Below are positions 1 to 64,000 of a stretch of 64,000 nt of DNA, piece after piece (positions within the stretch are counted from its first letter, which is position 1; each line of letters begins with the position of its first letter). This DNA is from Saururus chinensis (taxonomy: Eukaryota; Streptophyta; Magnoliopsida; Piperales; Saururaceae). Position numbers and translations under genes: made by a program. The stretch covers positions 25,155,092-25,219,091 of the forward strand of contig CP141143.1 of the NCBI GenBank assembly GCA_035235625.1, given 5' to 3'. Under the pieces are notes generated by a model. It saw only the letters and a list, made by a program, of their open reading frames with translations, did no database searches and was not told where the DNA came from.

Positions 1-509
1 ATTAGAAGGACATTTAAGGGGTCTTTTGCTTTCCCTAGTTGTTTATGTGAATGTTCTTATGCTCATGCAAAGCAATGTATTTGACCATTTCTCTTGAAGC
101 TTGCTGAAATCTATTAGAAACATTGTTTATTACCGTGTTTGTGAGTAGAACCTTGGTAAGTAATAATTAGTTGAAATTTACTTGTATATGTTGTTAACAA
201 TATGAAGATGTATTTACTATTATTGGCAGATCTATTGTATGCATATTCTTGTGGTGCATTTTTTTAGTTAAACATGTTTCTTAGCCTTTCTCTTCCATTT
301 TGTTTATCCTCTTCCAGTGTCTGTCTTTTGATTTCAATATTTTATGTAGCGTAAAGTTCTGAATTATGCTATTATTTGCTACATCAACCTGTTTGCATTA
401 CATTGGCTTATTTGATTTTGGCTTTAATCTCTATTTTACAATTTATGACTTTTAGAATAAGACATAGCTCATTGCTTTATTTTTAGCCATAGTCACCAAT
501 TATAAAAAA
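1..509. other. Non-coding, T-rich, intron-like sequence
   Basis: No exon or conserved protein segment is visible on either strand. The T-rich, AT-rich composition resembles a plant intron. It could be intron of the RFC4-like gene whose exons appear at 1970, or the left part of a Harbinger-type element running off the window edge. No terminal inverted repeat was found here. Confidence 0.4.
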
Positions 510-1773
510 AATTTAGACTATGGACGCACCATCTGCTTAAGTAGGAGGATCCCCTAAGAAATTTTAGAGAAAGATTGATTAGAATCAGCGGGAACATTAT
601 GCTTTTTTTGAGCCAAGTAGTATTTGCCATCAATAAGGGCCACAGAGGGAATAATATGCTTGACAAGGAAGGCTGGGATCTAGTGATAGATAGGTTGGGA
701 ATTGAGAATAAAATCAATGTCGACTTCGCCACGTTAAAAAATCACTATGACAAAGGGAGGAAATTGTGGCAAGGGTAGAATGATCTCAGGAGATACACTG
801 GACTTGGCTGGAACGAGCACACCAACACTTTTATATGCCCCCCACATGTGTGGCTGAACTTTATCAAGGTCATAATATGTAAACTCTATCTTGTTTTTCT
901 TATATTTTTTATATATTTTATTTAAATTATATTTCTAACACTTTGTTTGTCCTCTTGTAGAGACATAAAGAATGTAAGCGGTTGAAGAATTAGGGGTATG
1001 ATGTCGACGCCGAAGCTAACTTGTATGTTGTTTATTCAAACAACCATGCATCTGGCCGATGGAAGGATTCCGGCATCTCTGATACCATCCCCCACATGGA
1101 TAATACTTCAGGCCAATGTAATGATCCAAATGCACCTCCCCATTCACCTCCACCTTTAACCCCCAATGCAACTCCAGCTGTAAACACAGAATCTCAACCA
1201 GATGTGGAATCGTCTGAATGGCCGGAAGGTACTCCATGGGCATACGATCCATATAATCATCGGGACTTGAATGAAGAGAACTTGGGAGATGATGATTTGG
1301 CTCATGAGGGAGTGGGGAATTCTAGTGTTGTGCCATGCATGGGTAGGACAAATCAGCCCCAAACACATGGTTCTACCACACAGGTGACAAGTGCAAGCTT
1401 GTCCCAACCTCCTCCACCCCCTTCAAGGAGGGTTCAAGGTAATAGGATGCCAACTACTAGCCAACGGTCCACAAAGAGGAAACAATCAGATGTGGAGGTT
1501 TCATCAGGGTTGTAAGCTTTGTCCGAAGCAATGAAGGATAGGAATGAGATCGTTTGAGGTAATAGGGAAGAAGAAATAGATGATTATGACAAGTGCATCA
1601 ATTTGTTAGAGAAACTTCCTGGTTATGACGATGATGATGAATTGTACTTGGGTGCACCATCATTCTTCCTAGATAAGAATTTTCGTCGTTTGTTTCTTGC
1701 TATGGGACATGACCCAGTTCTTGCAGAGAAATGGCTTCGTGTGCACTATAGGGATCATGGGCCGAAGCGTTAG
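510..1773 (+). pseudogene. Myb/SANT-like protein of PIF/Harbinger type, degenerate
   Basis: A decayed gene for a Myb/SANT-like DNA-binding protein, the family that accompanies PIF/Harbinger transposases and also occurs as domesticated plant genes. The first exon (to 868) reads on through a TAG at 776-778. It contains the typical EGWDLVIDRLG segment, a stretch ending LKNHYDKGRKLW, then TGLGWNEHTNTF and VWLNFIK. A GT-AG intron fits at 869-960. Exon 2 (961-1773) opens with RHKECKRLKN, followed by a low-complexity proline/serine-rich middle. It ends with a conserved-looking C-terminal region (INLLEKLPGY, FRRLFLAMGHDP, AEKWL). Stops at 776, 991, 1513 and 1555 all lie in the same frame, so decay is by point mutation rather than frameshift. 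No intact start was identified; a further in-frame stop precedes 575. Transposon origin is inferred from the nearby Harbinger transposase. Confidence 0.72.
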
Positions 1774-1969
1774 GTGCTATTTGGTGATTTGTTCGGACAT
1801 GTTTTATTTCTTTTCTATGAGTTTATTAGCTAAGTTATTTCATTTCAGGATGTGAACACTTTGTATGATGGTATATAACTTATTTGATAACTGAACTTTA
1901 GGATGATGGTTTATAGTTTTATGTTATGAGAATGATATTTGTGTTTTGACATTCGTGTACCAATTAAAG

Positions 1970-2543
1970 GCTCTTGCGACTTTAAGCTCTATATCACAAG
2001 GGGATCTTCGTCGTGCCATAACATACTTGCAAGTATGACTACTTTGGACCTGAATCCCCTTTTATGGCTAATATCTGTTGTATTCTAGTAAGATTTTGTT
2101 ATAGTTCATATTGCTTTTAGACTCCCCTTATATTTGATGCATACCAGTATGATTTGTTTATGCTTTATAGTTCATTTTGTTATAGTCAGCTTCCAAATGA
2201 TAATAGAAGTCACATCCTGACGCAGAACATAATTTTTCTTTTTGAAATTTGCTATAATCCAGATGCTTACCTAATAACATTGTGTCTTTTTAAAAGCTAT
2301 TCAGAGAGATTCTACCTACTTTTTATATGCCAGAAGATTTTGTTTCCTGCTTTTGGTTAAGTGTTCTGGAAAAAATGAGACCTTCATTTTTTTCACTTTG
2401 TAAAGTTCTTTGAACTGTCAATATGATGAGTGCAATAATTTATAATATTTCAGGGTGCTACTCGTTTGTTTAGGTCTTCAATTACTGCCAGTGATTTAAT
2501 TAGGTCTTCAATTACTGCCAGTGATTTAATTAGCGTATCAGGG
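1970..2543 (+). pseudogene. RFC4: RFC4-like replication factor C small subunit, two-exon fragment
   Basis: Two exons of a clamp-loader small subunit. Replication factor C is the AAA+ ATPase that loads PCNA onto primed DNA in the nucleus. The first exon (1970-2032, 21 codons) reads ALATLSSISQGDLRRAITYL plus Q, between an AG acceptor and a GTATG donor. The second exon (2454-2543, 30 codons) starts GATRLF and ends SVSG, before a GTAAG donor. GDLRRAITYLQ-ATRL is the characteristic segment following the AAA+ core in RFC4-type subunits. Both exons are uninterrupted and in phase. No ATPase exons (Walker A/B) appear to the left and no following C-terminal exon appears to the right. The gene is therefore cut by the window edge or by transposons, or the exons are a captured fragment. 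The second exon carries a 10-codon duplication. I am confident of the family and unsure whether this is a live gene. Confidence 0.8.
2472..2531 (+). repeat. In-frame 30-bp tandem duplication inside the RFC4-like exon
   Basis: Two identical adjacent 30-bp units, 2472-2501 and 2502-2531, each encode RSSITASDLI. The exact identity indicates a recent event, or an assembly error. Removing one unit restores the 20-codon exon expected for this family. Confidence 0.92.
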
Positions 2544-3404
2544 GTAAGTTATTTTTTATACTGGTTGGTGTTCTTATTTTCAGGGTAATAACCATCACTT
2601 CTTGGTGATTTTAACTATTATATACTGAGTAGGACTCATGTAGCGTTTTGGTAGCATACTTTTCCTGGCCAAAGAGTTTCATTTTGAAGTTTGAAGGAGT
2701 TTAAATTTCTTCACAAATTTGCAAAGTTGTACTTGTGATCCGTCAGCCTATTTACCCTGTTAACCAAAATTTGTGGAGTTTATATGGACACCTGTTTTGT
2801 AGTCATAAATGGCGTTCAAAGAGGAAAATTAAAATTAAAATCTCCTTTATCATTTTGAATGCGACTGATAGGAATCAAGGTACTTCTCCTACTACTTGCT
2901 GTATGTTCATCCTTCTTTCTTTGTTTGAAGCTGTATTTGTCCATCTTCCTAGTCACGTGGTTATCTCCTGCTCCTGTACCAAGTATCTAATGGTCTTGGA
3001 CCTGCTACCATTGCCATGCCTGGGTACCAGAGGACTGATTGGATGATGACATTGATAGGATCAGAGTACTAAGAAGTTGGTTTCAAACGTTAAAAACATA
3101 CAGCAGATAGGTCCCAACTTGTCTTGTCAGGCATCAAGTGATTGGAGACAAACTACCTGTTTGGAGCTAGTTCCTCAGAATTGATGGTAGTCTAGACAAT
3201 ATGTGAGGGGGGGGGTGTAGAAATCAATGCTATGTCCTTCATATTTGTTACCTTGGGAGAGTTTCACTTGGAGAAGAAAAATCAATAAATTAGTTGTTAT
3301 AAACAGAGAGTTGTTATATATATATATATATTTTCACTTATTTTTTTAATATATGATGTTATATTGGATTTTAATATGGAGTTATTTAACAGATACTCAA
3401 TTAG
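2544..3404. other. Non-coding interval
   Basis: It starts with a good GTAAG donor, so the left part reads as RFC intron. The next expected RFC exon was looked for and not found. It contains a (TA)n run near 3316-3330 and a G9 run near 3207. Nothing else is recognised. Confidence 0.4.
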
Positions 3405-4730
3405 ATGGATCCTTATATAAATATCGATGGGGAGGAAGAAGAAAGAGTGATATTTGAGGATGAAGACGAAGATAACACTTTTGGACAAGAAGATTTTGTT
3501 TTGGATAATATTATTTCACATGTTGTTAAAACTGTAATTCTTCCTCCCCAAAGGAATGCAATTCATACACATCCAGATCGAGGGGATGAGCTTGTGTATG
3601 ATATGCTAAGTGGGCTAGAGATGATTTGCCATGATTTGTGTAGGATTAATAAGAAATCATCCATGCGATTATGTTGGGAGTTGGAGCAATTGCAATTAAA
3701 TCCTACAAGGCATGTGAAAGTGGCAGAGCAAGTGCAATCATTCTTACAACTATTGGGACATTTTCATGGGCAACGGGTGGTGGGCCATATAATGTCACAT
3801 TCGAATGAAACAGTTAACCGCAATTTGCATAATATTGTGAAGGTGCTTTATAGATGGTCTAGTACATAGATCAAGCCACTTATACCTTTATCCCAAACTC
3901 CTTTATATATTTCAAGTAGTCCTTTATTTCATCCTTGGTATAAAGATTGTGTAGGAGCTATAGATGGCACACATATCAAGGAAAAAGTTTCTCCGAATCT
4001 ACAACAAGCATTTCAAAGTAAAAATCATCAAGTCACACAAAATATTATGGCTATATGTGATTTTAGTATGAGATTTATCTTTGTAGTGGCTGGTTGGGAA
4101 GGGTCAACTCATGACTCTAAGGTGTTAGAAGATGTGCTTTTAAGTCCAGAGAGCTCGGGTTTCCCAAAGTTACCTCCAAATAAATATTTTGTTGTAGATG
4201 TTGAGTATCCAAATAAGAAGGGATTTTTAGGACCCTGTAAAGGTCAGAGATACCATGTTCCTAAATTTCGACAGCGTGGCCCACAAGGAAGAATTGAGAA
4301 GTTTAACTAACTTCATTATTCTCTTCGAAACATTATAGAGAGAACATTTGGTATGTGGAAGGAGAGATGGAAGTCATTTGAAAATATTCCAAAATATCCA
4401 TTTCCTATTCAAGTGAAATTGGTGAGGATTTTAATGGCACTACATAATTTCATTCAAGAACAACATAATGGTGCTACCGACCCTGATCTTCGAGATGTAC
4501 TTTGCACTAGTTGGGAAAATAAAGACGAACATGTAATGAATGAAGTTGAGGGGCAAGTTGAAACACTTGTAGGTCAAGATGATAGGGCAATGTCTACGTT
4601 TCGTGATGAACTTCGAGATGTCATTGGTCACCATTATCAATTACCTCCAATTGGTGCACAACATGGCCGACATCGACATTATGTCAATTATATATTTTTC
4701 TCATATTGTACTAATATATTTTTTTTGTAA
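3405..4730 (+). pseudogene. PIF/Harbinger (HARBI1-type) transposase, two nonsense codons
   Basis: A single 442-codon frame broken by a TAG at 3867-3869 and a TAA at 4308-4310; no frameshift is needed. The family is a DDE-type DNA transposase that cuts and pastes PIF/Harbinger elements, usually with a Myb/SANT-like partner. The N-terminal half has the helix-turn-helix region (ETVNRNLHNIVKVLYRW). Catalytic motifs follow: GAIDGTHI (first Asp); FVVAGWEGSTHDSKVLEDVL; FVVDVEYPNKKGFL (second Asp; the family normally has VDAGYPN, so one residue is changed); and RNIIERTFGMWKERW (Glu). After it come MALHNFIQ and a C-terminal tail. The length matches intact plant Harbinger transposases. The two stops make it inactive unless read through. 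The Myb/SANT-like pseudogene lies upstream on the same strand. Confidence 0.9.
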
Positions 4731-4892
4731 TGAAATGTAACTCCTACATGATAATGATATGAAATAGTTTTTTATATCATCCTAAGTTTATTTTTAGTTA
4801 TGGTTGTAAGTTATGAAAATAATGTTATGTGAGGCAGATGGGTGGTAATGTTATTTAAATTTGTTTTCAATTTGATGGATGTGTGATCCCAG

Positions 4893-4980
4893 GGTTAACA
4901 TTCCACAGTATCCATTTTCTATTAATGTGGCATTACATAATTTCATTTAAGAATAATATAAAGGTGTTACAGTATCAATA
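4893..4980 (+). repeat. Second, degraded copy of the transposase 3' segment
   Basis: This stretch resembles about 4385-4475 of the transposase gene: first the block around the TATCCATTT run, then GGCA-TACATAATTTCATT. The part encoding KLVRILMA is reduced. By eye it is an older, internally deleted copy lying just downstream of the gene. Confidence 0.6.
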
Positions 4981-5048
4981 CAGTACAATCCAATATAGTT
5001 GATATATATTGATTTTTATGTAAGGTGTATCACCGCCCATATCATACC

Positions 5049-5068
5049 ATATCGGTCTCAACCGATAT
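5049..5068. repeat. Short perfect hairpin
   Basis: ATATCGGT, loop CTCA, ACCGATAT: an 8-bp perfect stem in a stretch rich in related TATCG-type words (about 4980-5110). It is possibly debris of a small inverted-repeat transposon; no termini were found. Confidence 0.6.
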
Positions 5069-5379
5069 AGGTAAGTATGGCTGATAGGCACTTGTATAAG
5101 CCGGTACGTACTTCCATGGGCCCATCAAGCCATAAAAAGACTGTTTAAGGAGGAGTATAAGGCCCCTTGTACATCTACAATCAATTTAGCCAAATAAAAA
5201 ATCTTTTTTAGGGTGATCTTAAAGCGTTCGATAGGGCCCAAAGTCAAATACATCGGGCCGGGCATATTATTTGTGTTGCACACTAACCACGTACTATACC
5301 TAAACCAAGGTTATATTTGTAATTTTTTCATAAGTTCAACGATTCCAAAAAATACACATATTTCATACCCAAACATGAT

Positions 5380-5592
5380 TCTATCAAAATAATTCCATTT
5401 AAAGGGTATATTTATCAATTTACCAAAAATTCTAATGAATCTAACCTTAAACACAATTCGCTATCCAAACACGATTCCATATTAAAAATTCTATACCCAA
5501 ACGAAATTTCGATTCTATATTGAATCAGCAAAATTAATTCCAAAAAATTCTGATTCACTACCGAATTGATTCCGTACCCAAACAACCCCCAA
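5380..5592. repeat. Candidate right end of a Harbinger- or hAT-type DNA transposon
   Basis: Sub-repeated sequence built on ACGATTCCATA / AAATTCTATACCCAAACG words, ending CCCAAACAACCCCC. Read on the minus strand it starts GGGGGTTGTTTGGGTAC, a style common at ends of plant Harbinger and hAT elements. No matching left end is visible, so this is a candidate only. Confidence 0.35.
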
Positions 5593-6791
5593 GAGAATAG
5601 AAGATTCATTCCAAATGATGAGATGAGAGATTGCTTTGATTAAAGATAAAAAAGAGGAGAAAATCAAGCCATGGCCAGTAAACAACCAAGGAGTAGTTGA
5701 TTCAGAATTCAGGAGTGGTGTAGAGAACTAATTATTTGAAGAAAAAAAAGAATAAGTCTTTTGTCTTTGTAATCAGTAATTCTGTAATCTCATGTTTGCA
5801 TAGTGCATAGTTGATCTAGACAAAGTATCTCATGGTTTTTTCCTAGTTGGGTTTTTATGTGAATTTTTTTTATATTTGTTTGCTTATTTGGTTAAATTTT
5901 TTTATTAGAACACATTGGAATTAGGCATGTTAATTTGAGCATAATCTTTGATTGTTTTGCTTAAAAAGGAGAAGATAAATCTTATAACTTAATTACGAGT
6001 TAGAGGCACTTTATTTTTCTCAGTTTGTATATACCACACATATAGTTCAAAGACCAATGCTTCACGTACACATCATGCACATGAGGCATTTTATCCCATA
6101 TTCACAAATATAGAAAAGTATATGTTCATCTAACATGGTGCATATAACATGTGGTAGTGGGCATTGTCTCCCCTTATATATTTGAAGGTATTTCCTACTG
6201 GGAGCTAGTGATGATAGGACATGGAAGCAGAAGCCGAAACTAGACAAGAAGTTGATGCTCACAGAGTTGGAATGTTGGTGTGTTGTAGTTTGTAGTTACA
6301 TGTTCACCGAGGGTCGGTTGGAACCGTTGGAGTGCTTGTTGGCAAGGGAAAGTGGAAATGGTGGGTTTGTTGCTAGCCATGGTGTACAAAGGAGGGAAGG
6401 GGTGGCTTGGTGTTGCAAGTTAGGCTGCTTGGTGAGGGAGAGTATACAAGAAAAGAGATGCTAGATATTGTTGGTTGTAGGTCATGGAGTAGGGAAGGTG
6501 TAAGTTGTAGGTCGTGGTGAAGCAAGTGGAGGGACTATTTACGGTTTGTGAAGGTGCATGGAAGGGATGTGATAGTGATCAAAAGAAGGGGGCTTTCCTG
6601 GTTGCAAAGGAGAAAGGGGATGATGCATTTGTACTAGTGCAGGGGTGATGATGCAAGTTTTGTAGGTGTAGGAGAGGGGCTAGTGTAGTGTGTGAGGGTG
6701 CAAAGGAGAGGGGATGGTTCTGGTGGTGATGGAGTAAAAGGAAAGAGGATGGTTTTGGTCAAGGATAAGCAAAGGTTGTGCTAATTGTTGT
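5593..6791. other. Unassigned intergenic DNA left of the 6.8-kb element
   Basis: No gene recognised. The part from about 6250 to 6786 is G-rich on the + strand with short open frames lacking family features. It continues after the inserted element at 10945, because the two sides share the target duplication. Confidence 0.35.
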
Positions 6792-9700
6792 TGTAACATC
6801 CCTAATTTTTTTGTGATTTTATTGCTATTTTTTTTATCATTTTTAGTAGGAAAATGTGAGGCTTCGGTACATTTGATTTTGTATATTTTACATAGGATCT
6901 GCATTCGTTGAGTTGGGGTGGGACCTAGTTGCAAGCTGAATGCCTTGACACTCATTTTTGGTGCAAAAAAGGGAGAAATCAAAAGAAAAAAAGGAAAGGA
7001 AATAATAATAAATAGAATAGGTGCTTCCCACCTATTCTGGAATGAACTAGAAATGCCCCCCGGTCTCTCTTCTCTCCCAATTTGTTTTAGGCTAAGATGG
7101 CACTGGTGATGGGCTCCGTTCGGCCTCCTTTTGACCTGCCTTGGGCCCGCAATGGCGAGGCAATTCCCCCTGGCCAGCCTAGCTGACTCCCCTAGCAATT
7201 TCTGGTCCCACCTCCCTCTCACTGTTTTGTGTTTTCTGCCGCCTCTAACAGCTCCACCATAGCCTAGCGACTGTGGTGGGCCACCCCTCCAAGCCTTGCT
7301 CTACCTCCTTCACTTTCCGGTAGGTCAATTTTGATCCATTTTCCCATGTTACGCTTTCATTTGCAAACTCTATCTTGGACAGCTTCCGGTGAGCCAGCGT
7401 TGTTCAGCCCTTCCTTGGACAGCCTCCAGTGAGCCGGCCTTATCTAGTTATGCTTTGGCCTAACATTGACTAAAGGTCATTGCTCCAAACCTCCTTCCGC
7501 CTAGTATGCCTAATTTAGAATTGCACAGAGCCAAAACAACCCAATTTTTTTGCCTTTGATCATTTTTTGCCACTAGCAAACAAATAGACTCTAGTCAGAC
7601 TCTATCCAGTTCACCTTGGCCCGGCAATTGTAAGGGGTCATTTTTTCACCTCACTTCCCCATATTATCCTATGCTATGCCCCTATGCCTCAATGTGTGTC
7701 TTACTCATACAACCTTTAGTGCTTGTTATGTCGTTATGACACTTCTGGTCACCAATTGGCCTCTGGTTAGCCTTGTTTCACTTGTAGACTTTTCTCCACA
7801 TTTTCCTGACCTCGAACCTTTCCCCTACCCTTTGTCGTGTGAGATGCATAGCTGCCCACACCAATTATTTTGGTTGTGGGTGATCAGCGATGTTGCCGCT
7901 TCGATCGGCTGCCACATCCTGACCTTAGCTCTGTAGCCCTTATGGGCTGAGAGTTACCTCCAGAACCACTGATAGCCCTGTTTCCCTCAAGTGGCCCTTT
8001 TTGCTGCATGTGCATGTGGCCACGCATGAAGTTTAGGATATAGGGTTTGTGCACTGATTTTGCGCTACCTCACCATCAAATAGCTACACCATCGACTAGA
8101 TTTAATCCTCCACCTCTCCTCTATCCTCAAGCTTATACCCACACCCTATAGCCCTTTTTGTGGGCCCTCGATGACATGTAATCACCACCATTGGGTGTTG
8201 TCCACAACCGATTTTGGGGTCTTACGGTTGGTTGAGTGCTTCTTTGCTAGGTCAACTACTATTTAGTCCACTCTCAACTTCCGATCGCACCCGGCACTCC
8301 TTGTGGGCACAACATTGTACCTGGCCATAGTAGTGCGCCATCGTAGATTGCGGATTTTGCCACATAGTCTTGTGTTACCCAGTCTTGCCATGATTACTTC
8401 TGGCACTCCATAAACCTTGGGACTACAAATGTCTCAACTAGGCTATGCTTTTGGCTGCCACCGTCATCTGCTCACCATTGAATGTCATTGATTTCAAGGT
8501 AGGAGAATTTGAACTCGTAATTCTATGATAGTATTCTTTGAATGTGTAGAAGCATGATATGATTATATGATTCAATGTTTTGGATGTTCGATGATGATTC
8601 AATTGCATGATGTAAGATGGAAATAAGATAAATTATGGTATGTTTGAAAATGCATATGACATGCACATGAACTAAAAGTATGTTTAATGTACGAGGATCA
8701 TATGTATGCTAGTGATGGTTAGCAACTATGTTGGTAATTTGTGTATGGAATTATGTATATATTATACATATGTGTGATGGGCATACGTATGTATGATTCC
8801 TACATGCCCATGCGATGATATGTGTATGTGTGTAGGGTACATATAGTCAATGGATGGTAATAGGTGATAGAGGATTTGGTATGGATGTGGATGTGAAATT
8901 GTAACCATATAACAAAAGACAAATGGTGTTAGTTTGACGGGCGAGGATTAGAGTGGATGACTTTGGTTTGGATTGAAGAGTACATTGGGGGTCTAGTAAG
9001 CAAACTTAGGTTTAGAACCTTATAGGGGACTGTTAGATAGTAAGAGTGCAACATAATTTTACAAGAATAATGTACATATTAGGAAGTAGAATGTAAGAAT
9101 AATAAGTGAGATATAAGTAAGAGGGTGATTACTAGGGTTGGCTCTAAGGAGCTTAATTTGATGAGTCTTAGTAAGATGTTTTGGCCATAAGGTGGATGGG
9201 GGAGAATGTATGAATATGTAAAGATTTTTTATACGGTGAGCTATGATTATGAGATGGACAGGTTAAGTGATGTATGTTGCTCTAACAGACTAGAGTTTCA
9301 GAATAGACTCAACTTCGAATTGGTTAGTGGTAGACTTTAAGATAGAAGTTTTTATGATATAATTATACCTGCATAAATTACTTAATTCAAACTTCAATTG
9401 TAAGCAAATCTAATATGATAACATTGTGAATTTGAGACCTAAGGTTTTCAATGGATTAAGTTTCATATTTGAACCAACCAATAATGAGTCAACTGAGCAT
9501 TTCTCATTTCCTGCCATGGTGTTTATCCTTTGGGATGTTGTTTGTGTTTTGTATCTAAGCTTAGACATCTGATGCTTTGTTGAGAGTAATATATGTTTTT
9601 TATTTTGTCTTGGTGTTTTATTCAACCCAAACATTTGATGCTCTTTGAGAGTGTTGTATGTTTCTACCCTTAGTCACCACTATATGATTCTACTCAAGAG

Positions 9701-10944
9701 TGACGCTATCAGATTCTAGCCCAAGAGTGACATGGTATGACTTCTGCCCTTAGTTGGCATTGTATAGCCCCTAAAGTGTGGTCATTTGCATGCATAAGTA
9801 GTATCATTGATCTACTCTTACCTATTTGATCTTATGCCCCATGAGCATAGATCTGCCTTGCCTTTACAAAAGTCCATGACATCTAGTTACTCCTCGGAGG
9901 TTAAGGCAATGCCTCAGCGGCATTCCTTCTCATTTTGACATTGGTGCTTGTTAATACTAATGAGCTTCAGTGATTGATAGTATGTGTATGATTGTATGAG
10001 TAAGTTTGTAAGATCATGAACAAGATTGTAAGTGTAAGATTCCAAGTAAGACTGTAAGAGTAAGATTTTGAGCAAGATTATAAACATATGTTTCTGAGCA
10101 AGACTATAAGAGTATGTTGCTCACCAAGACTATAAGAGTACGTTTATGACCATGACTGTAATCGTATATTTCAGAACAAGACTATAAGAGTAAGAATTTG
10201 AGTAAGATGGTATGAGTAAGATATTAAGAATGCTTTGCATAAGACTCTAACTAACTATAAGAGAAAGTGTAAGAGAGGTAAGATAGTATGTGTTGTGCAT
10301 GATTGTTATATTATGTGACTTTGATGTGTTTATATATTTTTATGCTTCATGTTTGAGTTGTATGAACGCATTTATGTATAAACTTATAGAGTTCACTGTT
10401 TAGAATTCCCCAACTAAATATGAAAATACTTATTTTCCCTCTTTTTAGCCCTAATGTTTGGGAGGCTTTTGCAAGTTTTAGATAGAGAGCTCCTAGAGAT
10501 AGACACTTATTTGGATTAATTTACATTGACTCATGTATATCCTTAACTTACTGTGAGTATTATTTTTGGCATGATCTAATATATGGGGTACAATGAAAAT
10601 TAAGGTGTTTATACTTTCTGGGCTTGTAATTTTGATTAGAGTATGACTGTTTATGAAATTTGTACTCAGGGATGTCTGGGATAGTTTTGTATTTAAAGTC
10701 CATGATCATGACTATTTATTTTGTACATTTGTTTTCTAGTAGCACATAAGAATATTTAGTTTGGCCGTATGATATTTGATTAAAAAGAATAATATATGAA
10801 AAAAATTGTTGTGTGATGTTTTAAATTATAAAACTGCTTTCACATGTTTCATATTTCATCAATTTTCTCAATTTACAGTTGTTATATTACAAATATTTTC
10901 CTTGTATTTTTAAGAAAATATGTTAAAAATTCCCGGGCGTTACA
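6792..10944 (+). mobile_element. LTR-like element (probable solo long LTR), 4.15 kb
   Basis: It starts TGTAACATCCC and ends GGGCGTTACA, so TG...CA termini of the TGTAAC type found on many plant Ty3/gypsy LTRs. It is flanked by a perfect 5-bp direct repeat, GTTGT (6787-6791 and 10945-10949). No gag-pol motif is found inside, nor a repeated LTR pair, so a solo long LTR or a non-autonomous element fits best. The middle (about 8040-8520) and right part match the minus-strand element at 43292-49951 in inverted orientation. Shared blocks include one around 9890-10000 versus 44310-44410. The region from 10000 to 10260 is a run of degenerate AAGACTATAAGAGTA-like short repeats. Family placement is inferred from termini only. 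Confidence 0.75.
10000..10265 (+). repeat. Degenerate short tandem repeat inside the LTR-like element
   Basis: Repeated variants of AAGACTATAAGAGTA / GTAAGATT over roughly 250 bp. The same array appears in reverse complement at about 43980-44290 inside the related element, so it belongs to the family rather than to this insertion. Confidence 0.7.
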
Positions 10945-12197
10945 GTTGTTTCTGTACATGAGGGGGAAAGCGGAGGGCACTACTGGTTACAAAGAAGTAA
11001 AAGGAAATTAGTGTTGATTAAGAGTAGGGTGCGGATTTCGAAGAAGCAAGGGAAGAAGATGGAAAAGAGATAGGTCCAATGGAGAAGAAGATAGTGGGGA
11101 TGTGTGTGACATGGGGAGTTAGAAATATATGGAGGTGGGTGTGGGATTTCAGTGAATGTAACCAACTCCCATAATCCTTAATGTCCAAATTAACTCCCAT
11201 CTTTTTATTAACCAATAATGGTCTCAGAATTAAACTTAAAGTGGTTTCTCCTAAATTAATGGGAAGTTAATATTATTTCAAATTACATTGTTTGGGCCTT
11301 GGGTAGGACCTTTGGACTTTCCAATATTTGGTTAAGGTCCATTGGGCGACTCCTAAAAAAATAACTTAGGTGGGTTTCTAATCTCTACATTAGATTAGAC
11401 ATTAATTAAACTAACCTTCACTAAGCAAAGTGATCTAAATAAATTAATATAAAAGTAATTTATCTTTGAACATGGAATCATACTTACTGGGCATTACATG
11501 GACAAAATGTTTCTTGGTTTTTCTCGGAGTGGATTTCTACATAAAAATACCTTGTGTCATGATTTTTATGCTTTTGCTTTTAAGCTACACTTAGGGATTC
11601 TACATGTTTGCAATCAAAGTAGCTTTGAAATTTGTAACATAAAAGGCATATAACTCACAGTTCTTAATTAATGTTTTGAACTAGGGGGACTGTATTTCGG
11701 CCCTTTTTCAAAAGAATGAACTACTTCTTCCTCACAAGGAGATCAATGCAGATTTCACCTATGTGACCATGACTTCATTGAATTGTCTTCATTTAACATC
11801 CCTTGGAAAAAAATGTTGGAAATTATTGATTCATATTTAAGCTATGTCAGGTCAATCTTAAGACATATTTAAAGTCATGAATTTTATTTTATTTTATCCA
11901 CTAAAGCACTTATACAAAAATTTAAAGATGATATATGAGATGTTTTACTTGCCCTTGAAAAACAATATTTTGATGTATGAAACATAGAGTTGAAAATGCC
12001 ATCAACAAGATGATGTCACTACAGTTGAGCATTATTACTGAGTATATATTTTTTATGTTACAATAGATTCTCACTCAATTACAAGAATTGAATGTTTGCT
12101 TTGTTGAGAATTTTATTGAGTTGCTTAATCTTATCTTAGCTCTAATTAATCTCTGAGATGTGTCTGAAATTTTAGAATGGACGGTATTCATCGGTTA
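10945..12197. other. Unassigned intergenic DNA
   Basis: No gene, RNA gene or clear repeat structure recognised. AT-rich with short chance reading frames. Confidence 0.35.
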
Positions 12198-15100
12198 TGT
12201 AACAACTCTTATTTTCTAAAGAAATTAATATAAATTATATTATATTTTTAGTCATTGGTAAATCATCAAAGCACCGATGGACTTGCTGATAGAACTTAGA
12301 GAATTTTCATTGGTAGACGTGTGGATGGAGTGGTCGATGGTAACTTCATACACACAATTACTCTAGAATACGAGGCGGTTAGTCAGCTTCGAAGTACGTG
12401 GGTAGTTATGATAGTATTTAAGGCTTATGAACGGTTTGAGGAGAGGAAAGGAGAGTTGAAGGGAAGACTTGCTTCCAGAGAAGGGAGCAGTGGACAACCA
12501 AGAGTGAAGTGAATGCCATAATCAAGAGACACTTGCGTTTAAGGTTGGAAAGCTTTTTAAATTCATGTTTTTCGTTGGATTAGTATAGTTTTGGAATTCT
12601 TTCATGCATTTTATGATTTGAGATGGATAGATGGTTAATTGAAATGAAGTTTGTGAATTTCATAGTCTTCTAAGTCAAAATCACGATTTTTACTATAATA
12701 GGAAGAAAAACTCATGGTTTGGGTTTATGACTTCTTTTGGGAAAGATTTTTAAGAAGTATATACATAAGTATGATTTTCCAAAATGAATGAGAGTATATG
12801 TATGCAATTTCTGATTGTCGATGAAGTTACTGACATGTCGGTGGTTACACTGATGAAAGGAAGAAGATGAACAGTGATTCTACATATGTGCATAGCATAC
12901 ATGTTGTTTTTGGTCATCGGTAGTGTAAGTAAATGATGCACCAATGAGGTGTCAATGAGAATGGCACGATAATGTCATTCCACTATCAATGGAGTTCAAC
13001 ATGTAGGTGAACTCACCAGTGGATGCTGGCGAGGGTACCAGCCCATCTGAGAAGTTGCCAATGGAGTCTCTATCGGTAAGGGTTGACTCGTCAATGAACT
13101 CACCGATAGGCATTGGTGTAACACCCCTTGTATTTTTGAAATAAAAGAAAATAATTTTTGAAAATGTAACGAAATTTAATTTCCTCTTGCCAAGGATCAC
13201 TATGTACCAAAAGAGTAATTACAACATAATTTCGCATTATACAAGGATTTCCAAAATTGGGCATAACATGCCTTTATACATCAGTCATTACAAATATTAT
13301 ACAAATTACAAAAAAGTACAAAAACTAAAATTTAAGAAGTCTCTTTGAAGCTCCTTCAATTTTGAAAGACACACCGATAGAATCTGAGGGTGGGTAAGTA
13401 AATTTATACTCAGTAGTTGAGTTATGTTCTAAAGATATGTTTCATGGGTGTAAAAATTGTGTCATCTTTCCTTTAAAATCATTCAAAAAATAATAAAAGT
13501 CTGAAAACACGGTCACAGAATGTCGCGATACCAGACGACTTACACCCATGCTCATGGGGCAATGGGAGATGGAAGAAAAAAGAATCTCCTATGATATCCC
13601 AGTTCCTATGCGTGCCAAAGCCAAATGTGGCAGTATCCAAAATCATCATAATAATTCCTAGTTTCGAGAAACCTGAAACTATCCAGAGGGTACATTTACC
13701 CAAAACTGGGAGATATCTTTTGTAAAGAGGAGATGCTTTTAAAAATAGATTTCCTTTTTGAAACATAAGAAGAAGACCTTTAACAAGACATTGGTGTGTC
13801 AAAATATCGACATACAATCAGAATTTAAAACTACCTACCTCTAACACATGCCAAGTATAAGAAAATCCCCTTGCAAGATATAAAGAAAAACCCTCCTTAA
13901 GATAGTAATCTTCAAGTGGTCAGCTTGGCAGAATAACCTTCCCAATGCATAGAATGCCTTTGATTTTGTGGGGTACGACTTTTAAATGGACTAAAAAGGG
14001 TTTAAAATGGTCCAAAAATAGTAAAAAGAAGAAAGGGGAGGATTAGGAGAGGGGTAGGGTTTTCTTGACTTTAAAAAGGTCACCTCAAAAAAATAACCCT
14101 TCTACTATGTAGAGCACCCTTGATTTAGTAGGAAACGAGTCTTGGATCGGGTAATTTGGACTTAAAACGGGTCCAAAATAGTGAAAGGGGAGGAAAAGAA
14201 ATTGTATGAAGAAAATTAACTGTGGGGAGCGGGGTTTATAGCCGTTGGAAGGCGGTGCCGTGCCGCCAATTCTAGGGGTGCACGCATGAAAAACACGCAT
14301 TTGTCAAGCACATTACACTTTTTTTTAACCTTAACTTTTAAATATGAGTAACTTTTTATCCTGAATTCGATTTTGCACGTTCTTGGTACCATTAAGCTCG
14401 TATTGACGAGCCCTATGAGACTAGACTACTTATGAGCTAGTTTACCTGTACTATAAAAGTGGGTCATGCTGGTAGAACAGACTTCGATTTATGTGTTTTT
14501 CAACTTGTTATACTCATGCCTGGGAGCTCAAAACTTAGGGAATTATAAAAAATATAATCTTTATAAAAAGATCATGCCAGAAAATTAGGGTCATTACAGT
14601 TGGTGAGGGTACTAACATGTCTGTAAGTCACAAAGGGTATTTGGTATTATAGTTGGCAAGGTTTGACATATTGGTGAATTTACCAATGGTCATCGGTGAG
14701 GTGCCAACCCGTCTATAGGGTAACTGATAGTCACTATTGGCAGGGTTTGATATGTTCATAAATTCACCAATGGTCATCGGTGGAATCATCGACATGTCTG
14801 CAAGGCTACCAATGAAAATTATAATTTTTGGATTTCCTCATAATTATAACAAGTGTAATCTATAGTATGTATGATTGATATTGCATGGTTTTCGACATGT
14901 TATAAAGCATGGATGAAGATCATTTATGCATGCAATATTGAGGGTTAATATTTCCCATGCATGTGTATGAGACCATTAATTGAGACGAATAGTGACCTAA
15001 AAGACTATACATAAGGCAACTAAGATCAAAGGAACCCTTGGTATCTAGGCTCTAAAAGTGAGTCATTAGCCACATAGACAGAAGATGCTTAGTATGAAAA

Positions 15101-15959
15101 ATGAACAAGGTTTTTTGGCTTTCTAAAAACTTGATTTATGTAGGACTGCTTCCTTGGCCCGGGAGACATGTTCGAATAAACTAGAGCATTAAAAGATGAC
15201 CAGTCCTACGCAGCGCAATCAAAAAGTTTTGATGATAATGGAAAATAAAAATTTCAACACTAAGGTCCATGAGCCCTATGAGCCTTTACTTTATGACATA
15301 GATGGAGAAATGAAGACTTCATAGCATTGAGGTCACAATGTGATGGCCTAATATCGTATCGAGGGGAGCTCCTAGATAAGGCCATTGTGTCTAGAGAACC
15401 TTGGGAAGGGTTCTACTTATAAATAAAATGATTTATATAAAAGGCATGTATTTTCTTCTAATGAATCGACTCATTTTCTAATGAGAATACTATAGTATGT
15501 TAATCAAATTTTTGTGTTGCCTTAAGATTGTTATCTCACTGAGTATGTTTGTATACTCAGCATCCTTTATGGTGTAGGTGTTCGAGCCGAGACATTAAAG
15601 GTGATGTGAAGGCCATAATTATAGTAAAGTTCTACTCTACATTCATGGAGATGCTTCAGCTAGGTTTGACTAGGCACGTGAGTGTGCAATTTCTCTTTCA
15701 TTTGTTTATATGTTATTAACAAAAACTTGTGAACTAGTAGATTCTGTGCATATTTTAATAAATAGATACTTCATATTAAGGTATTATTATCACACAAAAA
15801 ATGTTTTGTGAATGATAGTGATACCTTAGTTCTTTATTTTATTGATTTAAATTGTTGCAATTGCAGAAATATGGAAAGAGATTTGTATTATTGTCTTCTT
15901 CAAAAAAAGAAAAACATGTATTTTTCAAAAAAAATAATGTAAAAATTAGGGGTGTGACA
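12198..15959 (+). mobile_element. LTR-like element, 3.76 kb, containing a nested element
   Basis: It begins TGTAACAACTCTTATTTTC and ends AATTAGGGGTGTGACA. GTTA flanks both sides (12194-12197 and 15960-15963); this 4-bp match is weak evidence taken alone. Inside are degenerate ACCGATGG / GGTCATCGGT words and a partial direct repeat (CACCAATGGTCATCGGTG-type blocks near 14680 and 14765). No coding motif was found. The right part resembles the right part of the 21400-23894 element. A second element occupies 13117-14598. Orientation is inferred from the terminal sequences. Confidence 0.5.
13117..14598 (+). mobile_element. Nested LTR-like element, 1.48 kb
   Basis: TGTAACACCCC at the left and GGGTCATTACA at the right give TG...CA termini. 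The flanking 5-mers ATTGG (13112-13116) and GTTGG (14599-14603) match at four of five positions. No protein motif inside; probably a short solo LTR that inserted into the surrounding 3.76-kb element. Confidence 0.58.
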
Positions 15960-17089
15960 GTTAGTAGACAAGTTTTATTTACAAGACTTCACAAATTATG
16001 AGAAAGTATATTTAGAATGCAACTTCTCCACTACAAGTGTGATGTAGTTCCAAATGAGGACTTTAAAAAATTCCCAATTGTGTCAATTATATGTTACGCC
16101 TAGAAGATAAAAAATTCTAACTACTTGTTTATCAAGTTGTTGTAATTGTACTCTCCCAACTTCTCCCACAACTATGGGTTGACCATTTTCAATCATGCAT
16201 ATTATTAAAACAATGCTTCAAAACAAAATCAAGTATGATTTTCTCACATACTCTTTGATTGTGTATATTGAAAGGGAAATTCTTGAAAAAATTAGTAGTC
16301 ACTCGTATAAGACTACGGATTTGAAAGAACTCAAGTTTCACTCTTATGGATGATAAATTGTTTTGCTTTGTTTATAAGTTTTTAGGTTGAAAGTATACCA
16401 ATTTTTAAATCATAGTGTTTTTGGCTCATTATCAAATTGGATTATGACAGTTTACATCAAAATATAAATTTTTTATGTTTTTTTAGCACAAACCCCCAAC
16501 ACCCTCAAGATGAAATCCTAGTTCTGCCCTTATAATAATATTTCATGGTGGGTAGGCCCCATATGTAGACATGTCCACACGCTAATGCACACCCATCCTG
16601 TGCCTGACATGTACGCAATGAGTAGACTTTAATTTTGGCATAAAAAGACCCTTTCAGGAGCAAGAAGTAGCCTTGGGTACAAATGTAGGGAGCACCAGTC
16701 AGTATACATGTCCAATTGCTCTATCGTTCAATATAACGATATAATGACCACCATTTTATTATTAGCAAGTAATTAGCCACAGTATTTTAAATGTGTTCGT
16801 GATAATAATTTAAGATGTGCTAGTGTCCAAGTCCACATCCATTGGATAGTCAAACACAATCACACTTTCTAGCTAAAGAAAAAGAATCCAGCTACCTCAC
16901 TTCAACCGGAATACTTTGGGCCAATTTAGTTATGTTAATTTGAAATTAGAGTTTGAATAGCATATTTCTAATACCGTTAATGAAGAGAGAATTTGAGCTA
17001 ATAAATACAAAAAGAAAATTTTCTTGTGGCCAGCTCAGTATTAAGGTTGGGTTAATGAGAGTAGCACTATTATTTCATATATTTGAAAA
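15960..17089. other. Unassigned intergenic DNA
   Basis: AT-rich; no gene or repeat structure recognised. Confidence 0.35.
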
Positions 17090-17290
17090 TACTCCTTTTG
17101 CCCTATATTAATAGCAATATTTAAAAAATAGTGGTTTATATTGACCGGTAAAATATACATAGAGAAGAGAAAATAAACTCATGATATCCTTTTTAAAGTA
17201 TAAAATTACTTAAAGTGAATAAAATGAGCTATTAATATGGAGCAATTTTTTTTTGCCAAATAGAATTATTAATTTAAGATAAAAGGAGTA
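17090..17290. mobile_element. Stowaway-like MITE (201 bp)
   Basis: The terminal inverted repeats TACTCCTTTTGCCCTATATT and, read on the minus strand, TACTCCTTTTATCTTAAATT are close matches. TA at each outer end fits a Tc1/mariner-derived Stowaway MITE. The right half resembles 25970-26045, so two family members exist in the window. Confidence 0.75.
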
Positions 17291-18220
17291 ATAAATATTA
17301 CTTTCATGAGGAATATAATAATCAAATTCATAAGAGAAACACAATTTTTGGCACATCAGTCATTTGAAAGTGAGTGTTGACCTTCCAAGTTCTAGACTTG
17401 AATTGACAATTCAAAATGGAGCCTTCTCTATCCCTATCAAATTACATAATCTCACTATAACAAGATTTGGCTAGCTAGAATTACTATCATATGAAGAATA
17501 CCATATATTCTTAAAATAAATCCTATTCTCTCAACTCTCAAGCAAATGCAATTCTTATTGCACTAACCAAGCCAAAATGTAGCATATTGCACAGCAAGAT
17601 TCGATGGGCTCTAACTGGAGCCTTCTTCCAATACCGGGTCAATGCGACTAAAGGTCTAATTTACGTATCCAGGATCTATGTGACATTCCTGGTCAGAAAA
17701 TTATCCTTATCCCTCCTATCTCGTACTGGTTGAATTACTACCCAGGGAGAAATTATCAAACCCCAACGTTGTACCCAAGTACAAAAAACGCAACTTGGAG
17801 TAGGCCCAATAATGCGAGGCCAGCCCATTTGTCGGCCAATCTTAGCATAAATGCCCTTTAATCCATCTACTTGGGAAGACACAGGCTACTTAAGCCTTCC
17901 CTCTGTTTTGATTCTTCATCTCTTTCACTGCCAGTAACTAAGTCACTGTTTAGATGAACTTCAAGGATTAAAACAGAGAGGCTTTAAATCATCAATACAA
18001 AACTTCACATCTGCTTTAAAGACACTTTGTTTTCAACTCTCCTTGTGCTTTGTTTTTCAACTATCCTAACGAAAATATTTACTCTTTAAAGCCACCTTGC
18101 TTTTGCATTTAAACAACACATAAACATATTTCCCGAAAAAGAGGGAGGCTTGGGTATTTAGATCAATGAAAGATTGGTGCTATGTTGGTTTAGCCAAATA
18201 TTTTTGGATGATTTTGAAAT
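17291..18220. other. Unassigned intergenic DNA
   Basis: No feature recognised; short open frames only. Confidence 0.35.
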
Positions 18221-19540
18221 AAAATAATTCTTTATGGATTAAATGGGTATATGGGGATTACATTCTCGACTCCTCTATTTGGCATTGTGTTATTCCTTCA
18301 TTTACTTCTTATTCTTGGACATATTCTCTGAATGAGGAATATCACGATGAATTTTATTTATTATAAGATTAATGATAGCAAAGATACCATATTCTAGCTA
18401 GATCCCTGGGTAGAAATAGAAAATTTTACCCTGCATAATTATGGTCAGTGCCTTATTTTTCATATGGGGAGTCATATTTTTGCATATGTTGTTTGATTGA
18501 AGGTCATTAGATGTGGAATTAGTATATTAACATGAGATGTGATCATGTTATTCATACCATTAGTGATAATCTTCTTATTCTTAATCAAGTTGGACATATT
18601 CTCTGAATGAGGAATATCACGATGAATTTTATTTATTATAAGATTAATGATGGCAAAGATACCGTATTCTAGCTAGATCCCTGGGTAGAAATAGAAAATT
18701 TTACCCTCCATAATTATGGTCAGTGCCTTATTTTTCATATGGGGAGTCATATTTTTGCATATGTTGCTTGATTGAAGGTCATTAGATGTGGAATTAGCAT
18801 ATTAACATGAGATGTGATCATGTTATTCATACCATTAGTGATAATCTTCTTATTCTTAATCAAGAAAATTAAGTTAAATGGAAGTCTAGCTCTTCAGGGA
18901 AGTTCTCAACTAAGTCAGTGTACAAGGTGCTCTCTAAACATCATTCAAATCTGAATTAGACGTCCATTGTTTGGTTCAAACATCATATTCCACGTCATTT
19001 ATTTATTGGCTGGTTGATGTTGCATGGTCAGTTACTCACTTTAGACAAGATCCAGGGAATTCAACTTACTAATAGATGTATTCTATGCAAGTTTAAACTT
19101 GAATAGACTCATGGTATTTTCTTCTCTTGCAGTTATTCTAAATGGTTCATGAGTAATATTCTCATATTCTTTAGAGTGGATCTTTCTTGTAATCAAGCTC
19201 AATAGGAGCGCCAACACATCTAGTTTTTTAGTCACTCCATTTCAGACTTAGGTTTGCTTATAAAATTTTTCATGAACTACGCAGTTTACTTCATTTAGAC
19301 AAAGAGAAATAGCCGCATTTCCAGAAATAAATTCACTCATAAGTGACATTTTTATTTGAAGTGTGAAAGGCAAGTTAGAGTTAGTGTATCTGTTAATTCT
19401 TATTTTTTAAAATTGTTGTTGAGTTTCCATTCATAGCTGAAAATGACGTCTGTAACTTTATTAGTTTGTATTCTTGGCTCTTTCTTTCTCTCTTTTTAAT
19501 TAAAATGAGTTTTCTCACCTATTTACCTGATAAATAAAAG
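18221..19540 (+). pseudogene. L1-type LINE, 3' part of ORF2 (zf-RVT region) and tail, degenerate
   Basis: Remnant of the C-terminal part of a non-LTR retrotransposon reverse transcriptase polyprotein. SLWIKWVYGDYILDSSIWH at 18221 is the conserved segment after the RT core, followed by the INDSKDTIF-LDPW motif at about 18370. A later part (about 18910-19200) reads KSSSSGKFSTKSVYKVL, then WFKHHIPRHLFIGWLMLHGQ, LLTLDKIQ, CILCKFKLE and HGIFFSCSYS. That is the zf-RVT pattern with its two CxxC-type pairs and histidine. Several stops and a frame change show it is dead. The T-rich sequence to about 19540 is like the 3' tail of plant L1 copies; no long poly(A) remains. The 5' end is truncated, as usual for LINEs. 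A 275-bp tandem duplication lies within it. Confidence 0.8.
18315..18864 (+). repeat. 275-bp tandem duplication inside the LINE
   Basis: Copy 1 spans 18315-18589 and copy 2 18590-18864, both starting TTGGACATATTCTCTG and ending AATCAAG. They differ at only a few positions (for example ATGATAGC versus ATGATGGC), so the duplication is much younger than the LINE. Confidence 0.92.
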
Positions 19541-21399
19541 ACATAAACATAATTGTTTTGGGGCAATATAAACTTGAACTTTGTATGTTTGATCACTCTT
19601 AGGCCCTGTTTTCAGGTTCATTTTCTTTTCTAACTTGGAATCATATACCTTCATTTTAAAAAACCAGTGGTTTAACTAGTCATTCCTTTACAAATATTGA
19701 TCTATTTATCTTAACATCCAATGATCAAGATAAGAATAATATGATCACTTCAAAGTTCAAACCCTCCAATGGGTAATAATCATGTCCTCCAAGCTTACAT
19801 AATACTGTGTGAGAGACATGACTGTATTCTTGATGAAACTATGTGTTGCTCATTGTGAAGTATATATAGCCATCAAGTATTTGGAAGTATTTTTTATACT
19901 CCACACTCAACGTGAGCCGAGTGTAAGAAAGGCATTGATTTTTAAAATTGACGACACAAACAGTAGCGCATGTTAACCCACATAGCATAAAAAAACGCTT
20001 CCTAAATACTCCGAGCTATATGTTAATTGTTTTGTACCTCGATATCAGCAGTGCCAATATTGATGGGAGGCATACGATTCCAAAGATGATAGACAGTAAA
20101 TTAGAGATTTAGGGGAGGTGCCCAATGCTGCTTATGTGCACGGTATTTCTAGGGAAGCATGAAATGTGAAAATTGGTGGGTAGGAAAGTGTGCATCGAGG
20201 GTGACACTGCAAGGCAGTCGGCCAGTAAGCACTGAGCATAAAAAGTTGGTGTGGCTGAAGGGAAAAGGAAAATAAAGAAAGGCTTATCATTATTAGGAAG
20301 TCATCCACCTTCTCCAGCACGTGCATGTAACCCACACTCTCTCCTGCCATGTTTGGCGTCTATAATAAAGCTGATGCTTCATGCATCCACGTACTTGGCT
20401 TTCGGTAAACTAGCGACGTATAGTTATTTGAACTTTTTGTTGGACCATTTCTATTATCTCAATTATTAGTCGTGCATGAATAAACAAATAACACATGTAT
20501 TTAATATAAATATTATATAAAAAATTAAGATGGACCTAGCATATTTAGAGGGGCATGCTGGCCGCATCGTATACCATCAGATTGAGGCGCTTGTGACCCA
20601 CCAACTCGTAAATAACAAGCATCTCGATCCAACACCACACAAAGCGCCTTATGCACACCCTTCCAGATATACTGGGCACATATTATATAACACTCCCAAA
20701 TATATTAGTTTTTTTATATTTTTAAATTATTAGAATTTGAATAAATTTAAATATTTTGCACTAGCATAAATGTAGTGAGCGCGTAGAGGAGTAACATTTG
20801 TACTATTGGTAGACGATGATGTATTAGTGAAACACCAATGAATTTCTAGGTTTTGTACGAAGAGTCAACAACATGTTGGTTTATGGGACATTTTGTCTAT
20901 GAGAATAAAAATTATTTAAAATAGATGATTATGCATCATATTCAATTATTCTCCTCTCATATAAATATCCTTTTGATGCCCTAAGACTCATCTCTTCAAA
21001 AAATGATTTTTAGCCAAGAAGGTATGCCAATGGTTCATTAAAAACTAGAAAAAGGGATAAAAAGTCGAATGTTGGGGATTCGCGCACAAAGGAGAAAGGT
21101 TAAATTGCTAATTTCGAACTATTTGTATCCTTTAGCATAAAAAAAGAGCATGATCTAGTAATTATGAGTTTCTCTTCTAATGTTTAAATCTATGCTTTTG
21201 TCTATGAATATGTTATTTGGGATACTACTATGGTCATGGCAGTAAAATTGATGGATTAAGATCATGATTTTAGACTTATATATTATATGTGTTTTAAATG
21301 CATCATGAAATTAAAGTCTTATGCATATAGAAGTTTTACTTGAATGTCCTTTCCAAGGGGAATCGCTCTAGCACCAAAACTAAAACTTATATCCTTTTG
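19541..21399. other. Unassigned intergenic DNA
   Basis: No gene, RNA gene or clear transposon structure recognised. Short frames around 20132-20733 have no family features. Confidence 0.35.
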
Positions 21400-23894
21400 T
21401 TCTAATCATTGACATGTTTACCAATACGTCGATGATGATGTTGATAGTTAGGAGAATATGAATCATTACCGGCATTGATGCATAGGGGTGCATATTGGTG
21501 TTATACCGAACATTATTAGTGAGACTGACATGTAGGTGATGATACCAGCAAACCTAACTTATTATAGTGTACTCATTATCGGCAAGTTATTGATACGTCG
21601 ATATTGGTATTGATGGCCATCAGCACCAACACCAATGCAATGAGAGGAAAATTGATGATACTTCAGTTCATATTTTCAAAGTAAAGTTTTCACTAATGAT
21701 TTTACTACTAGTGAGGTATATTTTAGTATAAAAGTAAATATCAAAATATATGATGAGAAAATATGTGTGAATAATGGGTAAATGAATCCTAAGTTTGGGC
21801 CTACCAAAAGGGTAGAGGTAAACCATTATATAAGACACTTATTGAAATTGGTGCCTAGTGTCAGTCTGAGCTCCAAGATTGGGCCCTCTTAGTCACGTAG
21901 AGGAGATTCATTATATAAAAATGATCATGGGTTTATGCTCCACAAGGCTTAGGAATTTATTATTTTTAGATCATCTCCTCAAGGCTTGGGAGTTGGTTTA
22001 AATAAGTTAAACCTTTATATAAATCATGAATTCAGCACAGCACAACAAAGGTGCCCTTGGTAATCATATAAAATAGAGAATCTTGACCATCTGGGTCCAT
22101 GAGTCATTATAGGTATTACCTTCATGACATAGATGAAGATGGTTATAGTATTTAGCAAGAGTCCAAAACTACCTTGTTAAGTGGTATATATTTTAAGGAG
22201 TCATGAAGATCTCATTGATGTTGTCTAGACTTTAGTGAATATGTTTACTTTATAATAAAGGTTGATCTTAATATGTCATTATTAGTTTGGTTGTTTTTAT
22301 AATATCTCATTGTAGTTCTTGTTTAGTCATCCCACTAGGTATACAATATACTTAGCACTCATTTGATGTATGTACGTAGGAGCAGTAAAATTCTAGGAAT
22401 GCCTTTTTTATTTCCGCCTGTTACTATTTACGACGCTTATATGAAAACATCGCAAATAATAAGTTGTTTGTGACACTTCTTTGGAAGCGTTGCAAGGAGT
22501 TCTATTTTTTAAAAAAAATATCTAGTATTTGAGACGCTTCAATAGAAGTGTCGCTGATTGATAACTATTTGTGATGTGTATCAAGAAGCTTCGCAAAAAA
22601 GCTTATGGCAGGCAAAATTTTGCCCTCGTCGTTTTATACCCCCCTCCATTTTCCCTCTATGCCCCTCATACATGGCATATTACCGAAGGAATGGGCTCTG
22701 GGTGCCAGAGTTCAGCTTCCTGCCGGATTCTGGCTCCCCCCCTTGCTTTTCTTTTCCGCCATTTCCTTTCTTGCATACTGCCAAGGGGACTCTGGCTCAC
22801 TGCCAGATTCTAGCTCCCCCTCCCCCCTCCCCCCCCCAATTTTCATTTGCAGGTGAAGGAGGGGATTTTATTTTTTTCAGTTATTAGCAACACTTTTAAA
22901 AGAGTCTCTAGTAACAATTTTTATTTTTTTTCCTTCCTCTTCCCGGTCAGTCACCCACTCCCCCCCCCCTCCATTTTCCCTCTCTGACCCCTCCTACCTG
23001 GCATATTACTAGAGGAGCGGGCTTTAGGTACTAGAGTCCGAATTCCAGCTCCGACTCCGCCCCCCCTATTTTTCCTTCTGCCCTTTCCTTTATTCCCAGA
23101 GGAAAGCGCTTTGGGCACCTGAGTATGGCTTGCTGCCAGTATCTGGCTCCCAGGTGGAGGGGATTTTATTTTTTGTTAGTTATTAGCAATGCTTTTAAAA
23201 CCATCACTAATAACCATTTTTATTATTTTTTCCTTATTAGTGATGCTTTTGAAAGCATCTCTAATAATAGTTTTTATTATTATTTTCTTATTAGGGATGC
23301 TTAATTATTTTTATTATTTTTTAAAGTTTTTTATTAGCAACACTTTTGAAAGTGTCACTAATAATATTTTTATTTTTTCTTATTAGCAACGCACAAACAA
23401 ACATCGCTAATAAGGTTTTTAAATTTTTTTATATCATTAACAATTTATTATTAGCTACACTTTATAAAGTGTTGCAAAAAAATTATATTAGTGACACAAA
23501 AAAATGGTGCTAATAGTAGTACTATTAGTGATATTTTTTCATATGAGTCGCTAATTAGCAGTACCGAAGGTACTTGTTGTGACACTTTTTAAGCATCACT
23601 AATAGTAATTAATGACACTTTAAGACTATTAAGTGTTGTTAATAGTCTTTTTTTCTTGTAGTATTTGTATTATAGTTTCTAAATAAGTACATGAGCAATA
23701 CCTTTTTTTTGTTTTATGCTATAGTTTGATTATAGTTAATATGTACTCAGATTTAATATTGGTATGTTCAAAAAGCAAGTGGCTTGCATCACAAGGTATC
23801 TTGACAAATGTTTTAGTTTGATAATGATATTGTATTTCTTGAGATGGTTTTTATATAAAATGACATTAGAAGAACAAAATCTTGGGGTGTAACA
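21400..23894 (+). mobile_element. Diverged LTR-like element related to the 12.2-16 kb one
   Basis: It ends GGGGTGTAACA (23894). The interval before the CACTA-like insert (21400-22390) shares ACCAATACGTCGATG-type words and the ACTAGGTATACAATATACT / ACTGAGTATGTTTGTATACT segment with the element at 12198-15959. The left end was not located, so the start is approximate. A CACTA relative interrupts it at about 22420-23665. Confidence 0.45.
22420..23665. mobile_element. Short diverged relative of the CACTA-like hairpin elements
   Basis: It contains repeated ATTAGCAATGCTTTTAAAA / CATCACTAATAA hairpin units, which are TAGCGACGC-type units decayed mostly at CpG. It also has a perfect palindrome GGCAAAATTTTGCC (22611-22624) and a C-rich block like the GC block of the two large elements. 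The right end reads TTTCTTGTAGTA, a variant of the reverse complement of CACTACAAG. The left end is not recognisable. It has no coding region and appears to be an older or shorter member of the family. Confidence 0.65.
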
Positions 23895-24611
23895 TACGGC
23901 TCATATTATGTATAGTTAAGCAAAAGAAACATACAAATTGGATCATTGATTTTTAAAGTAACAGTTTCAAGAGGGAGCAAAGCAAATTGGGTGAGAAGAA
24001 GAGTCAAGTGCACTAGGTTGGGGTTGATGATTTCTAGATGGGAAAATTATTAAAATATTATTAGTTAAATAAATAATTACCAATTAAGTGGATATAAAAT
24101 TTAAATTAACAAATAAATATTGATATTATGATGTGCTTTGTAATGGTTACAAATTGCCTCATTGTAGCATATGTATGGGTTTATCTAGGTTTGACACTTC
24201 TTGCTTTATTAAGTGCTCCTACACATAAGAAACTTTGCGATTCTTTAGTACACTTAGTAGCCACTTCCGGTTCAATTGGTTGCTCTTCTTCTTTATTTTT
24301 TAAGAATGAGATGTCGAACTCGTCATCGTGATGAATTGGATTCCCTTATTTAATGGTCATTTGACTTTCCGGAGTGTTGGACTCATTCACGGAATAGAAG
24401 TGAGAGTATTGAGTCATTTATTTAAAAAAAGAAAGGTTAAGATATAATTAGAAAGAAAGTAAGTAAAATAAAATAATAAAATAATAATATTACAATAAAA
24501 TTATATCAAATTTAGAATTTCCCCTCAAAGACTTGAGTTTAGAAAATCATATGAGAAAGCTTGAAGAGTTAAAAAGTATTCTTGAAGAATGGAGGAATGA
24601 GCTTGAAAGAA

Positions 24612-24855
24612 TTGGAGTGAGAGATTGCTTTACCCTTGAGCCTTTTATTACATAATTAATTTAAGACTTGAGAGATTGAGTAAGAGTGAAGAGTAAAAAA
24701 TTCCCTCCCCCCTCCCTCCAATTTATAAAGGATTTGGAGTGAGAGATTGCTTTAGCCTTGAGCCTTTTATTACTTGATTAATTTGAAACTTGAGAAATTG
24801 AGTAAGAGTGAAGAGTAAAAAATTCCCTCCCCCCTCCCTCCAATTTATAAAGGAT
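24612..24855 (+). repeat. 122-bp tandem duplication
   Basis: Units 24612-24733 and 24734-24855 both start TTGGAGTGAGAGATTGCTTT and include a TTCCCTCCCCCCTCCCTCC run. Few differences are visible, so the duplication is young. Confidence 0.9.
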
Positions 24856-24939
24856 TTTTTATACACTTACACTATTGCCAATCTATTGGCCTGTATGACA
24901 GATTGATTGGCCCTCCAACGGCTCTTTTTATAGTTATTG

Positions 24940-25070
24940 GCAGGAGCAGGGTTTATGTGGGCCTGGGCCGATTTAGACCCAGTGACCAAAATACATAGCC
25001 CGGCCTTTTTATGGGGCCGGGTCAGGTCACGAACGGGCGGGGCTTAAGGCCTGCCATTTGTCACCTCTAT
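24940..25070 (-). mobile_element. Candidate terminal region of a hAT-type element
   Basis: Read on the minus strand it starts ATAGAGGTGACAAATGGCAG and runs into GGCC/CCCGCCCG-rich words. That resembles the GGGCCGGGC-rich ends of plant Ac/Tag-like hAT elements. No left partner or 8-bp duplication was identified. Recorded as a candidate. Confidence 0.4.
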
Positions 25071-25859
25071 GCATGAACATATAATCATTGAGGTGACAAA
25101 ACATATTCAAGTTTGTCATGTTGCTAACGTATTTAACTTACATGTTCATCAATGAAGAAATTGCAATCTATTTGTTCAACAACTAAGAAATAGGACATAT
25201 TCACAAACTTAAGCAGTGGTCATTTAATTAACTAAACAAGAACCACCATCACAAATAAGGTTGCAAAATTTTCTATTTGCTGGTAAATATCCCCAGGCTA
25301 GTATTTCAGGTAATTGCCCAAGTTAAAAACTAAACGAGATCCACCGTCACACATAATGTTTGCAACATAAATGTGCAATGTTTTATATTTCAGGTAAATA
25401 TCCCAGCTTAGTATACATCAATTTTACTAGATATTTTAAGCCATATCAGTAGTTACTCTCAATTAATGTCCGCCGACAAATCCAAGGATTAATTTACTTA
25501 TAAGCCAAAGTATTTGATAAATTAATTCTAAACAACTTAGTGATAGTTAGAATGTTTTAGGCCCATTGGTTTACTTGAGCTTTCTTTTTCCCAACTCTAC
25601 CATTGTTTTTAGAATATTTTATAAGCTCGAAAAAACCTAAAATAACGGTGCTAGTTCGTACACCCATTTACAATTTGTTCATTGAATTTAAATCCAAATG
25701 ATTCTTTCAGGGTTCTCTTTTGTAAGCCCATTTTGAGGCATCCAATCATCTCAAAGATGCATCACAAGAACCCATTTAAAAGCTTGGACGCGCTTAGCTT
25801 AATGATTTAGAATTCATGACCACAAACCATGAGATATGTTACATAGGAAAAATTGTAAT

Positions 25860-26045
25860 TACTCCTTTCATCTTATATTAATAATTTTATTTTAAAAAAT
25901 AATAATTTTTATTGAAGGAGGGAAAATAAGATTATGATTCTTTTTTTCGAGCAGCCAATTGCTTATATTAAACAAAATGAAGCTATTAATATAGAATTAA
26001 ATTTTTTATCAAATAAAGTTATTGATTTAAAACAAATAAAACATT
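25860..26045. mobile_element. Second Stowaway-like MITE, degraded
   Basis: The left arm TACTCCTTTCATCTTATATT matches the left arm of the MITE at 17090. The interior segment GAAGCTATTAATATAGAATT and the right arm match that copy's right half. The right terminus is decayed. The flanks share ACATAGGAAAAA on both sides. Confidence 0.55.
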
Positions 26046-27249
26046 ATACATAGGAAAAACCGTTATTATCCTACATAAAATACCTATGTAGCATGACCAC
26101 AGATTTTGGTTATAGAATGCCGTCAAGAAAATATTTTCCTAAAATCATTCGCTAGGTATTGAACATGGTACCCATGGTAGAGGGAGAGCATTACCCATAC
26201 GGTCTCACCCACCCAACGAGCCCACCTTGAACCTTTAAGGTTCATTAAGAAAAGTATTCTAACACCATAAGCTTTAGTAGAACAGTAAACCCAAAATACA
26301 ACAGACAAACATCAAATGCAAAATTTACCTCTAATGTAAACCCGACACCTAGCCTCCGCTGCTGCAGCAGATCCCGCCATCAAATAATGGCCCCGGCTTA
26401 CTTAATAGGGTATAAGGCCCTGGTCCTGACGGGTAAAATTAGGGCTACAGCTCACTAGTCCCTGCAGCTGCAGTTGAAGCATAGACTTACATTTCTCCAA
26501 ACCGAAAACCCCATTTTAACATAAAAGAAAGAACTTTTCGACATAATATTTATAAAAATCAAATCATGTAGTGTTTACGTTATAAGCCTGGTCAAAGAAT
26601 GAAATATTATATATTCTTTGAATTTGAAACGGAAATGTCATATAACTTGGAATAACATGATATAAGTTAAAATTTAGACTAAAATACCCCTGACCGGAGG
26701 TAGGGTTTTATATTGTGTTAAACCCTCACAAAGTCGCATTCATTGGTATACGACTTTAGACGCTGGTGATTCCTCTGAGTGAAAACTCGGTTGAAAATCG
26801 TGTAAACTAGTTGTGATGAAGTATAAACAAAGAGGAGATCGGAGCTCAGAGACAATTTGTGATTTTCGCCCGGCAGTTTTCATCAACAATAAATTCCGAT
26901 TTCTATTCGGCGATTGTTGGCCTCCCTAATTTCATCTGCAATCATTCTTCTCTAATTTTCATCTAAAAATTTCTAACCACATAAACTATCTATCATTATA
27001 AAAGGAGATCAAGATGATACTACAACTCAAAAAATGAATCTTGAGGGACTATCTAGGGAGAACATGGCTATATAAGAATGGAGAAGGATGTAAATGCTAA
27101 GGAAAGACATTGTATAATAGCTATGATAGCCTCCTATCCTATTGTGCAAAAAAGGACTCTAGTATGATTTTTTATATGCAAGTTTTACTATGTAGAACAT
27201 CTTATATAAGCATGTACACGATCTCAGAGGTTTTTATCCCTGACTTGAT
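26046..27249. other. Unassigned intergenic DNA
   Basis: No gene recognised. A GC-richer patch (about 26340-26480) with CTGCTGCAGCAG and CTGCAGCTGCAG palindromes has no clear identity. Confidence 0.35.
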
Positions 27250-28025
27250 GAAAAATTGTATAAATAATAATACTGGCGAATATCGTGTTATCAATAATAC
27301 GCTATAGTTGCATATCGTGTTATCGATAATATGCTATGACAAATATCGTATTATTGTACATGCGATATAGAGAAAAATAAATAACACATCTTGTTGGCAT
27401 ATCATGTTATCGATAACACGTTATGGTGAATATAGTGTTATTGATAATACACTATGACAAATATCATATTATAATATATGTGATCTAGAGAAAAATAAAT
27501 TACACGTCTTGTTGGCATATCGTGTTATCGATAACACGCTATGCCAACATATCGTATTGTCGATAACACGCTATTGCGAATTTCATGTTATTGATAATAC
27601 GCTATAGCAAATATCGTGTTATCAATAACACGCTTTGGCGAATATCGTATTATCGTATATGCGATATAGAGGTTATCGTAACATATTGTATTATCAATAA
27701 CACGCATTGTTGACATATCATGTTATCAATAATACGTTATGGTGGCATATTGTGTTATCGATAATACGCTATGGTGGCATATCGTGTTATCGATAATACA
27801 CTATGGCGAATATCATATTATCAATAATACGTTATGGTGGCATATCATGTTATTGATAATACACTATGGTGGCATATCGTGTTATCGATAATACGCTATG
27901 GCGAATATCGTGTTATCGTATATGCGATATAGAGAATATCATATTATGGGTTGTTGGCTCAAAGAATACATATCGTATTATCAAAAATATGTTTTATTGA
28001 CAAATTGAGTTATCGTATATGTGAT
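27250..28025. repeat. Minisatellite, 32-bp unit with higher-order variants
   Basis: Basic unit of the form GGTGGCATATCGTGTTATCG + ATAATACGCTAT. The 32-bp period is exact between 27741 and 27773. Each unit holds a TTATCGATAA-type palindrome. Longer variants recur with TATGCGATATAGAG inserts (near 27360, 27478, 27655, 27915), giving a higher-order pattern. The array ends at the CACTA-like insertion at 28026, within a copy of the TATATGTGAT word. Confidence 0.88.
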
Positions 28026-28575
28026 CACTACAACACATTACAGTATATGCGTCGCTAATAATACCATAAGCGTCGCTAATGAGTATTAGCGACGCATACA
28101 AAACGTCGCTGCATATGTCGATAAAAATACAGTTGTTATTTCTTATTAGCGACGCTTACAATAAGTGTCGCCAATAGATATTATTAACGACGCATATTAA
28201 GCGTCGCTAATACATTACTATTAGTGACGCTTATCACTAAGCGTCGCTAATAGTTATTTATTAGCGATGCTTAATATACGTCGCTAATGATAAAAAATTT
28301 CAAAAAATAATAAATAAAGTAATAAAAATAAATTTCTAAAAAATGAAATAAAAATTTTATTTTTCTATTAGCGACGCTTATAAACGCGTCGCTAATAATA
28401 AAATTTTTTTTAAAAATAAATAAAATAATAAAAACAAATTTCCAAAAGACACAATAAAAAAATTTATTTTTCTATTAGCGATGCTTTTGTAAGCATCGCT
28501 ATTATGAAATAAAAAAATTAAAAAAAAATAAAAATGAAAAGCATTAGCGACGCTTTTATAAGCGTCGCTAATGTA
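28026..28575. repeat. Left hairpin array of CACTA-like element 1
   Basis: Repeated inverted pairs such as ATTAGCGACGC ... GCGTCGCTAAT with short AT-rich loops (near 28060, 28150, 28190, 28230, 28370, 28480, 28545). Spacers are A/T-rich. Such subterminal repeats are bound by the transposase in characterised CACTA elements; that role is inferred here. Confidence 0.85.
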
Positions 28576-28589
28576 AAATAAAATAAAAA

Positions 28590-29470
28590 AATAATAAAGT
28601 GGGGGCAGCGGAAGACGGAGACTGTGGGCGGAGGGGAGGCGCTGCGGGCAGCTTGAGCAGGGGGAAGGGGGGAGGGGGGACCGGAGTAGAGGGAGATGGG
28701 GAACAGGGCAGGGCAGAGAAGGGGGAGGGGGATGTGGGGCGGCAAGGTGGTGGTTGGCGGTAGACGGAGGTGGAAGTCGGAGGCCGGGGCGAGAGGGGGA
28801 GAGGGGGCTTGTTGGGGGAGGGGGGTAGCCGAGGGAGATGGGGCGGGGCTAGGAGGAGAGGGGGGCGGCTTGGGGAGGGGCGCCACCGGGGAGGTGGGGT
28901 TGGCTAGGAGAGGGGGGCGAACTGGAGGAGAGGGGGCCGGCGGGGGAGGGAGGGTAGGCGGGGAGAAGGGGGTGTGGCTGGGGGGAGGGGGGCGGTGGGG
29001 GGGAGAGGGGGCGGGCGGCTGGGAGAGGGGTGGCTGGGGAGAGGGGTGCAGCTGGGGGAGAGGGGGTGCTGCTGGGGGGGAGGGGGGCCAGCTGCGGAGA
29101 GGGGGCGCAATTGGGGGATGGGGAGTTCTTGGGGGAGGGGGCGCAGGTGGGGAGGGGTGGCTGGGAGGCGGTTGGGAGAGGGGTGGCTGGCTAGGAGGGG
29201 GTGGCTAGGGGTGGGGGGACGGGCTAGGGGGAGAGGGAGAGGGAGAGGGGGGCCGGCTGGGGGAGGGGCGGCACGGTGCAACGGCGGCACAGCGGCAAAA
29301 GGAGAACCGGGGAGAGAGGGGTTTGAGGCGGAGAGGCGGCGGGCAGAGAGGCGGTGGGCGGTGATGCCGCTAGGAAGCAGGCGGCGAAGCAGAGAAAAGG
29401 GGCCTCTCTTTTTATAAGGCGCGAGCGAAATTTCGCCTGCGCACAAAATTTCCTCGAGCGCGAAATTTCA
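28590..29470. repeat. G-rich block with GCGAAATTTCGC palindrome
   Basis: The + strand is dominated by GGGGGAG / GGAGAGGGG runs with many closely spaced G-tracts, a candidate for quadruplex formation. It ends in GC-rich sequence with the perfect palindrome GCGAAATTTCGC (29425-29436) and related GAAATTTC words. The equivalent block in element 2 is around 52020-52760. Open frames across it are compositional artefacts. Confidence 0.75.
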
Positions 29471-29635
29471 CCGCGCCTATTTTCTTAAAAAAAATAGCAA
29501 CGCTCTTAATAAGCATCGCTATTAACAAACGGTAGAGATGCATAACAATATACATCGCTAGCTATAACCTTCTTTAGCGGCACTTCTTTATACGCGTTGC
29601 TAAAGAGAATTTTTTTTCTATTTTTTTCTTCTCTT

Positions 29636-32600
29636 TATCTCTCTCCTCCCCTCTCCTCTCTCTCTCCACCCTCCCCTCTCTCTCCCTCCTCTCTCTCTCT
29701 CTCCTCCCTCTCTCTCCTCTCTCTCCTCCCTCCTTTCCTCCCTCCTCTCTCTCCTCCCTCCTTTCCTCCCTCCTCTCTCTCTCTCTCTCTCTCCTCCCTC
29801 TCTTCCCTCTCTCTCCTCTCTCTCTCTTCCCTCTCTATCCTCCCTCTCTTTGTCATCTCTCTCTCTCCTCCTCCTCCTCTCTCTCTCTCCTCCCTCTCTC
29901 TCTTCCCTTTCTCTTCTCTCTCTCCTCCCTCTCTCTGTCCTCTCTCTCTCCTCCCCCTCTCTTCTCTCTCTCCACCCTCCCCTCTCTCTCTCCCTCCTCT
30001 CTCTCCTCCCTCCTCTCTCTCTTCCCTCTCTCTCCTCCCTCTCTTTGTCCTCTCTCTCCCCCTCTCTGTCCTCTCTCTCTCCTCCCTCTCTCTGCCCCCT
30101 CTCTGTCCTCTCTCTCTCCTCCCTCTCTTTGTCCTCTCTCTCCTCCCTCTCTCTCCTCCTCCTCTCTCTCCCCTCTCTCTCCACCTCTCTCTCTCCTCCT
30201 CCTCTCTCTCCCCTCTCTCTCCACCTTTCTCTCTCCTCTCTCTCCCCTCTCTCTCCACCCCTCTCTCTCCACCTCTCTCTCTCCTCTCTCTCCCCTCTCT
30301 CTCCACCCCTCTCTCTCCTCCCTCTCTTTGTCCTCTCTCTCCTCCTCCTCTCTCTTTCTCCTCCCTCCTCTCTCTCTCACCCCTCTCTCTTCCCTCCCCC
30401 TCTCTCTTCCCCTCCCCCTCTCTCTCTACCCTTCCCCTATCTCTTTCATTTAAATTTAAATTTTTTAAAAAATAGGTAGTAGCGACGCATATCTATATGT
30501 GTCGTTACTATTAAGAGGTAGTAGCAACGCATATAAACATACGTCGCTACTACTGTCAAGTAGTAGCGACGCATATAAACATGTGTTGCTACTACTGTTA
30601 GGTAGTAGCGACACATAGTTCTATGCGTCCCTACTACCTATTTTTTATAATTTTTTTATTTTTTTAAAAATAATTTTTAATTATTTTTTTCTCTTTCTCT
30701 CTCTACCCTCTCTCCTCCTTATCTCTCTCCTCTCTCTCTCTCTTCTCCTCCCTCTCTCTCCTCTCTTCCCTCTCTCTCCCTCCCTAACTCCCCTCCCCTC
30801 TCTCTCCGCTATCACTCTCCTCCCTCTCTCTCCTCTCTCTCTCACTATCCTCTCTCTCTCCTCCCTCTCCCCTCTCTCTCCTCCCTCTCTCTCCCTCTCC
30901 CTCCTCTCTCTCTTCCCTATCCTCTCTCTCTCTTCCCTCCCCTCTCCTCTCTCTTTCCTCCCCCTCTCTCCTCTAATTTAAAATTTTTAAGATTTTTTAT
31001 TCTTTAAAATTAATTTTAAAACATAAAAAAATTAAATAAAAATACTAATAGTGACGTATAGTTCTATATGTCGCTATTAGTACACATATTAGCAATGTAT
31101 ATTTTTATACGTCGCTACTATATGCACTAATAGCGACGTATAATACTATATGTCGCTATTAGTATTTTATTTTTATTTTTATTTTTTTATTTTAAAAATA
31201 AAAAATTAATAAAAATTAAAATAAAATTATTCTCTCTCTTCCCTCCCCTCCCCTCTCCTCTCTCTCTCTTCCCTCCACTCTCCTCTCTCTCTTCCCCCCA
31301 CTCTCTCTTCCCTATCCTCTCTCTCTCTTCCCTCCCCTCTCCTCTCTCTTCCCTACCCCTCTCTCTTCTAATTTCAATTTTTTTTATTTTAAAAATAATT
31401 TTTTAAAAAAATCAAAATAATATTCTTCTCTCTTTTCTCTCCCCTCTTCTCTCTCCCTCTCTTCCCTCCCTATCCCCCTCTCTTCCCTCCTCTCTCTCTC
31501 CTCTCTTTCCCTCTCTCTCTCCCTCTCCTCTCTTTCCCTCTCTCTCCCCCTCTCCTCTCTTTCCCTCCCTCTCTCTCTCTCCCCTCTCCTCTAATTTCAA
31601 TTTTTTATTTTTAAAAATTAATTTTGAAAATAAAAAAATAAAATAAAGTAAATATTAATAGCGACGTATAGGAATATACATCGCTATTAGTATTTTCTTT
31701 TAATTATTTTTTTACTTTAAAAAATAAAAAATTTAAAAACTCAAAATAAAATTCCTCTCCTCTCTCCCTCTCTTCCCTCCCCTATCCCCTCTCTCTTCCC
31801 TCCCCTCTCCTCTCTCTCTCCCTTCTCCTCTCTCTCCCTCTCTCTCTCTTTCTCTCCCTCTCCTCTCTTTCCCTCTCTCTCTCCCTCTCCTCTCTTTCCC
31901 TCCCTCTCTCTCCCCTCTCCTCTTTCCTCTATTTTCAATTTTTTATTTTTAAAAATTAATTTTAAAAATAAAAAAATAAAAAAAGTAAATATTAATAGCG
32001 ACGTATAGGAATATACGTTGTTATTAGTACATGTATTAGCGATATATAGTGTATACATCGCTAATACATGTACTAATAGCGATGCATATTGCTATATGTC
32101 GTTATTAGTATTTTATTTTAATTATTTTTTTACTTTAAAAAATAAAAAAATTAATAAAAAATTTTAAAAACTCAAAATAAAATTCCTCTCACCTTCCCTC
32201 TTTTCCCTCCCCTATCCCCTCTCTTCTCCCTCCCCTCTCCTCTCTCTCCCTCTCCTCTCTTTCCCTCTCTCTCTCCCTCTCCTCTCTTTCCCTCCCTCTC
32301 TCTCTCCCCTCTCCTCTCTCCTCTAATTTCAATTTTTTATTTTTAAAAATTAATTTTGATAATAAAATAAATTAAATACTAATAGCGACATATAGGAATA
32401 TACATCGCTAAAAATATTTACTTTTTTTTATTTTATTTTAAAAATAAAATAATTTATAAAAAAAATTGTAAAAAATTAAAATTATATAATCTCCCTCTCC
32501 CCACTCTCCCTCTCCTCTATCTCTCCCCTCTCCTCTCTCTCTCTCTCTATCTCTCTCCCTCTCCTCTCTATCTCCTCTCTCTCTCTCCTTCTCCTCTCTC

Positions 32601-32736
32601 TCTCCCTCTCCTCTCTCTTCTATCCCCTCTTTCTCTTCTCTCCCTTTCCTCTCTCTTCTATCCCCTCTCCTCTCTCTCTCCCCTCTCCTCTCTCTCTCTC
32701 TCTCTCCCCTCTCTCTACTCTTTCTTCTCTCTCTCT

Positions 32737-32779
<43 letters not shown>

Positions 32780-33080
32780 CCTCTCTATCTCTCCCCTCTC
32801 CTCTCTTTCCCTCTCCTCTCTCTCTCTCTCCATCTCTCTCCCTCTCCTCTCTCTTCCTCTCCTCTCTCTTCTATCCCCTCTCTCCTCTCCCTTTCCTCTC
32901 CCTCTCCTATCTCCTCTCATTCCCTCTCTGTCTCTCTCTTGATCTCCTCTTTCTCCTCTCTCTCCCCTCTCTCTACTCTTCCTCTCTCCTCCCTCTATCC
33001 TCTCTCTCTCCTCACCCTCTCTGTCCTCCATCTCACTCTTCCCTTTCTCTCTCTTCGATCCCTCTCTTCTTTCTCTCTTT
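29636..33080. repeat. Polypyrimidine tracts alternating with hairpin units
   Basis: Near-pure C/T on the + strand over 29636-30447, 30690-30975, 31233-31372, 31422-31592, 31752-31930, 32187-32330 and 32490-33080. Between them lie AT-rich spacers with TAGCGACGTATA...TATACGTCGCTA hairpins. A (CT)n stretch lies near 32740-32776. The repeating module (CT tract, AATTTTTTATTTTTAAAAA spacer, hairpin) suggests growth by segmental duplication. Confidence 0.85.
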
Positions 33081-33084
33081 TATA

Positions 33085-33320
33085 ATAAATTATATTTTAA
33101 AAATAATAAGAAAATTTAAGAAATAAAATATATTATATCTAAATAGTGAAATTTTAATTTACTATTAACACTAATTTTTATTAAAAATTTAATATTTATT
33201 TATTATATATATAAATAGTGAATATTGAATAAAATATATATTATATTTATAAAATTTAAAAAATATTATTTATTAAATAAAATTAATTAATAAATCCATT
33301 CACGACGCTTATAATTGACC
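33085..33320. repeat. AT-rich core shared with CACTA-like element 2
   Basis: Reverse-complement match by eye to 50400-50650, including the ATAAATAGTGAATATTGAAT region. It anchors the two elements as one family in opposite orientation. Confidence 0.7.
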
Positions 33321-33976
33321 GTTGCTATTACAAATACTATTTACAACGCTTATTTAAAGAGGATAAAGAGGAGAGGAGAAAGAGAGGAGAGGGAGAGGGA
33401 GAGAGAGGGGAGAGGGACATTAAATAATTATAATTTTTTTAAGATTTTTTTATAAATTATTTTATTTTAAAAATAAAAAATAAAATAAATACTATTAGCG
33501 ACGTACAACATATATGTCGCTAATAATACAGGTAATAGCGACGTATAGTTCTATACGTCGCTAGTAATTTTTTTTGTTTTAAATTAATAACTAATATTAG
33601 GACTATTAGCAACGCTTGGTCCAAACGTCGCTAATAGTCTTATTATTAGCGTCACCTGTAACTAGCGTCACTAATAGTTGGACTATTAGCGACGCTTGAA
33701 TTAAGCGTCACTAATATTTATGATTTTTTTCTTTTTTAATTAAAATATATATATTTTAGCGACATTTGTATAAAGCGTCATTAATATCATTAGTATTAGT
33801 GACTCTTTATACTAAGTGTCGCTAATACATAACTATTAGCGACGCATATTATTATGTGTCGCTAATAGTTTATTTTTTTGCGAGGATTTTTTATGCGTCG
33901 CAAGTATGGGTTTTTAGCAATGCTTATAGTTATGTCGCTAATAAATACGTCGTTAATACTACATTTTGTTGTAGTG

Positions 33977-35329
33977 AATATGGATTAAGTATTGGACACA
34001 TGTCATGCAGAGCGTGAGATTTTTGGTCCGTTTAATGGGAGCCATCCTTTCGTTCTCACATTCTCGAAAGTCTCACGAGTCATGCAAAGTTGATATACTC
34101 TACCTGATTTCATTCAGATTCGTTGTACTCCCAACAATCCTTTCTTTTTGCAGCATTCAATCCTCATTTGGTACAAGTCTTTGGAGTCCTTCAATCCGTT
34201 CTAAACTCAACCCAATTTTTCAGATTGTCGAAATATTCAATTTGTTACAATTTAGCAAGCACTAAAGTGGCTTCCTTTGATTCCCCCTTTTCAACTAGTT
34301 TTTGGATTGAAACTGAGAGGTGGCTCTATTTTGGTTTGTTCTCTGGAACACAGGATTGAGAAGGAGAAATTTTTTACTTTCTATCAATCATCTTTTAGTG
34401 GGTGATTTATTTTCTGTATGTTGAGTGTTTTGATTTTGCTCATACAAATTTGTGCCATAGTCGGTAATTTTTACCAATAATGAGATAAGAGCTTGGGTGT
34501 AGGTTTAGGTTTGACCTAAGGGTATATTTGTCCTAAACCAGGTCATATGGGATTAAGTGTTGAAATCTAGGGAATATGAAATATTTGTATATCGAGCGAG
34601 GTAATATGGAAAAAACTCTTACATTAATGTGCCCTAGTATATACGTTGTTAATTTTGTGGATAGTTACCATATATAACTTACATTGGGCTCATTGTTAGA
34701 TGCAAACATAAAAAACTCTTCTCATTTCACAAGGGTTTAACATTTACCATCATTTATGTTGCTAAACATGGTTAAAAATAATCACAAAAACCATATACAA
34801 ATATTCTTGCTATGATCCATGTCTTAAAGGTTAAAATCATCTCTGCCTCTCTTGCTTCCCAAAAGCCTTGCTCCCTCTTTGTTGGTGAGTGCTTTGATGA
34901 CGCCATTCGGGGATTTTTTATCTCCCCTAGACTTGATTTCTTCCCCCAAGAATGTGCTTAAAGCTTCTCACAAGTCACAATTGCCTCCAAATGGAATGGT
35001 GGTTATATAAGGTCCCGTCGCTTCTTTTTTCCCTAGACACCCACACATTGTTAATGAATCATATGGAAGCATTTTTAATGTTCCACTATGTCAATAAACT
35101 AAGAAATGTATGAGAACTTTTCATATATGATATTGATAGTGCACACTCTAGCACATATTAGTTTAGTAATTTTAATATTAACGTATGCTAGCATATACGC
35201 CATCGATCTCAAAATATCAATGGTTCTTATGTACTCTTTATGTTTCCAAATTACAAATACTCTTTGCTAGCCATCATTGACTCGTCCAAAGGTCACCTTC
35301 TGCTCATCGAAAAACATCCAATTTGAGCA
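33977..35329. other. Unassigned intergenic DNA
   Basis: No gene or repeat structure recognised; short open frames near 34005-34359 have no family features. Confidence 0.35.
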
Positions 35330-35530
35330 ACATAGATGCAAATGGTAGAACTGCATGTCTCAGGATTTGAACCCAAGAAACTGGGGAAAATATGCTCTAG
35401 AATACAAATGGGAGAAAATTGCTCTAATGGATTCAAACCCACGAGCTTGGCTTTGATACCATGTTAACTAACTATTGCTTACCAAAAATTTAAGCTATTA
35501 GGAAACGGGTTACTATTAAAATTACTTTAT
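35330..35530 (-). repeat. tRNA-related / SINE-like or copia primer-site-like segment
   Basis: On the minus strand it reads ATGGTATCAAAGCCAAGCTC, then GGGTTTGAATCC, which resembles a Pol III B box, with a second GGTTCAAATCC further on. TGGTATCAAAGC is also how an initiator-tRNA-Met primer-binding site looks next to a copia LTR. It could be a SINE or the edge of a decayed copia element. No flanking duplication was found. Confidence 0.4.
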
Positions 35531-36843
35531 ACTACATATTATTCATCTGTTTACGAGGATAACAGCTTATCCATAACCATTCCACTTTCAATATTTTACA
35601 ACATCACTAATTGGATAACCACTTATCCTTAGAGAATACAACAAGTCTTTAAAAAACATATTAGGGCGGTTAATTGGTCTCCTACCCACATTGCCATAGA
35701 TACCAGAACATCAAGAAACAAATTGCCGTTTAACTTATCATATCTCTAAGCACTTTATCTTCTCATTAGTGAAGGCCATCAGGATGCATATGTCCATAAG
35801 GGTGGACCCAGCCAGTGTCAACTACTCAACTTTCAACTAGGCCAGCAGCAAAGCAAGTGAAGTAATATAAAGCTAACCTAAAGGGAAACAAGAATCTTGC
35901 TAAAGTTAACAAATGGTCGGATGGAAAAAACATTTCAAGATGTTTAGCCCCTTTTTGACTAGTAAAACATCGATAAACATAATGAACAGGGGAATGAAGA
36001 GACACTTCAAGCTAAGCCCATGGGATGAGAATCCAATGTGAGTTGGAACCTCATGAAATCTAAGTTAGTAGCTTGAGCAATGTTAACATAATCAGCAGCC
36101 CCTGGATTCATTCATGACCTACAATTGCCTGTTTATCTTGTCGATCATTGTGATAAAATAAATTCACTTGTCAAGCGTCTAATCTTTATCTAAGTAGATA
36201 ATATATTCTATATCAATATCGACACTTTTGTTATGGGTTATGAGTCATAGTGCGATCTATATTCAGCCCAAATTTTAATTTCAATAAGTTACAAAATCTT
36301 ATATCAAATAAACTGATTTTTTTCTTTTTTATGATTTTAAGGTTGTTACTTTTTTTAAAAAAAAATCAGAGGTTGTGACTTGTGGAAGGATGATACATGT
36401 CAAACAATGCTCGTAAAACCATAAGACCAGAATTTGTTGTTAATGGGCAATATCATCCTCTTTGTTAGATTTGATCGAGAGGCTAACAAAAAACTTGACA
36501 GCCTAAAAATGCAAAAAGGTTTAAGTCTGAATTTTTTTTTATTGGTTTTAATTCACTACCTTTATCATCAAAACGCACTTAGTAGGCTAATAACATTCAA
36601 GTGAGAATATGCTTTGTGCCCAGTAGTTGCTACTATATTCTTGACTGTTTTGTCTTTGGTGATACTTGAAAAGGGTTAGTCTGTAATTTGGAATATTAAT
36701 CAAGCTTTAGAAACTTCCTCATAAACTGTCAAGAGAGTAGAGTACAATAGAACGCTCACTAATAGTTATCAACCCATTAAAGTCGTGATAATTAACTTGT
36801 TATTATTCGGTTCATCCAATCAAGACTTGGTATACACATGGGG
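35531..36843. other. Unassigned intergenic DNA
   Basis: No gene or repeat structure recognised. Confidence 0.35.
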
Positions 36844-36970
36844 TTCAGATCAGCTGGGTGTGCACTCTCCCACAATTGGTGGGAGTGCCCAATCAATGCA
36901 TGACACCGTGGAAAAAGATTGGGAACTCTCATCACAATGGGTGGTGGGAGTGCACACCCAGATCCGAATC
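36844..36970. mobile_element. Small inverted-repeat element (MITE-like, 127 bp)
   Basis: The left arm TTCAGATCAGCTGGGTGTGC continues into ACTCTCCCAC. The right arm on the minus strand reads TTCGGATCTGGGTGTGCACT then CCCAC. The arms are about 30 bp with a 3-bp indel. No target duplication was identified, so the superfamily is undetermined. Confidence 0.7.
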
Positions 36971-37680
36971 TATAGAGATCAATGGGCTGTGTTACAGCTC
37001 AACCACCCAAAAAATGGATAAAGAGTGGGTTTCATGTAGCCTTTAATTTCAAGCACTGCATCCAATTCCTATCTCTTGTATAATGGTCACCTAAAAGAAT
37101 TTAATGCTTAGGACAATTATTCCCATTCCTTTCATAAGTGAAATTAGTTAGATATTCCTTGAATCTTAGCATCTTTTATGTTCCTTGCATGAATTTATCA
37201 AAAAGTTTCAAGGTGGCCCAACAGTCACTTCTTTTCAAGTGGCTCATACATATATATGAAAACTCCATCTTTTGCTGACATATTCTGAAACACACATGCC
37301 TTTGTCAAACATTCCTTGGACCACCCTAGGGAGAGAGACGAGAGGAGAGGAGAGAGAGAGAGAGTTTGGAGCAGAAAGAAAAAGCAAAAGATGTTTCTAT
37401 TAATAGAAAAAGAGGAGGGTCTTTCATCAGCTTTTGTAGGGATGACCATGCCCTTCTACATCACAACAAGAGGTACTATGAAACGAGCTAAAGCATATAT
37501 GTAGCCACGCACCTAAAGAACCTAACAAAATGCTGACTAGAGAGAGCCTTGTTGTCAAGGTAAACTTCCAACGAGGCCCCTCTAAGGAGCTGTTACAATG
37601 GAAAAAGCTAGAAAGTAGGCATAAGTAAATAAATAACTGGCGCCATGTCATATGATCTGTTTCTTTGGCTTCATCTCTCA

Positions 37681-38848
37681 TCAAACTGCTGTGCCTGCAA
37701 TGAAAGCCAAACTTTGTGAGCAAATGAACCATAAATTTGTCAACAAATATTCTTAGTGGTAAGATCACAGGCATACCAAAATGGCAATCTATGTTGAATA
37801 TGGAGATTAATTACCAGAGTCCCTTGGTGCACTGCATCTGTAGCACTCCATCCTGCTGGCGAAGTTGTGCTCATTGCACCCATTTCTGTCAGCAAAACCA
37901 AAACACCCAGTCATATACTAATGATCATAAGGTGTGTGGTACATTTGCTTAAAGATTAAAGCAAATAGTAATCTCCCACAGTTCATAAGCATGACAAAAA
38001 ATCTGTTTCAGAATGCATGCATGCTTATCATTTTGGCACAAATACATTTAAACAGATGAGAGGGTTAAAAAGTGATGTTGTGAAACTTTCCTTCTTGTCA
38101 AATTGTCACTTGAGAATCTAATCAAGAAAGCAAACAGATAAAGCATGAGATAGAAGCAAATTATCTAATATATCTATCAAGTAGATCCTAAGCTAATGAA
38201 ACAATAATTTACTAAATGAAATCATGGAGACAATCATCCGTCGTATATATCAATCATAAGGAAGCACAGGACATGAACTAAAATTACAGGGTCAAGCACT
38301 AAAGGAAGAGAACTACCATTATGCTGCTTTTACCCACTCCGTCCCATATTTTGTAAAACCAAATAGGCCACTTAATATGGGACAAAGGGATTATATATTA
38401 ACAGCCAATCCAGTGTGCTGGATAGGACCTCTTCAGCAAGAGAGCAGTACATATAACAGAAAAAAGGATTATACCTGGTACAAATCCAGTCACCCGACTT
38501 CCATCCGGTGCGGCCGCCGCCGCCGCCACTGCTGCCAAAGCCGAAGCTGCCTCTGGAACGCGGTGCTTCGTACCCGCCGGCAGATTCGTCTTTGAATGCG
38601 CCACACTTAAAGCAGCTGGAGCGGCTAGCGAAGTTGTGGGCGCCACAGTTGCCGACGGAGCAGTACCAGTCGCCTGGCCGGACATCGGAGCCGCCAAAGC
38701 CGAAGGAGGATCCCCCCCTCCCTCCGAAGGAGCCGTAGTCAACTCTGTCACCGGACCTAGGGTCTCCACACCTCTGGCAGGAATCCCTACGGCTGAAGTT
38801 CAGGTACTGGCATGACCTGCAGTTCCAGTCTCCCGGCTTCCTGTCCAT
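37681..38848 (-). CDS. RanBP2-type zinc-finger protein, 152 aa, three fingers
   Basis: Three coding exons, reconstructed by splice sites: 38848-38475, 37885-37815 and 37694-37681, ending in TGA; phases agree and give 152 codons plus stop. Introns are GT-AG (38474-37886 and 37814-37695). RanBP2-type fingers have the form W-x-C-x(2,4)-C-x(3)-N-x(6)-C-x(2)-C. They lie at residues 7-28 (GDWNCRSCQYLNF...CQRC), 60-82 (GDWYCSVGNCGAHNF...CFKC) and about 120-143. The third is completed only by the splice (GDWICT + RNGCNEHNF...CYRC). Linkers are glycine/serine-rich (GGRGGSSFGFGG, GSFGFGSSGGGGG). Plant relatives of this size are single-stranded RNA-binding nuclear/cytoplasmic proteins; the exact ligand is not shown here. 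The start ATG lies 11 nt into exon 2 and immediately precedes DRKPGDWNC. All finger cysteines are present and no stop or frameshift is seen, so this is the one apparently functional gene in the window. Confidence 0.9.
38336..38391. mobile_element. Tiny Stowaway-like MITE in intron 2 of the zinc-finger gene
   Basis: The left arm ACTCCGTCCCATATT and right arm AATATGGGACAAAGGGA form an inverted repeat (one extra base on the right) around a 23-bp centre. CTCC-GTCCCATATT is the usual Stowaway/mariner MITE terminus. It lies fully inside the intron at 37886-38474. Confidence 0.7.
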
Positions 38849-39356
38849 CTTTCTCTGGCCTAGCAATCCAAGTAAGTGACAACAATATGAGTCATTGCAC
38901 ATAGAAGTAGATAGTATAATAGAACAGAGCTACTTGCTATTCCCCCTTGTTCATACTTCAGCAAGAGTTTGCAAAAGGAAAACAATCATAACAAAATCAA
39001 ACATGTTTGGATATCAATGATCCTGTCAAAAAGACAAAAAATGTTTGGATATCCATGAAACTAGAAGACAAACAAGATCGAACATGTTCAGGGACAAAAA
39101 GCAATCAATTAGGATACTACTACTTCCGCTTCAAATCTTTAAATTAAGGAAAAATCCCGGTGGCAAACAAGAAGACAATCAGGGGCTAATTTCTGTCATT
39201 GCAAAGAACAAAAATGAATTGGGACCAACAGCCAAGTGTTTGAACTTGTTCTTGCGTGAAAAACTTGGGAAGAATAGGGCATATTGGATTAGGTGTAAAA
39301 TTGGATTCCAAGGGTTGAAAGACTTGATCAAACAACATTCAAGCCTAGGGCAATAC

Positions 39357-39420
39357 CTTGAAATTGGATACAGATCAGGAAGAGGAAACAATAAAGAGTT
39401 GAGTTGAGGAAGAGTATGTG
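39357..39420 (-). other. Probable 5' UTR exon of the zinc-finger gene
   Basis: On the minus strand, CT-rich leader-like sequence ends CCAATTTCAAG before the donor GTATTGCC (donor G at 39356). The matching acceptor TTGCTAG lies before 38859, giving a 497-bp leader intron. The 5' limit is set about 30 bp below the TATA box and is approximate. Confidence 0.6.
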
Positions 39421-39446
39421 ACATGGGTGCTTGGGGGTGGCGATGC

Positions 39447-39453
39447 ATTTATA
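39447..39453 (-). promoter_or_regulatory. TATA box for the zinc-finger gene
   Basis: TATAAAT on the minus strand within GGGCTAGTATAAATGC, about 90 bp upstream of the predicted leader-intron donor. It is followed by a C/T-rich leader, a good layout for a plant core promoter. Confidence 0.6.
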
Positions 39454-39459
39454 CTAGCC

Positions 39460-42400
39460 CAAGGGCTAAAAGGACCCGGGAATCAAAATGCTGCTTGTGA
39501 AGGGCCGGGGATGTTCTTTTTCGTGTTCTCCACCCGGCCCCCTCATCGAACAGTGGAATCGCTAAAATCTAAAAGAATCGAAGAAAAGAAAAAGGGAAGT
39601 AAAAATTGGGAGGAGGATTCCAAAGATAGAAACTGGGGAAGATAAAAAGCTTTTAACCTCTCTAGAACATGGAGGGGAAAGAGATCATCAAGTTCATGCA
39701 CACAAACACAGGCCAGACGTGTACGCAACCCTAGTTTCTACTTGGGTCTTTTACCCCCTCGAGTGAGAGGACTTCTCTTTATACGATTCCATTCTACATG
39801 CATATCTGCTTCCAAAACCGAAAGCTTTGAGATCTCTCGCCTTTTTTTGCGAGATGAGAATTACGGTGGGCATTGGTTCATCCCCCCAATCACATGGAGC
39901 CATGGGGGGCCATTGGCCTTCATCATTCTTTGGGCCCGCCAACCATGCCTTGGTCCTGCACAAATACATCTCACAGGTTGATACGTTCATTTCCTTTGAC
40001 TGGTTTCCCTTGGCACGCTGATTAGCGGATTTAGTGATCAATTTACACTGTCATGCAGCAAGAAGCAAATGCCCATGTTGCAAGGATTGGCAAAATGATA
40101 AGTGGCTCTAATTAAAATGCAACTTGGTGCCTAAAAGGGTTATCTTAATTATATTCTCTCTAATCTCCTTCTCCAAGTATGTGATATAATATGGATACAA
40201 ACAGTAATGCATTTTTGTTTGGTCGCTTAATTTCCACTTGCAGACTTTAAGGGGGATCTTATCGTCCTATGGAGCTCGAGTTTAATAAGATTCACATGGT
40301 TCCTGTACAGAAGCATTTTAGAGGGTCGGGTTCCACATCAAAGGCAATTGAAGGACTCCAACGGAATCGATTCCAATGGAGCCAAGTCCTTTCCCCCCAT
40401 ATCTGATTCTCTCTTTTCATCAATAATGCAAAAAGCTAGTGACAGCTCTTTGAATGAAGGTCTGATTCGCTTGCTTGCTAAGGATTGTATGTGGATGTAA
40501 CTGCCACTAATTCTGACTTAGTTAGAACACTGATAAAATCTAGTTATCTAGGTTTTTTTTATGTTTGATTATCTTTCATTGGCTTTAATAATCTCTACAA
40601 GGTCCATTTGTTTTACTAGATGTAATTCTCCATTAATAATACTCATCATGTCTTACATTAATAGTTCCAATTGGTTTTTCAAATTGAATAGTATGTTGCT
40701 ATATATAACTAATTAAACATGCCAATGAAGATATGTGTTGTCTGGCTCCTGCTTGTCATGCTGTATTAATTTACTGAATGATTAAGCATCTTAAACCCCA
40801 CGATAAATAAAGCAGAAGCAAACCCCGTGAGTGGGGCACATCTAATCTAATCCAACTTGTACTAACAGTTCCCGGCGACAAATCGTTGCACAAAACTTTG
40901 ACAAGTACCAGCGGTCCCACTTTTGCTGACATGGCATAATAATTTATATTCCACGTAGGATTACAGAGGGATCGATTCATGGCTGCTGACCACATGATTG
41001 GATAAGAAGGAACCAAGTCATCTATCTTCCTCTCTCGCCAGACAGCATGAATATTCCATGTAAAGAAACCTAGACAGAGACACACACCCTAACATTATTC
41101 TTATCACTAATGTTCTTCAAAGGGGGTGGCGAGTGGGTCATGCTTATATTCTCCATAATTTGTGATTTGGAACAGCTTCATCCCAACAGTGGATCACCTG
41201 CCCCCAAGATAAATAGTCATTGCTTTTCAATTGAACATTTTTTTGAATATTCCTGCTAGTACTTGTACACCCAACCTGGAACACATATCAACAAGGTCAA
41301 AGGGATCAAAAGAAGAGGAGGCTAAGAACTAATACAAAGTTGCATGAGATTGTTTTAGGACCCTTTTGAGTCAAAAAAATGCATGTCAGGCGCAACTCTG
41401 CTTACTTTAATCATTTGGCTTTCTTTTAACAATGGGTGGTGTACATGTTTCTATTGGCACTTACCATGTCTCAAGCCATGTGCCTTTTATGTGCAGCTCA
41501 AATTTCCCACCATGGATTGCCCAGTGGCCAAAATCATAGGCTACACAGGAAAAAAAAAACACATATAAGCTGTGCATTGGGTCTCTGAGGGAGGTTAGAG
41601 AGAGATACTTTTGTGTACCTTGAACCATATGTTAAGAACTAAAAAAAAAACAAAGAAGCAAAAAAATTGAGTTGGAAGAAAGAGGGAATATTGGGTGCAA
41701 GCAAATGGTGGATATCGAGAAAGGGAGAAGGCTGGCTGGGCTGGAATGATGGAAATCCTCGAGAATGATTTTGACCATCTTTTGTGGTTTTTGTATCTTT
41801 TTCCATTTCCTCCGTTTTCTCTGACCGCTTGGGTCTTTTGCTTTTCTTCACCCTGCCAAAAGGAAGATGTTTCACAATTGCATCCAGCGGTAACACAACT
41901 AGAAGAAGTCCATCTTTTATCCCTCTCTCCATCGCTCTTGATCTTTCTCTCTCATGCTGGGGTAAGAGGGGAGCAGGAATTTCAAAATCAGAGGATGATA
42001 TGCATTCCATTATCTTGGAGGCTGTGAAAGAAACGTGGCAAACTGTAAAAGGATAAAAAGAGATTCGATTCTCCCTTGGGAAATGCTTCCATGCAAGACC
42101 ACCACCACACCATCTTTACTCACTTCCTATCACGTAAAAAAGAAAAGAAAAGAAACTTTATTCTTCTATCAACCTAGTTATATGTACCTTAAACAAATCT
42201 ATATTGACATCTGTATCTATAATTACATTATTATTAAAGTAAAAACGAAACTGTGCTTATATTTCGTTCAATAATGAAAATATTTAGAAAAGAATAAAAT
42301 TTCTCTGATCTTATATCCTCTTAAATTGGTAGAAAATGTGGACTCTCGTCGTTGAACTGAAGTAAATAATCTAGGTTGGCAGAGAATTTTGCAACATTAT

Positions 42401-42463
42401 TACCCTTCAAGTATCCTCTCTAAGCAAGGTGGAGACTTTTAACTAACACTAATTTCTTGTTTT
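39460..42463. other. Upstream intergenic DNA, no recognised gene
   Basis: It includes the promoter-distal region of the zinc-finger gene. A CT-rich patch near 41640-42060 has overlapping open frames on both strands (for example a 123-aa frame ending at 41639 on the minus strand) with no family features. These are not supported as genes. Confidence 0.35.
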
Positions 42464-42696
42464 TCAAGGTGTTAGAGGCTAAGTATTTTAGGAGAAAGTC
42501 TTTCCTCAAAACCACTTCTAAGAGGAACCAGTCTCATCTTTGGCAAAGCATTATGGAAGCAAAGATTATTATGAGTTTGTGACCTGTGGGTATAGATGGA
42601 GGGTGGAAAATGAGGGAAGCATTCAGATTTGGTCAAATAAGTGGCTCCCCACTCCAACCTCATTTTGGGTCCAATCTTCATTAGCAAGGCGGGATG
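42464..42696 (+). pseudogene. L1-type LINE fragment
   Basis: Part of the region after the RT core of a plant L1 ORF2. It reads VLEAKYFRRKS...SHLWQSIMEAK in one frame. After a frameshift near 42580 it continues GYRWRVENEGSIQIWSNKWL then PTPTSFWVQSS. These match the usual vLkaKYf, SxxWxSI, Gxxw-vgnGxsIxiWxdkWLP series. It stops where the copia-type LTR begins, so it was probably cut by that insertion. Confidence 0.8.
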
Positions 42697-43091
42697 TGTT
42701 GGGCTTGTTTTTTAGTTAAAAATAAAGTGACCCAACTATCTCAATTGACATGGGTTTTAGCCTTTTAAAACTGTCAAGGTAATGGGCTTCAGTCAAAATA
42801 CCCATTAAGTTATAGTTTTAGTAGGAAATCTAGACCGTTGGCTGGCCTCTAAATAGATGGTCAGGATTCTAAAGTTCTTAACAATGGTGTTCTAGTTTAG
42901 TTATAAATATACCAATCATCCTAATATGGTGCCTTAAGTAAGAATTACTCTCAGTTAAGTTCTAAATCAGAAACACATTGTGAGGATTTACAGAAGATTA
43001 ACAAAGGAAAAGCTTCATCAAAGGGGATCAAACTCAGTTCAAACTCTAATGGTTATAGGTAAGCTTAATCTGATTATGTTTTATTCCATCA
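42697..43091 (+). mobile_element. Copia-type LTR (5' LTR remnant)
   Basis: It starts TGTTGGGCTTG and ends TTTATTCCATCA, TG...CA termini of a 395-bp LTR. A primer-binding site lies 2 bp downstream, as in Ty1/copia elements. About 190 bp of leader follow before the next element (43292). No second LTR or gag-pol is found, so only the left edge of the element remains. Confidence 0.7.
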
Positions 43092-43093
43092 AT

Positions 43094-43105
43094 TGGTATC
43101 GGAGC
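43094..43105 (+). promoter_or_regulatory. Primer-binding site, initiator tRNA-Met type
   Basis: TGGTATCGGAGC is one base off TGGTATCAGAGC, the sequence complementary to the 3' end of plant initiator tRNA-Met used to prime reverse transcription. Confidence 0.75.
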
Positions 43106-46100
43106 TAGGTTAATTGCGACTGCAACCTGGCCACCAAATGGCTGCCAGGCTACAAGTCGGATTAGACCCGCCAACCAAAGCCTCTGCCGTGGGGCATTGG
43201 GCTCTAGCCGGCACTGCCACATCATCGGCACTCTAGCCGCAAAAGAATAGTCCAGAGATAAAAAAAACTTAGGCTGCCATCGGACTGTTGGTGTAACGTC
43301 TGAGATTTTTCATCACATTTTCTTTAAAATATAATGGATGTAAATCAGGAAAAATGACGAATTACAAAACATGTGAAAATAGTTTATAATTTAAAACATC
43401 ACCCATCAATTTTCCATCCAACATTTTCCTCATTCGATCAAACATCGTACGGCCAAATCAAATATCCTCAGGTGCTACTCAAAAACAAACTTACAAATAA
43501 ATTGTTATGATCATAGACTTTAAATACAAATCTCTTGGAGGCATCCCTGAGTGCAAGTCCCATAACAGTCCACAGTCTAATCCAAATTACAAGTCCAAAA
43601 AATATAAACACCTTAATTCTCATCTCACCCAATACATTAGATCATGACACAAATAATACTCGTAGTGAGTCAAGGTTATACCTGAGTCAAAGAGAATCAA
43701 TCCACCATGGAAATGAGCATCCATCTCCAAGAGCTCTCCACCACAAATATGCAAAATGCCTCCTGAACAACGGGGCTAAAAAATAGGGTAATAAGTATTT
43801 TCATACTCAGCAGGAAAATACCCAATGGGGGAGTTCTAAACAGTAAACTCAATAAGTATATACATAGATATGTTCATACAACTCAAACATGAAGCAGGTA
43901 GGCATATAATAATCATGCACATATGCATACAATCATGCCAAATACATATCATCAAACCAATCTTACACATACACTTTTAATCAGAGTCTTACAAACTTAC
44001 TCGTATAACGTACGCTTACTCATATAACTTACACATACTTATACGACCTTACTCATACAATCTTACTCATAAACATATGTTTGTTGTCTTGCTCAGAATC
44101 ATACTCTTATAGTTGTGCTCGAAATTATACTCTTACAGTCGTGCTCAAAATCATACTCTAATAGTTGTGTTCAGAATTATACTCTTACGATCATGCTCAA
44201 AATCATACTCTTACAGTCATGCTTAAAATCATACTCTTACAGTCTTGCTCAAAAACTTACACTTACTCAAAAATGTATATACAAACTCATACAGTCGTAC
44301 ACATATTATTGACCACTGAAGCTCATTACAATTAATAAGCTCCAGTGTCAAAATAGAAAAGAATGTCACTGGGGCATTACCTTAACCTTTGGGGAGTGAC
44401 TAGGCGTCATGGACTTTTTCAAAGGTAAGGCACACCAATGTTTATGGGGCATAGGATCAAACAAGTAAAAGCAGTTCCATAATATTACTTACCTGAGCGC
44501 GCATACATAAACACCCATACATAAGGGGTCATACAATTGCTCACACTCTAGGGGTCTTATAGTGTCAATGTCACTCTTGGGTAGAAATCATACAGTATCA
44601 CTCTTGGGCAGAATCATACAACACTCTTAATAGAGCATCAAACGTCTGGGCTTAATACAACACACAGACCAAATTGAAAACATACATCGCTCTCAACAGA
44701 GCATCTGACATCTAGGGCTCAATACAGCACTCAGACAACATCCCTCAAGATAAACACCATGACAAGACATGAGAAATGCTCAACCGACTCATTATCAACT
44801 AACTCAAATACAGAACTTAATCCATCGAAACTCTCAGGTCTCAAACTCACAATGCTATCATTAACATTGCTTATGATTTAAGTTTAAAGTAAGTAAGTTA
44901 TGCGGTATAATTATGCAACAAAAACTCTCAAACATACAGTGCTCCATTGATCAAACCGAAGCTGAGCTTAATCCAAAACCCTAGTTCGTCAGGGTAGCAA
45001 ACTTCACTTAACCCATCCATCTCATGATCAAAACTCACCGTGTATCAAATCCTTACATATTCATACAATTTTAGCCATCTACCTTATGGCCAACACATCT
45101 TACTCGGAAGTCATCAAACTGAGCTCCTCATAGCCAAACTCAGTTATACCCTCTTACTTATACCTCACTTATTATGCTTATCTTTCACTTCATAATTTAA
45201 AAATTATGCTTGTTCAATTATGCAACACTCTTACTGTCTGATAATAACCTAAACATATGCTTTGATCCAAACCAATTCACTCAAATCCTCGCACGTCAAA
45301 CTCATATCCTCTGTCTTCCATCATATGCTTATGTATCCACATCTAACTCCATACCCAACCCTCTGTCAGCTCTTACCATCCATCGTCCATACCTCTGCTC
45401 CACACACACATACACATATCCATTGCACATGCGTATAGCCATCATACATACATATGTCCATCACACATATGTATAGCATACATACCATTCCGTACATAGC
45501 TTACCACAACTCACTAGCCATCACTAGTACATACAAATCCACATACGTAGCTTACCAACATACTCGCTAGCCATCACTAGTACATATATAAACCACAAAC
45601 ATAACTTATCCACATACTTGCTAGCCTCACTAGCACATACATACACATCCATACATGTAGCTTACTAACACACTCGCTAGCCATCACTTGCAGTGTAAGG
45701 ACCCTCATCTCTAAACCGGTTTTTGGTTTTTTTTAATTATTGGTTATCGTGAGATTTACGCGTTTTCTGATCTAGTCGATGATTTCATGAATAAATAGTG
45801 TTTAAGATGGTTTTAACCAAAATTAATTTTAAGATTAATGGTTTTAAGTGATTTTAAATCAAATGTGATTTTCTGGAATTTTTCTGAATTTTTCACTATT
45901 TTTCCGAAAATTAGGGTTTTGGCCGGACCCCTGTGGGCCCCACCGTCGAAATTTTGATTTTTGGGTCAAATGAACCTAGATATCTACTTAAGGTCATACA
46001 AAAATTTTCAGAATTTTATTAAGCTTAATTAGTGCTTAAATTTGCAAAATACTCATTTTTAGCATATTTTTCCTATTTACACCCCAAAACTTAACCATGC

Positions 46101-46794
46101 ATACCTCAACCCTTATTATAAAAGGGCAAACCTGAGCCATTTCCATTTTTGGGAATAGGCTAAGGAAGGAGGTCTGGCCTAATCCCCACTTAGGCCCGAA
46201 TTAGAAGCCGATTAAGGTAAGCCTACTCTAATTAAGTACTAAGCTCTAGCTTTCTCCTTAATCTCTTCTAAATCTACTAATTTCCCCATGTTTCAATTCG
46301 TTTTTAGACCTCAAAAGCTACTGATTTTTGTTTTACTATAAACCCTAACATTCAAAATTTGATTTTTACTATCAACAAGCCCAAGATCTAAGATTTAATT
46401 AGGGATTTCTTGGGTAAATTGATTTCTATTGGAGTTTAATTCAAACTCATTGTGTTTTCAAGGATTTCAAGAAGGGTGACTCTCCAATCCGAGCTTAATC
46501 AAGTGCTGAGGTAATGGGTCTTCGAAATCTCAGTTTATCCATGGTAAAATTCTTGATTTTTGGCTTATTTCGAATGGAGTTGCTTGATTTGGTGTGTTAA
46601 TGGTAAGATTAGAAAATGGAATTATTTAATCCCGATTTCTTAGGGTTTTGCATTATTATGATATGGTTTAACTTTCTGGAAGTCAAGAAGGACTTTTGAT
46701 GATGATTAAGGTGTTAGATGTAGATTTGAAGTGTTATCATTAGTGTTTCGGTTTGGATTTGCGAAAGGAAGAAGATGGACTGTTCTGCCTTGTT

Positions 46795-46960
46795 GGCGTT
46801 CGAACAGCCTGGGCCGTTCGAACGGCAACACTGTCGGAACGACAGTTTTCCAGTTCAGCTAATCGAACGGCCAGCTAGGCGTTCGAACGGCCAAACTGTG
46901 AATTTCAAAATTTTGCGTTTAACCAATCGAAAGGCCTGAAGGGCGTTCGAACGGCTACAC
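46795..46960. repeat. Cluster of CGTTCGAACG palindromes
   Basis: GGCGTTCGAACAGCC, GCCGTTCGAACGGC, ATCGAACGGCC, GGCGTTCGAACGGCC, ATCGAAAGGCC and GGGCGTTCGAACGGC lie within about 165 bp. The regular reuse of one GC-rich palindrome in AT-rich DNA suggests a structural or protein-binding role in the LTR; this is an inference. Confidence 0.8.
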
Positions 46961-48204
46961 AGTAAATTGTATGTTGTGCATGTGATGTTTATTTTAATGA
47001 TTCCACTTTAGCTTGCCAATTTCATATGAATGTGGAGTGTTTTAAGCTATATTATGCTACTGGAAATGCATGCTATTGAGTTTATGGAGTTGAGATATAT
47101 GCTTAGAGATTTGTGGAATGACTTATGTTTTGTAGCATGATGTTGGAATTGTCATCTTGAAAATTATGAATGGTTGATTTCCTTTGGATTAAGTATATTT
47201 TCAGTAGAACTATAACCTATTATTGGACTGATTTGTCATGATAGAATGTGGTTAGTTGATGTGTGGATGTTGGTGAATGCCATGACTCAAGGATGAAATG
47301 AATAATCTTATATGTGTTTAGCCTTTGTGGTTGAGTTTTCATTTGAGTTATGATTTCAATGATTTTTCTCCTATGATTTCCGCTGGAATTCATGTTTAGA
47401 TAGTAATTCACATGTGTAGTGTGGTAGTAAGTTTAATTTCAAGCATGTTGACATGCATTGTGTGAAATGCTTCTACTAGTTCACACACAAATGTGGGGGT
47501 TATATGATGATGTTGAAGCTTGATATTGTGATTATGAATGATGCATTAGGGGCTGGTGAGAGCACTTATCATGGATTAGGATTCATGTATGCCTTGCCCA
47601 CGTATGTACCATGCTGCATGCATCATGAAAATGGATTTCCAATTGAGGCTTCATCGTAGTTAATCGAATTTGACCGATTGGATGCAATGTGATGAAACTG
47701 TGTGCCAGATTGATCGGTCGTGGATTAATCGCAAGTTGATTGGTCCGAAAGGACATATTTCGATTTGAGTTCCTGTGTGGAACGAGTGCACTCCCCGGGT
47801 TGAGTATAATTAAATGGGATTATGTGGGGACGAGTTGTGTAGTTGTCTTGCAGATTGTGAGAATGTTATTATGAGTGTCATCTGGACCCTGAGAATCCAA
47901 TGTGGTATGTCATGTGCACCCCGCTACCACGTGTTCTAGGGTTCTCTGTGTGAGGACTCAGGCTCTTCCCTCTGCAGGAGATGTCCCTGGGCAAACACCC
48001 CTGCTCTAGATTCTCTGTGTGAGAATGGGACATCTTTGGCCAGGATCGTCCAGGGCGAGCAACATTAGGGATTGACAACCCTGATCTTTCTTTAATTCTT
48101 GTGTAGAATTTTGGATCATGACACGCCTTCGTGGCCTTGTCTATGCTCCCGTCTGTATGACATTAAAGTGTGATTACTCCTTGATGGAGGTTGTGATGAT
48201 ATAA

Positions 48205-48486
48205 TGCATGATGGGAATATGTATGTTAGAGATACATCCATGCAAGTTGATTATGATATGATGCATGTGGGAATATGTATGTTAGAGATACATCCATGCA
48301 GTTTGATTTTGATGTGATGCATGTGGGAATATGTATGTTAGAGATACATCCATGCAGGTTGATTTTGATGTGATGCATGTGGGAATATGTATGTTAGAGA
48401 TACATTCATGCAGGTTGATTATGATGTGATGCATGTAGGAATATGTATGTTAGAGATACATCCATGCAGGTTGATTATGCACTATG
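48205..48486 (+). repeat. 56-bp tandem repeat, about five copies
   Basis: Units start at 48213, 48269, 48325, 48381 and 48437, measured at the GGGAATATG word; exact 56-bp spacing. Each contains ATGTATGTTAGAGATACAT, an imperfect inverted repeat. Confidence 0.95.
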
Positions 48487-50651
48487 ATGCAGTGTTAGGA
48501 GATGTATATGTGTGATCAGAAAATGATGCACCATGTAAATCTTTGATCTGAATGACTATATTGTTATGCTATGGTATTTTCGATGTTGCTAGTGATATAA
48601 TAAAAACCATTGCTGAGTTTGTTAAACTCACCCCTCTTTCTTGTGTTTTGATTTGGGGCTGCGTGGTGCGACATGCAGATGGACAGGATCTCCTCTTTGA
48701 GGAAAGGTCGGAGATGGCTTGGATGTGATCATGGAGATCATTGTGTGACTTATCTTCTTTGGTTTTATGCTTATGTTTAGAACCTTTGTGTAGGGTTCTT
48801 TGTTTTGGATTTATGTCACATTTCACTGTTATGTTTGCTTAAGACTTATTTGAGCCAGGTGGGCTTTAGTTAACTAAGCATGTGGGTTTGAGATTAGTTG
48901 TTTACTTTGTGATAAGCAACACTCTTCTTTCCCTTTTTATTTACTCTTGCTCAAAGGATTGTGCGTACTCCGTATTTCTGTTAATCGCCCGTGGTTAGGG
49001 TTAAGTCTTCTGCTAGATCGTTTCTCAATCTTCCTTCGTCGCCCCCGCGCGCTTGACCGGCCCTTGGACCGGGTTCGGCTCGGGTCGGGCATCACCAGGG
49101 TGTGACAGGCAGAGGGCAGGGGGCGACACTCAAGGATGGAGGAGAGGTGGAGGAGGGCTTTGATGGTCAAATCTATTTGGTGGCAGAGCCATTCGATGGT
49201 CAGGCGGCACGAATGCGACGCCTAAACCCTAAACCACAGTGTGGCTACATGCACATGCGGCCATAGGAGAGGGGGAGAGGGCTGGATGGAGGTGGCTCAA
49301 GGCTCGGAAGGGCAATAGGGCCATGCCCAAGGGTAGTGACCGACAAAGACGGCCTTTGCCATTGCAGTGTCAAGATAGGCTGACTAGAGGCCAATCGATG
49401 TCCGTTGGGGGTAGGATGGTAGTGCTCTAAATAGCGCAGTCAAACACATAACTGATAGAATGGGAGTCTAGCTCATGTAGGACAAAGAGATGTGGTACCA
49501 TGCTAGGCTGGCGACCTAGCCATCTCAAGCTAAAACCGGCTGGAACGAGGTGCTCTTAAGGTCATCCTGCGTCCAAAGGTGCTACGATGGCCCAAAATAG
49601 AAAAATTGCTAGAAAACATAGAGGGGTCGGGGGACACAGGGAGGAGCAAGGGTTTATCAACGATCTAGCCGAATCCGTTGTGACCCTAGTGGCCGATCGG
49701 AGTTGGGTCAGAAAAATTATAAAGTGTTTTTTGGAATATTTCTGCAATGTTTTTTTTATATATGTGATTGCATGTGGATGTGTATTAATTATCTTTAAAC
49801 GGCTATATTATTATCATGGGTTGGCCACGAGATTAAAATATAATCTTATGGTTTATTAATTTTTTAAAACTTGTTGAATGCACCACTTATGTAATTTTGT
49901 GAGAAAGTGTACATTAGACGCATTGTAAGCTTCACCAAAATTCAAAGATCACACTACAACAAAACTGACTATTAGCGACGCATATGCAAGCATCACTAGA
50001 AACAACTACTTGCGACGTAAATAAAAGCATTGCAAAAAATGAACTATTAACGACGCATTTTTTTATGCGTTACTAATAGTCATATATTAGCCACGCTTTA
50101 TAATAAACGTCGCTAATAGTTCCTCTATTTGTGAGGCTTTATACAAACGTCGCTAAAAGATATATATTTTAACTAAAAAAACATGACCATTGGCTAGGCT
50201 TATCACAAGTGTTGTTAATAGTCCTTCTATTAGCGATGCTTATGCACAAGCGTCGCCAATAGTCCTGCTATTAGCAACGCTTGTGAGAAGCATCACTAAT
50301 AGACCTGATATTAGTTATTAATTTAAAATAAAAAAAATTTGATTATTAGCAATGCTTTTAAATAAGCATCATAAATAGCATTCATAATAGCGACGCTTAA
50401 TTACAAGTGTCACAAATAGCTTTATTAATTAATTTTATTTATTAAATAATATATAAAAAATTTTAAAAAAAACTTCCTAAATATAAAATATATATTTTAT
50501 TCAATATTCACTATTTTTATATATGATAAATAAATATTAAATTTTTAATAAAAAGTAATGTTAATAATAGATTAAACTTTCACTATTTATATATAATATA
50601 TTTTATTTCTTAAATTTTTTGATTAGTTTTAAAATATAATTTATTATAAAA

Positions 50652-51812
50652 GAAAGAGAAGAGAGGGATCGAAGAGAGAGGAGAGAGAGTCTAGAGAGAG
50701 GGGAAGGTGAGAGAGTGAGGAGAGAGAGAGAAAGGGAAGAGTGAGATGGAGGAGAGAGAGGGTGAGGAGAGAGAGGGAAGAGAGAGAGAGGAGAGAGAGA
50801 GGGAGAGTGAGGATAGAGAGAGAGGGAGGAGAGAGAGGGAGAGGGAGGAGAGAGGATAGAGAGAGGGAGGAGAGAGGAGGGAGAGGGAGAGAGAGAGAGG
50901 GGGAGGAGAGAGAGGGGGAGAGAGAGTGAGGGAGGAGAGAAAAGAGAGAGAGGGGACGGAAGAGAGAGAGGGAGGAGAGAGAGGGGAGGGAAGAGAGAGA
51001 GGGGGACATTAATTTTATTTTTTTTAAAAGAGTATTAGCGACGTTTACATGTATACGTCGCTAATACTACGGTATATTAGCAATGTATACATGTATAGGT
51101 TGCTAATATAATAGTGTATTAGTGACGTATATCTTTATACATTGCTAATACACTGTAGTATTAGCAACGTATGCACCTATACGTCACTAATGGCTTTTTA
51201 AAATTTAAAAAAATTAAAATTAAAATAGATAGAGAGAGTGAGGAGAGAGAGGATAGGGAAGAGAGCGAGGAGAGGGAAGAGAGATAGAGAGGAGAGGGGG
51301 ATATTAATTTTATTTAAAAAAAGAGTATTATATGTCATGAATACCAGTATTAGCGATGTATACATGTATACGTCGCTAATACAATAGAGTAATAGCAATA
51401 CATATCTTTATACGTCGCTAATACACTATAGTATTAGCGACATATGTAGCTACACGTTGCTAATGGATTTTAAAAATTTTAAAAAAATTAAAATAGATAG
51501 AGAGAGTGAGAAGAGAGAGGAGAGAGGGCAAGGTAGAGAGAGAGAGATGGGAGGGGATATTAATTTTATTTAAAAAAAGAGTATTAGAAACATATACATA
51601 TATACGTAGTTAATACTACGATGTATTTGTGATGTATACATGTATACGTTGCTAATGGCTTTTTAAAATTTTAAAAAAATTAAAATTAAAATAGAGAGAG
51701 AGTGAGGAGAGAGAGGATAGGGGAGAGAGAGGAGAGGGAAGAGAGAGAGTGGGGAGGGTAGAGAGAGAGGGAAGAGAGAGAGAGGGGAGGGAAGAGAGAG
51801 AGAGTAGGGGGG
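50652..51812. repeat. Polypurine tracts with intervening hairpins
   Basis: Near-pure A/G on the + strand in four blocks. Separating spacers read ATTAATTTTATTTAAAAAAA, followed by GAGTATTAGCGACG-type hairpins. This is the reverse complement of the arrangement in element 1, with fewer and shorter tracts. Confidence 0.85.
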
Positions 51813-52449
51813 ATATTAATTTTATTTAAAAAAAAAAGAGTATTAGCGATGTATAATGTCTATGTCGCTACACTACCGTGTATTAGCGACGTATACATCT
51901 ATAAGTCGCTAATACAATAGTGTATTAGGGACGTATAGATTATACGTCGCTGCTATATGTACTAATAGCAACGCTCTCATTGAGTGTCACTAATAATATA
52001 TTTCTAAAAAAATATATATTACACGGGAAAAATTCCGCCCGCGCGGGGAAATTTCATGCACGGGCAAAATTTCCTCACGTGGGCGAAATTTTGCCCACTT
52101 ATAAAATACCCACCCCCCAGTCCCCCTAGCGACTCCCGGTTCCCCGCCAACCGCCCGCCGTCCTCCGGCCCCCACCTCCTCTAGTGCCTTCCCCCCCCCC
52201 CTCATCCCTCCCGGTCCCTCTTCTCCCCTCCGATCCACCCTCCATGGGGACCTGAGGCCGGTGGGGAGGCACCGTCCTCCAGCCCCGCACTCCCTCCTGT
52301 ACCCTCCCCGTTCTCCGCCCCCTTCTCCCCACTGCTCCAGTCCCCCCCTCTCCCCTCTCCCCCTCCCTCCTCCGATTTTCGGAGGGTGGGGTGGGGGGGG
52401 GGGAAGCAGGGGAGTGGAGGGCCGGAGGATGGCACTGCCGTCGCCACCG

Positions 52450-54180
52450 TTGTCCCCTCTCCCTACTCCAGACCCCCTTCCTCTGATTTTCAGAGGAGGG
52501 GCGGAGCCAGGGAGAGGGGGGGCCGGGGGGGGGTGGGGGCCGAGAGGACAGCACCGCCGCTACCTCCCGCTCCTGCCCCCCCCCCCTCCTTCCCTCCCTC
52601 CTCTGATTTTCAGAGGAGAGGCTCTTGGAGGGGGGGGGGGGGGGGGGCAAAGCCGGGGAGAGGGGGAACAGGGAGTGGGGTTGGGTGCTGGAGAACGGTG
52701 CTGTCCTCTCGCTCCCTCTCCCCCTCTCCCTTCCCCGGTGGGCCTGGTGGCCCACCCTAGATTTTTTTAAAAAATAAATTCATCTTTAGCAAGGCTTCTA
52801 TATGTGTCGCTAAATGTTTTTTTAATATTTTAAAATGTATTAGCGACGCTTTAAAAGCGCCGCTATTACATTTAATTTTTTTAATATTATAATATTACCT
52901 ATGTTTGAAATTTTTTAAAAAACATTATTCTATTAGCAACGTATAGAAAAGCGTCGCTAATAACTACTTTTTTAGCGACGCTTACCGTAAACGTCGTAAA
53001 TAAGTTATTTTCAATTTTTAAAAAAAATTAGTATTCTATTAGCGACGTATATAAAAGCATCACTAATAATTTATCATTAGTAATGCTAACAAATAAGCAT
53101 CACTAATAATTATTAGCAACGTATATATGTGTTGCTAATAATCAATTATTAGTGACACATATATATGTGTTGCTAATACTTTTTTGTTATACATCGCAAA
53201 TATGCAATAGCGATGACACTTTTTTTGACGTTTATTATACATCACATATATATGTGTTGCTAATACTTTTCTGTTATACATCGCAAATATGCAATAGCAA
53301 TGACACTTTTTTTGACGTTTATTATACATCGCTAATAGTCATTGTTGTCCCCTCTCCCTACTCCAGACCCCCCTCTTCTAATTTTCAGAGGAGGGGGCGG
53401 AGCGGGGGAGAGGGGGGACCGGGAGTTGGGTGGGGGCTGAGAGGAAGGCACCGCCACGTCCTCCCGCTCCTGCCCCCCTCCTTCCCTCCCTCCTCTGATT
53501 TTCAGAGGGGGTGTGTGTGTGTGGGGGGGGGGGGGGGGGGGGGAAGCGAGGGAAGGAGGGGCAGAGCCGGGGAGAGGGGGGACAGGGAGTGGGGTTGGGT
53601 GCCGGAGAACGTTGATGCGCTGCTGCCGCCCTCTCGCTCCCTCTCCCCCTCTCCCTTCCCCGGTGGGCTTGGTGGCCCATCCTAGATTGTTTTTAAAAAT
53701 AAATTCATCTTTAGCGAGGCTTCTATATTCGTCGCTAAATGCTTTTTTAATATTTTAAAATGTATTAGAGACGCTTTAAAAGCGCCGCTATTACATTTAA
53801 TTTTTTTCAATATTATAATATTACCTACACTTTGAAATTTTTTAAAAAACTTTATTCTATTAGCAACATATAGAAAAGCGTCGCTAATAACTACTTTTTT
53901 AGCGATGCTTACCGTGAACGTCGTTAATAAGTTATTTTTAATTTTTTTAAAAAATTATTATTCTATTAGCGATGTATATAAATGCATCACTAATAATTTA
54001 TCATTAGTGATGCTAACAAATAAGCATCACTAATAATTATTAGCAACGTATATATGCATCACTAATAATTTTCTGTTATACGTCGCAAATATGCAATAGC
54101 AATGACACTTTTTTTTACATTTATTATGCATCGCTAATAGTCATTAGCGACATTTAGTGGACTATTAGTGATGCATAAAT
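52450..54180. repeat. 895-bp tandem duplication in CACTA-like element 2
   Basis: Copy 1 starts at 52450 and copy 2 at 53345, both TTGTCCCCTCTCCCTACTCC. Each runs through a GC/G-rich block (G runs at about 52629-52647 and 53523-53543) into hairpins of the TTTAGCGA-GGCTTCTATAT type. Copy 2 is interrupted by the element's right terminus. Differences are few, mostly in G-run length. Confidence 0.88.
53150..53340. repeat. 87-bp tandem duplication
   Basis: The TGTTATACATCGCAAATATG word recurs at an 87-bp offset (G at 53186 and 53273). The region appears only once in the corresponding part of copy 2 (near 54070), so this small duplication arose after the 895-bp one or was lost from copy 2. Confidence 0.85.
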
Positions 54181-54460
54181 GCGTCACTAATAGTCCTTTT
54201 TGTTGTAGTGTCACAGCTGGAGGCGGATGCAATCATGAATTAACAATGTAACATTTTTTCTCTTTAAGGGGCTTTAGTGCTTCCAACTTGTACAATTTTT
54301 TTAATTCTTTTAAGGAATGTATATAGACTATGGACTATATTTTATTAATTGTGGTGTGTGATGATGGGAACCATGGCCAAATCCCAAAAGCCTGATAACA
54401 CAATTGATAAAAATGCCCTTGTTAATTTTGTGTATGCATACTTTTTGATTGTTTGATAAT

Positions 54461-54910
54461 AGACCCTAGGTGTAAAATAGTTAATTATTTATTTACTCGG
54501 ATTTTTGTCTATCTTGTGCATTGGTCTATAGTTAGGGTACATATGCACCTCTCACTGCAATTTTTCATAATTTTTAAACCCACTCATAAGCCCTTGAACC
54601 GGAGCCCCTAAATCGGTAAGTGAACTGGGACTTAGCTTCAAGGGTAAAATGGTTATTTTATAGCTTTCAAGACTTTCCCCGACCTGAAACTTGGTCAAGA
54701 TACTCAAGCTCAAGGTCCATTGGTAATTTTTCAATTTTTTTTGGCTTTTGAAACCTCTTGAACCTGACCCGATTCAATGCCCTCTTTTATTTTTCTTTTG
54801 TTTTTTTAAATAAACTCAGGCCAAACGGGGCAGGTAACCTGACTCGGGCTCGAATATGAAATCAACGACCCACGGAGCAGGTCATCTTCCCCGGTGATAG
54901 CTAGTCGTGC
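54461..54910. repeat. Left member of a diverged direct-repeat pair
   Basis: Matches 59855-60296 in the same orientation over about 450 bp: CTATAGTTAGGGTACA, AAACCCACTCATAAGCCCTT, AAGGGTAAAATGGTTATTTT and GGTCCATTGGTAA-type blocks. The pair brackets the chromodomain retrotransposon and may be two copies or two LTRs of an older element. Confidence 0.7.
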
Positions 54911-56209
54911 TGTGGGGCAAGGGCAAGGCCGACCGAATCGCTGCTAGGGGCCAAATGCCCTCTTTTTTTTCATTCAGGTCTCTCTCTGGGCAGCGCTGCC
55001 GGCAAACTCAATGGCCTCCATGACCAGGCATGAGTCTGGATCTGGTTGGATCGCCACCAAGCAGTGGATCTGACGGGCCTAGACCCGCCTCCATCCCGTG
55101 GCCACCGAAGGGTGTCAAGGCCAACAAAGGGAATTTCTCCACACACGATAGTTTGGCCTTTGGCCGTTGCGGCCGAGCAAAGGACTAGACTCGACATCAG
55201 GCAATTCCAGGAGCCCCAGCCTTGTGGCTCAATGATGGCTACAATGTGTAGATCTTGCTCCCCCTTTTTTATGTGATTTCATCGAGAGTATCGGGCCGTC
55301 AAGCGAAGGCCCATGGCCAACTGCTCCTTCTCCACCAATGGGCTCACCGGTAGCAGTTGGATCACCAGTCGAGAGCAACACACTAACCTTTGGCTAGCTA
55401 GTATACCAACCGGCCATCTATTGGCTGCCGGTGGCCCTAAACAAGGTTGAAATTGATAATTACCCTTAAAACATAAACAAGTAATTATTAAAAAGAGACC
55501 CTACCTTAGGTGCTAAATTTTCGTTGATCCACTATTGCCCGAGTTCCGTTGTTGGCCATACTCACTAGAAATTCTTCGAGACTCCCCTTCTCCGATGACT
55601 TCGCCTTGCCGCCAGTAATTATAATTACTTACAATATTGCAGAAGTAAGAGACTAAATCCTGCTAGTGCAACGTCGTCCTCAATTGCGTACCAATGTCCT
55701 GATCTCACTACGTCCTCATCTAAAGAACCTGCAACCTTATCCAAACAACAGCCAAGCATCTCCTCCCCTCGGAGGAGCATTTCCAAAAGAACAAAAGTAT
55801 TAATTAATATTTTTTGGATCGGGCCAACATCACCTAATGCTAGTTGCCTACATACTTATTATACAACATCTCTAATGTTTTTAACAAGATTGGATCCAGA
55901 CGTAGTTCTACCTATAAACTACAGTATCTCAAGAAGCATAGCATCACACATGCAATTCTTAAGTATTTTCAATCAACCTATATTTTATGCAGGTCCTTTA
56001 ATCATTCCACTTGTTCTAACTAAATAAGCAATATCAAACAATATTATTAATTATCTCTTGAACCGTTGTTCGATAATTAATATCCCCATATAATCCCAAA
56101 GACCGACAAACTCATCAAATGTCAACCTAAGTGTCAATTGATATAACCACCATGGATCTTCCTCCAAAGGGAACCATCCATTTGTTGTGTCCGATTCAGG
56201 CACAAGCGG
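54911..56209. other. Unassigned DNA between repeats
   Basis: No gene recognised. The frames at 54970-55276 on both strands are chance frames in GC-richer sequence. Confidence 0.35.
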
Positions 56210-56530
56210 TACCTTGAATGATCACACAGAGAAAGGGGAGAGAAGAAGAAGAAAGGGAAGAGATCTGGAATAATCAATTTGCATAACCCAAAACAAAAGG
56301 AGTCGACCCATATAGGGGACGACCACTCCCCTAAGGAATCATGCCAAACACAGTGCAATCTCCTAGGAGCGCATGCCAGCTAGTGGGCCAGGCTACTCCG
56401 GGGCCACTAGCTGGTCCAATAACAATTCATTATCCAATTACATAATGAAATACTAAGCTAATACATAAGAAAATAGCCTAATGCCCTAAAATAACAAGGA
56501 AATAAAATAGTCTGATAATCGTGCACAATA
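56210..56530 (-). mobile_element. 3' LTR of a Ty3/gypsy chromodomain element
   Basis: Direct repeat of 58526-58863, read on the minus strand from TATTGTGCACGATTATC to TTCAAGGTA and probably slightly beyond 56210. A purine-rich stretch (GGAAGCGTGGTGGAG) lies just before its start on the minus strand, as a polypurine tract should. It contains a TTTCTTCTTCTTCTCTCC-type run. Confidence 0.7.
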
Positions 56531-56561
56531 CTCCACCACGCTTCCGCTATTTGCCTTGTCT

Positions 56562-58525
56562 TCAAGGTGACCAAGTAGGATATCTGGTCATGAACTCATC
56601 CTCAGGCATCCAGGTAGAATCCTCTAGTGGATGGCCCTGCCAAGAAATCAAAACCTCTGTAATGATGCAACCAGAATGGCAGACCCGAAGCTTATCAATG
56701 ATCAAGGCCGGACTTGGATTTGCAGTAGAAATTGATCCCATCAAACAAGGTGGTGGAGCATCAGTGGTGAGAGAAGCGTCCCCTACACAGCGACGAAGAC
56801 GTGAGACATGGAACATCGAATGGACTAAAGAACCAGGCGATAAGGCAAGATGATAAGCCACTGGACTAATACGTTTCTCCACAGCATAGGGACCATGAAA
56901 ATGGGGGGCGAGCTTGGAGTGCTCTGGTTGAAACAAAGAAGTCTGACATTGAGGAAGAACAGAAACATAAACCAAGTCACCCACCGCAAACTCTCGATCA
57001 GTGTGATGACCATCATAGATCTGCTTCATCCTGTTTTGAGCAGAGGACAAGTTCGCCTTGAGCTGGTGAAGAACTTCATCCCTCGTCTAGAGCATGTAAT
57101 CCACCTTAGTTACAGAAGAGCGATGAGGGACATAAGACAATACGGTTGGTGGTGGTCAGCCATATAACACCTGGAAAGGGGTGAAACCGGCACAAGTGTG
57201 ATAGGCGATATTATAGGACCACTCTGCCCTTGGGAGAAGTTGAAGCCATCTGCGGGGTTGAGACATCGTGAAACAACGGAGATACTGCTCTAAGTATCTG
57301 TTGACCACCTCAGTCTGGCCATCTATCTGAGGATGGTAAGCGGTACTCATGTGTAGCAAAGTGCCCTATAATGTGAAGAACTCCTACCAAAACTGAGATA
57401 TAAAGATCCAGTCACGATCGGAAACAATAGTGCGGGGCATGCCATGTAGCTTAGCAACCTCCCGGACATAAAGCTCAACCACTGTCTTGGCAGTGAAGGG
57501 GTGTCCTAGAGCGCAAAAGTGAGCGTACTTGGACAACCGGTCCACCACCACCATAATCACCAACTTGCCTTGCACCAAGGGCAAGGCCTCCACAAAATCC
57601 ATCAAGACATCCTCCCAAACCTTATCAGGAACAGGTAAGGGCTGAAGCAACCCAGTAGGAGATGTGGTAGCGGCCTTAGCCCTCTGATAGGCATCACAAG
57701 CGGCCACATACTCCTGGACTGCATGTTGAATACCATGCCACAAAAAACTCTAGCTAACCCATTTATAAGTGCAAAAAATCCCTCATGACTGGCTACTAGG
57801 GTGATATGGAAGTGAGAAAGAACTCACCTGCGCAGATCATCCACATCTAGAACCCAAAGGCGGTCCTTCCAATAGAGGAGGTCATCCCGCCACACAAAGA
57901 AAGGGCATGCCACTGGGTTGCCCTAGATAGGCGTAATCAATGCATGTGTCTGGGAATCCTCCAAGTATGCCCACCTCAGCTCATCAATGAAAGGGCAGGA
58001 CAACATAGAAATGGCCAGGCATGATCCCGGGGCAGAGCTGCAAGACAGCGCGTCGACCACAGTGTTGTCTGCCCCTTTCTTGTACATGACCTCATAGTCA
58101 TAACCAAGTAGCTTACTGACCCACTGCTGTTGAAAGGGAGTAGACACCCGCTGTTCCAGGAAGTACTTCAAAGGTTGATGATCAGTGCAAATCAAGAACC
58201 GACGGCCAAGTAAATAGGGTCGCCACTTGTCAACGGTGAGGAAAATGCTAGCATCTCCTTTTCGTAAACGAACAAGGAAAAAGATTGTCCTGCCAAAGCC
58301 TTATTGAAGTAGGCAATGGGGCGCTTGTTCTATAACAGCACCGCCCTGAGCCCCATCTCCGAAGCATTGGTTTCCACCACGAAGGGCCAGCTGAAATCAA
58401 GTAAGATGAGCACAGAGGCCAATGCCATAGCTTGTTTCAACTCTTCAAACGCTGCTTGAGCCACTGCATTCCAGTCAAACTCCCCCTTCTTGAGAAGCGC
58501 AGTAAGAGGTCGAGCCATCTCCCCA
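56562..58525 (-). pseudogene. Ty3/gypsy chromodomain retrotransposon pol: RNase H, integrase, chromodomain
   Basis: Remnant of the C-terminal half of pol, read from high to low coordinate. The end of RT and RNase H lies at 58525-57923 (MARPLTALLKKGEFDW, PFVVETNASEMGLRAVLL, TDHQPLKYFLEQR), with a frameshift between segments. The integrase (57743-57156) has the DDE triad in MDFVEALP, VSDRDWIF and QTEVVNRYLEQYL. Its zinc-binding end is damaged (ACDAYQRAK in place of a CxxCQ motif). The C-terminal tail, ending in a chromodomain (LISWQGHPLEDSTWMPEDEF), ends at 56562, which identifies a chromodomain-bearing lineage. Integrase and tail share a frame but contain stops (near 57360-57383 and 57051-57155). 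Gag, protease and most of RT are missing. The frame upstream of MARPL runs straight into LTR sequence, so an internal deletion joined the 5' LTR to pol. Confidence 0.88.
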
Positions 58526-58863
58526 TACCTTGAACGAGCACATAGAGAAAGGGGACAGAAGAAGAAGAAAGGGAAGATATTTGGAATAATCAATTTGCAT
58601 AACCTAAAACAAAAGGAGTTGACCCATATAGGGGACGACCACTCCCCTAGGGAATCATGCCAAACATAAGAAAATAGCCTAATGCCCTAAATTAACAAGG
58701 GGCGTGCACTAGCTAGTGGGCTAGGCTACTCTGGGGCCACTAGCTGGTCCAATAACAGTTCATCATCCAATTACATAATGAAATACTAAGCTAATACATA
58801 AGAAAATAGCCTAATGCCTTAAAATAACAAGAAAATAATATAGTCTGATAATCGTGCACAACA
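58526..58863 (-). mobile_element. 5' LTR of the Ty3/gypsy element, truncated at its 3' end
   Basis: Starts TGTTGTGCACGATTATC on the minus strand and matches 56210-56530 to TTCAAGGTA. Homology ends there and pol begins. It carries a small rearrangement (AAACATAAGAAAATAGCC repeated) relative to the other LTR. No primer-binding site survives. Confidence 0.7.
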
Positions 58864-59854
58864 GCCCTAGAATCCACCATGAAGTACCATCACCCAACCA
58901 AGCCCATAAGGACCTGACCGGAGTGGAAGGGCATGACCCACAACTGCACCTGAACAGAAGTGGTGGGAGAAGCCAACCAAACAAGATGTCAACTAATCCA
59001 AATGCATATATACTAAACAATTCTCAATAAATCGATGGTCAATCCAGCTCACACAAAGCTCCCTCCAACGGGGAGGTGCAACTTTACGATCAAATCAAAT
59101 GACTCATTAATAGAGCTTAGACTCATAGATCAACCCTAACCCCATTAGCCTCTTCAGACTAGGTTAAGGCCCTAAAACCACCCTTGGTTCATTAACTAAG
59201 TCAGTTGCAAGGTCAAAACCCTCATACAATTCATGAATGAGTTTTCAACCACTGTAAAGGTATTTTAGTATTTATCTTGATTAGGTATCAACCCCCAATC
59301 CAAAACTATCTATCCCCATTAACTAATCTTTAGTTAATCTTAAGCTAGTGATAAATTACTATCACAACAACAATAGTAAACATCAAAATAATGAACAATG
59401 TAAACAATACAGAGCCAAACAGGTCCAAGTAGATCATAATATCAAGAACCAAACTCAATAATGATATTAAAAATGTTCGTGCTCTCATGCCCTAACCCTC
59501 CTTTGGTTAGTTGATTAAACTTTTATGAAAATGACTTATCATGCACCTAAGGGCATTAAGGTAATTATCCTACATTAGACATAGTCCTCTCCATTCTCGG
59601 GTAAGTATTTAACCTCTCAAGAAGTTCTAGTATCAAATTGGCCCGTTAATACCATTCAAGCGAATGCGGGCCGGTCTTCTCATAGGGGTGTTTCTATCAT
59701 TCTGTTGAGGGCTTCCTTGAACCCTGATAGGTCCAAAACTAATATAAGTACTTCTTGGTGCATGTTATGGACCCGATAAAATTTTCTTTCCATTTAACAA
59801 GGTCGTAAACCCACTGACCCCCGGTTCATTTAATGGTTTTAGCTTAACCTTAGG
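58864..59854. other. Unassigned DNA
   Basis: No gene or repeat structure recognised. Confidence 0.35.
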
Positions 59855-60296
59855 GGTAAAATAATCAATTATCTATTTACTGGGATTTTTCTCCACCTTG
59901 TACTCGTCTATAGTTAGGGTACACATGAACCTCGCATTGGAAATTTTCTTATTTTTTAAACCCACTCATAAGCCCTTGAACTATAGCTCCTAAATCGGGT
60001 AAGTGAACCACGATTTAGCTACAAGGGTAAAATGGTTATTTTATAGCATGTAGGATTTTTCCCCTGAAACTAGGTCAAGATACTCAAACACCCCTCAAGG
60101 TCCATTGGTAAGTTTTTTAATTGTTGTTGACTTTTAAAACCTCTTGGAACAAACCCAGTTCAATGCCCTCCTTTATTTCTCTTTTTTTTTTGTTTTTTTA
60201 AAATAGACCCCGACCAAACGGTTTGAGTGACCCGATCCAAGCCCGAATCCAAAATCGATGACCCGTAGAGTAGGTCATCTTTCCCGGTGACGGCTA
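59855..60296. repeat. Right member of the diverged direct-repeat pair
   Basis: Same-orientation match to 54461-54910. The flank continues to a terminus-like GGGACATTACA at 60740, the TG...CA style seen on the other LTR-like elements when read on the minus strand (TGTAATGTCCC). No partner end was located. Confidence 0.65.
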
Positions 60297-60785
60297 GATG
60301 GTGACAATCCTAGATGGCACAAACAGATTCATGGCGGCAAGGCGAAGTGGATTATGGTAAGAATTGACAGAATCCAATGATGGAGGAGGCTCACCGGAGA
60401 AGACCAAAAAATCTTGGTTTCCTCTCTTGCTCTTTCTAGATGTTCCAGAACAAATGAACTGGACACATCTCTTTTGATTTGTGATCCACTTAACACAATT
60501 TTTTTTCCTTTTAAGTCCCCATCATGCTTCAACCTCCTATTCACATGTCGCATATCCAACATTTGTGATGCGTCGAAGCCCAATGGCTGCAACTTAGCCC
60601 CACACCCGAATCTATGAGTATAAATATCAGGGGTAATATAAGCAAAAATAAAATGTTAAAGTGTCACATTTTTCTGCCAAAAATAAAAAAAAATAGCAAG
60701 AAAATCATAGAAAACTCGTAGAAAAATTAGGGACATTACAATAGTTAAGGGGGAGAGTGAGCAAACATGGGTATGATTTCTAACC

Positions 60786-61208
60786 TTGGTGAAGCACTAT
60801 GTCATTGACAGTGGCACGATATATTTGAACATCATTCTATTTGATAGAGCTAAGGGATTGTTGAATGCTATAAAGAGGATATTCCTCTATACTCATCATT
60901 CATACAGTATGTGCCATATGTGTAAGAATTTCTATGCCAAGTTCTATGATGAGAACATAAAGAATATTTTGTATAGAGCAGCAATGACATTCAGGCAATC
61001 AAGATTCATTGAGTATATGAATGACAATAAGGAGTGCAATTCTCTAGTGCATGCCTAGGTGGAAAAGGTTCAAGTGGAGTACTAGACTCACATCAATTTC
61101 TTGGGTGTAAGATACAACATTTTGACGACAAACATAGCAGAAAGCACAAAATCCATGCTCATAAATTGTCATAACTTGGAATTTTCTAAATATCCGAAGT
61201 TGGCCACA
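60786..61208 (+). pseudogene. MULE (Mutator-like) transposase fragment
   Basis: Partial MULE transposase of the plant MuDR type. The frame reads FDRAKGLLNAIKRIF, then HHSYSMCHMCKNFYAKF, YRAAMTFRQSRFIEYMN, VEKVQVEY and LGVRYNILTTNIAESTKSML. These are the conserved blocks around the last acidic residue and the region before the SWIM zinc finger. In-frame TAG codons at 61056-61058 and shortly after (following VEKVQVEY) break it. The N-terminal domain and the SWIM finger are absent, and no Mutator terminal inverted repeats were found. Confidence 0.82.
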
Positions 61209-62220
61209 TAGAAAATAGTATACTAACCCCTCAATTTTCTCAATTGAATAACTTTCTCAATAGATGAAATTCATAGCAAAAACTTATATAAATAAAAAGT
61301 AAATAGAAAGAGCTTCGAAATGCCACTAAGAAAGTGTAGATCAAAATTCAAAAAAGGGAGATATGACTAATTAAAGTTAAATATATTGCGCAGGGCCCGT
61401 TTATACGAATTAGACATATAATTGGACTATTTAGTGTGCTTTGTTGGCCTAGTTAATTGAAGTAATAAAAATTATAAATAATAGCCTAATTAGATAACCT
61501 AGTAAGGGTATTTGGTCTAACTTTTAAGGGGATTAGGAACCCTAATCTACATGATTATAAAAATGTTATATAGGGCTTCGTTAGGGAGAGTTTTAGCTTC
61601 GATGAGAGAAGCCATTGGGGAAGTTTCCTACAAGTGTGCAACGTGTTGTAGTGGAAGACTAACCCATCCTAAGATCTTATCGAAATACACAATATACGTC
61701 CTTTGTGTAAAAACAAATAACAGAAGGTAAAAGAGATTAATTGACCATCTTAGTCTAACACAACACCTACAAAATCTATAACGAACATAGTCACAAACCC
61801 TAATGCTACAACATGTCTAAAACCATCACATACTATTTAAAGTATAAAATAAAGTCAAATTTAAGATCATCATATCATATGACAAGTCTAAAACAACTCA
61901 AATGTCTAGCCCCCTTTCATGATACATGCCTATCATCAAACTCAACATAAAGAATATTTAAAGTACCTGTATAATACAACATACAGCTCCAAAATAAAAC
62001 TACTACAAAAAAAAATGCTTAGCATAATAAGGGTTTTAAAAAAATATATAAGCTCTTGATAGTACCACATATATTCTCAATTTAAACATACATTACGTAT
62101 CCATTCTATATACACATCCACACCACATATATTTATTCATAATTTATAATCACATATACACCCTATATAATTATTTAAACTTTATAATTCATTCGCATCC
62201 TCCATCAAGCAATATCAATA
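61209..62220. other. Unassigned AT-rich DNA
   Basis: No gene recognised; no repeat structure seen beyond A/T-rich runs. Confidence 0.35.
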
Positions 62221-62259
62221 GTGACTTTCACCGGTATCATATCCACGATTTCACCCGTA

Positions 62260-62556
62260 TCATCTCCCGTGGATGTTAAAACCCACTAACACAAATCAAT
62301 CGGCGGCCCATATCATGGCTCCCAAAGCCCAGGTCCATCTGTCTACAACTAACTACAACTAATGGCTCATCGCTACATCGCGGCGAGCTGTTATCAACGT
62401 TCCCTGATGTGGCCTGCATTGCTTCTGGAGTCTCTCGCCCCCTTGCTCTGGAGTAGTGCTTGCAAAGAATTTCCGTTGTTCATCGGAGCCGGCTTGGAAT
62501 CAATACCCAGATAGGGATAGTTGGAGATTAATTGACAATGACGTCAGTGGCTCCAT
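62260..62556 (+). other. Candidate 5' exon of an unidentified gene
   Basis: GC-richer leader-like sequence ends ATGACGTCAGTGGCTCCAT before a strong GTAAGT donor (62557). The sequence to the right becomes T-rich like plant introns. If the ATG at 62538 is used, the first exon encodes only MTSVAP plus a split codon, so it cannot be assigned to a family. Further exons were not recognised before the window ends. Confidence 0.3.
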
Positions 62557-64000
62557 GTAAGTCATGGTTATTGGTTTCTTTGTCTTACTTTGTGATTCAG
62601 TTTCATGCTAATTGGTATTCGAATTGAACTTCAAGTTTTAATGTTCTTCTGTGCTCTTCCCATTTGCAAATAGAGATTGTATGAAGGATGTTAGCTTTCA
62701 TTATCAAATTATCATGGGTAGGCTGAGTAAATTGGAGCTTCATTTTTAAACGATATTAGTTTTCATGCGAGAAGTAGAAACTGGTGTGCAGAAGAATTTA
62801 ACTTTGTTTTGTAATTTTGTTTGCTTTCTTTTTATATGTCTATTATATAATGTTAGATATGATAAGTTTGGAATTTGTTTGTATCTAGGAGGAAATAACA
62901 TTTCAGAGTTGCCGTTTTCGTTTTTCTGTTTATCCCAAATGCCATCGCTACTATAGGTGTATCTCCTTGTCAGTTTTTATTATGTTTGGGTTATTTTGCG
63001 GTCAACCTGTATGTTAAAAGAAGTGTTTTTCCTGATTCTCAACAATAAAAATTCAATTTACTAGTTTTGCATTATTTTTCCTTATATTGCCAGTTAAATG
63101 CTTCTGGTCAAGTTGGATTGCTGGCTTAGTAGGGGCGGGGAGGACAATTGACTCCTGCTTTGTTCTTTTTCATAGTCAAACCTGCTAATTATAGTTTCAC
63201 TCCCCGTTTTATGAATCAACATCTTGATTCGATCTAGTATTTACTAGGAAGGGAAAACCTTTTTTTCATTGCCTCTATAAGATTATGAATGATCAAATGC
63301 ATGCAATCTTTTCTTCACCGTTTATTAATCTTAGCAAGTTGGGACTTGTGTGGTCATCCATTGCTTTTAAATATTGTTAGCACGAATTTGTTGTTCTTTG
63401 TTCTTGATAAGTTTCATAATGTTAGTCCAATGTATTATCTGGTACTTCTGCAGCTAGTAGATAAATGTACTAATTTTTTTATCCGGTTTCTATTCCTTAT
63501 GTCTAGATCTGGATATGATTTAAGTTGCACAAAAATCGTTTTTGATCAGATGGATTGAATCTGCTCATTGTTTTCAGTGGCTATTTACATTTTGGATCTT
63601 ATGCTACCATTTACTTTTCAGTTTCCTTTTTTTTTTCTTGTTAGCACGTTTTGTTGCTCTTTGTCTTTGATAAGTTATTTATTTCCTAAACTCTGCCAGA
63701 TATGGCTAAGGTATGTATACTGTGTCAATATTTTAGAAAATATGTACATTATAAGTTATTGTTACAAGCTCACATTTATGTGCTTATGGTTTAGTTGGTC
63801 ATTAAACTATTGAATCAGAAAGCACCATTATGATCATTAAATTTTTAGATGATTAGTTTGTCTTTCGGTTTGATGGATAGCTATGAAAATGGAGCAGAAG
63901 ATATTGGGTTTAAACGTTTGTAAACCGGAATGACAATGAACAAAACAGGAAAAGCTTAGAAAATAGTTGGAATTTGAAGTACTACATTCTGTTTGCTTAG
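62557..64000 (+). other. T-rich, intron-like DNA
   Basis: Composition resembles plant introns. Several AG-GT bounded short segments are possible but none shows a conserved protein segment. Frames near 63289-63813 are T-rich and hydrophobic by composition, not by design. Confidence 0.3.

Follow-up and report, generated by a model that had tools for sequence, protein, structure and literature searches.

The question raised by this locus is what kind of DNA could consist of almost 6 kb of inverted motifs and pyrimidine tracts, and whether those hairpin-like motifs and tracts have a function of their own. The locus (E1, 5951 bp) occupies positions 28026–33976 of the window, i.e., of the whole 64,000-nt stretch that was analysed, which contains no N. 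With good confidence, which extends to the whole explanation given below, E1 is a non-autonomous CACTA (En/Spm) DNA transposon, presumably moved in trans; its relatives presumably form a diversified non-autonomous CACTA (En/Spm) family mobilised in the same way.

E1 starts with CACTACAACA at 28026 and ends with TGTTGTAGTG at 33976. The CACTA-type terminal inverted repeat (TIR), CACTACAACA, is present at both termini of E1 and of a second element of the window, E2. These ends, together with subterminal motif arrays, bear out the label "CACTA-like" given in the original prediction. The flanks of E1 are GAT and AAT, so that the 3-bp target duplication is imperfect, which counts against this identification. 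No recognisable protein is encoded in E1, as had also been predicted for the nearly 6 kb: the amino-acid entropy of all 43 stop-to-stop frames of at least 60 aa is below 3.6 bits (simple composition), and of the five of these frames compared with Pfam, four had no match and the fifth remained below the cut-off (PFF1_TM, 18.7 vs. 32.3 bits). A TNP2 transposase frame is absent from the E1 frames examined, and E1 is therefore regarded as non-autonomous.

E1 is assigned to the minus strand, on which the purine tracts of the family lie. On the left side of the window, its end array (28026–28590, no strand) comprises, besides the TIR, A/T spacers and TAGCGACG motifs in alternating orientation. It adjoins a GC-rich module of about 0.9 kb (28577–29477, 76–78% GC at the core), in which the minus strand carries a near-palindrome AGGCGAAATTTCGCTC with two degenerate AAATTT/GCG copies (29423–29475), directly downstream the TATA box TATAAAAA (29409–29416), and then the GC-rich stretch proper (28577–29408). 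The description of E1 as almost wholly hairpins and tracts was right as to the arrays and tracts and overlooked this module with its TATA box. Seven pyrimidine tracts follow on the plus strand, 2352 bp in all, in agreement with the predicted total of over 2 kb of CT tracts. Tract 1 (29610–30447, 838 bp) is separated from tract 2 (30684–30974) by an array of four inverted motif pairs (30473–30636), and tract 2 from tract 3 (31230–31369) by three inverted pairs with a 41-bp repeat (31043–31164). Tract 4 (31423–31592) is followed by an inverted pair (31645–31700) and tract 5 (31752–31930), tract 5 by a motif array (31996–32107) and tract 6 (32183–32324), and tract 6 by an inverted pair (32383–32410) and tract 7 (32490–33081, 592 bp). 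An A/T-rich spacer and the second end array with its TIR (33082–33976, no strand) complete the element. E1 also contains one 62-bp purine stretch of polarity opposite to that of the tracts.

The possibility that this layout is a single-copy accident is contradicted by relatives sharing the same architecture, both in the window and on C1 of the same genome. E2 (49952–54210, plus strand, 4259 bp) is a second complete member, opposite to E1 in orientation, with AG tracts and a perfect target duplication (TCA/TCA); it carries TATAAAAT at 52100, preceded by GGGCGAAATTTTGCCC. E1 matches E2 at 32706–33358 (80%, 674 bp) and 33566–33943 (73%, 379 bp). The same inverted motifs recur together with GC-rich segments in a decayed stretch at 22424–23660 (no strand), which is probably a broken relative. 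A third TGTTGTAGTG, at 61644, was rejected as an element end, since no motif array lies beside it and its occurrence is probably due to chance.

Seventeen CACTACAACA end pairs were examined in C1:1–18.44 Mb. Fourteen contain 19–74 motifs, 13 of these also tracts; the others are a 362-bp miniature with 8 motifs, one locus (L062) without an array and one chance pair. Perfect 3-bp duplications flank 11 of the 15 relatives fetched first. In genome-wide counts the TIR was found 6102 times (1761 for the reversed-pattern control), the TIR with the first motif at 1173 exact ends (control: 0) and the inverted motif pair 5750 times (control: 3). All 15 tract-bearing elements (13 on C1, E1 and E2) have one order: first an end array, then purine tracts interspersed with A/T spacers and motif arrays, next the GC-rich stretch and finally the other end array. 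The same order relative to polarity is observed in 5/5 further loci picked by promoter similarity; the nearest promoter match of E1 is 79% over about 100 bp. Thus, a noncoding family can diversify heavily while keeping a single tract polarity and a single promoter-like box.

The "hairpins" of E1 are adjacent motifs of an alternately inverted array with a step of about 20–21 bp. Allowing one mismatch at most, TAGCGACG occurs 56 times in E1, as against a mean of 2.0 and a maximum of 5 for an order-1 Markov model (30 sequences); the rest of the window without E2 (53,790 bp) has 12 copies. Among neighbours no more than 30 bp apart in 17 elements, 466 of 505 alternate in orientation and 39 have the same one. 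The best period is 20.6 bp (vector length 0.78) in three TNP2 elements; in the noncoding set the signal is weaker (0.40, best at 19.55 bp), which also counts against the preferred explanation. Tract-to-tract modules have been duplicated within elements: for 14 of 50 the nearest relative lies inside the same element (2.9 expected), in line with the internal amplification first suggested by the modular repetition.

An autonomous partner encoding a TNP2-type transposase had been proposed as a check, and the genome does contain a TNP2-encoding element, putatively autonomous, that shares the left end and carries motif arrays (C10:4105730–4121125, 15,396 bp). It contains 37 motifs in the first 1.1 kb, 31 in the last 0.9 kb and one between, encodes Transpos_assoc and Transposase_21, and has a perfect duplication (ACA/ACA); its right TIR deviates (CACTATAAGAAAA). 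DUF4218 is encoded by the C7 and C1 TNP2 members and DUF4216 by the C7 member. E-type elements have no strong similarity to three sampled TNP2 elements, of which the portion between left TIR and transposase domain was compared: the highest-scoring of 692 blastn rows reaches 85 bits, and the best 40 of the 692 all fall in motif-bearing parts. This counts against the preferred explanation, and simple deletion (dSpm-like) derivation of E-type elements from the three sampled elements was rejected for the lack of strong internal similarity. A search for a coding element sharing this promoter box, in which one palindrome close to a TNP2 gene was inspected and the other sites were compared by listed coordinates, found none; the former, 11 kb from a TNP2 gene on C2, was rejected as a coding sibling, being part of L060, another noncoding element (5917 bp, duplication TTA/TTA). 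The 6-kb upstream stretches of six TNP2 genes and the entire 15.4-kb C10 element were found to be free of tracts, which counts against a function of the tracts, although a CT tract of 346 bp is situated 0.7 kb beyond the left end of the C10 element.

The ends of CACTA elements are regarded as being recognised by a protein with many short subterminal binding motifs. In E1, the ends and, unusually, the interior carry a lattice of TAGCGACG half-sites in alternating orientation every 20–21 bp, or about two helical turns. Most probably, an element-encoded DNA-binding protein (in the role of TNPA/TNP1, or the transposase's own associated domain) would coat this lattice on one face of the DNA and pair both element ends, after which the TNP2 transposase, supplied in trans, would cut at CACTA and make the 3-bp target duplication. 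The interior has grown through repeated duplication of the tract-spacer-motif module, while tract length would probably change by slippage and unequal exchange. Hundreds of natural arrays with the alternating 20–21-bp step and interior copies, drawn from the 1173 exact ends, make lattice binding, end pairing and the effects of site number directly testable.

Alternatively, the tracts themselves could be functional as nucleosome-poor, GAGA-factor (BPC)-binding or triplex-forming DNA, which opens the promoter-like box or aids transposition. This is unlikely. BPC proteins bind GAGA-type DNA, and GAGAGAG is the commonest 7-mer; the order relative to polarity is constant (15/15 elements and 5/5 further loci), but common descent accounts for it. 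Tracts become shorter as CpG loss, used as a measure of age, increases (rho 0.55, p 0.035, n = 15), so that younger copies have more tract. However, tract impurity (2–4.5%) is near the 2.2% of purine-to-pyrimidine changes seen in the motifs outside CpG positions, a comparison weakened by the tract finder itself favouring pure stretches, and it is unrelated to CpG loss (rho −0.10). Mirror arms are barely longer than in Markov controls (longest arm 14.6 vs. 13.2; 26 tracts from five elements, of 65 tracts), and mirror symmetry exceeds the control in just 14 of the 26 tracts tested. The triplex structures envisaged for this DNA are thus not supported, and a triplex-forming (mirror repeat) element was rejected, with no clear mirror excess beyond composition.

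According to another explanation, it is folding into hairpins (cruciform DNA, or structured RNA leading to small RNAs) that maintains the inverted motifs and that would be the purpose of the element. Long imperfect inverted repeats are indeed present (103-nt arms, 78% complementary), and the pairing of the inner stem exceeds that of shuffled arms at the first two positions (0.76 vs. 0.51 and 0.74 vs. 0.56; 12-nt loops, 229 units). A few palindromic founder types (TATA/TATA, CTTA/TAAG, CATA/TATG) would, however, yield such an inner excess, and motifs pair in the opposite order as well (181 R-F neighbours). Under a loose limit of three mismatches per arm, changes in both arms show a modest excess (110 vs. 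94.3 expected, 522 pairs), located at motif positions 1, 2, 5 and 6; with at most two mismatches per arm and no joint limit, 56 are observed and 51.9 expected (442 pairs). A first count (421 pairs) agreed, although its joint limit of three mismatches trims doubly changed pairs. The arms decay in the methylation-type manner, 73% of their mutations being CpG transitions. Near-independence of the arm mutations and this share of CpG transitions are as would be expected of methylated protein-binding sites, and not of selected hairpins, judging from the sequences. Hairpin function is very unlikely, and hairpins as the working unit of the element are not supported.

The remaining part of E1 to be explained is the promoter-like box. 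A GGGCGAAATTTCGCCC-TATA-like box stands before the GC stretch in 11 of 17 elements, with the palindrome GGGCGAAATTTCGCCC 3–7 bp before the TATA. The sequence GGCGAAATTTCGCC has 89 sites in the 516-Mb genome (reversed control: 0), and all four of its sites in C1:1–18.44 Mb lie inside sampled elements. In L061, fetched as an ordinary palindrome site, the palindrome precedes the last tract, so that the box can be duplicated or displaced; this displacement counts against the preferred explanation. The palindrome resembles paired E2F sites, and the GC-rich part resembles the first exon of Spm, which is likewise GC-rich and forms the downstream control region. Most likely, the box and the GC-rich stretch are what is left of a transposon gene that would have lost its body, namely its 5' end with promoter and untranslated leader. 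A more tentative scenario, on the unlikely side, is that a high-copy plant CACTA lineage abandoned coding and multiplied in the form of noncoding elements that carry a promoter, with a private GGGCGAAATTTCGCCC box before the TATA, which would be fed by the purine tracts and by a transposase lattice phased through the whole element; transcription from the box (in S phase, if E2F-driven) would help mobilisation or rewire neighbouring genes.

It is highly improbable that E1 is instead a Pack-type carrier, its GC-rich module being captured host gene exons under a captured promoter. GC content is 70–80% in most elements, with the TATA in place and reading towards the nearer end, and frames of 53–116 aa follow it in four of nine elements examined. 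In the other five, which include three of the four with the least CpG loss, there is no ATG frame of at least 50 aa after the TATA, and none is found in the GC stretch of E1. Mismatches between L013 and L017 are flat with respect to phase (35/34/29), and six of nine indels are not multiples of three; on the few frames and this flat phase, a coding GC module was rejected. Seven frames of the GC-rich part (three from E1, four from E2) had no Pfam match, and the E2 module retrieves 66 matches, mostly of 66–80% identity, which points to a dispersed family and not to one gene. Low-complexity tracts are difficult to assemble, yet an assembly or slippage artefact is a practically negligible explanation of the architecture, since the layout recurs at the 15 tract-bearing loci and five more, many of them unlinked and many with target duplications, and the module sequences between the tracts are distinct; exact tract lengths are as given by the assembly.

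The preferred reading, a non-autonomous CACTA element, has its closest parallel in maize En/Spm and dSpm, which, in the available part of the source, share with the E1 family CACTA ends, 3-bp duplications, subterminal repeats in both orientations and noncoding derivatives, the latter mobilised in trans by TNPD (TNP2) and TNPA (PMC2613891). The En/Spm motif is of 12 bp and of another sequence (same excerpt), whereas arrays of the E1 family run on through the interior between purine tracts. In soybean Tgmt*, direct and inverted subterminal motifs can fold into 14 stem-loops; unlike noncoding E1, Tgmt*/Tgm1 is coding and 20.5 kb long, with the motif TTGGCAG/AATCTTACAG repeated in 159 bp and 732 bp at its borders, and the accessible text mentions no tracts (PMC2613891). 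Chenopodium Jozin is described in part of its source as having a TNP2 gene with TAD, Transposase_21, DUF4218 and DUF4216 and 19–23 copies of a 12-bp sub-TIR motif; some C. quinoa copies carry a captured tandem array, a 171-bp satellite near the 3' end (PMC8978399), in contrast to purine tracts alternating with putative binding-site arrays in the E1 family. Sunflower Tetu1 and other noncoding CACTA elements are, like the E1 family, noncoding with subterminal repeats, by which a family is defined, and cross-mobilisation has been proposed; the portion of the source at hand mentions neither tract modules nor a palindrome-TATA box for them (PMC7139988).

Searches of the open-licence literature gave no match for CACTACAACA with CACTA and subterminal, for CACTA subterminal with TNPA and hairpin, or for the Spm downstream control region. 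Among the matches listed, those for the TAGCGACG string were all unrelated by title, "GA-rich" was absent from those for GA-rich noncoding CACTA, and "CACTA" from those for CACTA with purine/pyrimidine-rich tracts. An "under-described element class" is too strong a designation, stem-loop subterminal arrays being known in CACTA elements from the excerpted source (PMC2613891); polar tract modules and the shared promoter-like box were not found described in the open-licence literature searched, and with them the family is an under-described variant of CACTA. For annotation, kilobases of hairpin-plus-CT DNA are explained as a transposon.

The element at 28026–33976 (E1, 5951 bp) belongs to a non-autonomous CACTA family that is real, abundant and diversified, and whose members have an unusual interior. 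The exact ends (CACTACAACA/TGTTGTAGTG) and internal repetition claimed for it were borne out, and the CT tracts, put at over 2 kb in the original prediction, are seven in number and 2352 bp together. TAGCGACG-like motifs occur 56 times (about 2 expected), and the bordering triplets, GAT/AAT, form an imperfect duplication. The earlier description lacked a GC-rich module (28577–29477); a TATA box is located at 29409–29416 on the minus strand, with AAATTT/GCG palindromes directly upstream of it (29423–29475). Tandem arrays of a different palindromic unit (near ATATCGTGTTATCGATAATACGCTATGG; periods 32, 95, 118 and 127 bp) occupy 27280–27947 and stop about 80 bp short of the left end of E1. These arrays are a repeat of their own; E1 was inserted into them or next to them.

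A second complete member (E2, 49952–54210, 4259 bp) lies in the opposite orientation within a perfect TCA duplication and matches E1 at 80% over 674 bp and at 73% over 379 bp. A segment of E2 comprising GC-rich DNA and array, about 0.8 kb long, is tandemly duplicated at 52449–54145 (83% identity, 832 bp), which is an internal duplication within the family; an 88-bp repeat at 97.7% is found at 53156–53330. Decayed DNA at 22424–23660, where E1-type inverted motifs alternate with GC/CT-rich segments without intact ends, is probably a third, broken member.

A scan of the genome (516,460,831 bases, 11 contigs) finds CACTACAACA at 6102 places and the reversed control at 1761; by that ratio, about three in ten of the places may have arisen by chance. 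The terminal inverted repeat (TIR) with the first motif was found 586 + 587 times (control 0), and the inverted motif pair 5750 times (control 3). The sample was drawn from 100 listed CACTACAACA places spanning C1:1–18.44 Mb, each plus place being joined by eye to the next minus one. This gave 16 pairs below 10 kb (15 of less than 6 kb, fetched first, and one of 7.4 kb, fetched later), to which a 10.7-kb pair was added; the remaining listed places were unpaired. Arrays of 19–74 motifs are present in 14 of the 17 pairs, 13 of which have tracts too; with E2, these pairs rule out E1 as a single accident. Perfect 3-bp duplications border 11 of the 15 first-fetched pairs, L009 included. L022 (1363 bp) has the motif array and no tracts, L015, only 362 bp long, is a miniature that carries 8 motifs, and in L011 another potential left end lies 509 bp in from the first. 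The pair L063/L064 was rejected as a chance one. L062 (C1:1383025–1390510, perfect ATG duplication) has the TIR and only 3 motifs. Its CACTACAACAAAAAGA end recurs in L046 (2 motifs), upstream of the transposase locus L026, where TTGTTGCAAA is repeated in place of TAGCGACG; since neither locus has the TAGCGACG array, one TIR occurs with differing subterminal motifs.

All 15 tract-bearing elements (E1, E2 and 13 from C1) follow one order in the purine reading: a TIR with its motif array, then 2–7 tracts with A/T spacers and further motif arrays between them, the GC-rich module, and finally a second motif array and TIR. A single short tract of opposite polarity is present in two of them, E1 (62 bp) and L023 (122 bp). 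The palindrome GGGCGAAATTTCGCCC, followed 3–7 bp on by a TATA-like box, scores at least 18 of 23 in 11 of 17 elements (TATAAA in 8 of the 11), while composition shuffles, 10 per element, reached a maximum of 17. The palindromic nature of the box gives the opposite strand, too, scores of 18–20 in 8 of the 17, always lower than those of the tract-purine strand. An alignment of 13 elements picked by box score, a choice that favours the box, shows a pairwise identity of 0.75 there versus about 0.5 downstream (windows comparable in all 78 pairs). The genome contains 89 GGCGAAATTTCGCC sites (control 0), and the four in C1:1–18.44 Mb are all inside sampled elements (L010, L013, L017, L018). Five extra loci, the top five non-self of 18 matches to the E1 promoter region, all show one arrangement: a TATA where they match, purine tracts upstream of it on its own strand, and GC-rich DNA downstream. 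L060 also fits this arrangement; in L061 (C1:30535500–30540499), unlike the others, the palindrome and a GC-rich stretch precede the last purine tract, the box being duplicated or displaced. Of all the features, this promoter-like box common to a noncoding family most deserves testing.

The arrays had been described as hairpins, with a suggested function. Across the 17 elements there are 421 inverted motif pairs; neighbouring motifs alternate in orientation in 466 cases versus 39, with modal start-to-start distances of 20 and 21 bp, so that a ‘hairpin’ is a pair of neighbouring half-sites. In three elements that encode the CACTA transposase TNP2 the periodicity peaks at 20.6 bp (vector length 0.78); in the noncoding set the signal is weaker, with values of 0.40 at 19.55 bp and 0.38 at 20.5 bp. 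If pairing itself mattered, the arms would co-vary. Changes in both arms show a modest excess at three mismatches per arm (110 versus 94.3 expected, 522 pairs), and inner stem positions pair more than shuffles. These two results speak for hairpins, though a few palindromic founder units would give the inner-stem excess as well. With at most two mismatches per arm, both-arm changes number 56 versus 51.9 expected (442 pairs), in agreement with a first count whose joint mismatch limit trims double changes. Hairpin function is not supported. CpG transitions, the signature of cytosine methylation, account for 448 of 616 motif changes (73%).

The 65 tracts have a median of 207 bp, a maximum of 838 bp and 96.8% purine. 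Internal amplification of the modules, as predicted, is indicated by tract-to-tract modules whose nearest relative is in their own element (14 of 50, versus 2.9 expected); the rest have it in other elements, and module duplication looks both old and still going on. Copies that have lost fewer CpGs have longer tracts (rho 0.55, p 0.035, n = 15), which suggests that the tracts move along with the element and decay afterwards. Tract impurity (2–4.5%) does not track CpG loss, which is a weak test since the tract finder favours pure stretches. The suggested triplex formation was not supported, mirror symmetry being above Markov controls in 14 of 26 tracts tested and not clearly so overall.

The absence of protein claimed for E1 agrees with the lack of a Pfam domain above cut-off in nine frames tested from E1 and E2. 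After the TATA, five of nine elements examined (L013, L017, L018, L012 and E1) have no ATG frame of at least 50 aa; in L023, L016, E2 and L010 there are such frames, one or two per element and 53–116 aa long. L013 and L017 differ without codon phase (35/34/29), and 6 of their 9 indels have lengths not divisible by three. The GC module of E2 has 66 matches, mostly at 66–80% identity, so it belongs to a dispersed family and is not a recent capture. In maize Spm the promoter is followed by a GC-rich first exon; the GC-rich module is best read as what is left of a transposon gene's 5' end.

At least 152 matches to TNP2 (PF02992) are present in the genome, the best 20 of which form six groups at >80% identity. 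When 6 kb upstream was read for one member per group, the motif array was found only in the L027 group (10 of the 20), and all three examined of its ten members start with CACTACAACA and then the array. Both ends were found for the member on C10 (15,396 bp, duplication ACA/ACA, right TIR CACTATAAGAAAA); its first 1.1 kb contains 37 motifs and its last 0.9 kb contains 31, with a single one in the interior. Its transposase frame contains Transpos_assoc and Transposase_21, and no tract was found in the whole 15,396 bp. A 346-bp CT tract with GC-rich DNA, 0.7 kb outside its left end (L053:969–1314), is perhaps a neighbouring tract-bearing element. DUF4218 is present in both the C7 and the C1 member, and DUF4216 in the C7 one; reading 7 and 9 kb downstream of these two revealed no 3' array. 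A TNP2 element sharing the E1-type left end and motif array, the type of partner sought by the original prediction, therefore exists and could move E1.

Movement by the transposase of other families has been proposed for noncoding CACTA families of sunflower (PMC7139988). Subterminal stem-loops, thought to be read by a DNA-binding protein, are described in soybean CACTA elements (PMC2613891). The present TNP2 elements resemble Jozin, a Chenopodium CACTA element for which one captured satellite array is described, in domain layout and sub-TIR arrays (PMC8978399). No description of purine-tract modules or a palindrome-TATA box in CACTA elements was found in the open-licence literature searched. 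Of the proposed under-described element class, the unusual interior stands, and the CACTA kind is already known.

Elsewhere in the window, three adjoining frames at 3405–4727 resemble, by eye, pieces of a PIF/Harbinger-type transposase. A minus-strand frame with RanBP-type zinc fingers at 38375–38929 (PF00641, E 5e-10) is likely a host gene. Near-identical tandem repeats are located at 18315–18864 (275-bp unit × 2, 98%) and 48184–48491 (56-bp unit × 5.5, 92%).
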